Source: Embleya hyalina (lineage in GTDB: Bacteria > Actinomycetota > Actinomycetes > Streptomycetales > Streptomycetaceae). From it: 50,550 nucleotides of DNA. The position numbers and the translations under genes were made by a program. The DNA is taken from positions 588,784 through 639,333 of the forward strand of contig NZ_BIFH01000016.1 of NCBI RefSeq assembly GCF_003967355.1, given 5' to 3'. A model generated the notes under the pieces. It saw nothing but the letters and a program-made list of their open reading frames with translations. It was not told where the DNA came from and did no database searches. Below, piece by piece: positions 1 through 50,550 of this stretch. Each line of letters begins with the position of its first letter. Within the stretch, counting starts at the first letter, position 1.

Positions 1-1329
1 GCGTCGGCCGTGCCTGTGTCCGGTGTGCCCGCCTTGGCTGCGCCGGCGTCCGCTTCAGGCGCGTCCGAGTCGGCTGCGTCCGTTGCGGCTGCACTCGCGT
101 CCAGCGCGCCTGTGTCCGCCGCGCCCGCCTTGGTTGCGCCGACTTCCGCCGTGTTCACGTCCGCCTCGGCTGCGTGCGATTCCGTGTGGGGTGTTGCCTC
201 GTGGTCTGATCGTCGGTTCTCCTCCTCGTCGCCGGGCGGTGACGGTGGGGACGATCCCGTGATCGTGGCCGAGGCGGCCGGGTATGGGTGGTTCGCGCTC
301 GGGTGGGCGGATGGGCATGGTGGGGGTGGGGGAACCGCCGCCGAGCGGTTCGCGCTTCGGCAGGAGATCTGCCGGCATCGGCTGCCGATCCTGGATGCGC
401 TGACCACCGCCACCGTGTTCGGCCCGGCGATCGCCCGGTACGGCTCGGCGGAGCAGCGGGCGGGACTGTTGCCGGCGCTGCGCGAGGGCACGATCCGGAT
501 CGCGCTGGGATACCGGTGGTCCGAGGCCGACTTCGATCCGGCCGCGGTGCGGGCGAGCGCGGTTCGGGCCGGCGCCGGCGAGCGGGACGACTGGATCCTC
601 ACCGGTGCGCGGATATGGACGGTGGACGCACATCGCGCCGACCGGATGTGGCTGGTGGCCCGTACCGACGCCGACGTCGAGTCGCCGCGTGCCGGGCTCA
701 CCGTCTTTCTGGTGCCCACCGATACGCCGGGTGTACTGCTGCGACCGCATCGTTCGCCGGCGGGCGAGAGCGGATGCGTCGTGCTGCTCGACGAGGTCCG
801 GGTGTCGGACTCGGCCAGGATCGGTGCCGTGGGCGGTGGTTGGGCACCGGTGGCCGAGACGTTCGCCGCCGAGCCGATCCTGCTCGGCGACGTCGCGGCC
901 ACGTTGCATCGTCGCCTGACGGATCTGATCGCACTGCTGCGTGCGGGCGCCGGGACGCGGCCGCCGGCGGGCACCCGCGGGTCGGCGGCCCGAGCGGCGT
1001 TGGCCGAACTGGCCGTGCGCACCCAGGCCGTGCGGCTCCTGGCCACCGCGGCGGCGGTGCCCGCGCCGGGCGGCCGGGCGGAACATCGGAGTCTGCATGC
1101 CTCGGCGGCTCGGGTACTGGGGGCCGAATTGGCCGCCGACTTCGGTCCGGTCGGCCTCGAACTGCTCGGCCCCGCGGCGGTTCTGGGCACCGGGGCCCCG
1201 GGCGCGCCGGGAGCCGGAGGCTTCGAGCCGGAACTGTGGCCCGCCCCGCCCTACACCCCCGTCGGCGACACCGACGACCTGCGCCACGACCTCCTGGCCC
1301 ACTCCCTCGGCCTACCGGCCCGCGCCTGA
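1..1329 (+). CDS. Acyl-CoA dehydrogenase-like protein (partial, 5' end outside window)
   Basis: The frame is open to the left edge, so the true start may lie upstream; the first internal GTG is at position 10. The first 75 or so residues are Ala/Ser/Pro-rich and low in complexity. After that the protein follows the acyl-CoA dehydrogenase plan: an N-domain helix with the pattern around FGPAIARYGSAEQRAGLLPAL, a middle beta domain (WILTGARIWTVDAHRADRMW, then GLTVFLVPTDTPGV), and a short C-terminal helical domain. The usual middle-domain motif TEPxxGSD is not recognisable; the equivalent place reads RWSEADFDP. A normal FAD/acyl-CoA site is therefore doubtful, and it may be a divergent or non-catalytic partner of another dehydrogenase. 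It converges on the following LAL regulator with 25 bases between stop codons. Confidence 0.7.
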   Translation, partial: ASAVPVSGVPALAAPASASGASESAASVAAALASSAPVSAAPALVAPTSAVFTSASAACDSVWGVASWSDRRFSSSSPGGDGGDDPVIVAEAAGYGWFALGWADGHGGGGGTAAERFALRQEICRHRLPILDALTTATVFGPAIARYGSAEQRAGLLPALREGTIRIALGYRWSEADFDPAAVRASAVRAGAGERDDWILTGARIWTVDAHRADRMWLVARTDADVESPRAGLTVFLVPTDTPGVLLRPHRSPAGESGCVVLLDEVRVSDSARIGAVGGGWAPVAETFAAEPILLGDVAATLHRRLTDLIALLRAGAGTRPPAGTRGSAARAALAELAVRTQAVRLLATAAAVPAPGGRAEHRSLHASAARVLGAELAADFGPVGLELLGPAAVLGTGAPGAPGAGGFEPELWPAPPYTPVGDTDDLRHDLLAHSLGLPARA

Positions 1330-1354
1330 CGCGGAGGGCGGCCGGGTCGGACGA

Positions 1355-4036
1355 TCAGACTCTGTGGAGGCCGGTGCGGAGGTGGGACGGGAGTTCGCGG
1401 CGGTTTTTGATGTCGAGCTTGCGGTAGACCCTGGTGAGGTGCTGTTCGACGGTGCTGACCGTGATGAACAGTTCCTCCGAGATGCCTCGGTTGCTGTACC
1501 CGCAGGCGGCGAGCGCGGCCACGCGCTTCTCCGATTCGCTGAGGTTGGTGTCGCCGGCGGTGGGGGTGCCGGTGGAGGCGGTGAGCAGGTCGGTGTAGGC
1601 GTGTGCGACGGCGCGGTGGCGTGGGCGGGCGCCGCAGTCGCGGGTGAGGTGCCAGACGCGGCTTTGGAGCGTCGCGGCGCGGGCCGGTTCGGCGCGGGCG
1701 CGGTACGACTCGGCCAGGGCCTCGAGGGTACGGGCCAGTTCCAGGGGATCCTCGGAGCGGCGCAGTGCCTCGACCGCCTGGGTGAGCAGTTCCGGGCGCT
1801 CGGCGACGTCCACCGTCATCGCCCGCAGGCGCAATGCCGTGCCTCGGACCCGGCCGCCCCCGGGACCGCACAGCCGCAACTGCTCGATCACCAACCGCCG
1901 GGCCCGCTCGGTCTCGTCCAGGCGCAGCAGCGCCTCGGCGACGTCGGTCCGCCACGGGATCAGGAACGGCTGGTCGACCCGCCAGGTGTGGACCAGCCAG
2001 GCCACGTGCAGGAAGTCGGCGAGCGCCGCGCGGGCCCGGTCGGTGGCCAGGTGGAACCGGCCCCGGGCACGGAGGTAGGCCAGGCCGTGCAGGCTGGAGT
2101 ACAGCGCCTTGGTGACCGGCCGGTTCACCTGACGGGCCGCGGCCTCGTAGTCGCCCATCGCGGTGTACACCGAGATCAGCCCGGCCAGCGGGCCGCCGAG
2201 GTACAGACTGCCGGTGTGCTCGGGCATCGCCGCCATCGCCTGGTGCGCGTACCCTTCCGCGTCCGGCAACCGCCCCTGACGCAGCGCCGCTTCGGCACAC
2301 GCGGAGGCGAACACCGCCGCCCAGCCGGGGGCTTCGCGCCGGATCGATTCGGCAAGGAAGTCCCGGCAGTGCGCCTCCGCGACGCTCGCCCGGTCGCGCG
2401 CGATCGACAACCGCGCGGCCGTCACGATCGGGAACAGCGTCACGTCCGTCAGCCCCGACACGCGCAGGAGCCGTTCGGCCACCTCCAGCCGCTCGGCCGG
2501 ATCCGCCGCCGCCGCGCTCGGGTCGGGACCGTCCGACCACGGGAACGGCACGTCCGACTCGACGTGTTCGACCCACTCGGCTCGGGGGTCGGTGCGCTTG
2601 CGGAGCCGGTCGAACACTTCGCGCGCCGCGTCGAGTCGCCCGTGGGCGCGCAGTTGCCGGGCCACCGAGGCCATGCTCGACTCCGGCAGGTCGCCGACCG
2701 CGAGCGCGGCCAACGGTTCGCCCAGGCAGCGCTGTTCGGCGGCGCTCGGGTTCAGCCGCCAGGAGATCTCGGCCAGGCGCACATGGATCTCGGCCCGGAC
2801 CGCGCGGTCGCGGCACTGTTCGGCGGCCAACTCCAGATAGTCGACGGCGCGTCGGGCCCGGTCCCGGGACAGCGCCTCCTCGGCGGCCTCCCGCAACACC
2901 CCCACCGCCCACGGGTCCGATGCGTCGCGCGCGGCGAGCAGGTGCCGGGCCGTCCGCGCCGCCGGGGCGCCCTCGTGTCGCAGGATCGTGGCCGCCCGGC
3001 GGTGCAGCGCGCCCTGCTCGGCCGGATCCAGGCTGTCCAGCAGCGCGGTTCGGGCCGCCCGGCGCAGGCGCTCGTCCTCGATCAGGCCGGCGGCGGCCAG
3101 CGCGCCCAGACCCTGTGCGGTGGTCACCGGGGTGGTGCCGGCGAGCGCGCCCGACACCTCGGCGGACGCGGGCGCGCCCAGGATCGCCAGCGCCTTGGCC
3201 ACCCGCCACATGCCGGCGCCGCCGCGCCGCAGGCAGGCGCGTACGGCCTGGCTGTACGGGCCGCCGGGTGCGGGCCGCGGCACGATCGTCGCGGCGCGGT
3301 CGGTCGCCGACCGATACTCCTCGACCAGGGCGCGAAGCAACAGCGGGTTGCCGCCGGTGATTTCGTGGAACGCGTGGGAATGATCCCGCCACGGCGGGTC
3401 GAAGGCCGCGGCCGACGACTCGGCCACGCCGGCCGGGCTCAGCGGGGCGAGTCGGATCCGGCGCAGTGCCGGTTGGCGCAGGAACTCCGTGTCCAGTTGC
3501 GGGTCTTGCAGTGCCGGGCCGGGGGAGCGGGCGAACAGCACCAGGACCCGGGCCCGGCCGGAGTGGCGGCCCAGGTGCAGCAGGCACTGGACGGACGCGG
3601 CGTCGGCGTGTTGGAGGTCGTCCACGCACACCACGACCGGGTGCCGACGCGCGACGTCGTGCAGCGCGGTGGTGAGTCGGCGGGCCGCGCGGGGCGCGTC
3701 GCCGTCGTCGAGCATCTCGGCCAGCGGCGTCGCGAGTCCGGCGGGCAGGCCCGGACCGTCCAGGAACTGGCGCAGCACGCCGAGCGGTTGCCCGCTCGTG
3801 GTGCGCGATCCGGTCGCGGTCAGCAGCAGCGCGCCGATGTCGCCGGCTCGTTCGCCGACCCAGGACAACGTCTCGGTCTTGCCGCAGCCGACGCCCGCCT
3901 CGACCAGGACGACGCCGCCCCGGGCCTCGGCGCACTCCTCGAGCGCGGTGCGCAACATGCCGAGTTCCGGACCTCGTTCGATGAACTCCATGGCCTCCGC
4001 GCGCCCCCAAATGTCGGCCTGCACACGTTCTCCCAC
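1355..4036 (-). CDS. LAL-family (ATPase plus LuxR) transcriptional regulator
   Basis: This is an 893-residue regulator of the large ATP-binding LuxR class, which act as pathway-specific activators. A P-loop lies at about residues 47-54 (AGVGCGKT) and a Walker B strand near residue 135 (VVVCVDDLQ). A long, poorly conserved TPR-like helical middle follows. The C-terminus is a LuxR/GerE helix-turn-helix from about residue 830 (LSESEKRVAALAACGYSNRG, then VEQHLTRVYRKLDI). The start is a GTG; an in-frame ATG at codon 16 (MEFIERGPELGML) is an alternative that begins right at the ATPase domain. Its length is normal for the family. The target is unknown; the neighbouring acyl-CoA dehydrogenase is convergent, not co-transcribed. 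Confidence 0.92.
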   Translation of the reverse strand: MGERVQADIWGRAEAMEFIERGPELGMLRTALEECAEARGGVVLVEAGVGCGKTETLSWVGERAGDIGALLLTATGSRTTSGQPLGVLRQFLDGPGLPAGLATPLAEMLDDGDAPRAARRLTTALHDVARRHPVVVCVDDLQHADAASVQCLLHLGRHSGRARVLVLFARSPGPALQDPQLDTEFLRQPALRRIRLAPLSPAGVAESSAAAFDPPWRDHSHAFHEITGGNPLLLRALVEEYRSATDRAATIVPRPAPGGPYSQAVRACLRRGGAGMWRVAKALAILGAPASAEVSGALAGTTPVTTAQGLGALAAAGLIEDERLRRAARTALLDSLDPAEQGALHRRAATILRHEGAPAARTARHLLAARDASDPWAVGVLREAAEEALSRDRARRAVDYLELAAEQCRDRAVRAEIHVRLAEISWRLNPSAAEQRCLGEPLAALAVGDLPESSMASVARQLRAHGRLDAAREVFDRLRKRTDPRAEWVEHVESDVPFPWSDGPDPSAAAADPAERLEVAERLLRVSGLTDVTLFPIVTAARLSIARDRASVAEAHCRDFLAESIRREAPGWAAVFASACAEAALRQGRLPDAEGYAHQAMAAMPEHTGSLYLGGPLAGLISVYTAMGDYEAAARQVNRPVTKALYSSLHGLAYLRARGRFHLATDRARAALADFLHVAWLVHTWRVDQPFLIPWRTDVAEALLRLDETERARRLVIEQLRLCGPGGGRVRGTALRLRAMTVDVAERPELLTQAVEALRRSEDPLELARTLEALAESYRARAEPARAATLQSRVWHLTRDCGARPRHRAVAHAYTDLLTASTGTPTAGDTNLSESEKRVAALAACGYSNRGISEELFITVSTVEQHLTRVYRKLDIKNRRELPSHLRTGLHRV

Positions 4037-4139
4037 CGGTGCATGAAACCCCGGTCACGTGGAACAAGTCAACCATCGGTAACCGGCCACTGACCCGTAG
4101 TGACTGTAGGGGAGATCATCCGTGGCGGGAAGGTCCGCG

Positions 4140-4184
4140 CCCGAAACGCCCACACCCGAAACGCCCACGCCCGGAATGCCCGCG
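4140..4184. repeat. Three tandem copies of a 15-bp unit
   Basis: Three head-to-tail copies with the core CCCGAAACGCCCAC lie in the gap between the LAL regulator promoter and the end of the TetR gene. The third copy is diverged (CCCGGAATGCCCGCG). No clear hairpin is formed and no gene covers it. The role is unknown; it may simply be slippage-generated DNA. Confidence 0.6.
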
Positions 4185-4213
4185 ACGGCCCGCCGAGTTC
4201 CCGTGCACGCGGT

Positions 4214-4819
4214 CTAGAGCGGAAGGCCCGCCTCCAGGCGGCCGAGGGCGTCGTCGAGGGCGGCGACCAGATCCAGGTCCGGCTCGTCGGCCCAGCGCAC
4301 CATCGTGTCCAGCATGATGCCGAACGCGGCGCCCGTGAGCGCCCGGATCGCCGGATCGTCGGCGCCGCGCCCGGTTCGCTCCGCGAGCAGCGCCGTGACC
4401 GTGCGCATGACCTCGACGAAGTTGGCGAAGCTCAGTCCGCGCAGCGTCGGCACCGACAACATCAGTACGGTTCGCCGCCGCGCCTCGGCCAGTTCGTCGG
4501 GGGTCAGCGCGGCCAGCGTCTCGCGCAGTGCCGCCCGCAGCGTCGGGATCGGCGGCAGTTCCGCCGGCCGGCTGCGCAACGACTCCAGGAACACCGGGTC
4601 GTAGGCGTCGGAGAGGACCAGGTCCTCCTTGGTGGCGAAGTAGCGGAAGACCGTGCTCGGCGCCACCTCGGCCACCTCGGCGATCTGCTCGACCGTGGTC
4701 GCGTCGTAGCCCCGCTCGTCGAACAGTCGCAGCGCCGCGCGCTGGATGGCCGCGCGCGTCCGGGCCTTCTTGCGCTCCCGGATCCCGACCGTCGGCGCTG
4801 CGGGGGAGGACGACGTCAT
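4214..4819 (-). CDS. TetR-family transcriptional regulator
   Basis: This 201-residue protein has a classical N-terminal TetR helix-turn-helix: RERKKARTRAAIQRAALRLF, then GYDATTVEQIAEVAEVAPST, and the FRYFATKEDL motif. A ligand-binding helical domain follows, resembling the MftR-like C-terminal class. The ATG chosen has a GAGGTG ribosome binding site four bases upstream. Another ATG four codons earlier (MRCPM) is possible, while the open frame before that lacks TetR-like sequence. It is divergent from the polysaccharide deacetylase lipoprotein, so that gene or itself is the natural target. No enzyme gene is coupled to it. Confidence 0.93.
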   Translation of the reverse strand: MTSSSPAAPTVGIRERKKARTRAAIQRAALRLFDERGYDATTVEQIAEVAEVAPSTVFRYFATKEDLVLSDAYDPVFLESLRSRPAELPPIPTLRAALRETLAALTPDELAEARRRTVLMLSVPTLRGLSFANFVEVMRTVTALLAERTGRGADDPAIRALTGAAFGIMLDTMVRWADEPDLDLVAALDDALGRLEAGLPL

Positions 4820-5142
4820 CGGACACCTCATGCTCGGATACTCGGCGTCCGACCAGCGTACTGTCCGTGTCCCGGCCGCCCGCCCCGACCGCCCGCGCGG
4901 ACTCGGCCCGGAGGCGCGATCACCCGTTCGGGCGGCGACGACACCGGCCGCCCGGATGACGCGCGAGCCGCGCGCGGCGCTCGCCGTCCCGGTGCCGTTC
5001 GCGCGCACGCGGTCGGGTGCGGGCCGGGTCGGGACTCGGGTGGGTGGGGTGGTTCGGGGGCGTTCCGCTGGGCGTGGTCTTCTAGGGTGAGCGCTGTGTG
5101 GCGGGTGGCGTCGCGCGGGTGGGTCGGGTGGAGGGCGGCGCG
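4820..5142. other. Divergent intergenic region, TetR / deacetylase
   Basis: This 323-base non-coding stretch carries the start signals of both flanking genes. On the plus strand a TAGGGT hexamer gives a candidate -10 element for the deacetylase. No long palindrome typical of a TetR operator was found by eye, and no convincing small gene is present. Confidence 0.5.
5083..5088 (+). promoter_or_regulatory. Candidate -10 element (TAGGGT) for the deacetylase gene
   Basis: TAGGGT matches the actinomycete -10 pattern TAGRRT and lies 55 bases before the chosen ATG. The -35 side is not clear, so this is a weak prediction. Confidence 0.3.
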
Positions 5143-6030
5143 ATGGACGTGGGCCGGCGGGTGGTGTTGGCGGCTGCGCTCGGTGGGCTGCTGGCGGGGT
5201 GTTCGGAGTCGGGGAAGAGCGCCGCGCCGACGACGACTCCGCCCCCGCCCGCCGCCGGCCGGCCCGCGCCGCCCGGCGGCGATACGCCCCGGCCCGCCGC
5301 GACCACGCCGGCCGCCGCCGGTCCGACGCGTGCGGAGATCGTCGCCCGGTACGGCAAGCAGACGCCCAGCGGCTGGGGCCTCGAGGTGCCCGGGTCGTTG
5401 TCCCGGCTGCCGGGCAACGCCAAGGTCGCCGCGCTGACCTTCGACGCCTGTGGTGGCAAGGGCGGCGGCGAATACGATCGGGCCCTGATCGACTTCCTGC
5501 ACGAACGCTCCGTGCCCGCGACGCTGTTCGTCAACTCCCGGTGGATCGACGAGAATCCGGCCGTACTGCGGGAACTGGCCGCCGATCCGCTGTTCGAGAT
5601 CGCCAATCACGGTACCCGGCATCTGCCACTGTCCGTGTCCGGGCGCTCCGCGTACGGGATCCCCGGGACCCGGGACGCGGGCGAGGTGTACGACGAGGTC
5701 TCCGGGAACCGGGCCAGGCTCACCGAACTCCTCGGCCACCCACCGAAGTTCTTTCGTTCCGGCACAGCGTATTGCGACGATGTGGCGGCGCGGATCGTCA
5801 CCGACCTCGGTGAGCGGTTCGCGAGCTTCCACGTGAACGCCGACGGCGGGGCCACCTTCACCCCCGAGCAGGTCCGCAAGGCCATGCGCGACGTACGCCC
5901 CGGCTCGGTCGTGATCGGCCACTTCAATCACCCACGCGGCGGCACGGCGGCCGGGATCCGCCTGGCCGTGCCCGAACTCCTCCAGCAGGGTTACAGGTTC
6001 GTCCGGCTGTCCGACGCCCCGCGGTCCTGA
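5143..6030 (+). CDS. Polysaccharide deacetylase family lipoprotein
   Basis: The 295-residue protein is exported and lipidated: a short basic start, a hydrophobic core, then the lipobox LLAGC with the modifiable Cys at residue 20, and a Pro/Ala/Thr-rich linker to about residue 65. The catalytic domain is of the NodB type: LTFDACGG (motif 1), NHGTRH (metal-binding His pair), RSGTAYCDD (motif 3) and GHFNHP near the end. The LTFDACGG form is common in actinobacterial members and keeps the first Asp. It probably deacetylates N-acetyl sugars in the wall or in a capsule outside the membrane. The ATG has a GGAGGG-like site upstream; an earlier in-frame GTG would spoil the signal peptide. Confidence 0.9.
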   Translation: MDVGRRVVLAAALGGLLAGCSESGKSAAPTTTPPPPAAGRPAPPGGDTPRPAATTPAAAGPTRAEIVARYGKQTPSGWGLEVPGSLSRLPGNAKVAALTFDACGGKGGGEYDRALIDFLHERSVPATLFVNSRWIDENPAVLRELAADPLFEIANHGTRHLPLSVSGRSAYGIPGTRDAGEVYDEVSGNRARLTELLGHPPKFFRSGTAYCDDVAARIVTDLGERFASFHVNADGGATFTPEQVRKAMRDVRPGSVVIGHFNHPRGGTAAGIRLAVPELLQQGYRFVRLSDAPRS

Positions 6031-6040
6031 GCCGGGACCG
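6022..6040. terminator. Weak hairpin at the end of the deacetylase gene
   Basis: Six-base arms CGGTCC and GGACCG flank the stop codon in the 22-base gap between two convergent genes. The stem is short, so the function is uncertain. Confidence 0.3.
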
Positions 6041-6052
6041 ACCCGGGGATCA

Positions 6053-8284
6053 CTACCGTTCCAGAGCCGGGGGCGGGGGCGCGGGGGTGCCGCCGATGCC
6101 GAGGGTGCGCTCGTAGGCGGACTTCCAGGTGCCGGTCGCGAAGGCGTCCTGGAGCGCGTCGTTGACGGCGCCGCGCAGGGCCGGGTCGGTCAAGGGCACG
6201 GCGATGCCGTACTTCTCGGCGGTGACGGAGACCCCGACGATGCGGAGTTGGCCGGGATGGCTCGTCACGTAGCTCTGCAATCGGACCTGGTCGGTGGTGA
6301 CGGCGTCGACCCGGCGGGCGAGCAGGGCGTCCACGCATTGGCCGTAGGTGTCCAGGGCGAGCGCGCCGGCCTGGGGGAAGTCGTGGCGCAGTTTCAGGTA
6401 CGGGGTGCTGCCGATGACCGAGCACACGTTGGCGTGGGCCAGGGAGGAGTCGAAGCCGGTGAGGGTGAGATTGTCGGTGCGGGCCAGCACGCCCTGGCCG
6501 CCCGACAGGTACGGGCCGGCGAAGCCGACGCGCTCGCGGCGTTCGTCGGTGATGGTGAAGAGGTCGACGTAGTAGTCCACCCGGCCCTGGAGCACGGCGT
6601 TCACGCGTTCGGCGGGGGCGACCGTTCGAAACTGGATGCGATCCGCGCCGAAGCCCAGGTAGGCGGCGACGATCTTGGCCATCTCGATGTCGAACCCCGA
6701 ATAGGATCCGTTGACTTCGTCCCGGAAGCCGATCTGCGGCACATCCTCGGCGACGCCGACGACGAGCCGGCCGCGTGCGGTGGCGGCCCGGAACACCGGC
6801 GAGTCGGGGAGGAACACCCCGGAACGGACCCGCGGGTCGTGGGAGGACGGGCCGGCGCTGCCTTGCGCGTTGGGGGAGGAACGGCCGCCGGGGGTCGGGC
6901 GGTCGGACTCCGAGCCGGTCGCCGCACCCCCCGGAGTCTCGCGGCCCGGTGTTCCGCCGCCACCGGAGCCACGATTGTGCAGCGCCAGGATCAAGCCGAC
7001 GACGAGCGAGAGGACCACCACGACGGCGAAGCCCGTCTTCGTCGCCGTATGCCGGAGCCACGGCGGGACGGGAGCCTCCGGCCGCTCATCCGGGACGGGC
7101 GGCGCGCCCGGGTGCGGCCCGGGTGTCCCACCCACGGGTCGTATTCCCGCCGCCTCGTCCGTGGCCGGAACATCCGGTGCCTCGTCCGGTGCCGACGGGT
7201 CGGGCGTGCCGGCGGTGGGCCGTTGCCCCGGCGCTTCGCCCGCCGTCGGGGTTTCCGCCGTCTCGTCCGCGGGCCGAACTCGTGGCGTGTCGTCCCTGCT
7301 TCGCGGCCCGGGCAGCATTCCCGTGGTCCGGGTGCCGGCCTCGCCCGGTGTCCGCGGGTCCGCCGTCTCGTCGGTGTCCGCCGCGGTCCTCGCCTCGTCC
7401 TTCGTGGGCGCCCCGCGCACCTCCCCCGGAGCCCGCGGTCGCGGCGAGGGCCGGTCACCGGCGGGCCTGCCGAGGTCCATGGCCGCTTCCAACATCGAGC
7501 CCGCGTCCGGATACCGGTCGGCGACCTCCTTCGCCATCGCCGTTGCCACCAACTCGGCCAGTTCCGGGGACGGTCGCGGATCGGCGTCGGTCACCGTCGG
7601 CACCGGTGCGTTGAGATGCCCGTACAGGATGGCGGCCGCGTTCGCGCCCGGGTAGGGCAGTCGGCCCGTGAGCAGTTCGTACAACAGGCAGCCGACCGCG
7701 TAGACGTCGCTGTACGGGCCGGCCTCGCCGCCGCGGATGACCTCGGGGGCCATGTACGCGACCGTGCCGAGCAGGGTGCCGGTGGCGGTCAGTCGACCGG
7801 TGTCGGCGCCGGTGATCCGGGCGATGCCGAAGTCGGTGACCTTGAGGCCGCCGTCGGCGCGGACCATGACGTTGGCCGGTTTGATGTCGCGGTGCACCAC
7901 GCCGTGCCGGTGCGCGTGGTCGAGCGCGGCGAGCACGGCCCGTACCGTCGGCAGCGCCTCCTCGGCCGACAACGGACCTCGATCCGCCAGCAGTTGGGCG
8001 AGGGTGTGGCCCTCGATGAGCTCCATCACCAGGTAGACGACCGGTTCGCCCGCGACGTCGACCTCGTCGTGGTCGTGCACGATCACGATGCCCGGATGGT
8101 TCAGCCCGGCCGCCGCCCGCGCCTCGGTGAGGAACCGCCGCCTGACGACGGGATCGTGGGCGAGTTCGGGGGCGAGCAGCTTGACCGCGACGGACCGACC
8201 GAGTCGGGTGTCCCTGGCCCGGTACACCCGCGCCATCCCGCCTCGGCCCAGCAGGGGACCCAGGACGTAGCGCCCGACCTCCAT
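6053..8284 (-). CDS. Receptor Ser/Thr protein kinase fused to an extracytoplasmic amino-acid-type solute-binding domain
   Basis: This 743-residue protein has three parts. Residues 1-270 are a complete Hanks-type kinase: glycine loop at 13-20 (GRGGMARV), Lys35, Glu54, catalytic Asp133 in HRDIKPAN, DFG at 151-153 and APE near 180. A Pro/Thr/Asp/Glu-rich linker of about 130 residues leads to one transmembrane helix at 419-436. Outside the membrane, about 496-730 is a family 3 solute-binding domain (LVVGVAEDVPQIGF, then YSGFDIEMAKIVAAYLGF, and VDYYVDLFTITDERR), as in GlnH-type amino-acid transporters. No transporter genes adjoin it, so it is probably a sensor: ligand outside, phosphorylation inside. 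The ATG has a GGGGGAGAG site. A 10-bp palindrome (CACCATGGTG) lies 44 bases upstream. Confidence 0.93.
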   Translation of the reverse strand: MEVGRYVLGPLLGRGGMARVYRARDTRLGRSVAVKLLAPELAHDPVVRRRFLTEARAAAGLNHPGIVIVHDHDEVDVAGEPVVYLVMELIEGHTLAQLLADRGPLSAEEALPTVRAVLAALDHAHRHGVVHRDIKPANVMVRADGGLKVTDFGIARITGADTGRLTATGTLLGTVAYMAPEVIRGGEAGPYSDVYAVGCLLYELLTGRLPYPGANAAAILYGHLNAPVPTVTDADPRPSPELAELVATAMAKEVADRYPDAGSMLEAAMDLGRPAGDRPSPRPRAPGEVRGAPTKDEARTAADTDETADPRTPGEAGTRTTGMLPGPRSRDDTPRVRPADETAETPTAGEAPGQRPTAGTPDPSAPDEAPDVPATDEAAGIRPVGGTPGPHPGAPPVPDERPEAPVPPWLRHTATKTGFAVVVVLSLVVGLILALHNRGSGGGGTPGRETPGGAATGSESDRPTPGGRSSPNAQGSAGPSSHDPRVRSGVFLPDSPVFRAATARGRLVVGVAEDVPQIGFRDEVNGSYSGFDIEMAKIVAAYLGFGADRIQFRTVAPAERVNAVLQGRVDYYVDLFTITDERRERVGFAGPYLSGGQGVLARTDNLTLTGFDSSLAHANVCSVIGSTPYLKLRHDFPQAGALALDTYGQCVDALLARRVDAVTTDQVRLQSYVTSHPGQLRIVGVSVTAEKYGIAVPLTDPALRGAVNDALQDAFATGTWKSAYERTLGIGGTPAPPPPALER

Positions 8285-8426
8285 CGTCTCTCCCCCGTCA
8301 CGCGCCCCACCCGTGATGTCGCAGCGGCACCATGGTGTCACCCGAACCGGCAGCCCACACGCGACTCGCCCCAACCCCCGCCGCCCGGGCGTCGGCGCGG
8401 GACACGCGGACGGACCACCCGCACGG

Positions 8427-8816
8427 CTACGGGTTCGCCCCCGGCGGAACACCTCCGGGGCGCTCCGCATCGCCGTCGTCGCCGGCCGCCTGTCCGCTCG
8501 TCCCCGGGGTGTGCCGGCGGTGGACGTACTCCGGGCGGCCGGCACCGCCGTAGCGGGGTTCGCGCGCCGAGGTGACCGCGACCACGTCGGCCTCGTGGCC
8601 CTGTGCGCGCATGCTCCGGCACGGGTCGAGGCCGTGCAGGTCCGGGAGGTACAGGTCGAGCAGGACCAGGTCGACCCGGCGCGTGGACAACAACCGCGGC
8701 GCCTCGGTACCGCTGCCGCCGACGCCGGCGATCTCGAAGCCGGGGACACGGCCGGTGAACACCGCGTGTGCGTCGGCGAGTACGGGATCGTCCTCGACCA
8801 CCAGGGTGCCGATCAC
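8427..8816 (-). CDS. Truncated CitB/DcuR-type response regulator (no output domain)
   Basis: The N-terminal 86 residues are a good receiver: acidic pair at residues 8-10 (EDD), phospho-acceptor Asp54 in VLLDLYLPD, and Thr82 in VAVTSA. The protein then departs from the family: about 43 low-complexity residues to the stop, with no conserved Lys strand and no helix-turn-helix. Family members are normally about 220-240 residues; this is 129. I looked in the other two frames after the break and found no continuation of the receiver or of an HTH, so it looks like a deletion rather than a single frameshift. The GTG start overlaps the stop of the histidine kinase (GTGA), which is the usual coupling for such pairs. 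Confidence 0.65.
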   Translation of the reverse strand: MIGTLVVEDDPVLADAHAVFTGRVPGFEIAGVGGSGTEAPRLLSTRRVDLVLLDLYLPDLHGLDPCRSMRAQGHEADVVAVTSAREPRYGGAGRPEYVHRRHTPGTSGQAAGDDGDAERPGGVPPGANP

Positions 8817-10450
8817 GCGTCCTCCTCCGCTCGCGGTCGCGGTACGGCCGCGGGCAGCCGGACGGTGAACACCGCGCCGCCGTCGGGGCCGCGGGCCACC
8901 TCCACACTGCCCGCGTGCCGGGCCACCGTCGCCCGGACCAGGGCCAGGCCGAGCCCGCGCCCCTGCGATCCGTACGCCTCCTTGGTGCTCCAGCCGCGCT
9001 CGAACACCCGGGTGGTGAGCGGCTCGTCGATCCCGGGCCCGCTGTCCGCCACCCGAAGCAGCAACGCGCCGTCGGCGTCCGGATCGACGCCCACCGTGAC
9101 CCGCACCGTGCGCGGCGGCGGCGCGGACACCGCGGCGTCGATCGCGTTGTCGACCAGGTTGCCGAGCACGGTGACCAGGTCGTGCGGATCGAAGCGGGCG
9201 GCCGGCGCGTGCAACGGGACGGCGGTCGTGCCGTCGGCGGCCGATCCACCCGTCACGGTCAACTGCACGCCGCGCTCGGCGGCCTGCGCGTGCTTTCCGA
9301 ACAGCAGTGCGGCCAGGGCCGGTTCGGACACCGCGTTGGTGAGTTCGTCGGCAAGGTCCCGGGCGGCGGCCAGTTCCCCGGTGGCGAACCGGATCGCCTC
9401 CTCGCCGCGCCCCAGTTCGACCAGCGCGACGACCGTGTGCAGCCGGTTGCCCGCCTCGTGGGCGGACGCGCGCAGTGCGTCGGCGAAGCCGCGTACCTGA
9501 TCCAACTCGCCGACCAGAGCCCGGAGTTCGGTGTGATCGCGGAAGGTGGCCACCATCCGCCCGTCGCGCCCGGTCGGGCTGACATTGACCGCGAGCGCGC
9601 TGGTGCCGCACAGGTGGATCCGGTCCGCCACGGTGCGGCCCGCGGCGAGCGTGTCGGCCAGCGACTCGTCCAGGTCGAGGGTGCCCACGTGCCGGCCCTC
9701 GAAGTCGGCCGGCAGCGCGAGCAGGCGGACCGCCTCGTCGTTGGCCAGTACCAGCCGGCCGTCCGCGTCCACCACCGCCAGCCCCTCGCGCACCGCGTGC
9801 AACACCGCGTCGTGGTGCTCGTACATCCGCCGCAGCTCGACCGGCCCCAGCCCCAGCGTCTGCCGGCGCAGCCGATGGTGCACCGCCATGCTCGCCGCGC
9901 AGGCCAGGGCCAGCGCGCCGGCCGCGACGGTGAGTACGAGCGGGATCTCCGCCCCGACCAGCGCGTCGACGCGGCGATTGGTCACGCCGACCGAGACCAG
10001 CGCCACCGGCCGCCCGTCGGGGCCGCCGAAGACCGGGACCACGGCCCGCACCGACGGGCCCAGGGTGCCGGTGTACGTCTCCGTGGTGGTCCGCCCGCGC
10101 GCGGCGCCGTCGATGTGGCCGAGGAAGGTCTTGCCGATCCGGGTCGGATCCGGGTGGGTGTACCGGATGCCCTCGACGCTCATCACCACCACGAAGTCGA
10201 CCTTGTTCTCCCTGCGGACGGTCTCGGCCATCGGCTGGAGGCGGGCGGTCGGGTCCGCCGAGCCGGCCGCCTCGGCGAGACCGGGGGAACGGGCCAGGGT
10301 GCGCGCCACGTCGAGCGCGCGTTCCCGGGCGGTCTGCGCGCCCGACCGGTGCACGGCGTGCAGCGCCACGCCGGAGCCGGCCGCGACGAGGAGCAGGACG
10401 AGGGCGAGCTGCCACAGCAGGACTTGCCGCGCGATGCTCTGGTTGGCCAT
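8813..10450 (-). CDS. CitA/DcuS-type sensor histidine kinase
   Basis: This 545-residue membrane sensor of the citrate/C4-dicarboxylate class has its first transmembrane helix at about 11-30. An extracytoplasmic PAS-like domain runs to about 165 (VDFVVVMSVEGIRYTHPDP, then IGKTFLGHIDGA, the family signature). The second helix is at about 170-190, with a cytoplasmic PAS at about 210-305. The phospho-acceptor is His331 in AHEAGNRLH, which matches the HExxNKLH pattern of CitA and DcuS. The ATPase domain shows LGNLVDNAIDAA, DSGPGI and GRGLGLAL. It probably senses a carboxylate outside the cell. Its cognate response regulator lies directly downstream but is truncated, so the output is unclear; it might act through another regulator or be on the way to loss. 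Confidence 0.93.
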   Translation of the reverse strand: MANQSIARQVLLWQLALVLLLVAAGSGVALHAVHRSGAQTARERALDVARTLARSPGLAEAAGSADPTARLQPMAETVRRENKVDFVVVMSVEGIRYTHPDPTRIGKTFLGHIDGAARGRTTTETYTGTLGPSVRAVVPVFGGPDGRPVALVSVGVTNRRVDALVGAEIPLVLTVAAGALALACAASMAVHHRLRRQTLGLGPVELRRMYEHHDAVLHAVREGLAVVDADGRLVLANDEAVRLLALPADFEGRHVGTLDLDESLADTLAAGRTVADRIHLCGTSALAVNVSPTGRDGRMVATFRDHTELRALVGELDQVRGFADALRASAHEAGNRLHTVVALVELGRGEEAIRFATGELAAARDLADELTNAVSEPALAALLFGKHAQAAERGVQLTVTGGSAADGTTAVPLHAPAARFDPHDLVTVLGNLVDNAIDAAVSAPPPRTVRVTVGVDPDADGALLLRVADSGPGIDEPLTTRVFERGWSTKEAYGSQGRGLGLALVRATVARHAGSVEVARGPDGGAVFTVRLPAAVPRPRAEEDA

Positions 10451-10845
10451 GCCGGAGATTATCGACGGACGTCCCGGGCCCGGGGCAAGACGTCCATTAC
10501 CGAGGTTTCATCCGCTTCGGCGGCATTCGGCGGAATTCTCGCCATGCGCGCAATGCGCGTCCCCGGCGGCGCCGCGACCGCGCCACGCTACGACGCGTAT
10601 CGCGCCGACATGCCGATGTGTCCGAGCCCCGACCGGGAGCGCACCGGACCGCCGGCGGCGCAACACCCGTCCCCGACCGGGAGGCCCCCGCTGCCCGGGC
10701 CACCACATCCGACCACGCCGCCGGTACGCCCGGCACGCCGTCGGCGTCGTGGTGGTCGGCCCCGGGGCCCCCTCCACGACGCGGTGCGACCCTAGACTGG
10801 GTGTTCATTCGCGGGACCCGGGCGCCGCGCGGCGGCGATGACCCG
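10451..10845. other. Divergent intergenic region, histidine kinase / ArsR-ATPase operon
   Basis: This 395-base stretch is without a convincing gene. Short repeats of GCGGCATTCGGCGG type and of GCGCAATGCGCG lie near the kinase end. Near the right end a TAGACT hexamer may be the -10 of the ArsR-ATPase operon. Open frames through it show no family resemblance and no codon pattern of their own. Confidence 0.5.
10793..10798 (+). promoter_or_regulatory. Candidate -10 element (TAGACT) for the ArsR/ATPase operon
   Basis: TAGACT fits the actinomycete TAGnnT pattern and lies 47 bases before the first ATG of the regulator gene. There is no obvious -35 hexamer at 17-18 bases, so confidence is low. Confidence 0.3.
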
Positions 10846-11235
10846 ATGGCCGCTCACGTGGACGGGAGTACGACTGTGGCCTCAGCGGTCCACGACTTCG
10901 AGGACCCGCCGGCCGAGGTGTTGGCCGAGGCCGCCGCGGCCTTCGGACTGCTGGCCTCGCCCGCGCGCCTGCACATCGTGTGGGCGCTGGCCGCCGGCGA
11001 GAGCGACGTCACCGCGCTGGCCGAGCGGGTCGGCGGCGCGCTGCCCGCGGTCAGCCAGCACCTGGCCAAGCTCAAACTGGCCGGCCTGGTCCGCTCCCGG
11101 CGCGAGGGTCGGCGCGTGGTGTACCTCGTCGACCACCCCGACGTGGTGACCATGGTGCGCTGGTTGATCGAACGACTCGCCGAACGCACCGACTCCGGGG
11201 CGGTGCGGGGACGGGCCCGTGGCCTGGGCGCCTGA
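10846..11235 (+). CDS. ArsR-family winged-helix regulator without cysteines
   Basis: This small regulator of 129 residues, or 119 from the alternative GTG at 10876, resembles ArsR/SmtB proteins: FGLLASPARLHIVWALAAGE, then VTALAERVGGALPAVSQHLA for the recognition helix, and the wing REGRRVVYLVDHPDV. The GTG has a better GGGAG site seven bases upstream than the ATG, so the true start may be 10876. The protein has no cysteine, and the last helix keeps only one His of the usual metal site (DHPDV), so classical thiolate or four-His metal sensing is unlikely. It overlaps the P-type ATPase gene by 17 bases and presumably controls that operon. Confidence 0.9.
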   Translation: MAAHVDGSTTVASAVHDFEDPPAEVLAEAAAAFGLLASPARLHIVWALAAGESDVTALAERVGGALPAVSQHLAKLKLAGLVRSRREGRRVVYLVDHPDVVTMVRWLIERLAERTDSGAVRGRARGLGA

Positions 11236-14056
11236 GGTCGTACCCGGATCCGGCGCGGCGGGCCCGTCCGCCGACCTCGACGACCCGGCCGCCGGGGTAC
11301 CCGGCCCCCGGCGGCGTGATGTCACCGGACCGGAGCTCGCCCGCGCCGCCGCCGACGCGCCCACGCTGGAGGTGCTGCGCCTGCTCGGCAGCGGCCCGCG
11401 CGGGTTGACGGAGGCGCAGGCCGACGCCCGATTGGCCCGGTACGGCGAGAACACCGTCGCCGGCCGACGTCCGCCCGGCCCGCTCCGCCGCTTCGCCCGC
11501 AGCGCCCGCGACCCGTTCACCGCCGTCCTGCTCGGCCTCGGCCTGGTGTCCGCCGCGGTCACCGCCTGGACCACCGCCTGCGTGATCGTGGTCCTGGTGG
11601 TGGTCAGTTGTGCCCTGCGCGCGACCGGCGAGCACCGGGCCGAGCGGGCCACCGCCGCGTTGCGCGAGCTCGTCGCCGGCACCGCCACCGTCCGCCGCCG
11701 GGAACACCCGGGCGGGCCGCCGCGCGCGGACCCGGCGCCGCGCGAGGTGCCGGTGGACCAGCTGGTCCCGGGCGACGTGGTCCGGCTCGGCCCCGGCGAC
11801 CTGATCCCGGCCGATCTGCGGCTGCTGCGCGCGAGCGGCCTGACGGTGTACCAGTCGGCGCTCACCGGGGCCTCCGCGCCGGTGGCCAAACACCCCGTGG
11901 ACGTGCCGCGGGCCGACCTCGATGCCGACGATCCGTTCGAGCGGCCCCACCTGTGTTTCCAGGGCGGCAGCGTGGCGGCCGGCAGCGGCACCGCGGTGGT
12001 CTACGCGACCGGCGCCGACACCCGATTCGCCGGCACCCGCGTCACCCGGGCCGGCGCCACCCGCACCCGCCTCGCCCCACCCCGCCGGGAGACCGCGTTC
12101 GATCGCTCGGTGCACGGGATTTCCTGGACGCTGATCCGCTTCATGCTGGTCACCCCGGCGCTCGTACTGCTCGCCGACTCGGTGGTGCGCGGGCGGGGCC
12201 TGGCGACGCTGCCGTTCGCGGTGGCCGTGGCGGTCGGGCTGACCCCCGAGATGTTGCCGGTGATCGTGACCACCACCCTCGCCCGCGGCTCGCGTCTGCT
12301 CGCCCGCGAGCACGAGGTGATCGTCAAGCGGCTGCCCGCGTTGCACGACCTCGGCGCGATGGACGTGCTGTGTACCGACAAGACCGGCACCCTCACCCGG
12401 GACCGGCCGATCCTGGACTGCCACGTCGACCCGGCCGGCCGAGCCGACCCCGACGTGTTGCACCAAGCCGCGCTGAACAGCTGGTGGACGCTCCAACTGG
12501 CCGATCCGCCGGTGCCGGACGCGCTGGACGAGGCGGTCCTGACCGGGTACGAGGAGGCCGGCGCGCGGGAGGCGGAGGTCGTCGGGCGCGAGCCGGACGT
12601 GCCGTGGACCGGGCTCGTCGCGCTGCCGGACCACCCGGCCGACCCGGACCACCCCGCCGACCACGACGGCCTCGCCGCGTCGCCGTTCGACCCGGTGCGC
12701 CGCACCTCGTGCGCGGTGGTTCGGCGCCCGGGACGTCGGGGCCCGCTGACCGTGGTGGTCAAGGGCGCGGTGGACGACGTACTCGACCGCTGCGCGCGGG
12801 TCCGGCTCGACGGCCGGGAGCAGCCCCTGGACGCCGCCGCCCGCGCCGACGCGGAGCGCGTGGCCGCGGAGCTGGCCGCCGACGGCCTGCGACTGCTCGC
12901 GGTCGCGCTGACCGAGCGGCCCGCCGACACCGACCCCGAGGCCGCCCTCGACGCGAGCGCACTGACCCTGATCGGCTTCGTCGGCCTGCGCGACGCGCTC
13001 GCCGACACCGCCGCGGACGCGCTCGCGGTCCTCGCCGATCGCGGCGTCGCGGTCAAGGTGCTCACCGGCGACCTGCCCGGCACCGCCGCCCGGGTCTGCC
13101 GCGACCTGGGCCTGGACCCCGGCGAGGTGGTCACCGCCGAGCGGATCGACGTGCTCGACGACGCCGAACTGGGCCGGCTCGCCGCCGCGCACACCGTGTT
13201 CGCCCGCTGTACGCCCGCGCACAAGGCGCGCATCGTCGGCGCGTTGCGGGCCGCCGGCCACACCACCGGATTCCTCGGCGACGGGGTCAACGACCTGCCC
13301 GCGCTGCACGCCTGCGACGTGGGGATCTGCCCCCGGGACGCGGTCGACGTGGCGCGCGAGGCGGCCGACGTGGTGCTGGTGTCCAAGGACCTCGGCGCCA
13401 TCGACGACGCGATCGTGACCGGTCGGCGCGGCACCGGCACGATCGCCGGCTACCTGCGGATCACCCTGTCCTGCAATCTCGGCAACGTGATCGCGATGCT
13501 GATGGCCGGACTGCTGTTGCCGTTCCTGCCGATGCTCCCCGCGCAGGTCCTGGTGCAGAACCTGTGCTTCGACGCCGCCCAGGCCGCCTTCGTGCTCGAC
13601 CACCCGGCCGCCGGCACGCTGCGCCGCCCCGGCGCGCTGCGCCCGCGCGACCTGCTGCGCTTCATCACCGGCTTCGGCCTGCTCAACGCGGTCGCCGACC
13701 TCGCCACCTTCACCGTTCTGGTGCTGATGGTGCGGCACGGCGGGGAGGTGGACCAGGAGGCGTTCCACGCGGGTTGGTTCACCGAGAATCTGCTCACCCA
13801 GGCACTGGTGATCCTGCTCCTGCGCACCGGACGCGGCGTCGCCGTGCGCCGGGCGTCCACGCCGATCCTGATCGCCTCCGCCGGACTGGCCGCGATCGGC
13901 GTGCTGTTGCCGCTGACCCCGGCGGCTCCCGCGCTGGGCATGGCGTCGCTGCCGATCGGCTACTACCCGGTGCTCGCGGGGGTGCTCGCGCTGTACGCGG
14001 GGGCGTTGACGCTGGTGCGGCGGCGCTACGACCGGCGCCGGGCGGAGCGCGGCTGA
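11219..14056 (+). CDS. mgtA: MgtA-like P-type ATPase (P3B), with TGAS in place of TGES
   Basis: The 945-residue protein matches magnesium-translocating P-type ATPases: VGLTPEMLPVIVTTTLARGS in the core membrane segment, VKRLPALHDLGAMDVLCTD leading to the phosphorylation loop DKTGTLT (Asp387), KVLTGD in the P-domain, and GDGVNDLPAL at the hinge. The C-terminal membrane bundle ends near residue 940. The striking point is the actuator loop, which reads SALTGASAPVAK. The conserved Glu of TGES, needed to hydrolyse the phospho-enzyme, is Ala218 (codon GCC), so turnover should be impaired unless another residue substitutes. Start is a GTG inside the end of the ArsR gene (translational coupling). Mg2+ is the family substrate; the substrate here is inferred. 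Confidence 0.88.
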   Translation: MAWAPEVVPGSGAAGPSADLDDPAAGVPGPRRRDVTGPELARAAADAPTLEVLRLLGSGPRGLTEAQADARLARYGENTVAGRRPPGPLRRFARSARDPFTAVLLGLGLVSAAVTAWTTACVIVVLVVVSCALRATGEHRAERATAALRELVAGTATVRRREHPGGPPRADPAPREVPVDQLVPGDVVRLGPGDLIPADLRLLRASGLTVYQSALTGASAPVAKHPVDVPRADLDADDPFERPHLCFQGGSVAAGSGTAVVYATGADTRFAGTRVTRAGATRTRLAPPRRETAFDRSVHGISWTLIRFMLVTPALVLLADSVVRGRGLATLPFAVAVAVGLTPEMLPVIVTTTLARGSRLLAREHEVIVKRLPALHDLGAMDVLCTDKTGTLTRDRPILDCHVDPAGRADPDVLHQAALNSWWTLQLADPPVPDALDEAVLTGYEEAGAREAEVVGREPDVPWTGLVALPDHPADPDHPADHDGLAASPFDPVRRTSCAVVRRPGRRGPLTVVVKGAVDDVLDRCARVRLDGREQPLDAAARADAERVAAELAADGLRLLAVALTERPADTDPEAALDASALTLIGFVGLRDALADTAADALAVLADRGVAVKVLTGDLPGTAARVCRDLGLDPGEVVTAERIDVLDDAELGRLAAAHTVFARCTPAHKARIVGALRAAGHTTGFLGDGVNDLPALHACDVGICPRDAVDVAREAADVVLVSKDLGAIDDAIVTGRRGTGTIAGYLRITLSCNLGNVIAMLMAGLLLPFLPMLPAQVLVQNLCFDAAQAAFVLDHPAAGTLRRPGALRPRDLLRFITGFGLLNAVADLATFTVLVLMVRHGGEVDQEAFHAGWFTENLLTQALVILLLRTGRGVAVRRASTPILIASAGLAAIGVLLPLTPAAPALGMASLPIGYYPVLAGVLALYAGALTLVRRRYDRRRAERG

Positions 14057-14074
14057 CCTTCGCCGACACGGAGG

Positions 14075-14105
14075 TTGTACAGTTGCGCAAGACAGCAAGT
14101 ATGGT
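14075..14105 (+). promoter_or_regulatory. Candidate promoter upstream of tatA
   Basis: A TTGTAC hexamer and a TATGGT hexamer are separated by 19 bases in the short gap between the ATPase stop and tatA. The spacing is long for a housekeeping promoter. A TTGCGCAA palindrome lies between the two elements. Confidence 0.3.
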
Positions 14106-14171
14106 GTCCGCATCGGGCTGCCCGACGTCGGGCGCGGCGCCGGCCCGCGACGTGGAAGTAGGCGAGTGGCG

Positions 14172-14471
14172 ATGTTGCGCAACGGGTTGGAGCCCGGACA
14201 CCTGCTGGTCCTGGCGATCGTGGTGATCGTCCTGTTCGGGTCCCGGAAACTGCCGGACACCGCACGGGCGTTGGGCCGGTCCATGCGCATCCTCAAGAGC
14301 GAGACCAAGGCGATGCGCGAGGACGACACGGCGCGGACGTCGGCGGCGTCCACCACCACCGCCTCCGCCGCACCCGAACCCGCCCGCGCGGTACGGAGCG
14401 CGCCCGGCGGCGCCCCCGACACCGTCCGCACGACCCCCGAGCGCGAGCCGGCCAACCCCAACGTCCGCTGA
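14172..14471 (+). CDS. tatA: Twin-arginine translocase subunit TatA
   Basis: This 99-residue protein begins MLRNGLEPGHLL with one transmembrane helix at about 8-24, directly followed by FGSRKLPDTARALGRSMRIL and an amphipathic helix (KSETKAMRED). This is the actinobacterial TatA layout, with the FG hinge and the LP(D)xAR motif. The C-terminal 45 residues are a disordered Ala/Thr/Pro tail. It forms the protein-conducting part of the Tat pathway at the inner face of the membrane. No tatB or tatC is nearby, so it is an orphan or additional copy, as is common in actinomycetes. A GTG two codons upstream is a possible alternative start. Confidence 0.93.
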   Translation: MLRNGLEPGHLLVLAIVVIVLFGSRKLPDTARALGRSMRILKSETKAMREDDTARTSAASTTTASAAPEPARAVRSAPGGAPDTVRTTPEREPANPNVR

Positions 14472-14512
14472 GGCGCCGGCCGCGACGCCCGCCGCACAGG
14501 GCGCACCCCGAC

Positions 14513-14549
14513 GCCACCCGTGCCGCGTCGACGACGCCGCACGGGTGGC
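14513..14549. terminator. Bidirectional terminator between tatA and the esterase gene
   Basis: Perfect 11-base arms GCCACCCGTGC and GCACGGGTGGC enclose a 15-base loop between two convergent genes. The symmetric stem can serve both directions; there is no U tract, which is usual in actinomycetes. Confidence 0.75.
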
Positions 14550-14594
14550 CCGTGGTGATGTGCCCGGTACCGCGCGGGGATCGGGATCGGTCGC

Positions 14595-15974
14595 CTACAG
14601 CGTGCAGCCGTTGACCTTGTCGGTGCCCGGCGCGGGCGCCGGAACGGTCCGGCTCGGCGGTGGGGGCGTACCCCGCGTGGTCCAGGCGGACAGCGCGTCG
14701 AAGGCGGTCGCGAAGCACGGTGACATCGGCCGGACCAACTGCTCCAGCCCCTGGTACAACCCGTCGGCGTGGGTCCCGTCGGTGACCCGGTAGTAGCGGT
14801 GCATCCGGCCGCGCCCGGAGTCGTCGACCATCTTCGCGTACACGTCACCGCTGCGGCTGATCGGCAACAGCGCGTCGAGCGTGCCCTGGAGGGTGATCAG
14901 CGGGCGCCGGATCCTTCCCGTCAGGGACAACCGGGCCACCGCCTCGTGCACGGCGGCCGGCCGCTCGGCGTAGACGTAGTCGGTGTCGCACCCCTCGATG
15001 GTGTTCGGCGGACAGAACGGGATACCGGCCTCCAAGGAGCCGTCGTAGTCGGGGTCGATCTCCTCGCGCATCGTGCGTTGCAGCGAGTCCCACAACTTCT
15101 GGTAGTGGAACTCCCAGGTCTGCTCGGAGCCCTTCGGATAACCCGCGGCCAGCATCTCCTCGTACGCGCCCGGCACCTTGTCCCGGTAGCGCGGATAGGC
15201 CCGCAGCGCGGCCGGTGCGGTGTCCAGGATGTTGGGCGAGTCGGGGGTGAACAGCAGCCCGTGCAACTCGACACCGCCGGTGAACAATCCCGGGTTGTTC
15301 TCCAACTGCCAACGGACGAGGTATCCGCCGGCCGAGGCGCCGGCCATGTAGGTGGTCCTCGGCGCCCGGCCGTAGTGCCGCCCGGCGACCTTCTTGGCGG
15401 CCACGGTCAACTGCGCCACCCGCCGGTGCCATTCCGCGACGGCATCGCCGGGACGCACCCCGTCCCGGTAGATCCTCGTTCCGGTGTTGCCCTTGTCGGT
15501 GGCCGCGTAGGCGAACCCCTTGGCGAGGGCCTGATCGGAGATCATCCGGTCGTTGGCGTACTGCTCGCGCAGCCCCGGCGGGCCGGCCACGACCAGTCCG
15601 CCGTTCCACTTCCTCGGCAGGCGGATGACGAACTGGCTGTCGTGATTCCAGCCGTGTGTGGGATTACTGGTGGAACTGTCGGGAAAGTAGCCGTCGAGTT
15701 GCACACCCGCGACGCCGGACGGGGTCACCGTGCCGGGCGCCTCCAGGCCGAGCCAGTCGGTCGTGTCGGTGTGCCCGGTGTTCCGCGTGCCGTTGGTGGT
15801 CAGATCCGCCAGGCAGGCGCCGATCACGTACTCGGCACCCGGGACCCGTGTCGTGCAGGACGAGGAGTCGCCCCGGCCCGACTCGGTCGCCGCGTTCGCC
15901 GCGGTCGAACCGAGCGTCGTGGTCAGGAGCAGTGCGGCGGCGACGGCCAGTGGGCGGGTGGTCGATAGCGACAA
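14595..15974 (-). CDS. Secreted alpha/beta-hydrolase (esterase / 3-hydroxybutyrate-oligomer-hydrolase-like)
   Basis: The 459-residue exported protein has a Sec signal peptide LAVAAALLLTTTLGSTAANA with cleavage near residue 27. The mature part is an alpha/beta hydrolase: FVIRLPRKWNGGLVVAGPPG for the first core strands, the nucleophile elbow GASAGG with the Ser in the middle, a candidate acid in GTLDALLPIS, and His in TDGTHADGLY. Large esterases with this layout include tannase-like and 3-hydroxybutyrate oligomer hydrolases; the substrate cannot be fixed. The start is a TTG with AAGG eight bases upstream, chosen because it places the signal peptide at the N-terminus. The frame stays open far upstream, but that part looks non-coding. 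Confidence 0.85.
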   Translation of the reverse strand: MSLSTTRPLAVAAALLLTTTLGSTAANAATESGRGDSSSCTTRVPGAEYVIGACLADLTTNGTRNTGHTDTTDWLGLEAPGTVTPSGVAGVQLDGYFPDSSTSNPTHGWNHDSQFVIRLPRKWNGGLVVAGPPGLREQYANDRMISDQALAKGFAYAATDKGNTGTRIYRDGVRPGDAVAEWHRRVAQLTVAAKKVAGRHYGRAPRTTYMAGASAGGYLVRWQLENNPGLFTGGVELHGLLFTPDSPNILDTAPAALRAYPRYRDKVPGAYEEMLAAGYPKGSEQTWEFHYQKLWDSLQRTMREEIDPDYDGSLEAGIPFCPPNTIEGCDTDYVYAERPAAVHEAVARLSLTGRIRRPLITLQGTLDALLPISRSGDVYAKMVDDSGRGRMHRYYRVTDGTHADGLYQGLEQLVRPMSPCFATAFDALSAWTTRGTPPPPSRTVPAPAPGTDKVNGCTL

Positions 15975-16210
15975 GGGACTGCCCTTCGTGGGGTGGATGG
16001 GAGCGCCGGGATCCGGCCCGACCGAGCCTAGGAACGCCCGCGGTCCCGGCCCCAGATGCCGAACGGCCATTCGCGGCCCACCATGTGGGAACACCCGCGG
16101 CCGAACGGCACATGACCTTCGGCCAAGGTTGCGTCCCGACCCCGCCAAGCCCGCCGACCCGCGGGTATCGTTCGGCGCACCGCACCCGGGGGATCGAACG
16201 GAGATACCGG

Positions 16211-17452
16211 ATGATCGCGTCGCCACCATCGGCCCCGACCGCGCGGGCGTCCCGACCCCTGCCGTGGTTGCCGCCCGCGGTGCATGCGGCCGTGCTGCTC
16301 GGCGGGCTGTACGGCGGCCTGGTCACCGACGGAACCGTCCGGCCGGCGCGCCTGGCCGGCTTCGCCGCGTGCCTGCTGGTATTGATCGCCCTGGACCGGA
16401 TCGAACAGCGCCGCTGTCCGCCGCGCACCCCGCCCCGTCCGGCCGCGCTGCTCCTGACGGTCCGTCTGGTGTTGTTCGCCGCGGCCGTCGCCCTGGACCG
16501 CTCGGGGGTGTCCCGGGCGCTGTTCGTGCTCGTGCCGATCACCGCGTTCCTCGCGTTCGGCCGCCGGGTCGGCGTGGCGCTGACCGTGGCCTGCACGGCG
16601 GCGATCCTGCTCGGGAACGTGTTGTGGGTGCCCCGCTGGTACCTGCGCACCGATGTCGTCACGGACCTGCTCATGTCCGGACTGGGCCTGGCGCTCGCGG
16701 TGGCGATGGCCGCGATCGCGGTGGGCGAGCAGGCCGGGCGGGTGCGGTTGGCCGACACGCTCGACGAACTCCGGGAATCGCATGGCCGGTTGGCCGACTA
16801 CGCGGCCCGGGTCGAGCGGCTGTCCACCGCCCGCGAGCGCAACCGGCTGGCCCGCGAGTTCCATGACGGGCTGGGCCACCATCTCACCGCGATCGCCGTC
16901 CAGTTGGAGAAGGCGGCGGCGTTTCGCGACCTGGACGCCCGGATCGCCGAGCGGGCGATCGCCGACGCGCGCTGGTCGGCGGGCCGGGCGCTGGACGAAG
17001 TCCGGGTGTCGGTACGGGCGTTGCGCGACGAGGACACGCCCTTCTCGCTGTCCTCGGCGCTCGCCGATCTGGTCCGGCACGTCGACGGCGGGCCCGCCCG
17101 GGTCACCCTCGATGTGTCCGGCGAGGAACGCGGCTACCACGTCGAATCGCTCACCGCGCTGTATCGCGCCGCCCAGGAGGGGTTGACCAATGCCCACCGG
17201 CATGCCGACGCCCACCTGGTCAGCGTCCGCGCGCGGTACGGCGAGGACGAGGCGTGTCTGGTGGTCGCCGACGACGGACGCGGGTTCGCGGTCGGGCGGG
17301 AGGAGGACGGCGGGTTCGGGCTGCGCGGCATGCGCGAGCGGGTGGACCGGCTCGGCGGGCGGGTCGAGGTCGAGGCGGCCCCGGGACGCGGGACCAGGGT
17401 CACCGTGACGGTGCCGCGCGAGCCGGTCGGCGCCGAGGCGGTGCGCCGATGA
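16211..17452 (+). CDS. NarL-type sensor histidine kinase (HisKA_3)
   Basis: This 413-residue kinase has four or five transmembrane helices in the first 165 residues, a coiled-coil linker and the HisKA_3 box RNRLAREFHDGLGHHLTAIA, whose His after EF is the phospho-acceptor. The GHKL ATPase domain ends with ADDGRGFAVG and GGFGLRGMRERVDRLGGRVE. No large extracellular sensor domain exists, so it probably senses a signal in the membrane. The ATG has a GGAG site. Its stop overlaps the start of the response regulator (ATGA), making a coupled two-component operon. Confidence 0.95.
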   Translation: MIASPPSAPTARASRPLPWLPPAVHAAVLLGGLYGGLVTDGTVRPARLAGFAACLLVLIALDRIEQRRCPPRTPPRPAALLLTVRLVLFAAAVALDRSGVSRALFVLVPITAFLAFGRRVGVALTVACTAAILLGNVLWVPRWYLRTDVVTDLLMSGLGLALAVAMAAIAVGEQAGRVRLADTLDELRESHGRLADYAARVERLSTARERNRLAREFHDGLGHHLTAIAVQLEKAAAFRDLDARIAERAIADARWSAGRALDEVRVSVRALRDEDTPFSLSSALADLVRHVDGGPARVTLDVSGEERGYHVESLTALYRAAQEGLTNAHRHADAHLVSVRARYGEDEACLVVADDGRGFAVGREEDGGFGLRGMRERVDRLGGRVEVEAAPGRGTRVTVTVPREPVGAEAVRR

Positions 17453-18195
17453 GCGGGCCCGAGACGGACCCCGTGAGGGTGTTGGTGGTCGACGATCAGG
17501 AACTGGTGCGGGAGGGGATCGCGTCGCTGCTCGGCATCCAGCCCGGGATCACCGTGATCGGCGCGGTCTCCGACGGCCGACAGGCGGTGTCGGCCGCGGT
17601 GGCCGAACACCCCGACGTGATCCTGATGGACGTCCGGATGCCCGTCCTCGACGGTGTCGCGGCGGTCGCGCGGATCCGCGAACGGGCGCCGCTTTGCCGG
17701 GTGATCATGCTGACCACCTTCGACGACGACGAGTACGTGACCGAAGCGCTGCGCGCCGGCGCGGTGGGCTATCTGCTGAAGAACCTGCCCTCGGCGCAAC
17801 TGGCCGCCGCGGTACGCCTGGCCCGGGCGGGCGTCGCCCAACTCGACGTCTCGATCACCCGCCGGCTGGTGGCCGACCCGGCCGGCGCGAAACCGCGACC
17901 GAAATCGGAACCGCGACCGCAATCGCAGGCCCGACCGGGACCGAGTCCGGCCGACGCCGGCGTAGCGCCGCCCGATTCGCGACCCGGATCCAACCCCGCC
18001 CCCGGCGTGCTCACCGAGCGGGAGACCGAGGTGTTGCGGCTGATCGCCACCGGGTCGACCAACCGCGAGATCGCCTCCCGGCTCCACCTCAGCGAGGGCA
18101 CGGTCAAGAACCACATCTCCCGGATCCTGTCCCGCCTCGGCCTGCGCGACCGCACCCACGCGGCGATCCACGCCCACGACCACGGCCTGCTGTGA
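17449..18195 (+). CDS. NarL/FixJ-type response regulator with an expanded linker
   Basis: This 248-residue partner of the preceding kinase has receiver residues VVDDQ, the phospho-acceptor Asp in VILMDVRMP, Thr in MLTTFDDDEYV and Lys in GYLLKNLP. The LuxR-type helix-turn-helix is LTERETEVLRLIATGSTNRE, then LSEGTVKNHISRIL. Between the domains is an unusually long linker of roughly 45 residues rich in Pro, Lys, Arg and Ser with a repeated pattern (PRPKSE, PRPQSQ). Most family members have about 20 residues there. The stop lies 11 bases from that of the convergent FkbM gene. Confidence 0.95.
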   Translation: MSGPETDPVRVLVVDDQELVREGIASLLGIQPGITVIGAVSDGRQAVSAAVAEHPDVILMDVRMPVLDGVAAVARIRERAPLCRVIMLTTFDDDEYVTEALRAGAVGYLLKNLPSAQLAAAVRLARAGVAQLDVSITRRLVADPAGAKPRPKSEPRPQSQARPGPSPADAGVAPPDSRPGSNPAPGVLTERETEVLRLIATGSTNREIASRLHLSEGTVKNHISRILSRLGLRDRTHAAIHAHDHGLL

Positions 18196-18206
18196 CGGGG
18201 CGGGCG

Positions 18207-18977
18207 TCAACCGCTCCCGGGCCGGCGCGACTTCGGCAGGAACAGCACCGAGTTGACGTAGCGGCGACCGAACGGGGCCAGCGTCCGACGCAACAACCCG
18301 CGTTCGGCCACATGCGCGGTCCGCGACTGATGCCCGGCCAGGTCGAACCCGGCCAGCGGCAACCAGTGCCGACCCGGCAATACCCATCCCGCGTAGTCGA
18401 GTTCGGCGAGCAGGTCGAGCACGGGCGCCGTCGACCCGATGCGCGTCTCCACCTCGATGAACAGCGCCGGGCGATCCCGCCGCAGCAACTCCCGCGCCCC
18501 GCGCAGTACCGCCGATTCGCTGCCGTCCACGTCGATCTTGACGAAGACCACCTCGGTCAGCCCCAGATCGTCGAGCCGTACGCAGGGCACCTCCAGCGCC
18601 CGGTCGTGGATCTCCCGGCGGACCAGCGACGACACGCCCCGATCGCCCCGGTCGCCCGGCGGCAGCCACAACGACACGGTGTCCGCGGCCCGATCGCCCG
18701 CGGCGGCGGCCACCACCCGCACGTTGGCCGGGGCGCCCTCGGCGAGCAGCCGGGCCAGGTGCGGCACCGGTTCGACGGTCACCACCCGGTTCGCGCGCCG
18801 CGCCAGCCGCCGCGACCACGGCCCGTACCAGCCGCCCACGTCCACGGCCGTGCCACCGGCCGGGACGAAGTCGGCGAGCCGGCGCAACTCCGGTTCGAAG
18901 CGCGGATACAGCACGTCGACGGCGGCGGTGACCAGCCTCGGCGGCACCCGGGGTCCGAGCCGGGCGGCGATGGTCAC
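18207..18977 (-). CDS. FkbM-family methyltransferase
   Basis: This 256-residue SAM-dependent methyltransferase has motif I in AVDVGGWYGPWSRRLARR and the FkbM signature VFVKIDVDGSESAVLRGARE in the C-terminal half. FkbM enzymes O-methylate natural products or cell-surface sugars. It is the last gene of the envelope glycan cluster, and its GTG start overlaps the stop of the Trm112-like gene (GTGA). A GGAG site stands six bases upstream. It is likely to methylate a sugar made by the cluster; the acceptor is unknown. Confidence 0.9.
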   Translation of the reverse strand: MTIAARLGPRVPPRLVTAAVDVLYPRFEPELRRLADFVPAGGTAVDVGGWYGPWSRRLARRANRVVTVEPVPHLARLLAEGAPANVRVVAAAAGDRAADTVSLWLPPGDRGDRGVSSLVRREIHDRALEVPCVRLDDLGLTEVVFVKIDVDGSESAVLRGARELLRRDRPALFIEVETRIGSTAPVLDLLAELDYAGWVLPGRHWLPLAGFDLAGHQSRTAHVAERGLLRRTLAPFGRRYVNSVLFLPKSRRPGSG

Positions 18978-19183
18978 GGCGCGCTCCGGCGGGTGATCCG
19001 CGCGTGCTCGTCGTCGGAGACCGCGACGCCGGAGGACGGCAGCAACTGCGGGATGCCCTCCAGGATCGGATAGCGCCTGCGCAACCTCGGGTTGTACAAC
19101 GCGTCCTCCGGGACCAGCAGGGTCAACGGCCCCTTGTCCAGCGGGCAGGCCAGGATCCGGAGCAGCGGATTGTCGGGTTCCAT
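18974..19183 (-). CDS. Trm112/UPF0434-family small protein
   Basis: This 69-residue protein shows the family pattern LLRILACPLDKGPL near the N-terminus and YNPRLRRRYPILEGIPQLLP in the middle. Trm112-like proteins activate or stabilise methyltransferases. Actinobacterial short forms keep only the first CP of the zinc site, as here with a single Cys. The ATG has a strong GAGGAG site. It is placed next to three methyltransferase genes and overlaps the FkbM gene, so acting as a partner for one of them is plausible but unproven. Confidence 0.88.
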   Translation of the reverse strand: MEPDNPLLRILACPLDKGPLTLLVPEDALYNPRLRRRYPILEGIPQLLPSSGVAVSDDEHARITRRSAP

Positions 19184-20079
19184 CGGGCGACTCCTCTTCC
19201 GGGACGGGGACTGGGTCGTGCCGGGGCAGAACGAGCAGGACGGCGCCGACGAGGACCGTGCCGGCCACGCGCAGGGCCGGCCGCGCCGGATCGCGTGGCG
19301 GCGCCTCGGCGAAGGCGACACTGCCGAGCACGGCGGTGAACGGCGCGGACACCGTGGTGCACACCGGCACGATCGGCGACGCCCGGCACCGTTGCAGCGC
19401 GGTCCGGGACAACGCCGGACCGGCCGCGCCGGTATCGACCGGCAGGTACGGGTAGGGCGAGCGGAGCAGTTCCGCCATCCGGCCGCCGGGGTCGTGCGTC
19501 CTCCCGGCCGGAGACGCCCTTGATCGCCGGCGAACTCACCCCGTACAGCAGGCCCAGCGCCACGCCGTACTCGACGCCGGTGGCGGGCGGGCGATCCGGA
19601 TCCCGGGCTCGGCGGCCCGCCGCCGTGTACAGCCACGCCGACCCGACCAGGGCCGGCGGGCACACGGCCGGGAGCCGGCCGGCCGGGGCGTGGTCGCCGA
19701 CGGTGTCCGAGGACCGCAGTGAGCCGACCACCATCGCCGGTGCGACGAGGACGGCGAGTACGCCCGCGCGCTCCCGGGCGGAGGGCCGTTCGCCCGGCAC
19801 CACCGAGGACGACAGGAGCAGCAGCACCGGGCCGGCGACCAGGATGCCCTGCGCGGCGGCGAGCGGCAGGGCGCGGTGGACGGCGAGCCGGGCGGCGAAT
19901 CCGGCGGTGAGGGCGAGCGAGCCGACCAGCCACGGCGGACTGCGCGGGAGCAGCCCGATCGTGCGCAGCGGGCGGCCCGCGGTGAGCGCGGGCAGTCCGG
20001 TCGACGCCCGCTTCTCCACCACGAATCCGCCGCTGTAGAGCACGTTGGCGAACAGCGCCGCGGCCACGCCCCACCACAC
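19184..20079 (-). pseudogene. DMT-like (EamA-type) integral membrane protein, frameshifted
   Basis: The first part reads as a membrane protein with about six helices: VWWGVAAALFANVLYSGGFV at the start, LAAAQGILVAGPVLLLLSSS, and ALGLLYGVSSPAIKGVSG. Just after this, near 19,495-19,510, family-like sequence continues in a different frame: GGRMAELLRSPYPYLPVDTG, then LSRTALQRCRASPIVPVCTT and the last helix LRVAGTVLVGAVLLVLP. This is one frameshift. The second frame has no stop before the Trm112 gene, so a second lesion may exist. A GTG two bases after the upstream methyltransferase stop is the likely start. It is either a pseudogene or a sequencing error in GC-rich DNA. Confidence 0.7.
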
Positions 20080-20081
20080 GG

Positions 20082-20801
20082 CTACCGCCGCCGCGCGTGC
20101 ACGAGCAGGATTGAGGCGAGCGAGGGGGCGGCGCAGGCGATCCGGTCCAGCGGGCGCAGCGGGCGGGGCACCCCGTGGAAGGGCGCGCCCGCGACCCGGA
20201 CCACCTCGAAGCCGGCCGCGACCAGGAACTCCCGGAGCGCGCGGGCGGTGTACAGCCGCAGATGGCCCACCACCTCGGTGCCCGGGCGGCCGTGCACGCC
20301 GCGCAGGCTGACCTCGGAGAAGACCGGCTGGACACCCGCGAGCAGCAACGCCCGGTTGTACCAGGCGGCCAGATTCGGGGTGGACACCATCAGATGGCCG
20401 CGCGGTTTGAGCACCCGGCGCAACTCGTCCAGTGCGGCGTCGGGATCGACCAGGTGTTCCAGCACCTCCGCGAACACCGCTGCGTCCACCGCGCCGTCGG
20501 CCAACGGCAGCCCGCCGTCCGTGAGTTCGCCGCGCACCACATGGCCCAACCGGGGCGCGGCGCGGCGCAGCGCGTCCTGGGACCAGTCGAGGCCGACCAG
20601 CGTATGGCGGGCCAACAGCGGCCCGGCGATCGCCGCCGCCGAGCCGTCGCCGCAGCCGACGTCCACGATCAGCGCCGGTTCGGGGCCGAGCGCGCGGGCC
20701 AGCATGGCGGCCTGCCGGCGGCCGCGTTCCGGGCCCGAGGCGACCGGGACGGCGGGGTCCTCGTAGAACGCGCGCAGGCCGGCGGGTCGGGCGGCGGTCA
20801 T
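20082..20801 (-). CDS. Class I SAM-dependent methyltransferase
   Basis: This 239-residue Rossmann-fold methyltransferase has motif I LIVDVGCGDGSAA, acidic residue in LVGLDWS, motif II FAEVLEHLVDPDAALDELRR and post-motif LKPRGHLMVSTPN. Its C-terminal part (LYTARALREFLVAAGFEVVR) is typical for UbiE/sugar-type enzymes. The ATG shares one base with the stop of the condensation-domain gene, so the two are coupled. The substrate is unknown; the cluster suggests a polyprenyl-linked sugar or glycan end. Confidence 0.9.
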   Translation of the reverse strand: MTAARPAGLRAFYEDPAVPVASGPERGRRQAAMLARALGPEPALIVDVGCGDGSAAAIAGPLLARHTLVGLDWSQDALRRAAPRLGHVVRGELTDGGLPLADGAVDAAVFAEVLEHLVDPDAALDELRRVLKPRGHLMVSTPNLAAWYNRALLLAGVQPVFSEVSLRGVHGRPGTEVVGHLRLYTARALREFLVAAGFEVVRVAGAPFHGVPRPLRPLDRIACAAPSLASILLVHARRR

Positions 20802-22192
20802 CACGAACCACCGCCGGGTGGCGCCTGGTTCGGTGCGGCGGCGACGGCGGCCAGGCATGCCTCCAGGAGGCGGTACAGCCGCCGGGCCGCCGCGTCGTCG
20901 AGCAGCGCTCGGGACCAGCGCAGGCCGACGTGCAGGCGGTCGGCGGTGCCGGTCGTGGTCAGGGTCAGGCCCCTGGGCATCCGGGTGGGCGCGGACACCC
21001 ACACCGCGCTCGCCCGGCCCGCGTCGCCGAAGTCCAGCGGGTAGGGGATGCGGCCGAGGTTGCTCAGCAGGGTGGTCGAGGTCCAGGGCCCGACCGCGCG
21101 GCCCAGACTCCGGGTGAACGCGGCGCGGACGCCGACCGGGAGCACCGGCGCGGTCAGCAGGGCGGCGCCGCGACCGAGCGGGGGTCGCCGCGCCGCCCGG
21201 AGCTCGCGGGTGCGGCGGGCGGTACGGCGCAGCAGGTCGGCGATGTGGTCGGGGCTCGGGGACGAGGCGGGTCCGCCGTCGTGCTTCGGCGCGTATTCGC
21301 GCGGGCCGAAGCAGACGTCGACCAGGCGGGTGCCGTTGCCGATCGGCATGTCCGGGCCGCGCGGTCGGTCGTCCACGGGCATGGTGATCCGGATCGGGCG
21401 GGGCGGTGCGTCGTGCAGCCGGTTCCAGTGCGCGATGGTCAGGCACGTGGCGACCAGCAGGCGGTCGTTGACGGTGTGGTCGGCGCCGGAGGGGCGGGCG
21501 TGCAGGGGGAGTTCGCCGAGCAGGACGCCGTTGCCCGTGCGCCGGGTCGGGTCGGACGCGGGCGCGGGCGCGACCCGGGCGGAGCGGGCCGACGCGCTCC
21601 CGGGGTCGAGGCCGGGCCCGTCGGTCGACGTGCCGGCGGCGGCCCGATTCGTCGTGGGCGGCCCGGCAGGGTTGTCGCCGGTGCCGCCGTAGAGTTCCGC
21701 CGCCGTCGCCAGCACACGCAGGAAGGCCGGGCCGTCCAGGGCGGTGTGGTGGATCGTGCACAGCAGGACACACCCGGCGGCGGTCGGCGACGAGCGGATC
21801 ACCTCGATCCGGATCGGCGGTGCCAGGTCCAGCGGCGGCGCCTCGGTCAGCGCCGCCGCCCGGGCCCGGGCCAGCGCGTCGGGCCCGGGCGGCGGGAAGC
21901 GGACCGGCTCCACGTCGGGGGCGTCGACGAGTTCCCACGCGTAGCGGCGTGCGTACCAGGGCGCGGGTGCCGCACGGACCAGCGCGCGGGCGTGCGTGCG
22001 CAGCGCGGCGCGGAACGCGGCCCGCAGCCGGGCCGGATCCGGCTGCCCGGGCAGCCGGATCTCCATGTGCACCGAGATCGCCTCGCCCGGCCGTAGGCAC
22101 TGCCGGGACACCTCGTCGACGACCGGGAACGGGATCCGGGCCGGGCCCGGTCCGGCCGGGTGCTCGCGCCGAGCCGGGCGCACCGTGCTCAT
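20801..22192 (-). CDS. Condensation-domain acyltransferase (PapA-like)
   Basis: This 463-residue stand-alone protein has the HHxxxDG active site of the condensation/chloramphenicol-acetyltransferase superfamily: H148-H149-T-A-L-D153-G154 in TIHHTALDGPAF. The C-terminal half has a DFG-like solvent-channel motif (PLDFGDAG). Stand-alone members such as PapA5 transfer acyl groups onto alcohols. A roughly 60-residue insertion rich in Ala, Pro and Thr follows the first half. It overlaps the AftD-like gene by four bases (ATGA) and the downstream methyltransferase by one base. Its position between a glycosyltransferase and a methyltransferase suggests it acylates a glycan or glycolipid; no NRPS or PKS is near. 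Confidence 0.85.
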   Translation of the reverse strand: MSTVRPARREHPAGPGPARIPFPVVDEVSRQCLRPGEAISVHMEIRLPGQPDPARLRAAFRAALRTHARALVRAAPAPWYARRYAWELVDAPDVEPVRFPPPGPDALARARAAALTEAPPLDLAPPIRIEVIRSSPTAAGCVLLCTIHHTALDGPAFLRVLATAAELYGGTGDNPAGPPTTNRAAAGTSTDGPGLDPGSASARSARVAPAPASDPTRRTGNGVLLGELPLHARPSGADHTVNDRLLVATCLTIAHWNRLHDAPPRPIRITMPVDDRPRGPDMPIGNGTRLVDVCFGPREYAPKHDGGPASSPSPDHIADLLRRTARRTRELRAARRPPLGRGAALLTAPVLPVGVRAAFTRSLGRAVGPWTSTTLLSNLGRIPYPLDFGDAGRASAVWVSAPTRMPRGLTLTTTGTADRLHVGLRWSRALLDDAAARRLYRLLEACLAAVAAAPNQAPPGGGS

Positions 22193-25100
22193 GGTTGGTC
22201 GGTCTCCTCGGCGTGGGACTGGTCGGGGTGGGTCGCCCCGGGGTCGGTCTTCTCGTGCCGGGGCTTCGCGTCATCGCCCTTCCCGGGTTCGGCCCGCCGC
22301 GAGTCCGCTGCCACGGTGGGCGGTGCCGCCGTATCGGCCCGGCGATCGGGAGGCCCGCCGGGGTCTTCGCGAGCGGGCGTCGGGCCGGTGATCCGGTGCG
22401 TGGGATCGACGGCGGGGTCCTGTCGGGTCCGGTCGTCGCCGGTGTCCCGCTCGGGCGGCGGAGCCTCGGATTCGGTCGTGGAGACGCTTCCGCCGTGGGC
22501 CGATGGTGGTTCGGCCGGCACGCGCTCCGGCGGTGCGAAGAGCCCGAAACTCCCGTACCCCTCCCCGGAGTCGTGGTGCGCGGCGCCCTCGCCATCGGAC
22601 CCGCCGGCCTGCCGATCACCGTCCCCCGCGCCGTCCCGATCCGCCCCGCCCACCGTCACCAGCGCCGCGATCAGGGCGATCAGCGCCAGGATCTGTGCGG
22701 CGGGTCCGAACGCGCCCTCGCCGGCGCCGACGGGCTCACCCGCCCCGATCGCCGCCGCGACGCCCGCCCCGGCCATCGCCACGAACGCGACCGGCACCAG
22801 CAGGTGTTGCCGGCGGCGAGCGACCAGCGCCACCGCGGGCACCAGCAGCGCCAACGGCCCCGCGATCAGCACGATCACCGCCGTCGGCGCGACCACGCCC
22901 TGGATCGAGCCGGGCGCGGGCGGCTCGACCCGCGACTCGGCGTCCCCGGCCGGGAGTTCGCCGCGCCGCCGGATCAACGCCAGGGCGAGCAGCGCGGCCA
23001 GGGCCACCGCGCCGCCGATCAGTGCGCCCCGGTAGATCCCGCCCGGCTCGTAGTCGAGCCGCACGGTGCCGGCCGCGCCCGCCGGGACCAGCCAGCCCTG
23101 CTGCCAGCCGTCGATCCGGACCGGGCGCAGCTTCTTGCCGCCGAGTGTGGCCTTCCAGCCGGAGTTGCGGTTCTCGTACATCTGGAGATAGGTGGCCTCG
23201 CCCGCCCCCACGCGCACCGTCCGGTGGTCGCCGCTCCAGTCGACGGCGGTGGCGACACGCGCCGACTGCCGGTCGGTGGAGGGTAGTTGCTCACTGACCA
23301 GGGTCACGTCGGTGATCTCGACGGGACCCCGGTCGTCCGCCGTGACCGTATGCGTGCCCCGGGGCAGGGACAGCGTGGCCCCCGGGGCGTCGCCGTCACA
23401 CAGTCGCACCCGCACACTCCGGCGTTCCGTCAGATCGCGCACCGTGCCCGACACGCTCGTCGGGTGCGGCACGTTGTCGACCGTCAGCGTCGGGCCCTGA
23501 CCGCAGGGCAGTCGGAAGGTCTGCCCCGGGTCGGCGGGCCGCTGCCGCAGGTCGGCCACCGCCGGGATGTAGACCTCGCTCAATCCCACGGGCAGTTGCA
23601 GCCGCCGGCCGGCGAGCGGGTTGTGCAGGGTCAGCGGCGCGACCTTGCTGATCGTGATGGTCAACCTGTCGGTGCGGATCGCGGGGAACCGGGCCGTGCC
23701 GTTCTCGTCCACCGAGGCGGTGGCCGAGCCGAACGGCGTGGAGATCTCGATGCGTTCGGGACGCGCGGACAAGCCGCCGGCCGCGCCGAGCACGATCTGG
23801 TCGACGGACCTGGGCTGCTCCCACTTCAGGTGCAGTACGGGTCGGTCTCCCGCGACCCACGCGGTGGTCAGGTCCCCGTCCACGAGATTGCGCGCGTCGA
23901 GTCGACTGCCGGTGTGCCCGGTCGACTCGGCGGTCACCGTGATGCCCGGCGGCCGACCCGGTACCGCGTTCTGCACGATCCGGTCCAACTCGGCGCCGGT
24001 GACCCCGACGGCGCGCGCGTCGACGGTGAACGTGTCGTCGGCGGCGGTGTCGAACCGGCGGTGCAGCCCGTTCTCGGCGTTCACGGGGGACAACCCGCCG
24101 GGATCCCCGTCGCGGTGCAGCGAGTAGACCCGGGTCGAGGCGTCGGCGCCGGCCGCGTCGGTGGGCAGACGCAGCACCCGCGAGACCTGGACCCCGGGGA
24201 CGGACACCTCGGCGAACCCGGCGCCGGACAGGCCCGAACGCGGCGACTGTGCGCCCAGGATGGTGATCCTCAACCAGGTCGCCCGGCCCGCCGGCGCCCG
24301 CACGTCCTGCGCGGTGCCGTCCGGTTGCATCGAACTCTCCCGGGAACCCCGCTCGGTCTCCACCCGCACCCGGGTCGGCGCGGCACGCGTGGCGTCGCCC
24401 GCGAGCGGCGTCAGGCGCAGCGTGTCGGGCAGGTCGATCGGCCCGGTGAAGGCCACCCGCAACCACTGGCCGACCGGCCCGTCCGCGCTGCCCTCGGTCC
24501 AGGCGGTGTTCGGATCGCCGTCGAAGGCGTTCACCGGGTCGAATTGCGGCAGATGGAAAAGCCAGTTGCCGCTGCTGGAGGCGGACACCGCCTTCGCGCC
24601 GGCGAACACCGCCGTGGTCTGGTGTTCGACGCCGGTCGTCGGCAGGATCTGCTTGGGTTCGTCGCCGGCCGCCTGCGCGCTGCCGGACGGGTTTCGCTCG
24701 GTCGCGGTGTAGGTGTACGACGTGTTGTTGTTCACCAGCCCGAACCGGGTGTCCGCGCGCCGCAGTCCGTCCGCGACCACCTGTACACCCGGCCTGTCGA
24801 TGCCGGGGTGGTCGTCGCCGGTGAGCACGGTGGGTCGGTCGCGCATGCCGGGGTCGGCGGACAGTTGCAGCAGCGCCTCGGAACCGCCGCTGAGGATCGC
24901 GGTGTCCGCGACGGCGCGCGCGCCGACCCGGCCGGGTCGCGGGGTGTCGGCGGGCGGCGCCCAGATCTCCACCGCCTGCCGGCGGCCGAACAGGCCCTGG
25001 ACCTGGATCGGGGTGTTCTCGGGGATGCGTCCGTCGGTGATCCGCGGACCGAAGGCGGTGACCCGGTGGTATCCGGAGGCGACCAGGGTGCGTTCGACCA

Positions 25101-26796
25101 CGCTCGGCGGGACGTAGCCGATCTGGTCCGGATCGAGGTCGTTGCGCACCACCACGTTGTAGAGCCCGGCGCGGATCAGGAAGTCGCGCAGGCCCGGTAC
25201 TTCACCGCCGGTGAGCAGCGCCTGCTCGATCGCGTCCGTCGCCCGGCGCTGCCCCGGCGTGCCGAACGGGACGAAGTCCCGCTGCGCCCATGGGGAATCG
25301 GCCAGCGGATCGAGCGGATCGTCGATCGGCGACCCCCACGTGTACAGCCCGTGCGCGGTGGCGGGCACCACCAGGGCCCGGCTGTCGGCGGAGTTGTGCT
25401 TCAGCCAGTCGGCGGTCTGGTGCCAGTGGCGCGGCAACTCCTCGAAGGCCCCGGGCTGGAGGATCGTGCCGTTGAGGTACGGCCAGGCCAGACCGGGCAG
25501 GACGAGCACCGCGGCGATCAGCGGCACGTAGGGGCGCCCGGATCGCGGCCCGTGTCGGGCCGGTGGGGTGGTGCCTCGGGTGGCGCCGCTCGTCGTGCCG
25601 ACCAGGTGGGCCAGGCCCAGCACCAGGGCCAGGGCCAGTCCGGGTTGGAACTTGTAGATGTTGCGGAACGGCCGGATCGGGCCGTCGAGCCAGTCGCGGA
25701 TCGTGCCGTGGAACGGTGCGCCGAACGAGCCGGCGTACCCGGCGAGCGCGATCGCCGCCACGACCGACACGGTCAGCGTCAACCAGCGCCGCTCGGGCAG
25801 GTCTCGGCGGGCCAGCCCGGCCAGGCCCAGCGCGGCGGCGAACGCGGAGCACACGATGGTGACCACGGCGGCGACCACCGTCCGACCGGCGGGCAACCAC
25901 GGCTCGCCGAAGTCGAGATAGGCGACCCAGTTGCCCGCGCCGCGCAGCAGTTCGGTCGCCGACATGGTCGTCGTGGTGGTGTCCGCCTGTTCGACGTACG
26001 GCAGGAAGTTCTCGCCGTACACACCCAGCAGGATCAGCGGGATCACCCACCACGCGGTGGCGAGCGACACCCCGAGAACCCACCAGGCGATCAGTCGCCA
26101 CTTGCGCGGCCCGGCCGGTCGACTGAGCAGGTACAGCCCCACCGGGAGCAGCGCGGCCAGCGTGGAGGCCGCGTTGACCCCGCCCATGAACGGGATCAGC
26201 ACCGCGGATCGAGCCGCCGTGCGCCGCGGGCTCGACCGGTCGGACAGCAGGGGCAGCAGCACCCAGGGCAGCGCCGCACCGGGCAGTACGCCGGCCGAGG
26301 TGGAGCCGATCACGATGGTGAACGTCGGCCACAGCGCGTAGGTCGCCGCGCCGAGCAGTCGGCTGCGCGCGGTGCCGATCCGCAGCGCCTCGGCCAGCCG
26401 CAGCGCGCCCCAGAAGGCGGCGGTGACGATCAGCGACAACCAGAGCCGCTCGGCCGCCCACACCGGCAGCCGGACCAGGTCGGCGAGCGCGTAGTAGGGC
26501 AGGATCGGGAAGGCGTAGCCGATGTACTGGTCGGCGAGGCCGCCGAAGCCGGCCCGGTCGTGCCACAGGCTGCCCAGGTCGCCGATGAAGCCCCAGGGGT
26601 CGGTGGCCACGCCGAGTTTGGTCTCGAACGTGGTCTTGCCGGGGGACTTGGCCAGGAACGCGATCAGGACGACCGCCCAGAACGCCGGTACCCACAGCCG
26701 ATACCGCGCCCGCTCGGCCGGTGGTTCGGCGGCCGGCGTCGCGGCGGGCGGTCGACCGGGCCGGGCCGGAGGGAGGGACAGGGTCGTCTCAGCCAC
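22189..26796 (-). CDS. AftD-like alpha-(1->3)-arabinofuranosyltransferase (DUF3367 GT-C), 1535 aa
   Basis: This giant polytopic enzyme has an N-terminal GT-C membrane domain of about 650 residues. It includes the loop after the first helix, FETKLGVATDPWGF, with the acidic site expected in GT-C enzymes, and the family motif RPFRNIYKFQPGLALAL. The extracytoplasmic part contains two discoidin/F5-8C-like beta modules (around residues 765 and 980). Further helices lie from about 1265 to 1420, followed by a charged disordered tail. Mycobacterial AftD builds arabinan branches on the outer side of the membrane from decaprenyl-phosphoryl arabinose; here the donor is inferred. GTG start with an AGGAGG site five bases away. 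It overlaps the acyltransferase gene. Confidence 0.88.
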   Translation of the reverse strand: MAETTLSLPPARPGRPPAATPAAEPPAERARYRLWVPAFWAVVLIAFLAKSPGKTTFETKLGVATDPWGFIGDLGSLWHDRAGFGGLADQYIGYAFPILPYYALADLVRLPVWAAERLWLSLIVTAAFWGALRLAEALRIGTARSRLLGAATYALWPTFTIVIGSTSAGVLPGAALPWVLLPLLSDRSSPRRTAARSAVLIPFMGGVNAASTLAALLPVGLYLLSRPAGPRKWRLIAWWVLGVSLATAWWVIPLILLGVYGENFLPYVEQADTTTTTMSATELLRGAGNWVAYLDFGEPWLPAGRTVVAAVVTIVCSAFAAALGLAGLARRDLPERRWLTLTVSVVAAIALAGYAGSFGAPFHGTIRDWLDGPIRPFRNIYKFQPGLALALVLGLAHLVGTTSGATRGTTPPARHGPRSGRPYVPLIAAVLVLPGLAWPYLNGTILQPGAFEELPRHWHQTADWLKHNSADSRALVVPATAHGLYTWGSPIDDPLDPLADSPWAQRDFVPFGTPGQRRATDAIEQALLTGGEVPGLRDFLIRAGLYNVVVRNDLDPDQIGYVPPSVVERTLVASGYHRVTAFGPRITDGRIPENTPIQVQGLFGRRQAVEIWAPPADTPRPGRVGARAVADTAILSGGSEALLQLSADPGMRDRPTVLTGDDHPGIDRPGVQVVADGLRRADTRFGLVNNNTSYTYTATERNPSGSAQAAGDEPKQILPTTGVEHQTTAVFAGAKAVSASSSGNWLFHLPQFDPVNAFDGDPNTAWTEGSADGPVGQWLRVAFTGPIDLPDTLRLTPLAGDATRAAPTRVRVETERGSRESSMQPDGTAQDVRAPAGRATWLRITILGAQSPRSGLSGAGFAEVSVPGVQVSRVLRLPTDAAGADASTRVYSLHRDGDPGGLSPVNAENGLHRRFDTAADDTFTVDARAVGVTGAELDRIVQNAVPGRPPGITVTAESTGHTGSRLDARNLVDGDLTTAWVAGDRPVLHLKWEQPRSVDQIVLGAAGGLSARPERIEISTPFGSATASVDENGTARFPAIRTDRLTITISKVAPLTLHNPLAGRRLQLPVGLSEVYIPAVADLRQRPADPGQTFRLPCGQGPTLTVDNVPHPTSVSGTVRDLTERRSVRVRLCDGDAPGATLSLPRGTHTVTADDRGPVEITDVTLVSEQLPSTDRQSARVATAVDWSGDHRTVRVGAGEATYLQMYENRNSGWKATLGGKKLRPVRIDGWQQGWLVPAGAAGTVRLDYEPGGIYRGALIGGAVALAALLALALIRRRGELPAGDAESRVEPPAPGSIQGVVAPTAVIVLIAGPLALLVPAVALVARRRQHLLVPVAFVAMAGAGVAAAIGAGEPVGAGEGAFGPAAQILALIALIAALVTVGGADRDGAGDGDRQAGGSDGEGAAHHDSGEGYGSFGLFAPPERVPAEPPSAHGGSVSTTESEAPPPERDTGDDRTRQDPAVDPTHRITGPTPAREDPGGPPDRRADTAAPPTVAADSRRAEPGKGDDAKPRHEKTDPGATHPDQSHAEETDQP

Positions 26797-26883
26797 GGAT
26801 GCCTCCTGCGGGGCGCGCGCGATACCCGGCGTCGGGGGAGCCGGCGGCGGGACCGACGGATGCGTCGGGCGATGGCCGCGCCG

Positions 26884-27609
26884 TCACGGGCACCGCCGAA
26901 GAATGAGGAGCAGGTTCCACGTGATCACCTCGCGCAGCCCGGGGATCCGGGTGACCGTGCCGGCGAGGAAGGGCCAGTAGCGGGAGCGGGCGCTGACCAC
27001 CACCACGTCCGGCCGGGCCCGCACGTGCCGCAGGGTGGGGCCGACGTGTACGGCGAACAGGTTCTCGCCCAGGATGTGCTTGGCGGCGCGGCCGGTGCGG
27101 CGCGCGTAGCGGGTGCGGGCGCGCTCGGCGCCCACGTAGTGCCAGGGCGCCCATTCGTGACCGCCCCACGGGGAGTACCAGTTGGTGAAGGACACGTAGA
27201 TCAACCCGCCCGGGCGGGTGACCCGCACCAACTCGCCGAGGAACGTGCGCGGATCCGCGACGTGTTCGAGCACGTTGGACGAGAAGCACACGTCGGCCAC
27301 CCCGTCCGCGAGCGGCAGCAGGTAGCCGTCGGCCAGCACCGCGCCCTCGGGCGGGGTGCCGCGCGCGGCCAACTCCCGGGGATCGGGCTCGAAGAGGTAC
27401 CCGTGCGCGCCGCGTCGACGAAACTCGCGGGTGAAGTGCCCGCTGCCGCCGCCGACATCGACCACCACCCGCCCGCGCAGTCGCACATGCCGCTCGACCT
27501 GGTCGGCGGCGTCCCGGGCGAGCAGCCCGTAGCAGCCGTCGGGGTCGCTCCGTTCGTGCCGGAAGGCGCGGAACAGCGCGAGGGACCGGTGCAGCGACGG
27601 GTCCTTCAC
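26884..27609 (-). CDS. Class I SAM-dependent methyltransferase
   Basis: This 241-residue methyltransferase has motif I VVVDVGGGSGHFTREF, acceptor-side acidic residue in YLFEPDPREL, motif II CFSSNVLEHVADPRTFLGEL and RVTRPGGLIYVSF. GTG start four bases after the stop of the glycosyltransferase gene, with GGTGG upstream. The close linkage with a GT4 enzyme suggests methylation of a sugar or of a lipid-linked sugar. An 87-base gap separates it from the AftD-like gene. Confidence 0.9.
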   Translation of the reverse strand: MKDPSLHRSLALFRAFRHERSDPDGCYGLLARDAADQVERHVRLRGRVVVDVGGGSGHFTREFRRRGAHGYLFEPDPRELAARGTPPEGAVLADGYLLPLADGVADVCFSSNVLEHVADPRTFLGELVRVTRPGGLIYVSFTNWYSPWGGHEWAPWHYVGAERARTRYARRTGRAAKHILGENLFAVHVGPTLRHVRARPDVVVVSARSRYWPFLAGTVTRIPGLREVITWNLLLILRRCP

Positions 27610-27613
27610 GCGC

Positions 27614-28786
27614 TCACCACCGGCTGCTCCGTCCGGTCCCCGACGCCGCCGCCTCGGCGGCCACCGACCGGAACCGCCGGACGGTGGTGCTCCATCGGTA
27701 GCGGGCGGCGCGCAGTCTCGCGGCGCGGGCCATCGCCTCGCGGCGCCTCGGGGCGAGCGCCAGCGCACACCACGCGGCGGCGAACGAGCTTTCGCCGCGG
27801 GCCAGTACGCCGGTGACGCCGTCGTCGATCGAGTCGCGCAGCCCGGGGATGTCGAAGCCGACGGCCGGCGTGCCGCGCGCCGCGGCCTCGGTGACCACCA
27901 GGCCCCAGCCCTCGACCTGCGAGGGATGCAGCAACAGCCACGCCGCGCAAAGGAGTCGGTGTTTCTCCGCCTCGGTCACCCGGCCGGTGAAGCGCACTCC
28001 CGGCCCGGCGAGGGCACGCAGCCGATCCCGTTCGGGACCGTCGCCGACGATCACCAGTGTGCCGCCGGTCACCGGCCGGACCCGCTCCCACAGACGCAGC
28101 AGCAGATCGACGCGTTTGTAGTCGACCAGCCGGCCCACGGCCACGAACAGCGGCTCGGTCGAGGTGGGTGCCGGTGGGGCGGGCTCCTCGACGCCGTTGT
28201 GCACCACCCGGATGTGCTCCGGCGGTACGCCGATCTCCCGCAGCGCGGCGGCGGTCGAGCCGGACACCGCGACGATCAGGTTGCCCCGATGGGTGCCGGC
28301 CAGTCCCCAGCGCTCCAGGCGCCGGCCGATCCGGGCCGCGGGGCCCGGGAAGCGCATGCCCCACTGGTCGGTGTGCACATGGTTGACCAGGCACACGGTG
28401 GGGCCGCGATGCCACAGCGGGGTGAGGTAGGGCATGCCGTTGCACACCTCGACCAGCAGGTCGCAGCCGCCGATCCGGCGATCGAGGGCCCGACGGGCGC
28501 GCAGGTAGTGGTCGGTGTCCCCGCCGGCCGAGACCACCCGGTAACCCCGGTCGGCGGCGGGGCCGCCGCACAGCAGGGTGACCCGGTGGCCGTGCGCGGT
28601 GAGCCCGTCGGCCAGCCGGTCGACCAGCAGCTCGGAGCCGCCGGCGGCGGGGTTGGCCAGGTCGCGGCGGGCCAGGAAGACGATGCGATGGGGGTGCGGG
28701 GATCGGTCGGACGAGCGGGTGGGCGCAACGGGGCGACGTGGCGATACGGGCGTCACCGCACGCAACGCGGGTACGTGCTGGGGCAT
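27614..28786 (-). CDS. GT4-family glycosyltransferase
   Basis: This 390-residue cytosolic glycosyltransferase has the GT-B fold. The N-terminal domain holds RRDLANPAAGGSELLVDRLA, typical of GT4 enzymes with a glycine-rich acceptor loop. The C-terminal domain has FVAVGRLVDYKRVDLLLRLW for donor binding and the E-x7-E element HPSQVEGWGLVVTEAAARG. The ATG has a GGAG site six bases upstream; the frame is open for 61 more codons upstream, but that part is low-complexity. It is the first gene of the contiguous glycan operon. The donor is unknown. Confidence 0.93.
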   Translation of the reverse strand: MPQHVPALRAVTPVSPRRPVAPTRSSDRSPHPHRIVFLARRDLANPAAGGSELLVDRLADGLTAHGHRVTLLCGGPAADRGYRVVSAGGDTDHYLRARRALDRRIGGCDLLVEVCNGMPYLTPLWHRGPTVCLVNHVHTDQWGMRFPGPAARIGRRLERWGLAGTHRGNLIVAVSGSTAAALREIGVPPEHIRVVHNGVEEPAPPAPTSTEPLFVAVGRLVDYKRVDLLLRLWERVRPVTGGTLVIVGDGPERDRLRALAGPGVRFTGRVTEAEKHRLLCAAWLLLHPSQVEGWGLVVTEAAARGTPAVGFDIPGLRDSIDDGVTGVLARGESSFAAAWCALALAPRRREAMARAARLRAARYRWSTTVRRFRSVAAEAAASGTGRSSRW

Positions 28787-28802
28787 GTGAGCTCCAACTC
28801 GT

Positions 28803-28832
28803 TCTCGGTCTCGGTCTCGTTCTCGGTCCTGG
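28803..28832. repeat. Hexanucleotide microsatellite before the GT4 gene
   Basis: Five tandem six-base units (TCTCGG, TCTCGG, TCTCGT, TCTCGG, TCCTGG) stand 17-46 bases upstream of the glycosyltransferase ATG. Length change here would alter the leader or promoter spacing, not the protein. Confidence 0.6.
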
Positions 28833-29031
28833 AGCGAGCGAGCGTTCGGTGCGCGGGGTCGGGCCGGACCCGGGGGAGGGATGGGCCGCGCGAGTGCCGA
28901 GGTGGGGACGGCGGTGCCGGTTCTGCGGGATGGGCGGGATGTGCGGGGTGAGTTCGTAGTTTTCGCCACCGCGTCACCGCTCGGCTACTCACCGAGGTGA
29001 CAACTTTGGTCCCGGGTGAGCCGGCGAACCG

Positions 29032-30096
29032 TCAATGTGGTGCCGGTTCCGCGTGCCGTTCGGGCAGCGGGCGGGTGTCGCCCTCGGGGTCGCGATCGTC
29101 GGGCGGACCGTCGCTCGCGGCGCCGCCGGACGCGCGGCGCGGGCCTCGGACCAGGAATACCACCCCGATCGTCACCAGCACGGCCCCCAGTCCGGCCGCC
29201 GAGAACGGTGCGATCTGCCCGATGGCGATCAGCTTGCGGTCGTCCCGCTGCGCCAAGTCGACCTGGTGGCGCCGGGTTTGCGGGGTGAAGGCGATCCGGT
29301 CGCTGTTCAGCAGGACCACCGAGGCGGTCGCCGCGCCGGGCGCGCGCAGGGTCTTGCGCGGGGCGATCTTCGCGTCGATCACCCGGCCGGTGCGCTGATC
29401 CACGACCAGCTCGACGCCCGCGTTGGCGTACCACTCCTCGGCGAGCACCTGCGGCTGCCCGGGCAGGCCGACCAGCGCGCCCGGCACCTGGCGTACGCCG
29501 ATCCGGGTGTCTCGCACCGTGCCGGTGAAGCGATACCCGCGATGTCCCAGGACCTTGGTGGTGCCGCCGTAGTCCAGCGGGATCGCCGCCCCCAACGTCT
29601 CGTCCCACCAGCGGTATTGCCGCTTCTCCAGACCGAACGGGAACTTCAGGAACGCCTCGCCCTCGATCCGCGGCGTCTCGCCGCAGCAGTGCACGGGCGC
29701 GTTGGTGCGGCGGTCCGTCACCCAGCGGGCCACCGTCCACTGGTAGGACCGGCGCGGGTCCCCCCAGGCCAGCGTCTCGGGGGTGTCGATGGTCGTCGAC
29801 ACGTCCCACACCGCGCGGCCGCTGCGTTTCGCCTCCGCCACGTCGCCGAGTACGCGGCGGGTCACGGTGATCGTGCTTGCGTCCACCGGTTTCAGCGTGG
29901 CGGTGTCGAAATAGCTGCCGCTACCGGCGAAGACGACGGTGTCGTCGATGTCGACGGGAGTGCGTTTCGCGTGTGGTTCGACGTACCAGGCCAGCATCGC
30001 GGCCAGCACGAGCAGGAACACTCCCGCACCGAGCAGGAGCAGGGACGGGATCGAGGGGCGGGACGAGGTGGGGCGGGGCGAAGTGGGGCGGCGCAT
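29032..30096 (-). CDS. DUF3068 (PorA-family-like) membrane-anchored extracytoplasmic protein
   Basis: The 354-residue protein has a transmembrane helix at about 18-38 (LLLLGAGVFLLVLAAMLAWY), a large outside domain and a second helix near 305-325 before a charged cytosolic tail. The outside part shows DUF3068 features: WDVSTTIDTPETL, YQWTVARWVTDRRTN, FLKFPFGLEKRQYRWWDET and the later LAEEWYANAGVELVVDQRTG. The family is actinobacterial and linked to the envelope, and its biochemical role is not known. An AGGAG site precedes the ATG. It lies upstream in the same direction as the glycan operon but with a gap of about 245 bases. Confidence 0.88.
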   Translation of the reverse strand: MRRPTSPRPTSSRPSIPSLLLLGAGVFLLVLAAMLAWYVEPHAKRTPVDIDDTVVFAGSGSYFDTATLKPVDASTITVTRRVLGDVAEAKRSGRAVWDVSTTIDTPETLAWGDPRRSYQWTVARWVTDRRTNAPVHCCGETPRIEGEAFLKFPFGLEKRQYRWWDETLGAAIPLDYGGTTKVLGHRGYRFTGTVRDTRIGVRQVPGALVGLPGQPQVLAEEWYANAGVELVVDQRTGRVIDAKIAPRKTLRAPGAATASVVLLNSDRIAFTPQTRRHQVDLAQRDDRKLIAIGQIAPFSAAGLGAVLVTIGVVFLVRGPRRASGGAASDGPPDDRDPEGDTRPLPERHAEPAPH

Positions 30097-30225
30097 CCGG
30101 CACTCCTGACGGCGTTCGGCCTCGGGCACGTGCACGTCTGTCTGGGGTCTGGCGCGGTTCCGGCATGGGTTCCGACGCAGGTCGGGCTCGGGTTCCGTCC
30201 CAGGCCGGGAACCGTAGGCGCACCC

Positions 30226-30240
30226 TTGACGGAGTGTCAA
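30226..30240. promoter_or_regulatory. Palindrome TTGAC-N5-GTCAA in a divergent promoter
   Basis: Five-base perfect arms lie between the DUF3068 gene and the DUF2613 gene. The left arm with its next base gives TTGACG, a good -35 hexamer for the plus strand, so a protein bound here could repress or activate DUF2613. Confidence 0.4.
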
Positions 30241-30321
30241 TACACCTCGCACACTGTGCTCATACAGAGCCGGTGCATGGGAATGGGCGGGGTGCCCTCC
30301 GATCGAGAGGCTCGTCGAAGC

Positions 30322-30489
30322 ATGCACAGACTGCTCGCCGCCGGGTCGACCGTGATCCTCGCCGCCGCACTCGCCGTGGGTGCCGGGCTCGGGATCGTCG
30401 CCGCGTTGAACTCCACTCCCGACCAACCCAATTCGCCGCTCGTCTCGTTCCGTACCGATCCGACGCCGGCGCCGACCGCGCAACCCTGA
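30322..30489 (+). CDS. DUF2613-family small membrane protein
   Basis: This 55-residue protein is one hydrophobic helix (MHRLLAAGSTVILAAALAVG, then AGLGIVAALN) and a short Pro/Thr/Asp-rich tail ending in PTPAPTAQP. The glycine-rich helix and length match DUF2613, a small actinobacterial secreted or membrane family found beside aftD in mycobacteria. An upstream in-frame ATG (MGMGG) would add 15 residues, but the chosen start puts the helix at the N-terminus. It is divergent from DUF3068. The function is unknown; a small partner of the arabinosyltransferase is a guess based on place. Confidence 0.75.
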   Translation: MHRLLAAGSTVILAAALAVGAGLGIVAALNSTPDQPNSPLVSFRTDPTPAPTAQP

Positions 30490-30584
30490 TGCCGAGCCCG
30501 CACGCCGGGAGACGGGTCCGGCCCCGGCATCGGCCGGTGGTCCCCGATGACGGCGCCGGCCGGCCGGCGCGAGGGAGGGGCGAG

Positions 30585-31784
30585 GTGACGGTGCGCACTG
30601 CCTGGCGGGACGTGCCCCGGCCGCAACTGCGGCGGTTCGCCGATCTGGCCATGGCCGAGATACCCGAACTGGCGCAGGGCATCCTGCGCGACATCCGCAT
30701 CGAATACCCCGGCGTGCCGCTGGTGCCGGACGAGTCGGGTGAGCCGATGGCGCTGGTCGCCATCCGGCGCGCCCTCGTCGACTTCGTCGAGCACCTGGCC
30801 GCGACCGGCGATCGGCGGCACGAACGCCTGGAGATCTTCGAGCTGTTCGGCCGCGCCGAAGTGCTCCAGGGCCGCAGCCTCGACTCGTTGCAGGCGATGT
30901 ATCGGCTCGGCGTGCGGCTCGCCTGGCGGCGGCTGGCCGAAATCGGTCAGGGGGTGGAGATCCCGCCGCCCGCGATGTACGAACTCGCCGAGGCGGGCTT
31001 CGAGTTCCTGGACGGTCTGGTCGCGCAGTCCGTACACGGCTACGCCGAGGCCGCCGCCCGCCAGGTCGGCGAACGGTTGTGGGCGCAGAAGCGGTTGATC
31101 AAACTGCTGCTCACCGAATACGGCACCGAACCCGCGAGCGCGCTGGCCGAACACGCCGCCCGCATCGGCTGGTCGGTGCCCGAACAGGTCGCCGTCGGCG
31201 TGCTGTTGCGTCCCGCGCCCGACGCGGTGGCGCCGGCGGTGGGGCGGGACGTGCTCCTGGACATGGAGTGCGAACGGCCCCGGATGATCCTGCCCGACCC
31301 GGACGCGGCCGGGCGCCCCGAACTGGTGCGGCGGGCGATGGCGGGCTGGTCGGGCGCGATCGGCCCGTCGGTGCCGATCGCCGACGCCGCGAAATCGCTG
31401 CACTGGGCCTGTACGGCGCTGCGGCTGGTGGAGCGCGGTCACCTGCCCGAGGGGCGGCTGATCCGATGTACGGAGCACACCGAGGCGTTGGTGCTGCTTC
31501 CGCCCGAGGAACTGATCGAGGACCTGGCCCGCCGCTGTCTGGCCCCCCTGGACACCTGCCCCCCGGCGCACGCCCGCCGGTTGGAGGAAACCCTGCTGGC
31601 GTGGCTGGAAACCAGGGGCGGCGCGCCGGAGATCGCGGCCCGGTTGGGCGTGCACGCCCAGACGGTCCGCTACCGGCTGCGCCAGATCCGGGACCTGCTC
31701 GGCGACGAGATGAACGAGCCGGACCGTCGCTTCGAACTGGAACTGGTGTTGCGGGCCCGGCGATTGCGGGAGGAGGGGGATTGA
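30585..31784 (+). CDS. PucR/CdaR-type helix-turn-helix regulator
   Basis: This 399-residue regulator has an N-terminal helical sensor of the RsbRD-like class (residues about 10-170: RFADLAMAEIPELAQGILRD, then FGRAEVLQGRSLDSLQAMYR). A middle GGDEF-like relic follows. The C-terminal HTH is LLAWLETRGGAPEIAARLGV plus VHAQTVRYRLRQIRDLLGDE, the PucR signature. The start is one of two close GTGs after a GGGAGGGG site. No target gene is coupled to it. Confidence 0.9.
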   Translation: MTVRTAWRDVPRPQLRRFADLAMAEIPELAQGILRDIRIEYPGVPLVPDESGEPMALVAIRRALVDFVEHLAATGDRRHERLEIFELFGRAEVLQGRSLDSLQAMYRLGVRLAWRRLAEIGQGVEIPPPAMYELAEAGFEFLDGLVAQSVHGYAEAAARQVGERLWAQKRLIKLLLTEYGTEPASALAEHAARIGWSVPEQVAVGVLLRPAPDAVAPAVGRDVLLDMECERPRMILPDPDAAGRPELVRRAMAGWSGAIGPSVPIADAAKSLHWACTALRLVERGHLPEGRLIRCTEHTEALVLLPPEELIEDLARRCLAPLDTCPPAHARRLEETLLAWLETRGGAPEIAARLGVHAQTVRYRLRQIRDLLGDEMNEPDRRFELELVLRARRLREEGD

Positions 31785-31865
31785 GGGGGACCGGGGAATC
31801 GGGGGGCCGAGGTCGGGCGGTGCGCCGCCGTGCCCTCGATGCCGTCCGGGAACTACCGTGCGGGG

Positions 31866-32660
31866 ATGCGGATCGTGGGCGGTGGGATGGAGGCGGTGAC
31901 CGAGGTCGGGTATCGCCGGGCGCGGGTCGGGGGTGGGAGCGAGGCGGCGCGGTTGCCGGTGGGGCGGTTGCGGGTGGATCGGCTGCCGACGGGGTGCGAC
32001 GCGGTGTTGGTCGCGGGCGACCTCCAGGGGGTCGCGCCGTCGCCCTGGGGCGGGCCGCCGGTGTTGTTGGGTGTCGCGCTCGCCGATTTCCTGACGGTGT
32101 GGGCGCAGGAGGGGTCGGCGCCGATGCCGGAGCGGGTGGGCGTGGTGTTGGCGGGTGACCTGTACGCGGCGCCGGCGGCGGATCGGCGCGGCGCGACCGG
32201 GGCGGTCCGGGACGTGTGGTGGGCGTTCGCGGCGGCCGGCTGCCCGTTCGTGGTCGGCGTGGCCGGCAACCACGACGAGGTGTCGACGGCGGACCTGGCC
32301 GAGGCGGGCCCGCACGTCGTGCTGCTCGACGGCGCACACGTCGACGTGGGCGGGGTCCGCTTCGCGGGCGTGGGCCGGATCATCGGCGACCCGAAGCGGC
32401 CGGGCCGCCGGGCCGAGGAGGCGCAGACCGCCCTCGTCGACCGTGTCCTCGGCGCCGGCCCCGACGTGCTGATCCTGCACGAGGGTCCCCGCGGCCCCGC
32501 GCCCACCCAGCCGGGCCGCGCCGAGACGGCCGCCCGCATCCGGGCCGCCCCGCCGGCCCTCACCATCTGCGGCCACGTCCACTGGCCGGTCCCGGTCGCC
32601 CCCGCCCCCGGCGGCCACACCCTCAACACGGACGCCCGCGCGATCCTCCTGACCGTCTGA
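31866..32660 (+). CDS. Calcineurin-like metallophosphoesterase
   Basis: The 264-residue protein carries the dinuclear-metal phosphoesterase motifs in order: AGDLQG (variant of the first GDxHG), AGDLYAAP, GNHDE, LHEGPRG and GHVHW near the C-terminus. This resembles the small metallophosphoesterases that hydrolyse phosphodiesters or phosphomonoesters. No signal peptide is visible, so it should be cytosolic. A second ATG seven codons later is also possible. It stands alone between a PucR regulator and a TIGR03084 protein. Confidence 0.85.
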   Translation: MRIVGGGMEAVTEVGYRRARVGGGSEAARLPVGRLRVDRLPTGCDAVLVAGDLQGVAPSPWGGPPVLLGVALADFLTVWAQEGSAPMPERVGVVLAGDLYAAPAADRRGATGAVRDVWWAFAAAGCPFVVGVAGNHDEVSTADLAEAGPHVVLLDGAHVDVGGVRFAGVGRIIGDPKRPGRRAEEAQTALVDRVLGAGPDVLILHEGPRGPAPTQPGRAETAARIRAAPPALTICGHVHWPVPVAPAPGGHTLNTDARAILLTV

Positions 32661-32676
32661 CCCGACCCGGTCATGC

Positions 32677-32698
32677 GGCCCGCCGGGGGAGGCGGGCC
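32677..32698. terminator. Terminator hairpin after the metallophosphoesterase
   Basis: Perfect eight-base arms GGCCCGCC and GGCGGGCC with a six-base loop begin 16 bases after the stop codon. Confidence 0.7.
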
Positions 32699-32765
32699 CA
32701 TCCCCCGGTGCTTGCCCGCGACCCCGCGGCGATGCGACGCTGCGATCGACGAGAGGACGGCATCG

Positions 32766-33563
32766 ATGGTGGATCTCGCGGCCATGCTGGACGACCTGCG
32801 CGCGGAGGGCGCCGAGTCGGACCGGCTCGTCGCTTCGCTGTCCGCGGCCGACTGGGCGTTGCCGACGCCCGCGCCCGGGTGGACCATCGCGCACCAGATC
32901 GCCCATCTGGCCTGGACCGACGATCAGGTCCGGCTCGCCGCCACCGATCCCACCGCCTTCGCGGCCGCGGTCGCGGTGGCCGCCGCCGACCCCGACGGCT
33001 TCGTCGACCGAGGTGCGGAGGACGGCGCGACGGCACCGCCGAAGGACATCCTGGCCCGATGGCGGGCCGGTCGGCACGCGGTCCCGGAACTGCTGGCGGC
33101 GCTGCCGGCGAAGGCCCGCCTGCCGTGGTACGGACCGCCGATGAGCGCCGCGTCGATGGCCGGCGCCCGGATCATGGAGACCTGGGCGCACACCCAGGAC
33201 ATCGCCGACACGCTGGGCGTGCTCCGTACCCCCACCGCCCGCCTCCGGCACGTCGCCCGACTCGGCGTGCGGGCCCGGGACTACGCCTACACCGTGCACG
33301 GACTGCGGCCGCCCGAGCGGGAGTTCCGGGTGGAACTGATCGACCCGGACGAGCCGGGCGGCATCTGGACGCACGGTCCGGAGGACGCCGTCGAGCGGGT
33401 GACCGGTCCGCTGCTCGACTTCTGCCTCCTGGTCACCCGCCGCCGGCATCCCGCCGACCTCGCGGTGCGCGCCGAGGGCGCCGAGGCGAACCGCTGGCTG
33501 ACGATCTCCCAGTCCTACGCCGGCCCGCCCGGAGCGGGCCGCGCGCCCGGCGGATTCGGCTGA
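32766..33563 (+). CDS. TIGR03084-type (DinB/mycothiol-dependent-like) metal-binding protein
   Basis: This 265-residue protein has an N-terminal four-helix DinB-type bundle (APGWTIAHQIAHLAWTDDQV, with a His pair HQIAH; a third ligand in METWAHTQDIADTLG). The wGWTIxHQxxHL element is shared with mycothiol-dependent enzymes and with the TIGR03084 family. The C-terminal domain (RDYAYTVHGLRPPEREFRVE, then DFCLLVTRRRHPADL) is the wHTH/MDMPI-like portion. It may use mycothiol or bind a metal; no substrate can be given. A GAGAGG-like site stands upstream. Confidence 0.82.
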   Translation: MVDLAAMLDDLRAEGAESDRLVASLSAADWALPTPAPGWTIAHQIAHLAWTDDQVRLAATDPTAFAAAVAVAAADPDGFVDRGAEDGATAPPKDILARWRAGRHAVPELLAALPAKARLPWYGPPMSAASMAGARIMETWAHTQDIADTLGVLRTPTARLRHVARLGVRARDYAYTVHGLRPPEREFRVELIDPDEPGGIWTHGPEDAVERVTGPLLDFCLLVTRRRHPADLAVRAEGAEANRWLTISQSYAGPPGAGRAPGGFG

Positions 33564-33623
33564 GTCGGATGCGCCCTCGCCCCCCGAATCCACGCGCCCA
33601 CCCGGCTCCCGCTCGACCCGAAT

Positions 33624-33635
33624 TGGTCCAGACCT
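33624..33635. promoter_or_regulatory. DasR-type operator (dre) / chitinase direct-repeat element TGGTCCAGACCT
   Basis: TGGTCCAGACCT is the known element in Streptomyces chitinase promoters and fits the DasR responsive element (an imperfect TGGTCTAGACCA palindrome). It lies directly upstream of and touches the -35 hexamer, as expected for repression by DasR relieved by amino-sugar phosphates. Confidence 0.85.
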
Positions 33636-33636
33636 A

Positions 33637-33666
33637 TTGACAGTTCCGCCGTCGCGGCGGTCAACT
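33637..33666 (+). promoter_or_regulatory. Chitinase promoter
   Basis: A perfect TTGACA -35 hexamer follows the DasR-type operator by one base. TCAACT at a spacing of 18 bases is the best -10 candidate but is weak. The leader to the ATG would be about 170 bases and contains nothing else I recognise. Confidence 0.5.
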
Positions 33667-33840
33667 CGTCCTGCACACAGGCACCCCGGCACCTCCGGGT
33701 GCGCCCGGACGGCCTGCGCACGTCCCGCACCGAGGGAGCCTGACGTCCCATCAGGCGACGCGGCGCCGATCCGGGTCCACCTTCCACGCACACCCACGCC
33801 CGCAGGCAACCGCCCGGGCCGGTACGGGAGGCACACCACC

Positions 33841-35592
33841 ATGGCACCACCACGTCCCGCCAACACCCTCGCGGACGGCTCGACTTCGCGCCGTCGTCGG
33901 AACGGTCCGCGCCGCTGGGCCGCGCTCTCGGCCGCGGCCTGCACCACGGCCGCGGCGAGCCTGCTCGTCCTGGCCCCGTCCGCGCCCGCCGCCGGCGCCG
34001 CCGAACTCGTGGTCAACGGCGGCTTCGAGACCGGCCTCTCCGGCTGGACCTGTTCCGGCGGCACCGGTCGCGCGACCACCACCCCCGTACACACCGGAAC
34101 CGGCGCCCTCCAGGCCACCCCGGCCGGCGGCGACAACGCCCGCTGCAGCCAGACCGTGGCCGTGCAACCCGACTCCGACTACACCCAAACCGCCTGGGTC
34201 CAGGGCGCCTACGTCTACCTGGGCGCGAGCGGCACCGGCACCACCGACGTGTCCACCTGGACCTCCTCCGCCACCACCTGGCAAAAGCTCACCACCACGT
34301 TCCACACCGGCGCACGCACCACCAGCGTCACCATCCACCTGAACGGCTGGTACGGGCAGCCCGCCTACTACGCCGACGACGTCTCGCTCGTCGGCCCGGG
34401 CGGATCCACCACGATCCCGGGCGTACCCACCGGCCTGACCGTGGCCGGCACCACCGCGCGCAGTGCCTCGCTGTCCTGGACCGCGGTGCCCGGCGCCACC
34501 TCGTACGACGTCTTCCGCGCCGACACCAAGGTGGCCACGGTCGCCGGAACCTCCGCCGAGATCCCGGGACTCACCCCGCAGACGAGCTACACCTTCTCCG
34601 TCGCCGCGACCAACAGCGCCGGATCGTCGGCGCGTTCCGCCCCCGTCACCGCCACCACCGCGCCGGACGGCCCCACCGGTCAGGACCCGACCGGACTGCC
34701 CGAACGGGTGATGACCGGCTACTGGCACAACTTCGTCAACGGCTCCACGAACCTGCGCCTGCGGGACGTGCCCACCTCCTACAACCTGGTCGCGGTGGCG
34801 TTCGCCGAGGCCGACCGCTCCCGCTGGGGCGCGATCACGTTCGGCGTGGACCCGGGCCTGTCCACCGCGCTCGGCGGCTACACCAACGCCGACCTCAAGG
34901 CGGACATCGTCGCCATGCACGCCCGGGGACAAAAGGTCATCCTGTCCGTCGGCGGCGAGTTGGGCGCGGTCTGGGTCGGCGACAACGCCTCCGCCGACAT
35001 GTTCGCGAGCACCGCCACGGCGCTGCTGCGCGAATACGGCTTCGACGGCGTGGACATCGACCTGGAGAACGGGGTCAGCCCCACCTACATGGCCACGGCG
35101 CTGCGCGCGATCCGGGCCCAGGTGGGCACCTCGCTGATCATCACGATGGCCCCGCAGACCCTGGACATGCAGACCACCCAGACCGCGTACTTCCAACTCG
35201 CCCTGAGCATCAAGGACATCCTGACCATCGTCCACATGCAGTACTACAACTCCGGCACCATGTTCGGCTGCGACCAGAAGTTGTACGCCCAGGGCGGCGT
35301 CGACTTCCTCACCGCGCAGGCGTGCATCCAACTCCAGGGCGGCCTGCGCCCGGACCAGGTCGCTCTCGGCGTACCGGCCACCGGACGCGCGGCGGGCAGC
35401 GGATACGTCTCGCCCGGCGTGGTGAACAACGCGCTGGACTGCCTGGAGTCGGGCACCGGTTGCGGCGGCTACCGACCCGCGACCACCTGGCCCGGCATCC
35501 GGGGCGCGATGACCTGGTCCGTCAACTGGGACGCGACCGCCGGCTACGCCCTGGCCAACACCATCTCGGCCCACCTGCGCACGATGCCCTGA
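33841..35592 (+). CDS. Secreted GH18 chitinase with CBM and fibronectin type III modules
   Basis: The 583-residue exported enzyme begins with a long signal peptide (twin Arg in RRRRNGPRRW, hydrophobic ALSAAACTTAAASLLVLAPS) cleaved near residue 55. A CBM4/9-type beta domain follows, about 56-190 (ELVVNGGFETGLSGWTCSGG). The fibronectin type III domain is at about 198-282 (LTVAGTTARSASLSWTAVPG). The GH18 barrel starts near 292 (MTGYWHNFVNGSTNLRLRDV), with the DxxDxDxE motif at 402-409, D-G-V-D-I-D-L-E; Glu409 is the acid catalyst. It degrades chitin outside the cell. A GGAGG site precedes the ATG. A twin-arginine route is possible but the motif is not perfect. Confidence 0.95.
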   Translation: MAPPRPANTLADGSTSRRRRNGPRRWAALSAAACTTAAASLLVLAPSAPAAGAAELVVNGGFETGLSGWTCSGGTGRATTTPVHTGTGALQATPAGGDNARCSQTVAVQPDSDYTQTAWVQGAYVYLGASGTGTTDVSTWTSSATTWQKLTTTFHTGARTTSVTIHLNGWYGQPAYYADDVSLVGPGGSTTIPGVPTGLTVAGTTARSASLSWTAVPGATSYDVFRADTKVATVAGTSAEIPGLTPQTSYTFSVAATNSAGSSARSAPVTATTAPDGPTGQDPTGLPERVMTGYWHNFVNGSTNLRLRDVPTSYNLVAVAFAEADRSRWGAITFGVDPGLSTALGGYTNADLKADIVAMHARGQKVILSVGGELGAVWVGDNASADMFASTATALLREYGFDGVDIDLENGVSPTYMATALRAIRAQVGTSLIITMAPQTLDMQTTQTAYFQLALSIKDILTIVHMQYYNSGTMFGCDQKLYAQGGVDFLTAQACIQLQGGLRPDQVALGVPATGRAAGSGYVSPGVVNNALDCLESGTGCGGYRPATTWPGIRGAMTWSVNWDATAGYALANTISAHLRTMP

Positions 35593-35615
35593 TCGTCGGG
35601 CACGGGCGACGGGCG

Positions 35616-36227
35616 CTACACCGGGCGGATGTCCGCCCACAGCGCCACCGAGCCGGGTTCGAGCGGCGCCGTCCCGTCGGCGGCGCCGCTCGTCCACCAC
35701 AGGCCCCGCCCCGGTCGCAGCGCCGGGCCGGGGCCGCCGTGCGTGCCGCGCCCGGACAGCAGGTACAGCACACCGGCGTGCCCGGCGGGCAGCGGCACGG
35801 GAGCGTCGACGCGCCGGACGTCGGCGGTCCATCGGCCGCGCCGGGTCATGATGTTGAGCACCCGGACCGCGCCGCCGTCGCCGAGCAGGCGGGCCCGGAG
35901 CGTACGGTCGCCGGAGAAGGCGAACGGCACGGCGGCGCGGTCGAGCCGATGATCGAGCGGCGCGGCGCCGGTCGCACCGCCGCCGTCCGCGATCAGACGC
36001 ACGCCGTCGCCCGCCAGAAGGGTGATGGTGCGGTCGACCCCCGGGAACGGCGAGAACGGCCCGTCGGCGGCGATCGTGGCGATGCTCGCCCGCCAGCCGA
36101 AGTCCGCCGGGTCGCCGCCGCCCGGGCCCGCCGGCCCCGCGCACGCGATCTCCCGCGTGTCGCCGCCCCCGTTGCGCCACGGGCCGACGGGCAGCGTTTC
36201 GACGTCGAAGAGATGCGTCTGCGTCAC
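35616..36227 (-). CDS. HutD/Ves-family cupin-like protein
   Basis: The protein is about 203 residues. The family signature is at the N-terminus (LPVGPWRNGGGDTREIA), followed by GWRASIATIAADGPFSPFPG and VDRTITLLAGDGVRL, and repeated beta-rich cupin elements to the end. HutD proteins are linked to histidine use but have no proven reaction. No hut genes are nearby. I chose a GTG with a GCAGG-type site; an ATG six codons earlier lacks a ribosome binding site but adds only MEAGPY. It converges on the chitinase gene, 23 bases away. Confidence 0.85.
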   Translation of the reverse strand: MTQTHLFDVETLPVGPWRNGGGDTREIACAGPAGPGGGDPADFGWRASIATIAADGPFSPFPGVDRTITLLAGDGVRLIADGGGATGAAPLDHRLDRAAVPFAFSGDRTLRARLLGDGGAVRVLNIMTRRGRWTADVRRVDAPVPLPAGHAGVLYLLSGRGTHGGPGPALRPGRGLWWTSGAADGTAPLEPGSVALWADIRPV

Positions 36228-36343
36228 GTACGGGCCTGCTTCCATGGGGCCGGGAGGGCGCGGGATCGGGGCGGTGGGCCCGGGCCCGCCATGATGCCGG
36301 CCGCCGTGCGGGCATGCGCGCGCCGTGATCCCGACGCCGTCGC

Positions 36344-36676
36344 TCACCCGTGTTTGGCGACGGTGAGCAGTACCGCCGAATCCTCCAGGGCGTCCAGACT
36401 GTGTCGGGACTTCGGTACGACCAGGAAGTCGCCCGTCCGTCCCTCCCACGACGTCTCGCCGTCGATCAGGAGCACCCGCCCCCGCATCACCAGCAGGGTC
36501 GCCTCGCCGGGATTCTCGTGTTCGGACAGCGAGGTCCCCGCGTTCAGCGCGATCAGCGTCTGCCGCAACACGTGTTCGTGGCCCCCGTACACGGTGTGCG
36601 CGCTGCGCCCCGTAGAGGCGGTGGCGGCCAGCTTGAGCAGTTCGCGGACCTGGGCTTCCAAGGAGAGCTTTTCCAT
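36344..36676 (-). CDS. Small cupin protein
   Basis: The 110-residue single-domain cupin has an N-terminal helix (EKLSLEAQVRELLKLA) before the barrel, then SLSEHENPGEATLLVMRGRV (cupin motif 1 region with His and Glu) and GDFLVVPKSRHSLDALEDSA (motif 2 region). Only part of the usual metal-binding set is present. It stands between HutD and the MFS gene on the same strand but without tight coupling. The role is unknown; such proteins often bind metal or small ligands. Confidence 0.8.
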   Translation of the reverse strand: MEKLSLEAQVRELLKLAATASTGRSAHTVYGGHEHVLRQTLIALNAGTSLSEHENPGEATLLVMRGRVLLIDGETSWEGRTGDFLVVPKSRHSLDALEDSAVLLTVAKHG

Positions 36677-36728
36677 AGCCACAGTGTGCACACGAGCGCT
36701 CACAAAACCCCGGACGACCGCACCCGCG

Positions 36729-37907
36729 TCACACCGGAAGTTGCGCCGCCGCGCCGGGCCGCACCCGGTCCAGGCTCAGCCGCAGCGTCATGCAGGCCAG
36801 CGCGGCGAGGGCGAAACCGGCACCGAGCCAGGCGAGTTGCCGAGGTCCGGTGACGGACAGAAGCCAACCGCCGATCGTGGTACCCGCGGTGATCCCGAGG
36901 TTGGAGAAGGAGATGAACAGGCTGTTCCCGAACTCGGGGGCGTCGCGCGCGTCGCGTCCGAGCCAGTACTGGCCGACGATCAGCCCGCCGGAGTGCACCG
37001 CGCCCCAGATCGGTATCGCCACCAGCATCGGCGCCGTGTGCGGACCCACCGCGTAGAGCAGGACGTACACGGCCAGGCACAGGGCGGGAAAGGCGAGCGC
37101 GGTGCGGATCGGGTCACGCCGCAGCAGCGCGCCGAAGGCGAAGTTGCCGAGGATCATCACGAGGCCGAACACCATCAGCAGCGCGCCGACCCACGAGCCG
37201 TCCATCCCGGTGACCTCGTCCAGAAACTCGGCGAAGTAGCCGTACACCGAGAACATCGCCGCGAAGACGAAGACCACCGACAGGATGCTCAGCCACATCC
37301 GACCACCGCGCAGCACCCCGACCTGGGCGCCGTACGACAACCGACGCTCCACCGGCATGGTGGGCAAAAAGCGCAGGATGCCCAGGAAGGCGATCAGGTT
37401 GATCACCGCGCCGAACCAGAACGCCGCCTCCAGGGACGGATGTTCGGCCAGGTAGGCGGTCAGCGGAACGCCGAGGGCGAAGCCGGCGGTGACCCCGGCG
37501 AACACGCGGGTGGTGGCCCGCGTCGCGTCCGCCGCGGGGACCAGGCGGGCCGCGGTGGTCAGGGCGACGGAGAAGAACACGGGATGGACGACGGCGGGCA
37601 GGATCCGGAACGCGAGCATCACGTCGAACCGGGTGGTGAGCGCGTACACGGCGTTGGAGACCGCGAACAGCAGGATCGCCGAGGCCAGCACGGTCCTGCG
37701 GTCGATCCGCGACGCGAACAGCGTCATGAACGGCCCGGAGACCGCGATCACCAGGGCGAACGCGCCGACGAGGAGACCGGCGGTCGAGGTGCCGACGTGC
37801 AGCCGGTCGGCCACCTGCGGCAGCACGCCGACGATGCCCATCTCGGTGGTGATGATCCCGAATACGCCGAGGGCGAGGGTTGCGATCGTGACGGTGGTGG
37901 TTCTCAT
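36729..37907 (-). CDS. MFS transporter (12 TM, AraJ/DHA1-like)
   Basis: The 392-residue 12-helix transporter of the major facilitator superfamily starts MRTTTVTIATLALGVFGIIT, with the DHA1 motif between helices 2 and 3 (FASRIDRRTVL) and a motif C-like stretch in helix 5 (GVTAGFALGVPLTA). Such proteins export drugs, sugars or amino acids. An AAGG site lies upstream. The ArsR gene lies just upstream on the same strand, with a perfect operator palindrome in the gap, so substrate or inducer is probably read by that ArsR. Confidence 0.92.
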   Translation of the reverse strand: MRTTTVTIATLALGVFGIITTEMGIVGVLPQVADRLHVGTSTAGLLVGAFALVIAVSGPFMTLFASRIDRRTVLASAILLFAVSNAVYALTTRFDVMLAFRILPAVVHPVFFSVALTTAARLVPAADATRATTRVFAGVTAGFALGVPLTAYLAEHPSLEAAFWFGAVINLIAFLGILRFLPTMPVERRLSYGAQVGVLRGGRMWLSILSVVFVFAAMFSVYGYFAEFLDEVTGMDGSWVGALLMVFGLVMILGNFAFGALLRRDPIRTALAFPALCLAVYVLLYAVGPHTAPMLVAIPIWGAVHSGGLIVGQYWLGRDARDAPEFGNSLFISFSNLGITAGTTIGGWLLSVTGPRQLAWLGAGFALAALACMTLRLSLDRVRPGAAAQLPV

Positions 37908-37943
37908 CGTGGCCTTGTCGTTCGGTGTCGATGATCTCGGTGA

Positions 37944-37961
37944 TACATATCGAGATATGTA
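37944..37961. promoter_or_regulatory. Operator palindrome TACATATC-GA-GATATGTA upstream of the MFS gene
   Basis: Perfect eight-base arms with a two-base centre lie 37 bases before the MFS start. It is very A/T-rich in a GC-rich genome. The core ACATATCGAG recurs inverted upstream of the ArsR gene, so this is probably the ArsR binding site. Confidence 0.75.
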
Positions 37962-38021
37962 GATGCGTTTGCTCGTGCGTACGCACGTGTGTGGGTGCGT
38001 GCGACGGGCGGGTCGTCCGGG

Positions 38022-38333
38022 TCAGAGCTCGGTGCGGACGTGTTCCGCGAACTCGGCGATCGTGCGTTCGTTGCGCCGGTAGTACGTCCACTTGCCGATC
38101 CGCTCGGATTCGAGCAGACCCGCGTCCTTGAGGGTCTGGAGATAGCCGGACACCACCGACTGGGCCAGGCCGGCGCGGGACTGGATGTCGCCGACGCAGA
38201 CGCCGATGTGGAAGCCCAGGCCCTGCTGTCGGTAGGAGTCCTCGTCGAAGTACTCGGCGGGCTCCTTCAGCCACTGCATGAACCGGAGCCGGGCCGGGTT
38301 GGCGAGCGCCTTGTGTACGGCCAGGGGGTCCAC
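38022..38333 (-). CDS. ArsR-family winged-helix regulator
   Basis: This 103-residue regulator has ALANPARLRFMQWLKEPAEY for the first helices, GVCVGDIQSRAGLAQSVVSG for the helix-turn-helix, and the wing ESERIGKWTYYRRNERTI. The metal-site CxC motif of ArsR is absent; one Cys lies in VCVG, the common pattern of non-metal members that regulate transporters. GTG start with a GGAAGG site. It probably represses itself and the MFS gene through two TACATATC-type sites. Confidence 0.92.
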   Translation of the reverse strand: MDPLAVHKALANPARLRFMQWLKEPAEYFDEDSYRQQGLGFHIGVCVGDIQSRAGLAQSVVSGYLQTLKDAGLLESERIGKWTYYRRNERTIAEFAEHVRTEL

Positions 38334-38390
38334 TGCGGGCCGCCTTCCGGGGGGACGGGCGCCGAGAGGCGCGGGAAGGCATCCAGTTTT

Positions 38391-38402
38391 CTCGATATGT
38401 AG
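38391..38402. promoter_or_regulatory. Second ArsR operator half-site CTCGATATGTAG
   Basis: CTCGATATGTAG is the reverse complement of CTACATATCGAG, sharing ten bases with the palindrome upstream of the MFS gene. It lies 58 bases before the ArsR start and near the divergent SPW gene, which points to autoregulation. Confidence 0.6.
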
Positions 38403-38520
38403 TGGCTGTGTCAATCGTGCCGAACGAAATGTCGGTAAATATTGAGGTTTGGACGGGTTAGCCGCAGGTGGGAGGGCTATCAACCAAGGGACTGCGATTC
38501 TCGGAAAGAGGGTGGTGCAC

Positions 38521-38970
38521 GTGTCCACGTCGACATCGACATCGACAGCGCCATCGATTGAACAGCACCCCGACATAGTCAGCATGCGACTTCGTTCCGA
38601 ACGCGCCACCACCGGCGCGGTGGCGCAGGCCGCGGAAGCGTTGGGCGTGCTGTGCGGTGTGTACCTGGCGGCCTCCCCCTGGATCGTCGGGTTCAACGGC
38701 TTCACGACTTTGACCACGAACAACCTGATCACCGGCGTGGCGCTTGCGCTGCTGATGATGGGCGCCTTCGGGTCCGCCTACGAGCGCACGCACGCGATGA
38801 GCTGGGCCGCGTTCGGCATCGGTGTGTGGACGATCGTCGCGCCCTGGGCCGTGAGTGGTTCCTTCGACACCACGCGGACCATCACCAGCAACGTCATCGT
38901 CGGTGCGGTGGCGTGCCTGATGGCGCTGGTTCTCGCGCTCAGGGGTGTCATCGGGATCCACCGCTTGTGA
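38521..38970 (+). CDS. SPW-motif integral membrane protein
   Basis: The 149-residue protein has a low-complexity start (STSTSTST from a TCGACA-type DNA repeat), then two copies of the SPW module: LAASPWIVGFNGFTTLTTNN and later IVAPWAVSGSFDTTRTITSN. Each ends a pair of transmembrane helices, giving four helices. The family is widespread in actinomycetes and its function is unknown. GTG start after a GAGGG site; two GTGs a few codons upstream are also possible. Confidence 0.85.
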   Translation: MSTSTSTSTAPSIEQHPDIVSMRLRSERATTGAVAQAAEALGVLCGVYLAASPWIVGFNGFTTLTTNNLITGVALALLMMGAFGSAYERTHAMSWAAFGIGVWTIVAPWAVSGSFDTTRTITSNVIVGAVACLMALVLALRGVIGIHRL

Positions 38971-38993
38971 GTGATCCCGTCTGTGAGTGATCC
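38966..38993. repeat. Direct repeat TGTGAGTGATCC, 16-base period
   Basis: Two perfect 12-base copies, four bases apart, span the end of the SPW gene; the first one includes its stop codon. They may be a duplicated end or a binding site before the DUF3040 gene. Confidence 0.55.
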
Positions 38994-39110
38994 GAGCCCG
39001 AGACCGGGCCGCCGGTGAGTCCCGCCGGCGCACGGTTCGCCCCGGCGATTGTCGCCCGGCGTGCCCCGCCGGCAGGTCCCACCCTCGGCTCAGGCTGGGA
39101 GGTGGATGTG

Positions 39111-39605
39111 GTGAGCGGACCTTCGCTTTCGGGCCGGGAACGGCGCACCCTCGCGCGCATGGAGGAATCCCTGGCGCACGACGAGCAGTTGGTGGAACTG
39201 CTGCGCGTGTTCGACGACCCGCCCTCCGTACCGGCCCCGCGCCGCCGTCGAGTCGGCATCGGCGTGCGCATCGGCATGCCGCATTGGCCGACGATCCTGA
39301 AGTGGACGGCGCTGTTGTTGTCCGGCACCTCGATCGGGCTGCTGATCGCCGCGATCCTCACGGGAGCGCCCGTGGTGGTCCTGGTGGCGGTGGCCGTGTC
39401 GATGCCGGCATTGCTCCTGATCGGCGCCTTCGCCTACCTGAGGTGGCGCGCGGACGGCCCGGCGGGCGCCCGTGCGGTACGTCGTGGCCGGCGCACCCGT
39501 ACGCACGGTTGGCTGCGCGCACGCGGCGCCGATCGGGTCGACGGCGCGGGCGGTACGGACGGCACGGAGCGTCGCGGCAGCGACGACCGGCGCCGCGAAC
39601 CGTGA
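39111..39605 (+). CDS. DUF3040 membrane protein
   Basis: The 164-residue protein has the DUF3040 N-terminal signature LSGRERRTLARMEESLAHDE, an amphipathic helix. Two transmembrane helices lie at about 62-85 (ILKWTALLLSGTSIGLLIAA) and 90-110 (VVVLVAVAVSMPALLLIGAF), followed by a very basic C-terminal tail. Family members are small actinobacterial membrane proteins without known function. One of two adjacent GTGs is the start; the second has the better spacing (8) from GGGAGG. Confidence 0.85.
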   Translation: MSGPSLSGRERRTLARMEESLAHDEQLVELLRVFDDPPSVPAPRRRRVGIGVRIGMPHWPTILKWTALLLSGTSIGLLIAAILTGAPVVVLVAVAVSMPALLLIGAFAYLRWRADGPAGARAVRRGRRTRTHGWLRARGADRVDGAGGTDGTERRGSDDRRREP

Positions 39606-39683
39606 CCGATCCGGCGTCGACGCACGCGGCGGCGTGACCCGAGCGGGTTCGGCGCGCCCGGGCCGGTTCGGCGCGTCCTGCTC

Positions 39684-39710
39684 GGCGCGCGATCCGCGGC
39701 GTCGCGCGCC
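39684..39710. terminator. Bidirectional terminator between DUF3040 and the hydroxyacid dehydrogenase
   Basis: Perfect nine-base arms GGCGCGCGA and TCGCGCGCC with a nine-base loop stand in the 174-base gap between two convergent genes. Confidence 0.65.
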
Positions 39711-39779
39711 GGTCGGGCATCGCCCCGTCGCCTTCGGGGCGGACCGTCCGTCGGGATGTCGCCGGGCCCGGGGTGTTCG

Positions 39780-40721
39780 TCACTTCATGACGCGGATCGG
39801 GTCGCCGGTGAGGTAGGCGGCGATGTCCTCGACCGCGTCACGGTAGAAGGTCTCGTACAGCTCGCGCGTGACGTAGCCGATGTGCGGGGTGAGCACGACG
39901 TTGTCCAGCGTGCGCAACGGGTGGTCGGCCGGCAGCGGTTCGACGTCGTACACGTCCAGCGCCGCGGCGGCGATGGCTCCGCGGCGCAGGACGTCCAGGA
40001 GGGCGGACTCCTCGACGATGGGGCCGCGCGAGGTGTTGACCAGGATCGCGGTCGGCTTCATCCGGGCCAGTTGGGCGGCGCCGACCAGGCCCCGGGTGCG
40101 GGAGCCGAGGACGAGGTGGATGGACAGTACGTCGGACCGGGCGAACAACGTCTCCTCGGTCACCGCCGTCACGCCGTGCGCCGCGGCCCGCTCCGGGGTC
40201 AGGTGCGGGCTCCAGGCCACACACTCCATGCCGAACGCGTGGCCGATCCGGGCCACTTCGCTGCCGAGCCGGCCCAGGCCGAGCACGCCGAGCACCTTGC
40301 CGCGCAGTCCGACGCCGAGCCCGACCTGCCAGCCGCCGGCCCGCATCGAGCGCTCCTCGGCCGGCAGGTTGCGGGCGGCCGCCAGGATCAGCGCCCAGGT
40401 CAGCTCGGCGGTCGGATGGGCGACATAGCCCGTCCCGCACACCACCACACCACGCTCCCGCGCCGCCGCCACGTCGATCGCCGCGTTCACCGGCCCGGTA
40501 CTCACCAGCAGCCGCAGCCCGGTCAACCGGGCCAACACCTCCGCCGGAAACCGGGTGCGCTCGCGCATCGCGACGATCACCTCGAACCCGGCGAGCGCGG
40601 CGACCACCGCGTCACCGTCGGCGAACGGCTCGGTGAACACGTGCGGCTCGGCGTCGAGCGAGCCCCAGTCGGCCAGCCCCAGTGCCACGCCCTGATAGTC
40701 GTCGATGATGGCGATCCTCAT
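39780..40721 (-). CDS. D-2-hydroxyacid dehydrogenase family protein
   Basis: This 313-residue NAD-dependent enzyme has the nucleotide-binding motif VLGVLGLGRLGSEVARIGHA, followed by the substrate and catalytic residues of the family: Arg in LVNTSRGPIVEESALLDVL, Glu in ALDVYDVEPLP and His in NVVLTPHIGYVT. This is the D-lactate/phosphoglycerate dehydrogenase type, reducing a 2-keto acid; the substrate is not shown by context. A TAGCCT hexamer just before the ATG suggests a nearly leaderless transcript. Confidence 0.92.
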   Translation of the reverse strand: MRIAIIDDYQGVALGLADWGSLDAEPHVFTEPFADGDAVVAALAGFEVIVAMRERTRFPAEVLARLTGLRLLVSTGPVNAAIDVAAARERGVVVCGTGYVAHPTAELTWALILAAARNLPAEERSMRAGGWQVGLGVGLRGKVLGVLGLGRLGSEVARIGHAFGMECVAWSPHLTPERAAAHGVTAVTEETLFARSDVLSIHLVLGSRTRGLVGAAQLARMKPTAILVNTSRGPIVEESALLDVLRRGAIAAAALDVYDVEPLPADHPLRTLDNVVLTPHIGYVTRELYETFYRDAVEDIAAYLTGDPIRVMK

Positions 40722-40809
40722 GACCCCCGAGGCTAGTACCGCGCCCACCCCCGACCATCCCCGACGCGCCCCGGCCGGGCGCCCCGCGTGGCCCGGGCGG
40801 GTCCGAGGG

Positions 40810-41658
40810 TCAGCCCGGGAGGCGGCCGATTCCGCCCACGGACAGGTGGCCCTCGGGGGTGAGCGGGCGGGTCGTCGGCTCGTCCGGGTGCCACAGGGGG
40901 AGGAGGACCACGCCGGGCTCCACGAGTTCGAGGCCGTCGAAGTAGCCCTCGATTTCCTTCAGGGGGCGGAAGCGGCCGCTGCCCAACTGGGTCAGGAAGA
41001 TCTTTTCGAGCGCGCGGCCCTCCGGCGTGGAGTCGCAGAAGTGGGTGATGAAGATGTAGCTGCCCGGCGGGAGCGCGTCGCGGTAGGCGCGGACCACGCC
41101 CGCCGGGTCCTCGTCGTCGCCGAGATGGTGCAGGACGGCCACCAGGAGCAGGCCGACCGGGCGGGTGAGGTCGACGAGTTCGCGCAACTCCGGGCGGGCC
41201 AGCACGTCGGCCGGATCGCGCAGGTCGGCGGTCACCACGCGGGTGCGGTGATTGTCCGCGAGCAGCGCCCGCCCGTGTGCGAGCACGATCGGATCGTTGT
41301 CCACGTAGACGACGGCCGCGTCGGGGTTCACCTCCTGGGCGACCTCGTGCGTGTTCTGCACGGTCGGCAGGCCCGATCCCAGGTCGACGAACTGGTCGAT
41401 GCCCTGGGCCGCGAGGTAGCGCACGCCCCGGGCCAGGATGTGCCGGTTGTGCCAGGCGCCCTCGTTGGACAGGTTCGCGAGCGCCTCGTCGGCGATCCTG
41501 CGGTCGACCGCGAAGTTGTTCTTGCCACCCAGAATGGCGTCGTAGACCCGCGCGACGCTGGGTACGGTGACGTCGATCCCGGTCGGCGCCCAGTCCTCGG
41601 GCGACTCCCCCTCCGGCAGGGCGTCGAAGCCCCACTCGTCCTGCTCCCGCTCGACCAC
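40810..41658 (-). CDS. SAM-dependent methyltransferase of the Methyltransf_19 (DUF574) family
   Basis: The 282-residue protein carries the family signature near the N-terminus, VARVYDAILGGKNNFAVDRR, then QFVDLGSGLPTVQNTHEVAQ (SAM site), AVVYVDNDPIVLAHGRALLA and AVLHHLGDDEDPAGVVRAYR. The family is expanded in actinomycetes; targets are largely unknown. GTG start with a GGAG site; an ATG 12 codons upstream is also in frame. A TAGGCT hexamer at 41715-41720 is a possible -10. Confidence 0.9.
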   Translation of the reverse strand: MVEREQDEWGFDALPEGESPEDWAPTGIDVTVPSVARVYDAILGGKNNFAVDRRIADEALANLSNEGAWHNRHILARGVRYLAAQGIDQFVDLGSGLPTVQNTHEVAQEVNPDAAVVYVDNDPIVLAHGRALLADNHRTRVVTADLRDPADVLARPELRELVDLTRPVGLLLVAVLHHLGDDEDPAGVVRAYRDALPPGSYIFITHFCDSTPEGRALEKIFLTQLGSGRFRPLKEIEGYFDGLELVEPGVVLLPLWHPDEPTTRPLTPEGHLSVGGIGRLPG

Positions 41659-41824
41659 GGCTGCTCCTCGTCGATGTCTCGCGCGCTCACCCATGGCGTC
41701 GTACGGGCGTACGGAGCCTATCCGAGTCCCTCCCTCAGCGACCGGCAACTTCCGTAACACGTGCGGGGATCGGCGCCGGCCGGGTGGGGCCGCGCGGCGC
41801 CGGGCGACCGGACCGGGTGGCGTC

Positions 41825-41840
41825 TGCGGAGGCATCCGCA
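41825..41840. terminator. First hairpin of a tandem terminator
   Basis: Six-base arms TGCGGA and TCCGCA with a four-base loop directly join the larger 18-base stem. With it they form a double terminator after the ring-opening amidohydrolase. Confidence 0.55.
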
Positions 41841-41888
41841 CACGCCGACGGCCACCGCCCGGAACGGGGAGCGGTGGCCGTCGGCGTG
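41841..41888. terminator. Very strong terminator after the ring-opening amidohydrolase
   Basis: An 18-base perfect inverted repeat (left arm CACGCCGACGGCCACCGC) with a 12-base loop lies 22 bases after the stop codon on the minus strand. It is the longest perfect stem I found in the window. Confidence 0.9.
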
Positions 41889-41910
41889 AGGTACCGGGAG
41901 CGCGGGTGCG

Positions 41911-43035
41911 TCAGTCCATCCGGACGATGGCCGCGACCGGACCGCCGCCCGAGGGGCCCTGGTGCACGGCGGCGACCGAGACGAACACGGCCGGGTCGCC
42001 GGTGACGGCCGCGGTCACGCCGCCGACGGTGGCCTTGATCTGCCGGTGCCAGTGCACGTCCGAGTCGTCCAGCATGATGTTGCGCCGGCCGCGCACGCTG
42101 CCGCTGGGGTCGGCCTCGCACTTGAGGAACACGTTGACCAGGCGGTCGCCGAGGTCGGAGGTGTGCGGACGCTCCGGCAGGTCGATCCCGGCCGAGCGGA
42201 TCGCCGACCAGATGCCGTCCGCGTCGAGCGCGTCCTTCATCACGCCGTGACCGACCCGGAACGGGCCGCCGACGCCGCGCACGTTGCCGACCACCACGAT
42301 CTGCGCGCAGTCGAGTTCCACGCCGGAGGAGCAGGACGCCACCGACGAGTACAGCGAGAGGTCGCGGTGGATCTGCTCGGCCGTCGGCAGGTCGATCTCG
42401 CCCAGCGCGACGGCGATGCCCAGCGCGGTGGTCGAGTTGGAGACGTCCATGGACTTGAGGGTGTCCTCGGTCCATACGTCGAACCCGCGCGACTTGGCGT
42501 CATTGATCGTGTCCAGGACCAGGAGCGGGGTCTTGGTCTGTACGTAGTGCACGTCGGCGGGGTCGGTGATGCCCGCGACGGCCATCGCCGCACGCACGCC
42601 GGCGGCGACCTTCTCCACCATCGGCACCCGGCCGATGTCCTCGGGCAGGATCGTCTCGCTCATCGCCACGCCGACCGAAACGCGCGGCTCGTCGGTGGGC
42701 TCGTACCGGTTCTCCGGCGCGTAGGCGAAGACGGTCGCGTGGGGGGAGATCACGCCGTCGGTGCCGCCGGACCAGACCAGCGGCACCTTGCCGGCCTCCT
42801 CGACCGAACGCTTGCCCTTGGCGACCAGCACCTCGCGGAAGGCGCGGTCGGCCAGGATGCGGGTGTAGTCGTTGACCCCGCCGTTGCCCTCGGTCTTGCC
42901 GATGACGGCGAGCACGTCGTCCGCGGCGAACACGCCGTCGTCGATCAGCTTGGCCAATCCGGACGCGTCGGTGACGCTCTCGATGGCGACCTTGTGAACC
43001 TCGATCGGCCTGGGCACTCGTTCCACCTCGTTCAT
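41911..43035 (-). CDS. Ring-opening amidohydrolase (cyanuric acid hydrolase / barbiturase family)
   Basis: The 374-residue enzyme has the three-fold repeat and Ser-Lys dyads of this family. Repeat 1: [15 protein letters not shown] and [17 protein letters not shown]. Repeat 2: [15 protein letters not shown] and [19 protein letters not shown]. Repeat 3: [28 protein letters not shown] and [20 protein letters not shown]. It hydrolyses a cyclic amide: cyanuric acid to carboxybiuret, or barbiturate to ureidomalonate. Sequence alone does not decide. Its ATG lacks a good ribosome binding site; a 135-base gap with repeats separates it from the upstream carbamate kinase, so it may have its own promoter. 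Confidence 0.9.
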
Positions 43036-43051
43036 TGGAGTTCGCTGAATT

Positions 43052-43087
43052 ACCGATACTGACCGATATCGCGACCGTTGCGGTCGC
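43052..43087. promoter_or_regulatory. Repeats and hairpin upstream of the amidohydrolase
   Basis: Two ACCGATA copies are exactly ten bases apart (one helical turn) and followed by a hairpin with seven-base arms GCGACCG and CGGTCGC around TTG. It lies 17-52 bases before the amidohydrolase start. It could be an operator, an attenuator or a leftover of transcription termination after the kinase gene. Confidence 0.45.
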
Positions 43088-43170
43088 TTCGGACGCTTTG
43101 GCTGCGCCGGACGCGTCGCCCGTCGCGCACACCCGCGCGGCACACGCCCACGCGTCGGGGGGTCGGGGCG

Positions 43171-44214
43171 CTACCCGGCGTCCGCCGCCACGGCCGGGGC
43201 CGCCGCCGCGATCGCTTCGACCGCCGCGACCGGGTTCGCCTCCACCACCGTGCCCGCCTCGCCGGCGACCGCGGCGGTGATCCGGTCCAGGGACGTGATC
43301 ACCGAGCGTCGGCCGCCCGCCTCGACGAAGCGCACCGCCGCCTCGACCTTGGGTCCCATGCTGCCACCGGCGAACTGCCCGGCCGCGGCGTGCCCGCGCA
43401 GCTCTTCCGGGGTGACCCGGCCCAGCTCGCGCTGGTTCGCGGTGCCGTAGTCGAGCATCGCGTTGGGTACGTCGGTGGCGATCACCAGCACGTCCGCGTC
43501 GACCGACGCGGCGAGCAGGGCCGCGGTGAGGTCCTTGTCCAGGACCGCCTCCACGCCGCGCTCGGCGCCGTCCGCGTCGCGCACCACCGGGATGCCGCCG
43601 CCACCGGCCGCGACCGTGGTGAAGCCCGCCGCGACCAGGGTGCGGATGGCCGGCGCGTCGACCACCTCCAGCGGATTCGGCGAGGGGACCACCCGACGCC
43701 AGCCCTTGGCGCCCCGGTCCTCCCAGTGTTGGCCGAGCGCGACGAAGCGCTCCGCCTCGGCCTGCGGCAGATGCCGGCCGACCGGCTTGGTGGGGTGCTC
43801 GAACGCCGGGTCGGCGGGGTCCACGAGGGTCCGGGTGACCACGGCCGCCACCCGGGCCGGCTGCCCGCGGCGCCGCAGCGCGGCCTCCAGGGCGGAGACG
43901 ACGGTGAAGCCGAGGGTGCCCTGCGTCTGCGCGCCGCACCAGTCCAGGGTCACCGGAGGCACGACGTGCGCGGTCAACTCGTTCTTGACCAGCAGGTTGC
44001 CCACCTGGGGGCCGTTGCCGTGGGTGAGCACGACGTCGACGCCGGAGACGATCAGGTCGGCCACCGCCTCCATCGCCACCGCGACGGCCGCCCGCTGGGC
44101 GTCGGGGGTGGCGCTCCCGTCCGGCCCCGTCATGGCGTTGCCGCCGAGGGCGATGAGCACTCTCCCGGTGCCGTTCGCGCTCCGGGTGCCGTTCGCGGTG
44201 CGGGGAGTTGTCAT
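43171..44214 (-). CDS. arcC: Carbamate kinase
   Basis: The 347-residue amino-acid-kinase-fold enzyme has RVLIALGGNAMTGPDG at the N-terminus, LTHGNGPQVGNLLVK, then FTTVAAGGGGIPVVRDADGA, VLDKDLTAALLAASVDADVL, IATDVPNAMLDYGT and the C-terminal GSMGPKVEAAVRFVEAGG. All are hallmark carbamate kinase motifs. It interconverts carbamoyl phosphate plus ADP with carbamate plus ATP. A good AGGAGAG site precedes the ATG. No arcA, arcB or carbamoyltransferase is nearby, so an arginine deiminase role is unlikely; its neighbour is a ring-opening amidohydrolase, so carbamate from ring breakdown is the likely link. Confidence 0.95.
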   Translation of the reverse strand: MTTPRTANGTRSANGTGRVLIALGGNAMTGPDGSATPDAQRAAVAVAMEAVADLIVSGVDVVLTHGNGPQVGNLLVKNELTAHVVPPVTLDWCGAQTQGTLGFTVVSALEAALRRRGQPARVAAVVTRTLVDPADPAFEHPTKPVGRHLPQAEAERFVALGQHWEDRGAKGWRRVVPSPNPLEVVDAPAIRTLVAAGFTTVAAGGGGIPVVRDADGAERGVEAVLDKDLTAALLAASVDADVLVIATDVPNAMLDYGTANQRELGRVTPEELRGHAAAGQFAGGSMGPKVEAAVRFVEAGGRRSVITSLDRITAAVAGEAGTVVEANPVAAVEAIAAAAPAVAADAG

Positions 44215-44305
44215 GTGTCGAACTCTCCTGTCCTGTCGTACGCGGGAGTCCCGATGCACCCGTCGCGGTTCGGCCCGTTGGGCCGTCGTCCGTCCGGGAA
44301 TTGGG

Positions 44306-44350
44306 ACTCTAGGTGGGGAACCGGGTCGATGGCTTGAGAGTCATTTGACT
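44306..44350 (-). promoter_or_regulatory. Carbamate kinase promoter with palindromic operator
   Basis: On the minus strand a TAGAGT hexamer (44306-44311) fits the actinomycete -10 pattern. About 27 bases upstream of it, a perfect palindrome AGTCA-TT-TGACT (44339-44350) covers the -35 side. The leader to the ATG is about 90 bases. Confidence 0.45.
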
Positions 44351-44385
44351 ACAAACACCGATCGATCTGGCAGAAATTGCCGAGT

Positions 44386-44426
44386 GGCGCGCGCCCGGGT
44401 TCGGGGGTCCACGCCGGGCGCGCGCC
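44386..44426. terminator. Strong terminator after the carboxyltransferase gene
   Basis: Perfect 13-base arms GGCGCGCGCCCGG and CCGGGCGCGCGCC enclose a 15-base loop, starting four bases after the stop codon. It separates the CoA-transferase/carboxyltransferase operon from the carbamate kinase promoter. Confidence 0.85.
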
Positions 44427-44430
44427 GGTT

Positions 44431-46011
44431 TCAGCAGCCGAGGCGGGCGTACCGCTCCAGCCGCGCCGCGCGGCGTTCCTCGGTCGGTCGGCGCAGCAGG
44501 CCGACCAGTTCGTACTCCAGGACCTGCGCGAGCCGGGCCAGGAACGCCATCGGCTCGTCGGCCGCGTCGGGCCGCTCCGCGACGATCCGGTCCACCACGC
44601 CGTCGCGCAGCAGGTCGAGCGAGCGGATGCCCTGCGCCGCGGCGATCTCGGCGCCGCGGGTGGGCGTGCGGTAGCGCAGCGCCGAGGCGCCCTCGGGCGG
44701 GAGCGGGGACAACCAGCCGTGCTGGGCGCAGAGCACCCGGTCGGCGGGCAGCAGCGCGAGCGCTCCGCCGCCGGCGCCCTGGCCGAGCAGCAGGCACAGG
44801 GTCGGCGTCGGCAGGGTGACCAGTTCGGCCAGGCAGCGGGCGATCTCGCCGGCCAGTCCGCCCTCCTCGGCCTCCGGGCTGAGTGCCGCGCCGCCGGTGT
44901 CCACGACGCTGACCAGCGGCAGGTCGAGTTCGGCGGCCAGGCGCATGCCGCGGCGGGCCACCCGCAGGCCCGCCGGGCCGAACGGGCCGTGGCTGGACTG
45001 GCGGGCGCGGTCCTGGGCGAGCACGACGCAGGGCGCGCCGCCGAACCTGGCCAGCGCGAGCAGCAGGCCGGGGTCGCTCTCCCCCTGGCCGGTGCCGTGC
45101 AGGGGCACCACGGCGCTCGCCGCGTGCCGCAGCAGGGCGCGCGCGCCGGGGCGTTCGGGCCGACGGGAGAGTTCGACCGAGGTCCACGCGGGTACGTCCG
45201 CCAGGTCCTCGACGGGCAGCGGGGCCACGTCGGGCAGGTTCTCGCGCGGCGCGGTGACGATGTCCAGGACCCGGGCGGCCACGTCGCCGAGCCGGTCGGG
45301 CTCGACGACGGCGTCCACCAGGCCGTGCGCGTACAGGTTCTCCGCGACCTGGACACCCTCCGGGAACGGCCGGCCGTACAGCGCCTCGTAGACGCGCGGG
45401 CCGAGGAAGCCGATCAGCGCGCCCGGTTCGGCGGCGGTGACGTGGCCGAGCGAGCCCCAGGAGGCGAGTACGCCGCCGGTGGTCGGGCCGCGCAGGTAGA
45501 CGAGGTAGGGCAGGCCGGCGCTCTTGTGCGCGGCGACGGCGGCGCTGATCCGGACCATCTGGAGGAAGGCGACCGTGCCCTCCTGCATCCGGGTGCCGCC
45601 GGAGGTCGGCGAGGCGACCAGGGGCAGGCCCTCGGCGGTGGCGCGTTCGATCGCGGCGACCAGGCGCGAGGACGAGGCGACCCCGATCGACCCGGCCAGG
45701 AAGCCGAATTCGCAGGCCACCACGGCCACCCGGCGGCCCCGGATCCGGCCCTCGCCGGTGACCACGGACTCGTCGACGCCGCTCTTGGCCTCGGCGGCGC
45801 GCAACTCGTCGCGGTAGCCGGGGTCCAGGCGTTCGGGGCGGTGCGGCGGGGCGTCCCAGCTCGTCCAGGAGTCGGGGTCCAGGACGAGGCGGATGAGGTC
45901 GTGCGCGCCGACACGGGGGCGGCGGTGCGGCGGGGCGGGTTCGGCCGTCACCGCTTTTGCCCCCACCGGTTCGGTCCCCACCGGTTCGGCTCCCACCGGT
46001 TCGGCCCTCAC
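44431..46011 (-). CDS. Fused AccD/AccA-like carboxyltransferase without zinc finger
   Basis: This 526-residue fusion has an N-half like the beta carboxyltransferase (ESVVTGEGRIRGRRVAVVAC, FGFLAGSIGVASSSRL, TSGGTRMQEGTVAFLQM) and a C-half like the alpha subunit (SVVDTGGAALSPEAEEGGLA, LLGQGAGGGALALLPADRVL). The four-Cys zinc finger of bacterial AccD is missing. No biotin carboxylase or carrier protein gene lies in the window, so biotin-dependent acetyl-CoA carboxylation needs partners elsewhere; a decarboxylase or transcarboxylase role (compare malonate decarboxylase MdcD/MdcE) is possible. The GTG start overlaps the CoA-transferase stop (GTGA). The first 25 residues are five VxxEP-like repeats; a later GTG (45951) is an alternative. 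Confidence 0.85.
   Translation of the reverse strand: MRAEPVGAEPVGTEPVGAKAVTAEPAPPHRRPRVGAHDLIRLVLDPDSWTSWDAPPHRPERLDPGYRDELRAAEAKSGVDESVVTGEGRIRGRRVAVVACEFGFLAGSIGVASSSRLVAAIERATAEGLPLVASPTSGGTRMQEGTVAFLQMVRISAAVAAHKSAGLPYLVYLRGPTTGGVLASWGSLGHVTAAEPGALIGFLGPRVYEALYGRPFPEGVQVAENLYAHGLVDAVVEPDRLGDVAARVLDIVTAPRENLPDVAPLPVEDLADVPAWTSVELSRRPERPGARALLRHAASAVVPLHGTGQGESDPGLLLALARFGGAPCVVLAQDRARQSSHGPFGPAGLRVARRGMRLAAELDLPLVSVVDTGGAALSPEAEEGGLAGEIARCLAELVTLPTPTLCLLLGQGAGGGALALLPADRVLCAQHGWLSPLPPEGASALRYRTPTRGAEIAAAQGIRSLDLLRDGVVDRIVAERPDAADEPMAFLARLAQVLEYELVGLLRRPTEERRAARLERYARLGC
45937..46011 (-). repeat. Five 15-bp tandem repeats coding for VRAEP-like pentapeptides
   Basis: Each unit begins with an in-frame GTG and encodes VRAEP, VGAEP, VGTEP, VGAKA and VTAEP in turn. 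Since every repeat supplies a start codon, the true translation start within the array is ambiguous, and unit number can change without a frameshift. Confidence 0.75.
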
Positions 46012-47213
46012 GCGCGCCGCGCGGCGTGCAGGGCGCGGGCGTCCTCGGCGTCGAGCCAGGCCTGCACGCTGTCCGTGTGCTGGCCGAGCGTCGGCGGGGC
46101 GTCGTGCCGCCGACGGCCGTCGTCGCTCGTACCGTCGACACCGTCGAGGCGGATCGGCGGGCCGGGCAGCGTGATCGGGCCGAGGGTGCTGTGCATGACG
46201 TCGAGCAGCAGGCCCTGCGACTTCGTCTGGTCCCAGTCGTAGACCCGGTCGATGGTGCGCACCTCGCCGGCCGGGATGCCGGCGGCGGCCAACTCGGGCA
46301 GCAGGTCGTCCACGTCGCGCGCGGCGAACGCGGCGTTGATCGCCTCCGCGAGCTCCGCCCGGTTGACCACGCGGTCGGCGTTCACCGCGAACCGGGCGTC
46401 GTCCACGGCCAGGCCGACCATCGGGGCGAACCTGGCCCACAACTTCTCGCTGCCCACCGCGACCTGGATGATCGCGTCCTTGCAGCGGTAGGAGCCGTAC
46501 GGCTGGAGCGAGGGGTGCAGGTTGCCCTGCGCGCGCCCGACCTGGCCGGCCACGGTGTAGTTGGTGCCCTGGAAGGCGTGTACGCCGACGATCGCGGACA
46601 GCAGCGAGGTGCGCACGACCCGGCCCAGGCCGGTGCGCTCGCGCTCGTGCAGCGCGGCGACCACGCCGTAGGCGCCGTACATCCCGGCCAGCAGGTCGCC
46701 GATCGGTACGCCGATGCGGGTGGGGTCGTCGGGGCCGGGGCCGGTCAGACTCATCAGGCCCGCCTCGCCCTGGGCGATCTGGTCGTAGCCGGGCCGGCCG
46801 CCCTGCGGACCGTCGTGGCCGAAGCCGGTGATGGACAACACCACCAGGCGCGGGTTGAGCCGGGTCAGCTCCTCCATCGGGAAGCCGAGCCGGTCGAGCA
46901 CGCCGGTGCGGAAGTTCTCCACGAGCACGTCGCTGTGCCGGATCAGCCGGGCGAGGGTGGCCCGGCCGTCCTCGGTCTTCAGGTCGAGGACTATCGACTC
47001 CTTGTTGCGGTTGCAGGAGAGGAAGTAGGTCGACTCGCGGGCGTCCTCGGCACCGACGAACGGCGGGCCCCAACCCCGGGTGTCGTCGCCGCCGTCGGGG
47101 TTCTCCACCTTGATCACCCGGGCGCCCATGTCGCCGAGCATCATCGCGGCGTGCGGGCCGGCGAGGGCGCGGGAGAGGTCGAGCACGACGAGATCGCAGA
47201 GCGGTCCGCTCAC
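46008..47213 (-). CDS. CaiB/BaiF-family class III CoA-transferase
   Basis: The 401-residue enzyme of the class III CoA-transferases begins LVVLDLSRALAGPHAAMMLG with DMGARVIKVENPDGGDDTRG, followed by FLSCNRNKESIVLDLKTEDG, VLVENFRTGVLDRLGF and RIGVPIGDLLAGMYGAYGVV, the region with the conserved active-site Asp. It moves CoA between carboxylic acids, typically dicarboxylates or branched acids. The GTG chosen has an unusually strong AAAGGGGGG site six to seven bases upstream; an ATG seven codons earlier lacks one. It overlaps the carboxyltransferase gene by four bases, so the two work together. Confidence 0.92.
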   Translation of the reverse strand: MSGPLCDLVVLDLSRALAGPHAAMMLGDMGARVIKVENPDGGDDTRGWGPPFVGAEDARESTYFLSCNRNKESIVLDLKTEDGRATLARLIRHSDVLVENFRTGVLDRLGFPMEELTRLNPRLVVLSITGFGHDGPQGGRPGYDQIAQGEAGLMSLTGPGPDDPTRIGVPIGDLLAGMYGAYGVVAALHERERTGLGRVVRTSLLSAIVGVHAFQGTNYTVAGQVGRAQGNLHPSLQPYGSYRCKDAIIQVAVGSEKLWARFAPMVGLAVDDARFAVNADRVVNRAELAEAINAAFAARDVDDLLPELAAAGIPAGEVRTIDRVYDWDQTKSQGLLLDVMHSTLGPITLPGPPIRLDGVDGTSDDGRRRHDAPPTLGQHTDSVQAWLDAEDARALHAARRA

Positions 47214-47302
47214 GTCGAACCCCCCTTTCTGCATGTGTGCGGCGGTGCGCAGTCCGGCGTCGAATGCGTCCAAGCTAGGCGGCTTCGGGGCGCTGCTCGC
47301 CG

Positions 47303-48229
47303 TCAGTTACTGCCCAAGGAATCGCGCTCGCTTGGCAATACTTGGTGTTGGAAGCCCGGTGCGTACTGGGCGTCGTCGGGGGCGAACACCCGTCGGGCGA
47401 AGTCCTCGAAGCGGGTCGGCGCCCGACCGAGCAGCATCGCCAGGGTGCGCGGATTGCCGGTCAGGCCGTGCCGGTCGTAGAACGCGAACATCGCGGTCAG
47501 CGTGTCCAGGGCGTAGCCGGACAGGCCGCCCGCGCGGGCGTTCTCGCACCACTCGCGCGGGTCGATCCGGCGTGCGGTGACGGGGCGATCCAGTACGGCG
47601 GCCAGGTGCGCGGCCATCAGTCGGGGCGTCAGCGCCTCCGGGCCGGCCAGTTCGTACACCGCGTTCTCGTGGCCGCTCTCGCACAACACGACGGCCGCGG
47701 CCTGGGCCACGTCACGCAGGTCGACGGCGGCGAACGGGGCGTCCACCCGGTACGGCACCACGTAGTCGCCGATCCGCACGATCGCGTCGCGGGCGTCCAG
47801 GATGTTCTGCTGGTACGGCCCGGGCTGCAGCACGGTCACCGCGAGGCCCGACTCGAACAGGGCCTCCTCGACCCGCGCCTTGGCCTCGTGATGCGGCATC
47901 GCCCGCAACTGGGGCCGCAACACGGAATGGAACACGAACCGGTCCACCCCGGCCCGCCCGGCGGCGGCGATCACGGCGCGCCCGATGGCCGGTTCGTCCG
48001 GGTGCACGTTCGGCGCGATGTGATAGATCGCCTCGCACCCGGCAAGCGCCTCGGCGAGGTCGGCCGGCTCGGTGACGTCGCCCACCACCGCCTCGCTCGC
48101 CCCGGCCGCGACCGCCACCGCGACCTGCTCGGGCCGCCGGACCAACGCCCGCACCCGCACCCCACGCTCGGCCAACGCCCAGGTCAACGCCCGCCCGGTC
48201 TTCCCCGCGGCCCCGGTAATCACGATCAT
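47303..48229 (-). CDS. NmrA-like NAD(P)-binding oxidoreductase/epimerase
   Basis: The 308-residue atypical short-chain dehydrogenase has the cofactor loop MIVITGAAGKTGRALTWALA, adenine-binding acidic residue in VVGDVTEPADLAEAL, and FVFHSVLRPQLRAMPHHEAK in place of a YxxxK site. C-terminal features (VTVLQPGPYQQNILD; YELAGPEALTPRLMAAHLAA) match the NmrA/azoreductase-like group. Members act as redox sensors or reduce small molecules. It lies 89 bases upstream of the CoA-transferase on the same strand and may be the first gene of that transcript. Confidence 0.9.
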   Translation of the reverse strand: MIVITGAAGKTGRALTWALAERGVRVRALVRRPEQVAVAVAAGASEAVVGDVTEPADLAEALAGCEAIYHIAPNVHPDEPAIGRAVIAAAGRAGVDRFVFHSVLRPQLRAMPHHEAKARVEEALFESGLAVTVLQPGPYQQNILDARDAIVRIGDYVVPYRVDAPFAAVDLRDVAQAAAVVLCESGHENAVYELAGPEALTPRLMAAHLAAVLDRPVTARRIDPREWCENARAGGLSGYALDTLTAMFAFYDRHGLTGNPRTLAMLLGRAPTRFEDFARRVFAPDDAQYAPGFQHQVLPSERDSLGSN

Positions 48230-48373
48230 GCACCCACGCTAGGCAGCGGGGGCACGGGGTTCACGGTGCGCCCTCGCCAACGCGGACCCGGTGAATCGGG
48301 CAGAAAGTGCCGAAGCCGGTCCCGAAACGTCCCCGGATCCGGCCGACCGCTCGCGACCACACCCGGAACGCGA

Positions 48374-48407
48374 GGTGTCCCGCCGGGCCTCGGCTCGGCG
48401 GGACACC
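48374..48407. terminator. Terminator after the LAxTG surface protein
   Basis: Perfect 12-base arms GGTGTCCCGCCG and CGGCGGGACACC with a ten-base loop lie 54 bases after the stop of the surface protein gene and upstream of the NmrA-like gene. Confidence 0.8.
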
Positions 48408-48461
48408 CCCCTTGCCGCGGGTCGGCTCACACGAGGGTGCGGACCCGGGGCGCGCTTCGGG

Positions 48462-49241
48462 TCAGGAGGCGCGGTTGCCGCGGCGCTTGCGGAGGATCAT
48501 GCCGCCGCCGACGAGGGCCGCGGCGGTGGCGAGGAGGCCGCCCACCGCCACGCCGCCGGTGCTGGCGAGCGAGCCGCCGCCACCGCCGCCGGTGGTCGCG
48601 GGCGGGGTGGCGGTCGCGGTCGCCGAGGTGGCGGGCGACGAGGACGCGGACGTCGACGGGGTGCCGGTCGGCGGGGCCGTGGTCGGCGTCCCACTGGTGG
48701 GCGGTGCCGTCGTCGGGGGTTGGGTGGTGGGCGGTGCCGTGGTCGGCGGGGCGGTCGTGGGCGGCTGGGTGGTGGGCGGAGTGGTGGTCGGCGGGGTCGT
48801 CGGCGGCTTCGTGGGCGTCGACTTCGCCGGGCAGGTGTGGGACAGGTTGAACCAGTCCACGCCGCCGCCCTTGACCTGGGCGACCGCCGACGTGAGCTTG
48901 GCGCCCGCCGGCGACGCCACGTACGCGTGCTTGTCGCTGGGCGGGCCGAAGGCGGTGACGACCTGCTGGCCACCGGGCGCGAACGTCACGGTCAGCTTGA
49001 CGAAGGCCGTGCTGTTCCCGGGCAGTACGAAGTGCCAGCCGTCCTGGTCGGTCGGAATCCAGGCCGGGCATCCGCCCTCGTGCGAGACCCCGGGGTCCGT
49101 GGCGGACACGGGCGTCTTCTGGTGCAGGTTCACGGTGTACGTGTTGCCGGAGGCGAGCGCGGGCGCCGCGCCGACCGCCACGGCCAGTGACGGTATGGCC
49201 AAAACGGCCGCCCAGCGGGCGAGCGTGGAGGACGAAGACAT
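48462..49241 (-). CDS. LAxTG-anchored cell surface protein
   Basis: The 259-residue exported protein has a signal peptide (LARWAAVLAIPSLAVAVGAA, cleavage near residue 31) and a globular domain of about 105 residues with two Cys (GGCPAW and HTCPAK). A long threonine/proline stretch made of TTxPP units follows, then Ser/Thr/Ala-rich sequence and the wall-sorting signal LASTGG with a hydrophobic helix and the basic end RKRRGNRAS. LAxTG is the motif read by class E sortases of actinomycetes. The globular domain is not recognised. An AAGAGGT site precedes the ATG. A sortase gene is not in the window. Confidence 0.88.
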   Translation of the reverse strand: MSSSSTLARWAAVLAIPSLAVAVGAAPALASGNTYTVNLHQKTPVSATDPGVSHEGGCPAWIPTDQDGWHFVLPGNSTAFVKLTVTFAPGGQQVVTAFGPPSDKHAYVASPAGAKLTSAVAQVKGGGVDWFNLSHTCPAKSTPTKPPTTPPTTTPPTTQPPTTAPPTTAPPTTQPPTTAPPTSGTPTTAPPTGTPSTSASSSPATSATATATPPATTGGGGGGSLASTGGVAVGGLLATAAALVGGGMILRKRRGNRAS

Positions 49242-49610
49242 GGTGATACCTCTTGGGCAGGAGTGAATCGCATCCCGGAGGATCACTCGCGTCACCCGAA
49301 ACGAGAATCGCCGCCGAGACGGTTCGCCGCACTCGCCCGAAGACCGCTTCGTCCCCCCCAGGACCGAAAAAGACCCTCGATGAGGGCAGCCGAGATTCCC
49401 ACTCCGGCGAGTTCCCCGTCAAGATCGAACTGTCCACAATGGCGGCTGATTTCCGCTTTTGCCACCGGGCTGGGATACAACAATTTCCGCCATCACGACA
49501 CAGTCGGGATGGTCGGCCCAAGTCGGGATGAACTCATGGTGATCAAGGGGTCGCGGGCCGTCGACGGGGGCGGGGACGGTGGCCGGAAATGGACTTCTCC
49601 CGGGGCGACG
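49242..49610. other. Intergenic region upstream of the LAxTG gene
   Basis: This 369-base non-coding stretch has lower GC content than its surroundings. It carries a candidate promoter for the surface protein, listed separately. There is no convincing small gene; open frames on either strand show no domain. The remainder up to the PucR stop holds nothing I can name. Confidence 0.5.
49393..49422 (-). promoter_or_regulatory. Candidate promoter of the LAxTG gene
   Basis: On the minus strand TTGACG (49417-49422) and GAATCT (49393-49398) are 18 bases apart. The leader to the ATG would be about 145 bases. Confidence 0.35.
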
Positions 49611-50550
49611 CTAGGTCGGGTTCGGGCCTCGGGTGGTGAGGAGGTCGCGGGCGGTGAGGGCGGCGCGTAGGGGGCCCTGGCGGTCGGGGGCGTCGGGGCT
49701 CACGTGGAGCAGGGATTCGATCAGGGCGAGGCGCTGGTGGACCGATTGCCGGCGGAGGAACAGGACGCCGGCCGTCTCGGTCTTGGAGCAGCCGCAGCGC
49801 AGGTACGCCTCGAGGGTGTCCACCAGGCCGGTGCCGCGGGTGGCGTCGGCGGCCAGGAGCGGGCCGAGTTGGTCCTCGACCAGGTCGGCCAGTTCCTCCG
49901 GGGGCAGCCCCTCCAGGAGGCGTTCCAGGGCCCAGTCGTCGGCCAGCACGGTTTCGGCGACGCCGGTGGGCCGGATCGGGTACACCCGGCGGGCCAGGCG
50001 CAGGGTGTCGCGCGCGGCGCGCAGGCTGTGTCCGACCCGGGCCACGTCCCGCACGAGCGGGCCGAGGGCGGCGGTCGGCTCGTGGCCGGCGGCAGTGGGC
50101 AGGCCGAGGCGGGCGGCGAGCTCGGCGATGTGGGTGGGGCGGTCCAGGGCGATCAGGGCGTACGCGCCTCCCGGCCCGTCGCTGACCAGGCCGCGGCCGC
50201 CGCACGCGCGCAGTCCCTCGTACAGGGTGGTCACCGCCTGGACCGGGTCGGGCCGACTCAGCGCGATGGCCGCCCACGCGGCGGTCCCGGCCGGGACGAG
50301 GCCGCACACCGTCAGCCGAGCGGCCACCTCGCGCGGGGGCAACGCGTCGCCGAGCAGCCCCTCGACGAGCTCCCGCCGCTCTCGGCCCACCCAGCCACCA
50401 CGGTCGGCGAGCCGCAACAGCGCCGGCGCGAACACCTGCGCCGCGTGCTCGGCCACCTCCCGCGCGATCGCCGCTCCCGCGGTCGACCAGGGGCCTTCGG
50501 CGGAGGCGGCACGCGGCGTGCGGGCGCTGCGCGCGGCCCTGGCCGCGGCG
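49611..50550 (-). CDS. PucR-type helix-turn-helix regulator (partial, 5' end outside window)
   Basis: The frame continues to the right edge; a GTG at 50456 is internal rather than the likely start. The visible part of about 312 residues has a middle domain (AAWAAIALSRPDPVQAVTTL, then GPGGAYALIALDRPTHIAEL) and the C-terminal PucR helix-turn-helix LVDTLEAYLRCGCSKTETAG plus LFLRRQSVHQRLALIESLLH. PucR proteins often control purine or related nitrogen-heterocycle catabolism. It lies beyond the LAxTG gene from the amidohydrolase cluster, so a link to that pathway is possible but unproven. Confidence 0.9.
   Translation of the reverse strand, partial: AAARAARSARTPRAASAEGPWSTAGAAIAREVAEHAAQVFAPALLRLADRGGWVGRERRELVEGLLGDALPPREVAARLTVCGLVPAGTAAWAAIALSRPDPVQAVTTLYEGLRACGGRGLVSDGPGGAYALIALDRPTHIAELAARLGLPTAAGHEPTAALGPLVRDVARVGHSLRAARDTLRLARRVYPIRPTGVAETVLADDWALERLLEGLPPEELADLVEDQLGPLLAADATRGTGLVDTLEAYLRCGCSKTETAGVLFLRRQSVHQRLALIESLLHVSPDAPDRQGPLRAALTARDLLTTRGPNPT

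Follow-up and report, generated by a model that had tools for sequence, protein, structure and literature searches.

The genes examined here probably encode the lower part of an oxidative route for pyrimidine catabolism in which ureidomalonate would be split by an AllFGH-type transcarbamylase, a reading to which we assign a probability of roughly 0.6. They lie in a stretch of 50,550 nucleotides, hereafter the window, from Embleya hyalina (Streptomycetaceae; assembly GCF_003967355.1, contig NZ_BIFH01000016.1, positions 588,784-639,333, forward strand). In the proposed route, uracil would enter through a uracil/xanthine-type permease and be converted to barbiturate by a molybdenum hydroxylase, after which the barbiturase of the window would open the ring to give ureidomalonate (3-oxo-3-ureidopropanoate). 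The transcarbamylase would then use phosphate to form malonamate and carbamoyl phosphate, and the carbamate kinase of the window would transfer the phosphate to ADP, yielding ATP and carbamate, which decays to NH3 and CO2. The second NH3 would be released, together with malonate, by a nitrilase-family amidase or, in other lineages, by an amidase-signature enzyme. Finally, a CaiB-type transferase in the window could convert malonate to malonyl-CoA, and a fused AccD-AccA protein (AccDA), also in the window, could decarboxylate it to acetyl-CoA without biotin. These reactions are proposed from gene families and gene context, most tentatively as regards what AllFGH acts on and which way AccDA runs, and it counts against the scheme that its steps take in neither the hydantoinase-like HyuA and HyuB nor the NmrA-like protein.

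The gene cluster in the window

Profile searches of the open reading frames confirmed five minus-strand genes at 41911..48229 (Table 1), in line with the initial annotation, which had described two adjoining units containing these five gene families. The barbiturase start was taken as the ATG at 43035, while the GTG at 43143, which opens the longest reading frame, was not used. The GTG start of AccDA overlaps the stop codon of the CaiB-type gene, suggesting translational coupling. Both units had also been said to end in strong terminators; the hairpins are indeed strong, but neither carries a T-tract and a terminator consensus scan gave no match at either.

Table 1. Features of the window, numbered from its first nucleotide
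Feature	Position	Strand	Evidence
Hairpin 3' of barbiturase, without T-tract	41841..41888	-	MFE -52.8 kcal/mol over 78 bases, z -5.5
Barbiturase (AtzD/Bar family; barbiturate to ureidomalonate, predicted)	41911..43035	-	PF09663 495 bits, TIGR02714 543 bits, 5hwe 595 bits
Carbamate kinase	43171..44211 (ORF readable from 44259)	-	TIGR00746 342 bits, PDB 1e19 259 bits
Hairpin 3' of AccDA, without T-tract	44386..44426	-	MFE -41.6 kcal/mol over 78 bases, z -3.3
Fused AccD-AccA-like protein (AccDA) without zinc ribbon	44431..46011	-	PF01039 191 bits, PF03255 154 bits
Class III CoA-transferase (CaiB/BaiF), proposed malonate CoA-transferase	46008..47273	-	PF02515 392 bits
NmrA-like NAD(P)-binding protein	47303..48229	-	PF05368 94 bits
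PucR-type regulator (HTH_30 + GGDEF_2)	49611..50456	-	Domain profiles

The PucR-type gene may be a local regulator of the cluster. Its place is kept in all three further Embleya-type genomes inspected (E. scabrispora, Embleya NBC_00888 and genome G004), where 87-98% identical copies lie upstream of the NmrA-like gene. The NmrA-like gene itself is scarce overall, being present in 3/64 loci with at least 9 kb of upstream sequence. It recurs in six other clusters, however, and is therefore not accepted as a purely local accident. Gene calls in the comparative work came from a simple GC-position caller, which missed some genes or gave them a wrong start. The plasmid-collection records of Embleya and Nonomuraea carry no gene annotation over these stretches.

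Proposed barbiturate ring opening and nitrogen release

The amidohydrolase was initially proposed to open cyanuric acid or a barbiturate-type ring, and its sequence supports the barbiturase side. It is 75% identical to the barbiturase of PDB 5hwe over 366 residues, and this closest solved relative far outscores the cyanuric acid hydrolases (at most 319 bits). According to the available text of PMC3758960, Bar (group VI of the AtzD/Bar family) is marked by Asn195, His321, Lys325, Val345 and Ser or Ala346 in AtzD numbering. All five positions agree in the window protein (N200, H330, K334, V354 and A355), and in an alignment with 98 relatives and 5hwe these columns are the same throughout, except in a single row with gaps at four of them. 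A cyanuric acid pathway, in which the enzyme would open cyanuric acid to carboxybiuret, could draw on family-level models that cover both activities, such as the NCBIfam cyanuric acid amidohydrolase model NF052395, which passes its cut-off here (481 against 360), and on an amidase in genome G464 that somewhat resembles the biuret-hydrolase-type AtzE (262 bits, below the cut-off of 426). Set against the signature and the similarity to 5hwe, on which a cyanuric acid hydrolase identity was rejected, and with no biuret or allophanate hydrolase above cut-off among the proteins scanned, such a pathway appears highly improbable.

The neighbouring carbamate kinase scores slightly under the 358-bit cut-off of TIGR00746 and passes that of PRK12352 (297 against 266). 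When aligned to 1e19 and 1b7b, it keeps the TKPVG/TKPIG and DKD motifs and the PK of GPK/LPK, the lysines of which we take to be catalytic. Among 80 related loci, 77 had at least 1 kb of upstream sequence (64 at least 9 kb), and 66 of the 77 carry a carbamate kinase within 3 kb upstream of the barbiturase on the same strand, so the linkage is beyond chance. The suggestion that carbamate kinase would recover ATP is supported as a predicted reaction. Gene-neighbourhood analysis, which had been named as a check on the initial annotation, is clearly positive for this gene and moderate for the CoA-transferase or AccDA (29 of the 64 longer loci). Where an adjacent kinase is lacking (11/77), six genomes carry another one (46-49% identity) and five gave no carbamate kinase match at 1e-25; four of these five keep AllG and one has neither, and kinase and AllG are therefore separable.

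Within the window only the last part of the proposed pathway is encoded. The permease, the molybdenum hydroxylase, AllF-AllG-AllH, HyuA/HyuB and an amidase are contributed by related genomes and by a different contig of E. hyalina. All three AllFGH subunits are present in the E. hyalina genome, with AllH, AllF (FdrA) and AllG adjacent at contig C37:40916-44629. AllG, the sole subunit used as a marker of AllFGH in the survey, occurs in 74/76 barbiturase-type genomes against 14/318 others (raw genome counts, relatedness ignored; genome G297 was counted as positive from an incomplete match covering 182 positions). Five of the 81 matching genomes had been left out as cyanuric-hydrolase-like, their best match being below 50% identity, and AllG is found in none of these five. 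Positions of both genes were entered for 70 of the 74 genomes, and they share a contig in 47, lying at most 35 kb apart in 31 of those 47. Barbiturase-type genomes were found in 16 sampled families. Within the Streptomycetaceae sample (n = 249), AllG is present in 6/6 barbiturase-type genomes and in five genomes outside the barbiturase set, one of them (G188) under the family cut-off; genome G018, in which AllG is present, carries a 43% relative and so is not barbiturase-type. In a hand-picked set of 38 genomes, AllG was present in 33/36 after two low-identity ones were left out. Genomes with barbiturase and without AllG are G252, G264, G277, G292 and G468.

In Embleya NBC_00888 and E. scabrispora all genes of the set fit into 38-39 kb, and in genome G023 the genes from permease to barbiturase form an uninterrupted run. 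Among 14 assembled clusters, AllG is present in all, AllF was called in 11 and AllH in five, counts that are biased towards complete sets since the clusters were mostly chosen for a barbiturase near AllG. Six amidase-signature proteins were noted, one (G464) run against Pfam and the other five called from N-terminal sequence. At many loci SseB, chorismate synthase, shikimate kinase, DHQ synthase and DHQ dehydratase lie downstream of the barbiturase and were discounted as neighbours from the core genome. An upstream CN_hydrolase (f10) and aminotransferase (f4) were discounted as probably an unrelated omega-amidase pair.

In E. coli, as the accessible part of PMC11326118 describes, AllFGH converts oxalurate to carbamoyl phosphate and shares an operon with carbamate kinase, the chemistry having been demonstrated for oxalurate and oxamate. 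As ureidomalonate is oxalurate with one additional CH2, an AllFGH-type split of ureidomalonate is proposed, and no ureidomalonase would then be needed. The initial annotation had left the nitrogen step open, seeing neither a ureidomalonase nor a biuret hydrolase; the route it sketched seems largely right, but the genes outside the window argue for an AllFGH-type transcarbamylase at this step. The classic alternative would have barbiturase followed by a ureidomalonase, a CN_hydrolase or amidase, giving malonate and urea, while AllFGH and carbamate kinase serve neighbouring purine (oxalurate) catabolism. Ureidomalonase activity with these products was reported by Soong et al. (2001), as cited in the available text of PMC3758960, which names the activity without a gene; a CN_hydrolase or amidase does occupy a similar place in the operons, PucR-type regulators take their name from purine catabolism, and some genomes keep AllG without carbamate kinase. 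Yet AllG follows barbiturase-type enzymes and is absent from the five surveyed genomes with only cyanuric-hydrolase-like matches, the kinase is co-directional with the barbiturase at most loci, and no ureidoglycolate or allantoin genes were recognised in the inspected clusters, whose unlabelled genes were partly scanned. Weighing these points, we regard the classic route as rather unlikely in these organisms.

A candidate malonate module

The CoA-transferase belongs to class III by its PF02515 match and a GYDQ motif; its best NCBIfam match is succinate--glutarate CoA-transferase (319 bits, below the 750 cut-off). The Asp of GYD presumably has a functional role in this class. AccDA scores under the cut-offs of the AccD and AccA models (TIGR00515, 174 against 317; PRK05724, 151 against 357) and of the malonate decarboxylase models (MdcD, 55 against 278; MdcE, 23 against 237). 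Its first Cys stands in VVACEF and none precedes the AccD core, so a Cys4 zinc ribbon is absent. By these features AccDA does not appear to qualify as an acetyl-CoA carboxylase carboxyltransferase. Biotin carboxylase and biotin carrier genes were not recognised in the loci inspected, where unlabelled genes were only partly scanned, and neither the MdcA transferase nor the MdcC acyl carrier protein was recognised there. The description of a zinc-finger-less carboxyltransferase holds, with no biotin partners recognised nearby.

Some independent support for a malonate module of CoA-transferase and AccDA comes from the malonate carrier MatC, which can lie beside AccDA in barbiturase-less genomes. 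Of the 135 AccDA genomes among 394, 80 were surveyed (79 without barbiturase, plus E. hyalina), and full MatC was found in 23, in 16 of the 80 within 3.8 kb of AccDA; among 80 of the 259 genomes without AccDA it was found in none. This linkage, in a minority of genomes, favours the earlier proposal that the CoA-transferase makes malonyl-CoA for decarboxylation by the biotin-less carboxyltransferase. The prevalence of AccDA (135/394) led to its rejection as a pathway-specific marker. None of CoA-transferase, AccDA, HyuA and HyuB is present in 27 of the 64 longer loci, and five assembled clusters (G307, G321, G495, G560 and G615) have neither CoA-transferase nor AccDA. It could also be that AccDA works as a genuine carboxyltransferase on acetyl-CoA or another acyl-CoA, borrowing a housekeeping biotin carboxylase-carrier protein, with the CaiB-type enzyme acting on another acid, as its AccD/AccA scores lie far above those for MdcD/MdcE and many AccDA genomes have no barbiturase and mostly no adjoining MatC (at 15 AccDA loci inspected in barbiturase-less genomes, MatC was present in only four and a CoA-transferase in only three). 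The missing zinc ribbon, the lack of a recognised biotin carboxylase or carrier gene beside AccDA at the loci inspected and the restriction of full MatC to AccDA genomes in the comparison speak against this, and we consider it unlikely.

Relation to known pathways and implications

According to the accessible text of PMC3758960, the oxidative pyrimidine route was described in the 1950s. The pathway of Soong et al. cited there shares with the present proposal the intermediates barbiturate and ureidomalonate, a homologous barbiturase and malonate as end product, whereas here an AllFGH-type complex and carbamate kinase would replace ureidomalonase, and some of the genomes add a malonate-to-acetyl-CoA module. 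The E. coli oxamate branch of allantoin degradation (the AllFGH oxamic transcarbamylase and the carbamate kinase AllK) resembles it in using an acylurea with a free carboxylate and in its proteins, the E. hyalina AllF, AllG, AllH and carbamate kinase being 42%, 49%, 36% (over 113 residues) and 40% identical to their counterparts. It differs in that the order here is AllH-AllF-AllG with linkage to barbiturase, and the proposed substrate and product are ureidomalonate and malonamate.

The rhizobial mat system comprises the malonyl-CoA decarboxylase MatA, the malonyl-CoA synthetase MatB, the carrier MatC and the GntR regulator MatR. It likewise leads from malonate through malonyl-CoA to acetyl-CoA; MatC adjoins AccDA at four loci (L211, L216, L217 and L220), the last three of which also carry a GntR/FCD-type regulator (that of L217 alone run against Pfam). 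Here, however, the CoA-transferase would replace MatB and the fused AccD-AccA would replace MatA. The Mdc enzyme is, in the available part of PMC5534430, a biotin-free decarboxylase of carboxyltransferase type whose substrate is a malonyl thioester, as is proposed for AccDA; unlike MdcACDE, AccDA would use malonyl-CoA, is nearer AccD/AccA in sequence and has no recognised ACP or MdcA.

Taken more broadly, it is slightly better than an even bet that barbiturase-bearing actinomycetes have an energy-conserving, phosphorolytic pyrimidine route via AllFGH and carbamate kinase, with CoA-transferase and AccDA as a further biotin- and ACP-free way from malonate to acetyl-CoA that would also operate alone with MatC. 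The gene set supplies the oxidative pyrimidine route with a list of components that can be tested, and predicts that the key step of this route is an ATP-yielding phosphorolysis. An additional likely function would fall to AllFGH in many actinomycete families, namely in 15 of the 16 that had a barbiturase-type genome in the sample; a function is suggested for the widespread fused AccD-AccA protein, and the molybdenum enzyme labelled CO dehydrogenase group 5 by an NCBI model may be a uracil hydroxylase. The pathway would recover energy and both uracil nitrogens, ending in acetyl-CoA.

The predicted barbiturase and its neighbours in the window

The window corresponds to positions 588784-639333 of contig C16 in its own genome (G000, 12.05 Mb), and all five minus-strand genes read there in the initial annotation, encoding an NmrA-like protein, a class III CoA-transferase, a fused AccD-AccA-like protein (AccDA), a carbamate kinase and an AtzD/Bar-type amidohydrolase, were present. 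The nearest named loci are those of Embleya scabrispora and a relative labelled Streptomyces, and the genome is accordingly taken as Embleya. A GTG start of the AccDA gene is overlapped by the stop of the CoA-transferase gene. As for the strong terminators described 3' of the AccDA and amidohydrolase genes, the hairpins are indeed strong (z of -3.3 and -5.5, respectively), yet they lack T-tracts.

Locations of the gene set in the window and on contig C37 of the same genome
Feature	Location	Strand
NmrA-like gene	window 47303-48229	minus
Class III CoA-transferase	window 46008-47273	minus
Fused AccD-AccA	window 44431-46011	minus
Carbamate kinase	window 43171-44211, or 43171-44259	minus
AtzD/Bar-type amidohydrolase	window 41911-43035	minus
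HyuA/HyuB	C37:7099-11096	
CN_hydrolase to permease	C37:31615-38602	
PucR	C37:38871-40649	
AllH-AllF-AllG	C37:40916-44629	
XdhC	C37:50047-51153	

Among solved structures, barbiturase 5hwe was the best match to the amidohydrolase (595 bits; 75% identity over 366 residues), while cyanuric acid hydrolases reached at most 319 bits. According to PMC3758960, five residues tell barbiturase (Bar) from cyanuric acid hydrolase (AtzD). At these positions the window protein has N, H, K, V and A, a signature kept across 98 aligned relatives, except for one row gapped at four columns. Speaking against this assignment, the protein also scores over the cut-off of NCBIfam's model for cyanuric acid amidohydrolase (481 against 360), but we take that model to cover both enzyme types. 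Judged by its sequence, the window amidohydrolase is a barbiturase.

Elsewhere in the window, a family 3 solute-binding domain is fused to a serine/threonine protein kinase (6053-8374), and an AftD-type alpha-(1->3)-arabinofuranosyltransferase of 1535 aa (22189-26796; PF11847, 727 bits) is encoded in this Streptomycetaceae genome. In addition, a Pro/Thr-rich protein (48462-49295), with LASTG near its end followed by hydrophobic residues and RKRR, looks like a sortase-anchored surface protein.

Conserved linkage and co-occurrence with AllG

Eighty barbiturase loci (77-98% identity), out of a larger number that exist, were inspected with flanks of 10 kb, making the gene counts in them lower bounds. 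The initial annotation had joined amidohydrolase, carbamate kinase, CoA-transferase and carboxyltransferase into one route, and linkage was clear for the kinase: among the 77 listed loci that have at least 1 kb of upstream sequence, 66 encode it co-directionally no more than 3 kb upstream. It was looser for the CoA-transferase or AccDA, found anywhere in 29 of the 64 listed loci whose upstream sequence reaches at least 9 kb (both in 15). The same 64 loci included HyuB (13), HyuA (9) and NmrA (3), and 27 had none of CoA-transferase, AccDA, HyuA and HyuB. Of 22 loci with AccDA, 15 also have the CoA-transferase in the same orientation and no more than 400 bases away.

Loci such as L012, L016 and L081 pointed to further members of the set: a homologue of AllG (PF06545), a protein resembling FdrA, a permease of the uracil/xanthine type, subunits of a molybdenum hydroxylase, CoxG and CN_hydrolase. 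Using AllG alone as a proxy for the oxamic transcarbamylase AllFGH, 394 genomes of the class were surveyed. The barbiturase query matched 81. Five of these, with only matches below 50% identity, were counted separately as cyanuric-hydrolase-like, and all five lacked AllG. AllG was found in 74 of the 76 barbiturase-type genomes versus 14 of the remaining 318 (Fisher's p = 7e-63, ignoring kinship among genomes), the two without it being G292 (72% complete) and G468. Within a Streptomycetaceae sample (n = 249), all six barbiturase-type genomes had AllG, as did 5 of the remaining 241, one of them under the cut-off; of two genomes with low-identity matches, G099 lacked AllG and G018 (43%) carried it, counter to a simple rule. 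Among 38 chosen genomes, AllG was present in 34, or in 33 of 36 when two low-identity genomes were left out, and was missing in G252, G264 and G277. Positions of both genes were compared in 70 of the 74 genomes: barbiturase and AllG shared a contig in 47 and lay within 35 kb in 31; one pair was 1.7 Mb apart.

Fourteen clusters were assembled, selected mostly for closeness of barbiturase and AllG. In G023, AllG-AllF-AllH and a PucR regulator gene point away from each other (Pfam identifying AllH and PucR), and next in order come the permease, the FAD, FeS and Mo subunits, CoxG, CN_hydrolase, HyuA, HyuB, CoA-transferase, AccDA, carbamate kinase and barbiturase. Embleya sp. NBC_00888 carries the set with XdhC, CoxE and MoxR-type genes within 2144177-2182234, and E. 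scabrispora (G020) is arranged similarly (123941-162483). The window's own genome carries the remaining half of the set on contig C37, apart from the window. Not in line with the proposed pathway, the CoA-transferase and AccDA were absent from the clusters of G307, G321, G495, G560 and G615. HyuA/HyuB occurred in 13 of the 14, the G630 stretch ending before that point; their closest models are caprolactamase CapA/CapB, with scores well short of the cut-off (525 and 202 against 1000), and neither they nor NmrA fit any proposed pathway step.

The Mo subunit has the loop PYRGAGRPQ in 14 of 14 sequences, and that of G023 (L129:16717-19215) scores 1457 bits with NCBIfam's model for aerobic CO dehydrogenase group 5 (cut-off 950). 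CO dehydrogenase is marked by the loop AYXCSFR. Because this loop is absent from the 14 sequences, the name looks doubtful, and going by the motif the label on the large subunit in G023 and its relatives is probably a misannotation. A uracil hydroxylase would fit the gene context.

Proposed phosphorolytic nitrogen step

In E. coli, oxalurate is split with phosphate by AllFGH, giving oxamate plus carbamoyl phosphate, and the complex is encoded together with the carbamate kinase AllK (PMC11326118). Proteins of the window's genome are 42% (AllF), 49% (AllG) and 36% (AllH, over 113 residues) identical to those of K-12, and the window kinase is 40% identical to AllK. While the E. coli substrate is oxalurate (HOOC-CO-NH-CO-NH2), the one proposed here is ureidomalonate (HOOC-CH2-CO-NH-CO-NH2), which AllFGH would by analogy cleave to malonamate and carbamoyl phosphate, the latter serving as the presumed substrate of the kinase. 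AllFGH has other settings too, since it is found with AllK beside triuret genes in nitrifiers (PMC12625717).

For the 11 loci without an adjacent kinase, whole-genome searches (several genomes being drafts) found another carbamate kinase in six (46-49% identity) and none at E <= 1e-25 in five. As four of these five keep AllG (G633, G635, G265 and G636), the kinase appears dispensable where AllG is present, and arginine or pyrimidine synthesis could take up the carbamoyl phosphate. In the fifth, G252, barbiturase persists with neither kinase match nor AllG, and G264 has barbiturase and a distant kinase without AllG.

Between the Mo-hydroxylase and HyuA, six of the 14 clusters encode CN_hydrolase (G023, G374, G425, G485, G513 and G562). 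In six clusters from other families, an amidase-signature protein fills that operon position (G321, G464, G495, G560, G615 and G627; Pfam assignment for G464); neither was seen in G307 or the cut G630 stretch. Two unrelated amidases sharing one slot fit amide hydrolysis, e.g., of malonamate to malonate and NH3. A rival reading of the same slot is that these enzymes act on ureidomalonate rather than malonamate.

Putative malonate module and the pathway as a whole

From malonate, the CoA-transferase would form malonyl-CoA and AccDA would convert it to acetyl-CoA. AccDA is closer to AccD/AccA than to MdcD/MdcE and lacks the zinc ribbon, and none of the genes in the loci read was recognised as a biotin partner. 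Since it occurs in 135 of 394 genomes (E <= 1e-80), AccDA is not a marker of the pathway. Among 15 AccDA loci from genomes without barbiturase, four have a MatC-type carrier (L211, L216, L217 and L220), accompanied by a GntR-type regulator in L216, L217 and L220 and a CoA-transferase in L211, L217 and L220, possibly forming a malonate utilisation operon; in the other 11, neither MatC nor CoA-transferase was recognised among five genes on each side. Of 80 AccDA genomes (the window's own and 79 lacking barbiturase), 23 have a full MatC domain, and in 16 of these one begins no more than 3.8 kb from AccDA. None of 80 genomes without AccDA has a full domain, three of them giving weak partial matches over the cut-off. 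MatC was not found in the window's genome. This linkage supports, without proving, the malonate to acetyl-CoA reading.

A second AccDA copy in the window's genome (C14:716136-717641; 72% identical) lies away from the pathway genes. Some AccDA matches, in G334, G432, G441, G479, G608 and others, are interrupted by one or two stop codons, perhaps because the match overruns the gene end or the copies are decaying.

In an open literature library, barbiturase is mentioned alongside ureidomalonase, and FdrA alongside carbamate kinase. Searches there did not find barbiturase together with carbamate kinase or with a gene cluster for uracil and malonate, barbiturate or barbiturase tied to oxamic transcarbamylase, or ureidomalonate or ureidomalonase with carbamoyl phosphate, though there may be an earlier description. 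The gene set is real and widely conserved. It would represent a variant on the oxidative pyrimidine pathway already known, in which nitrogen is putatively released by phosphorolysis and, in some of the genomes, a putative malonate module is attached.
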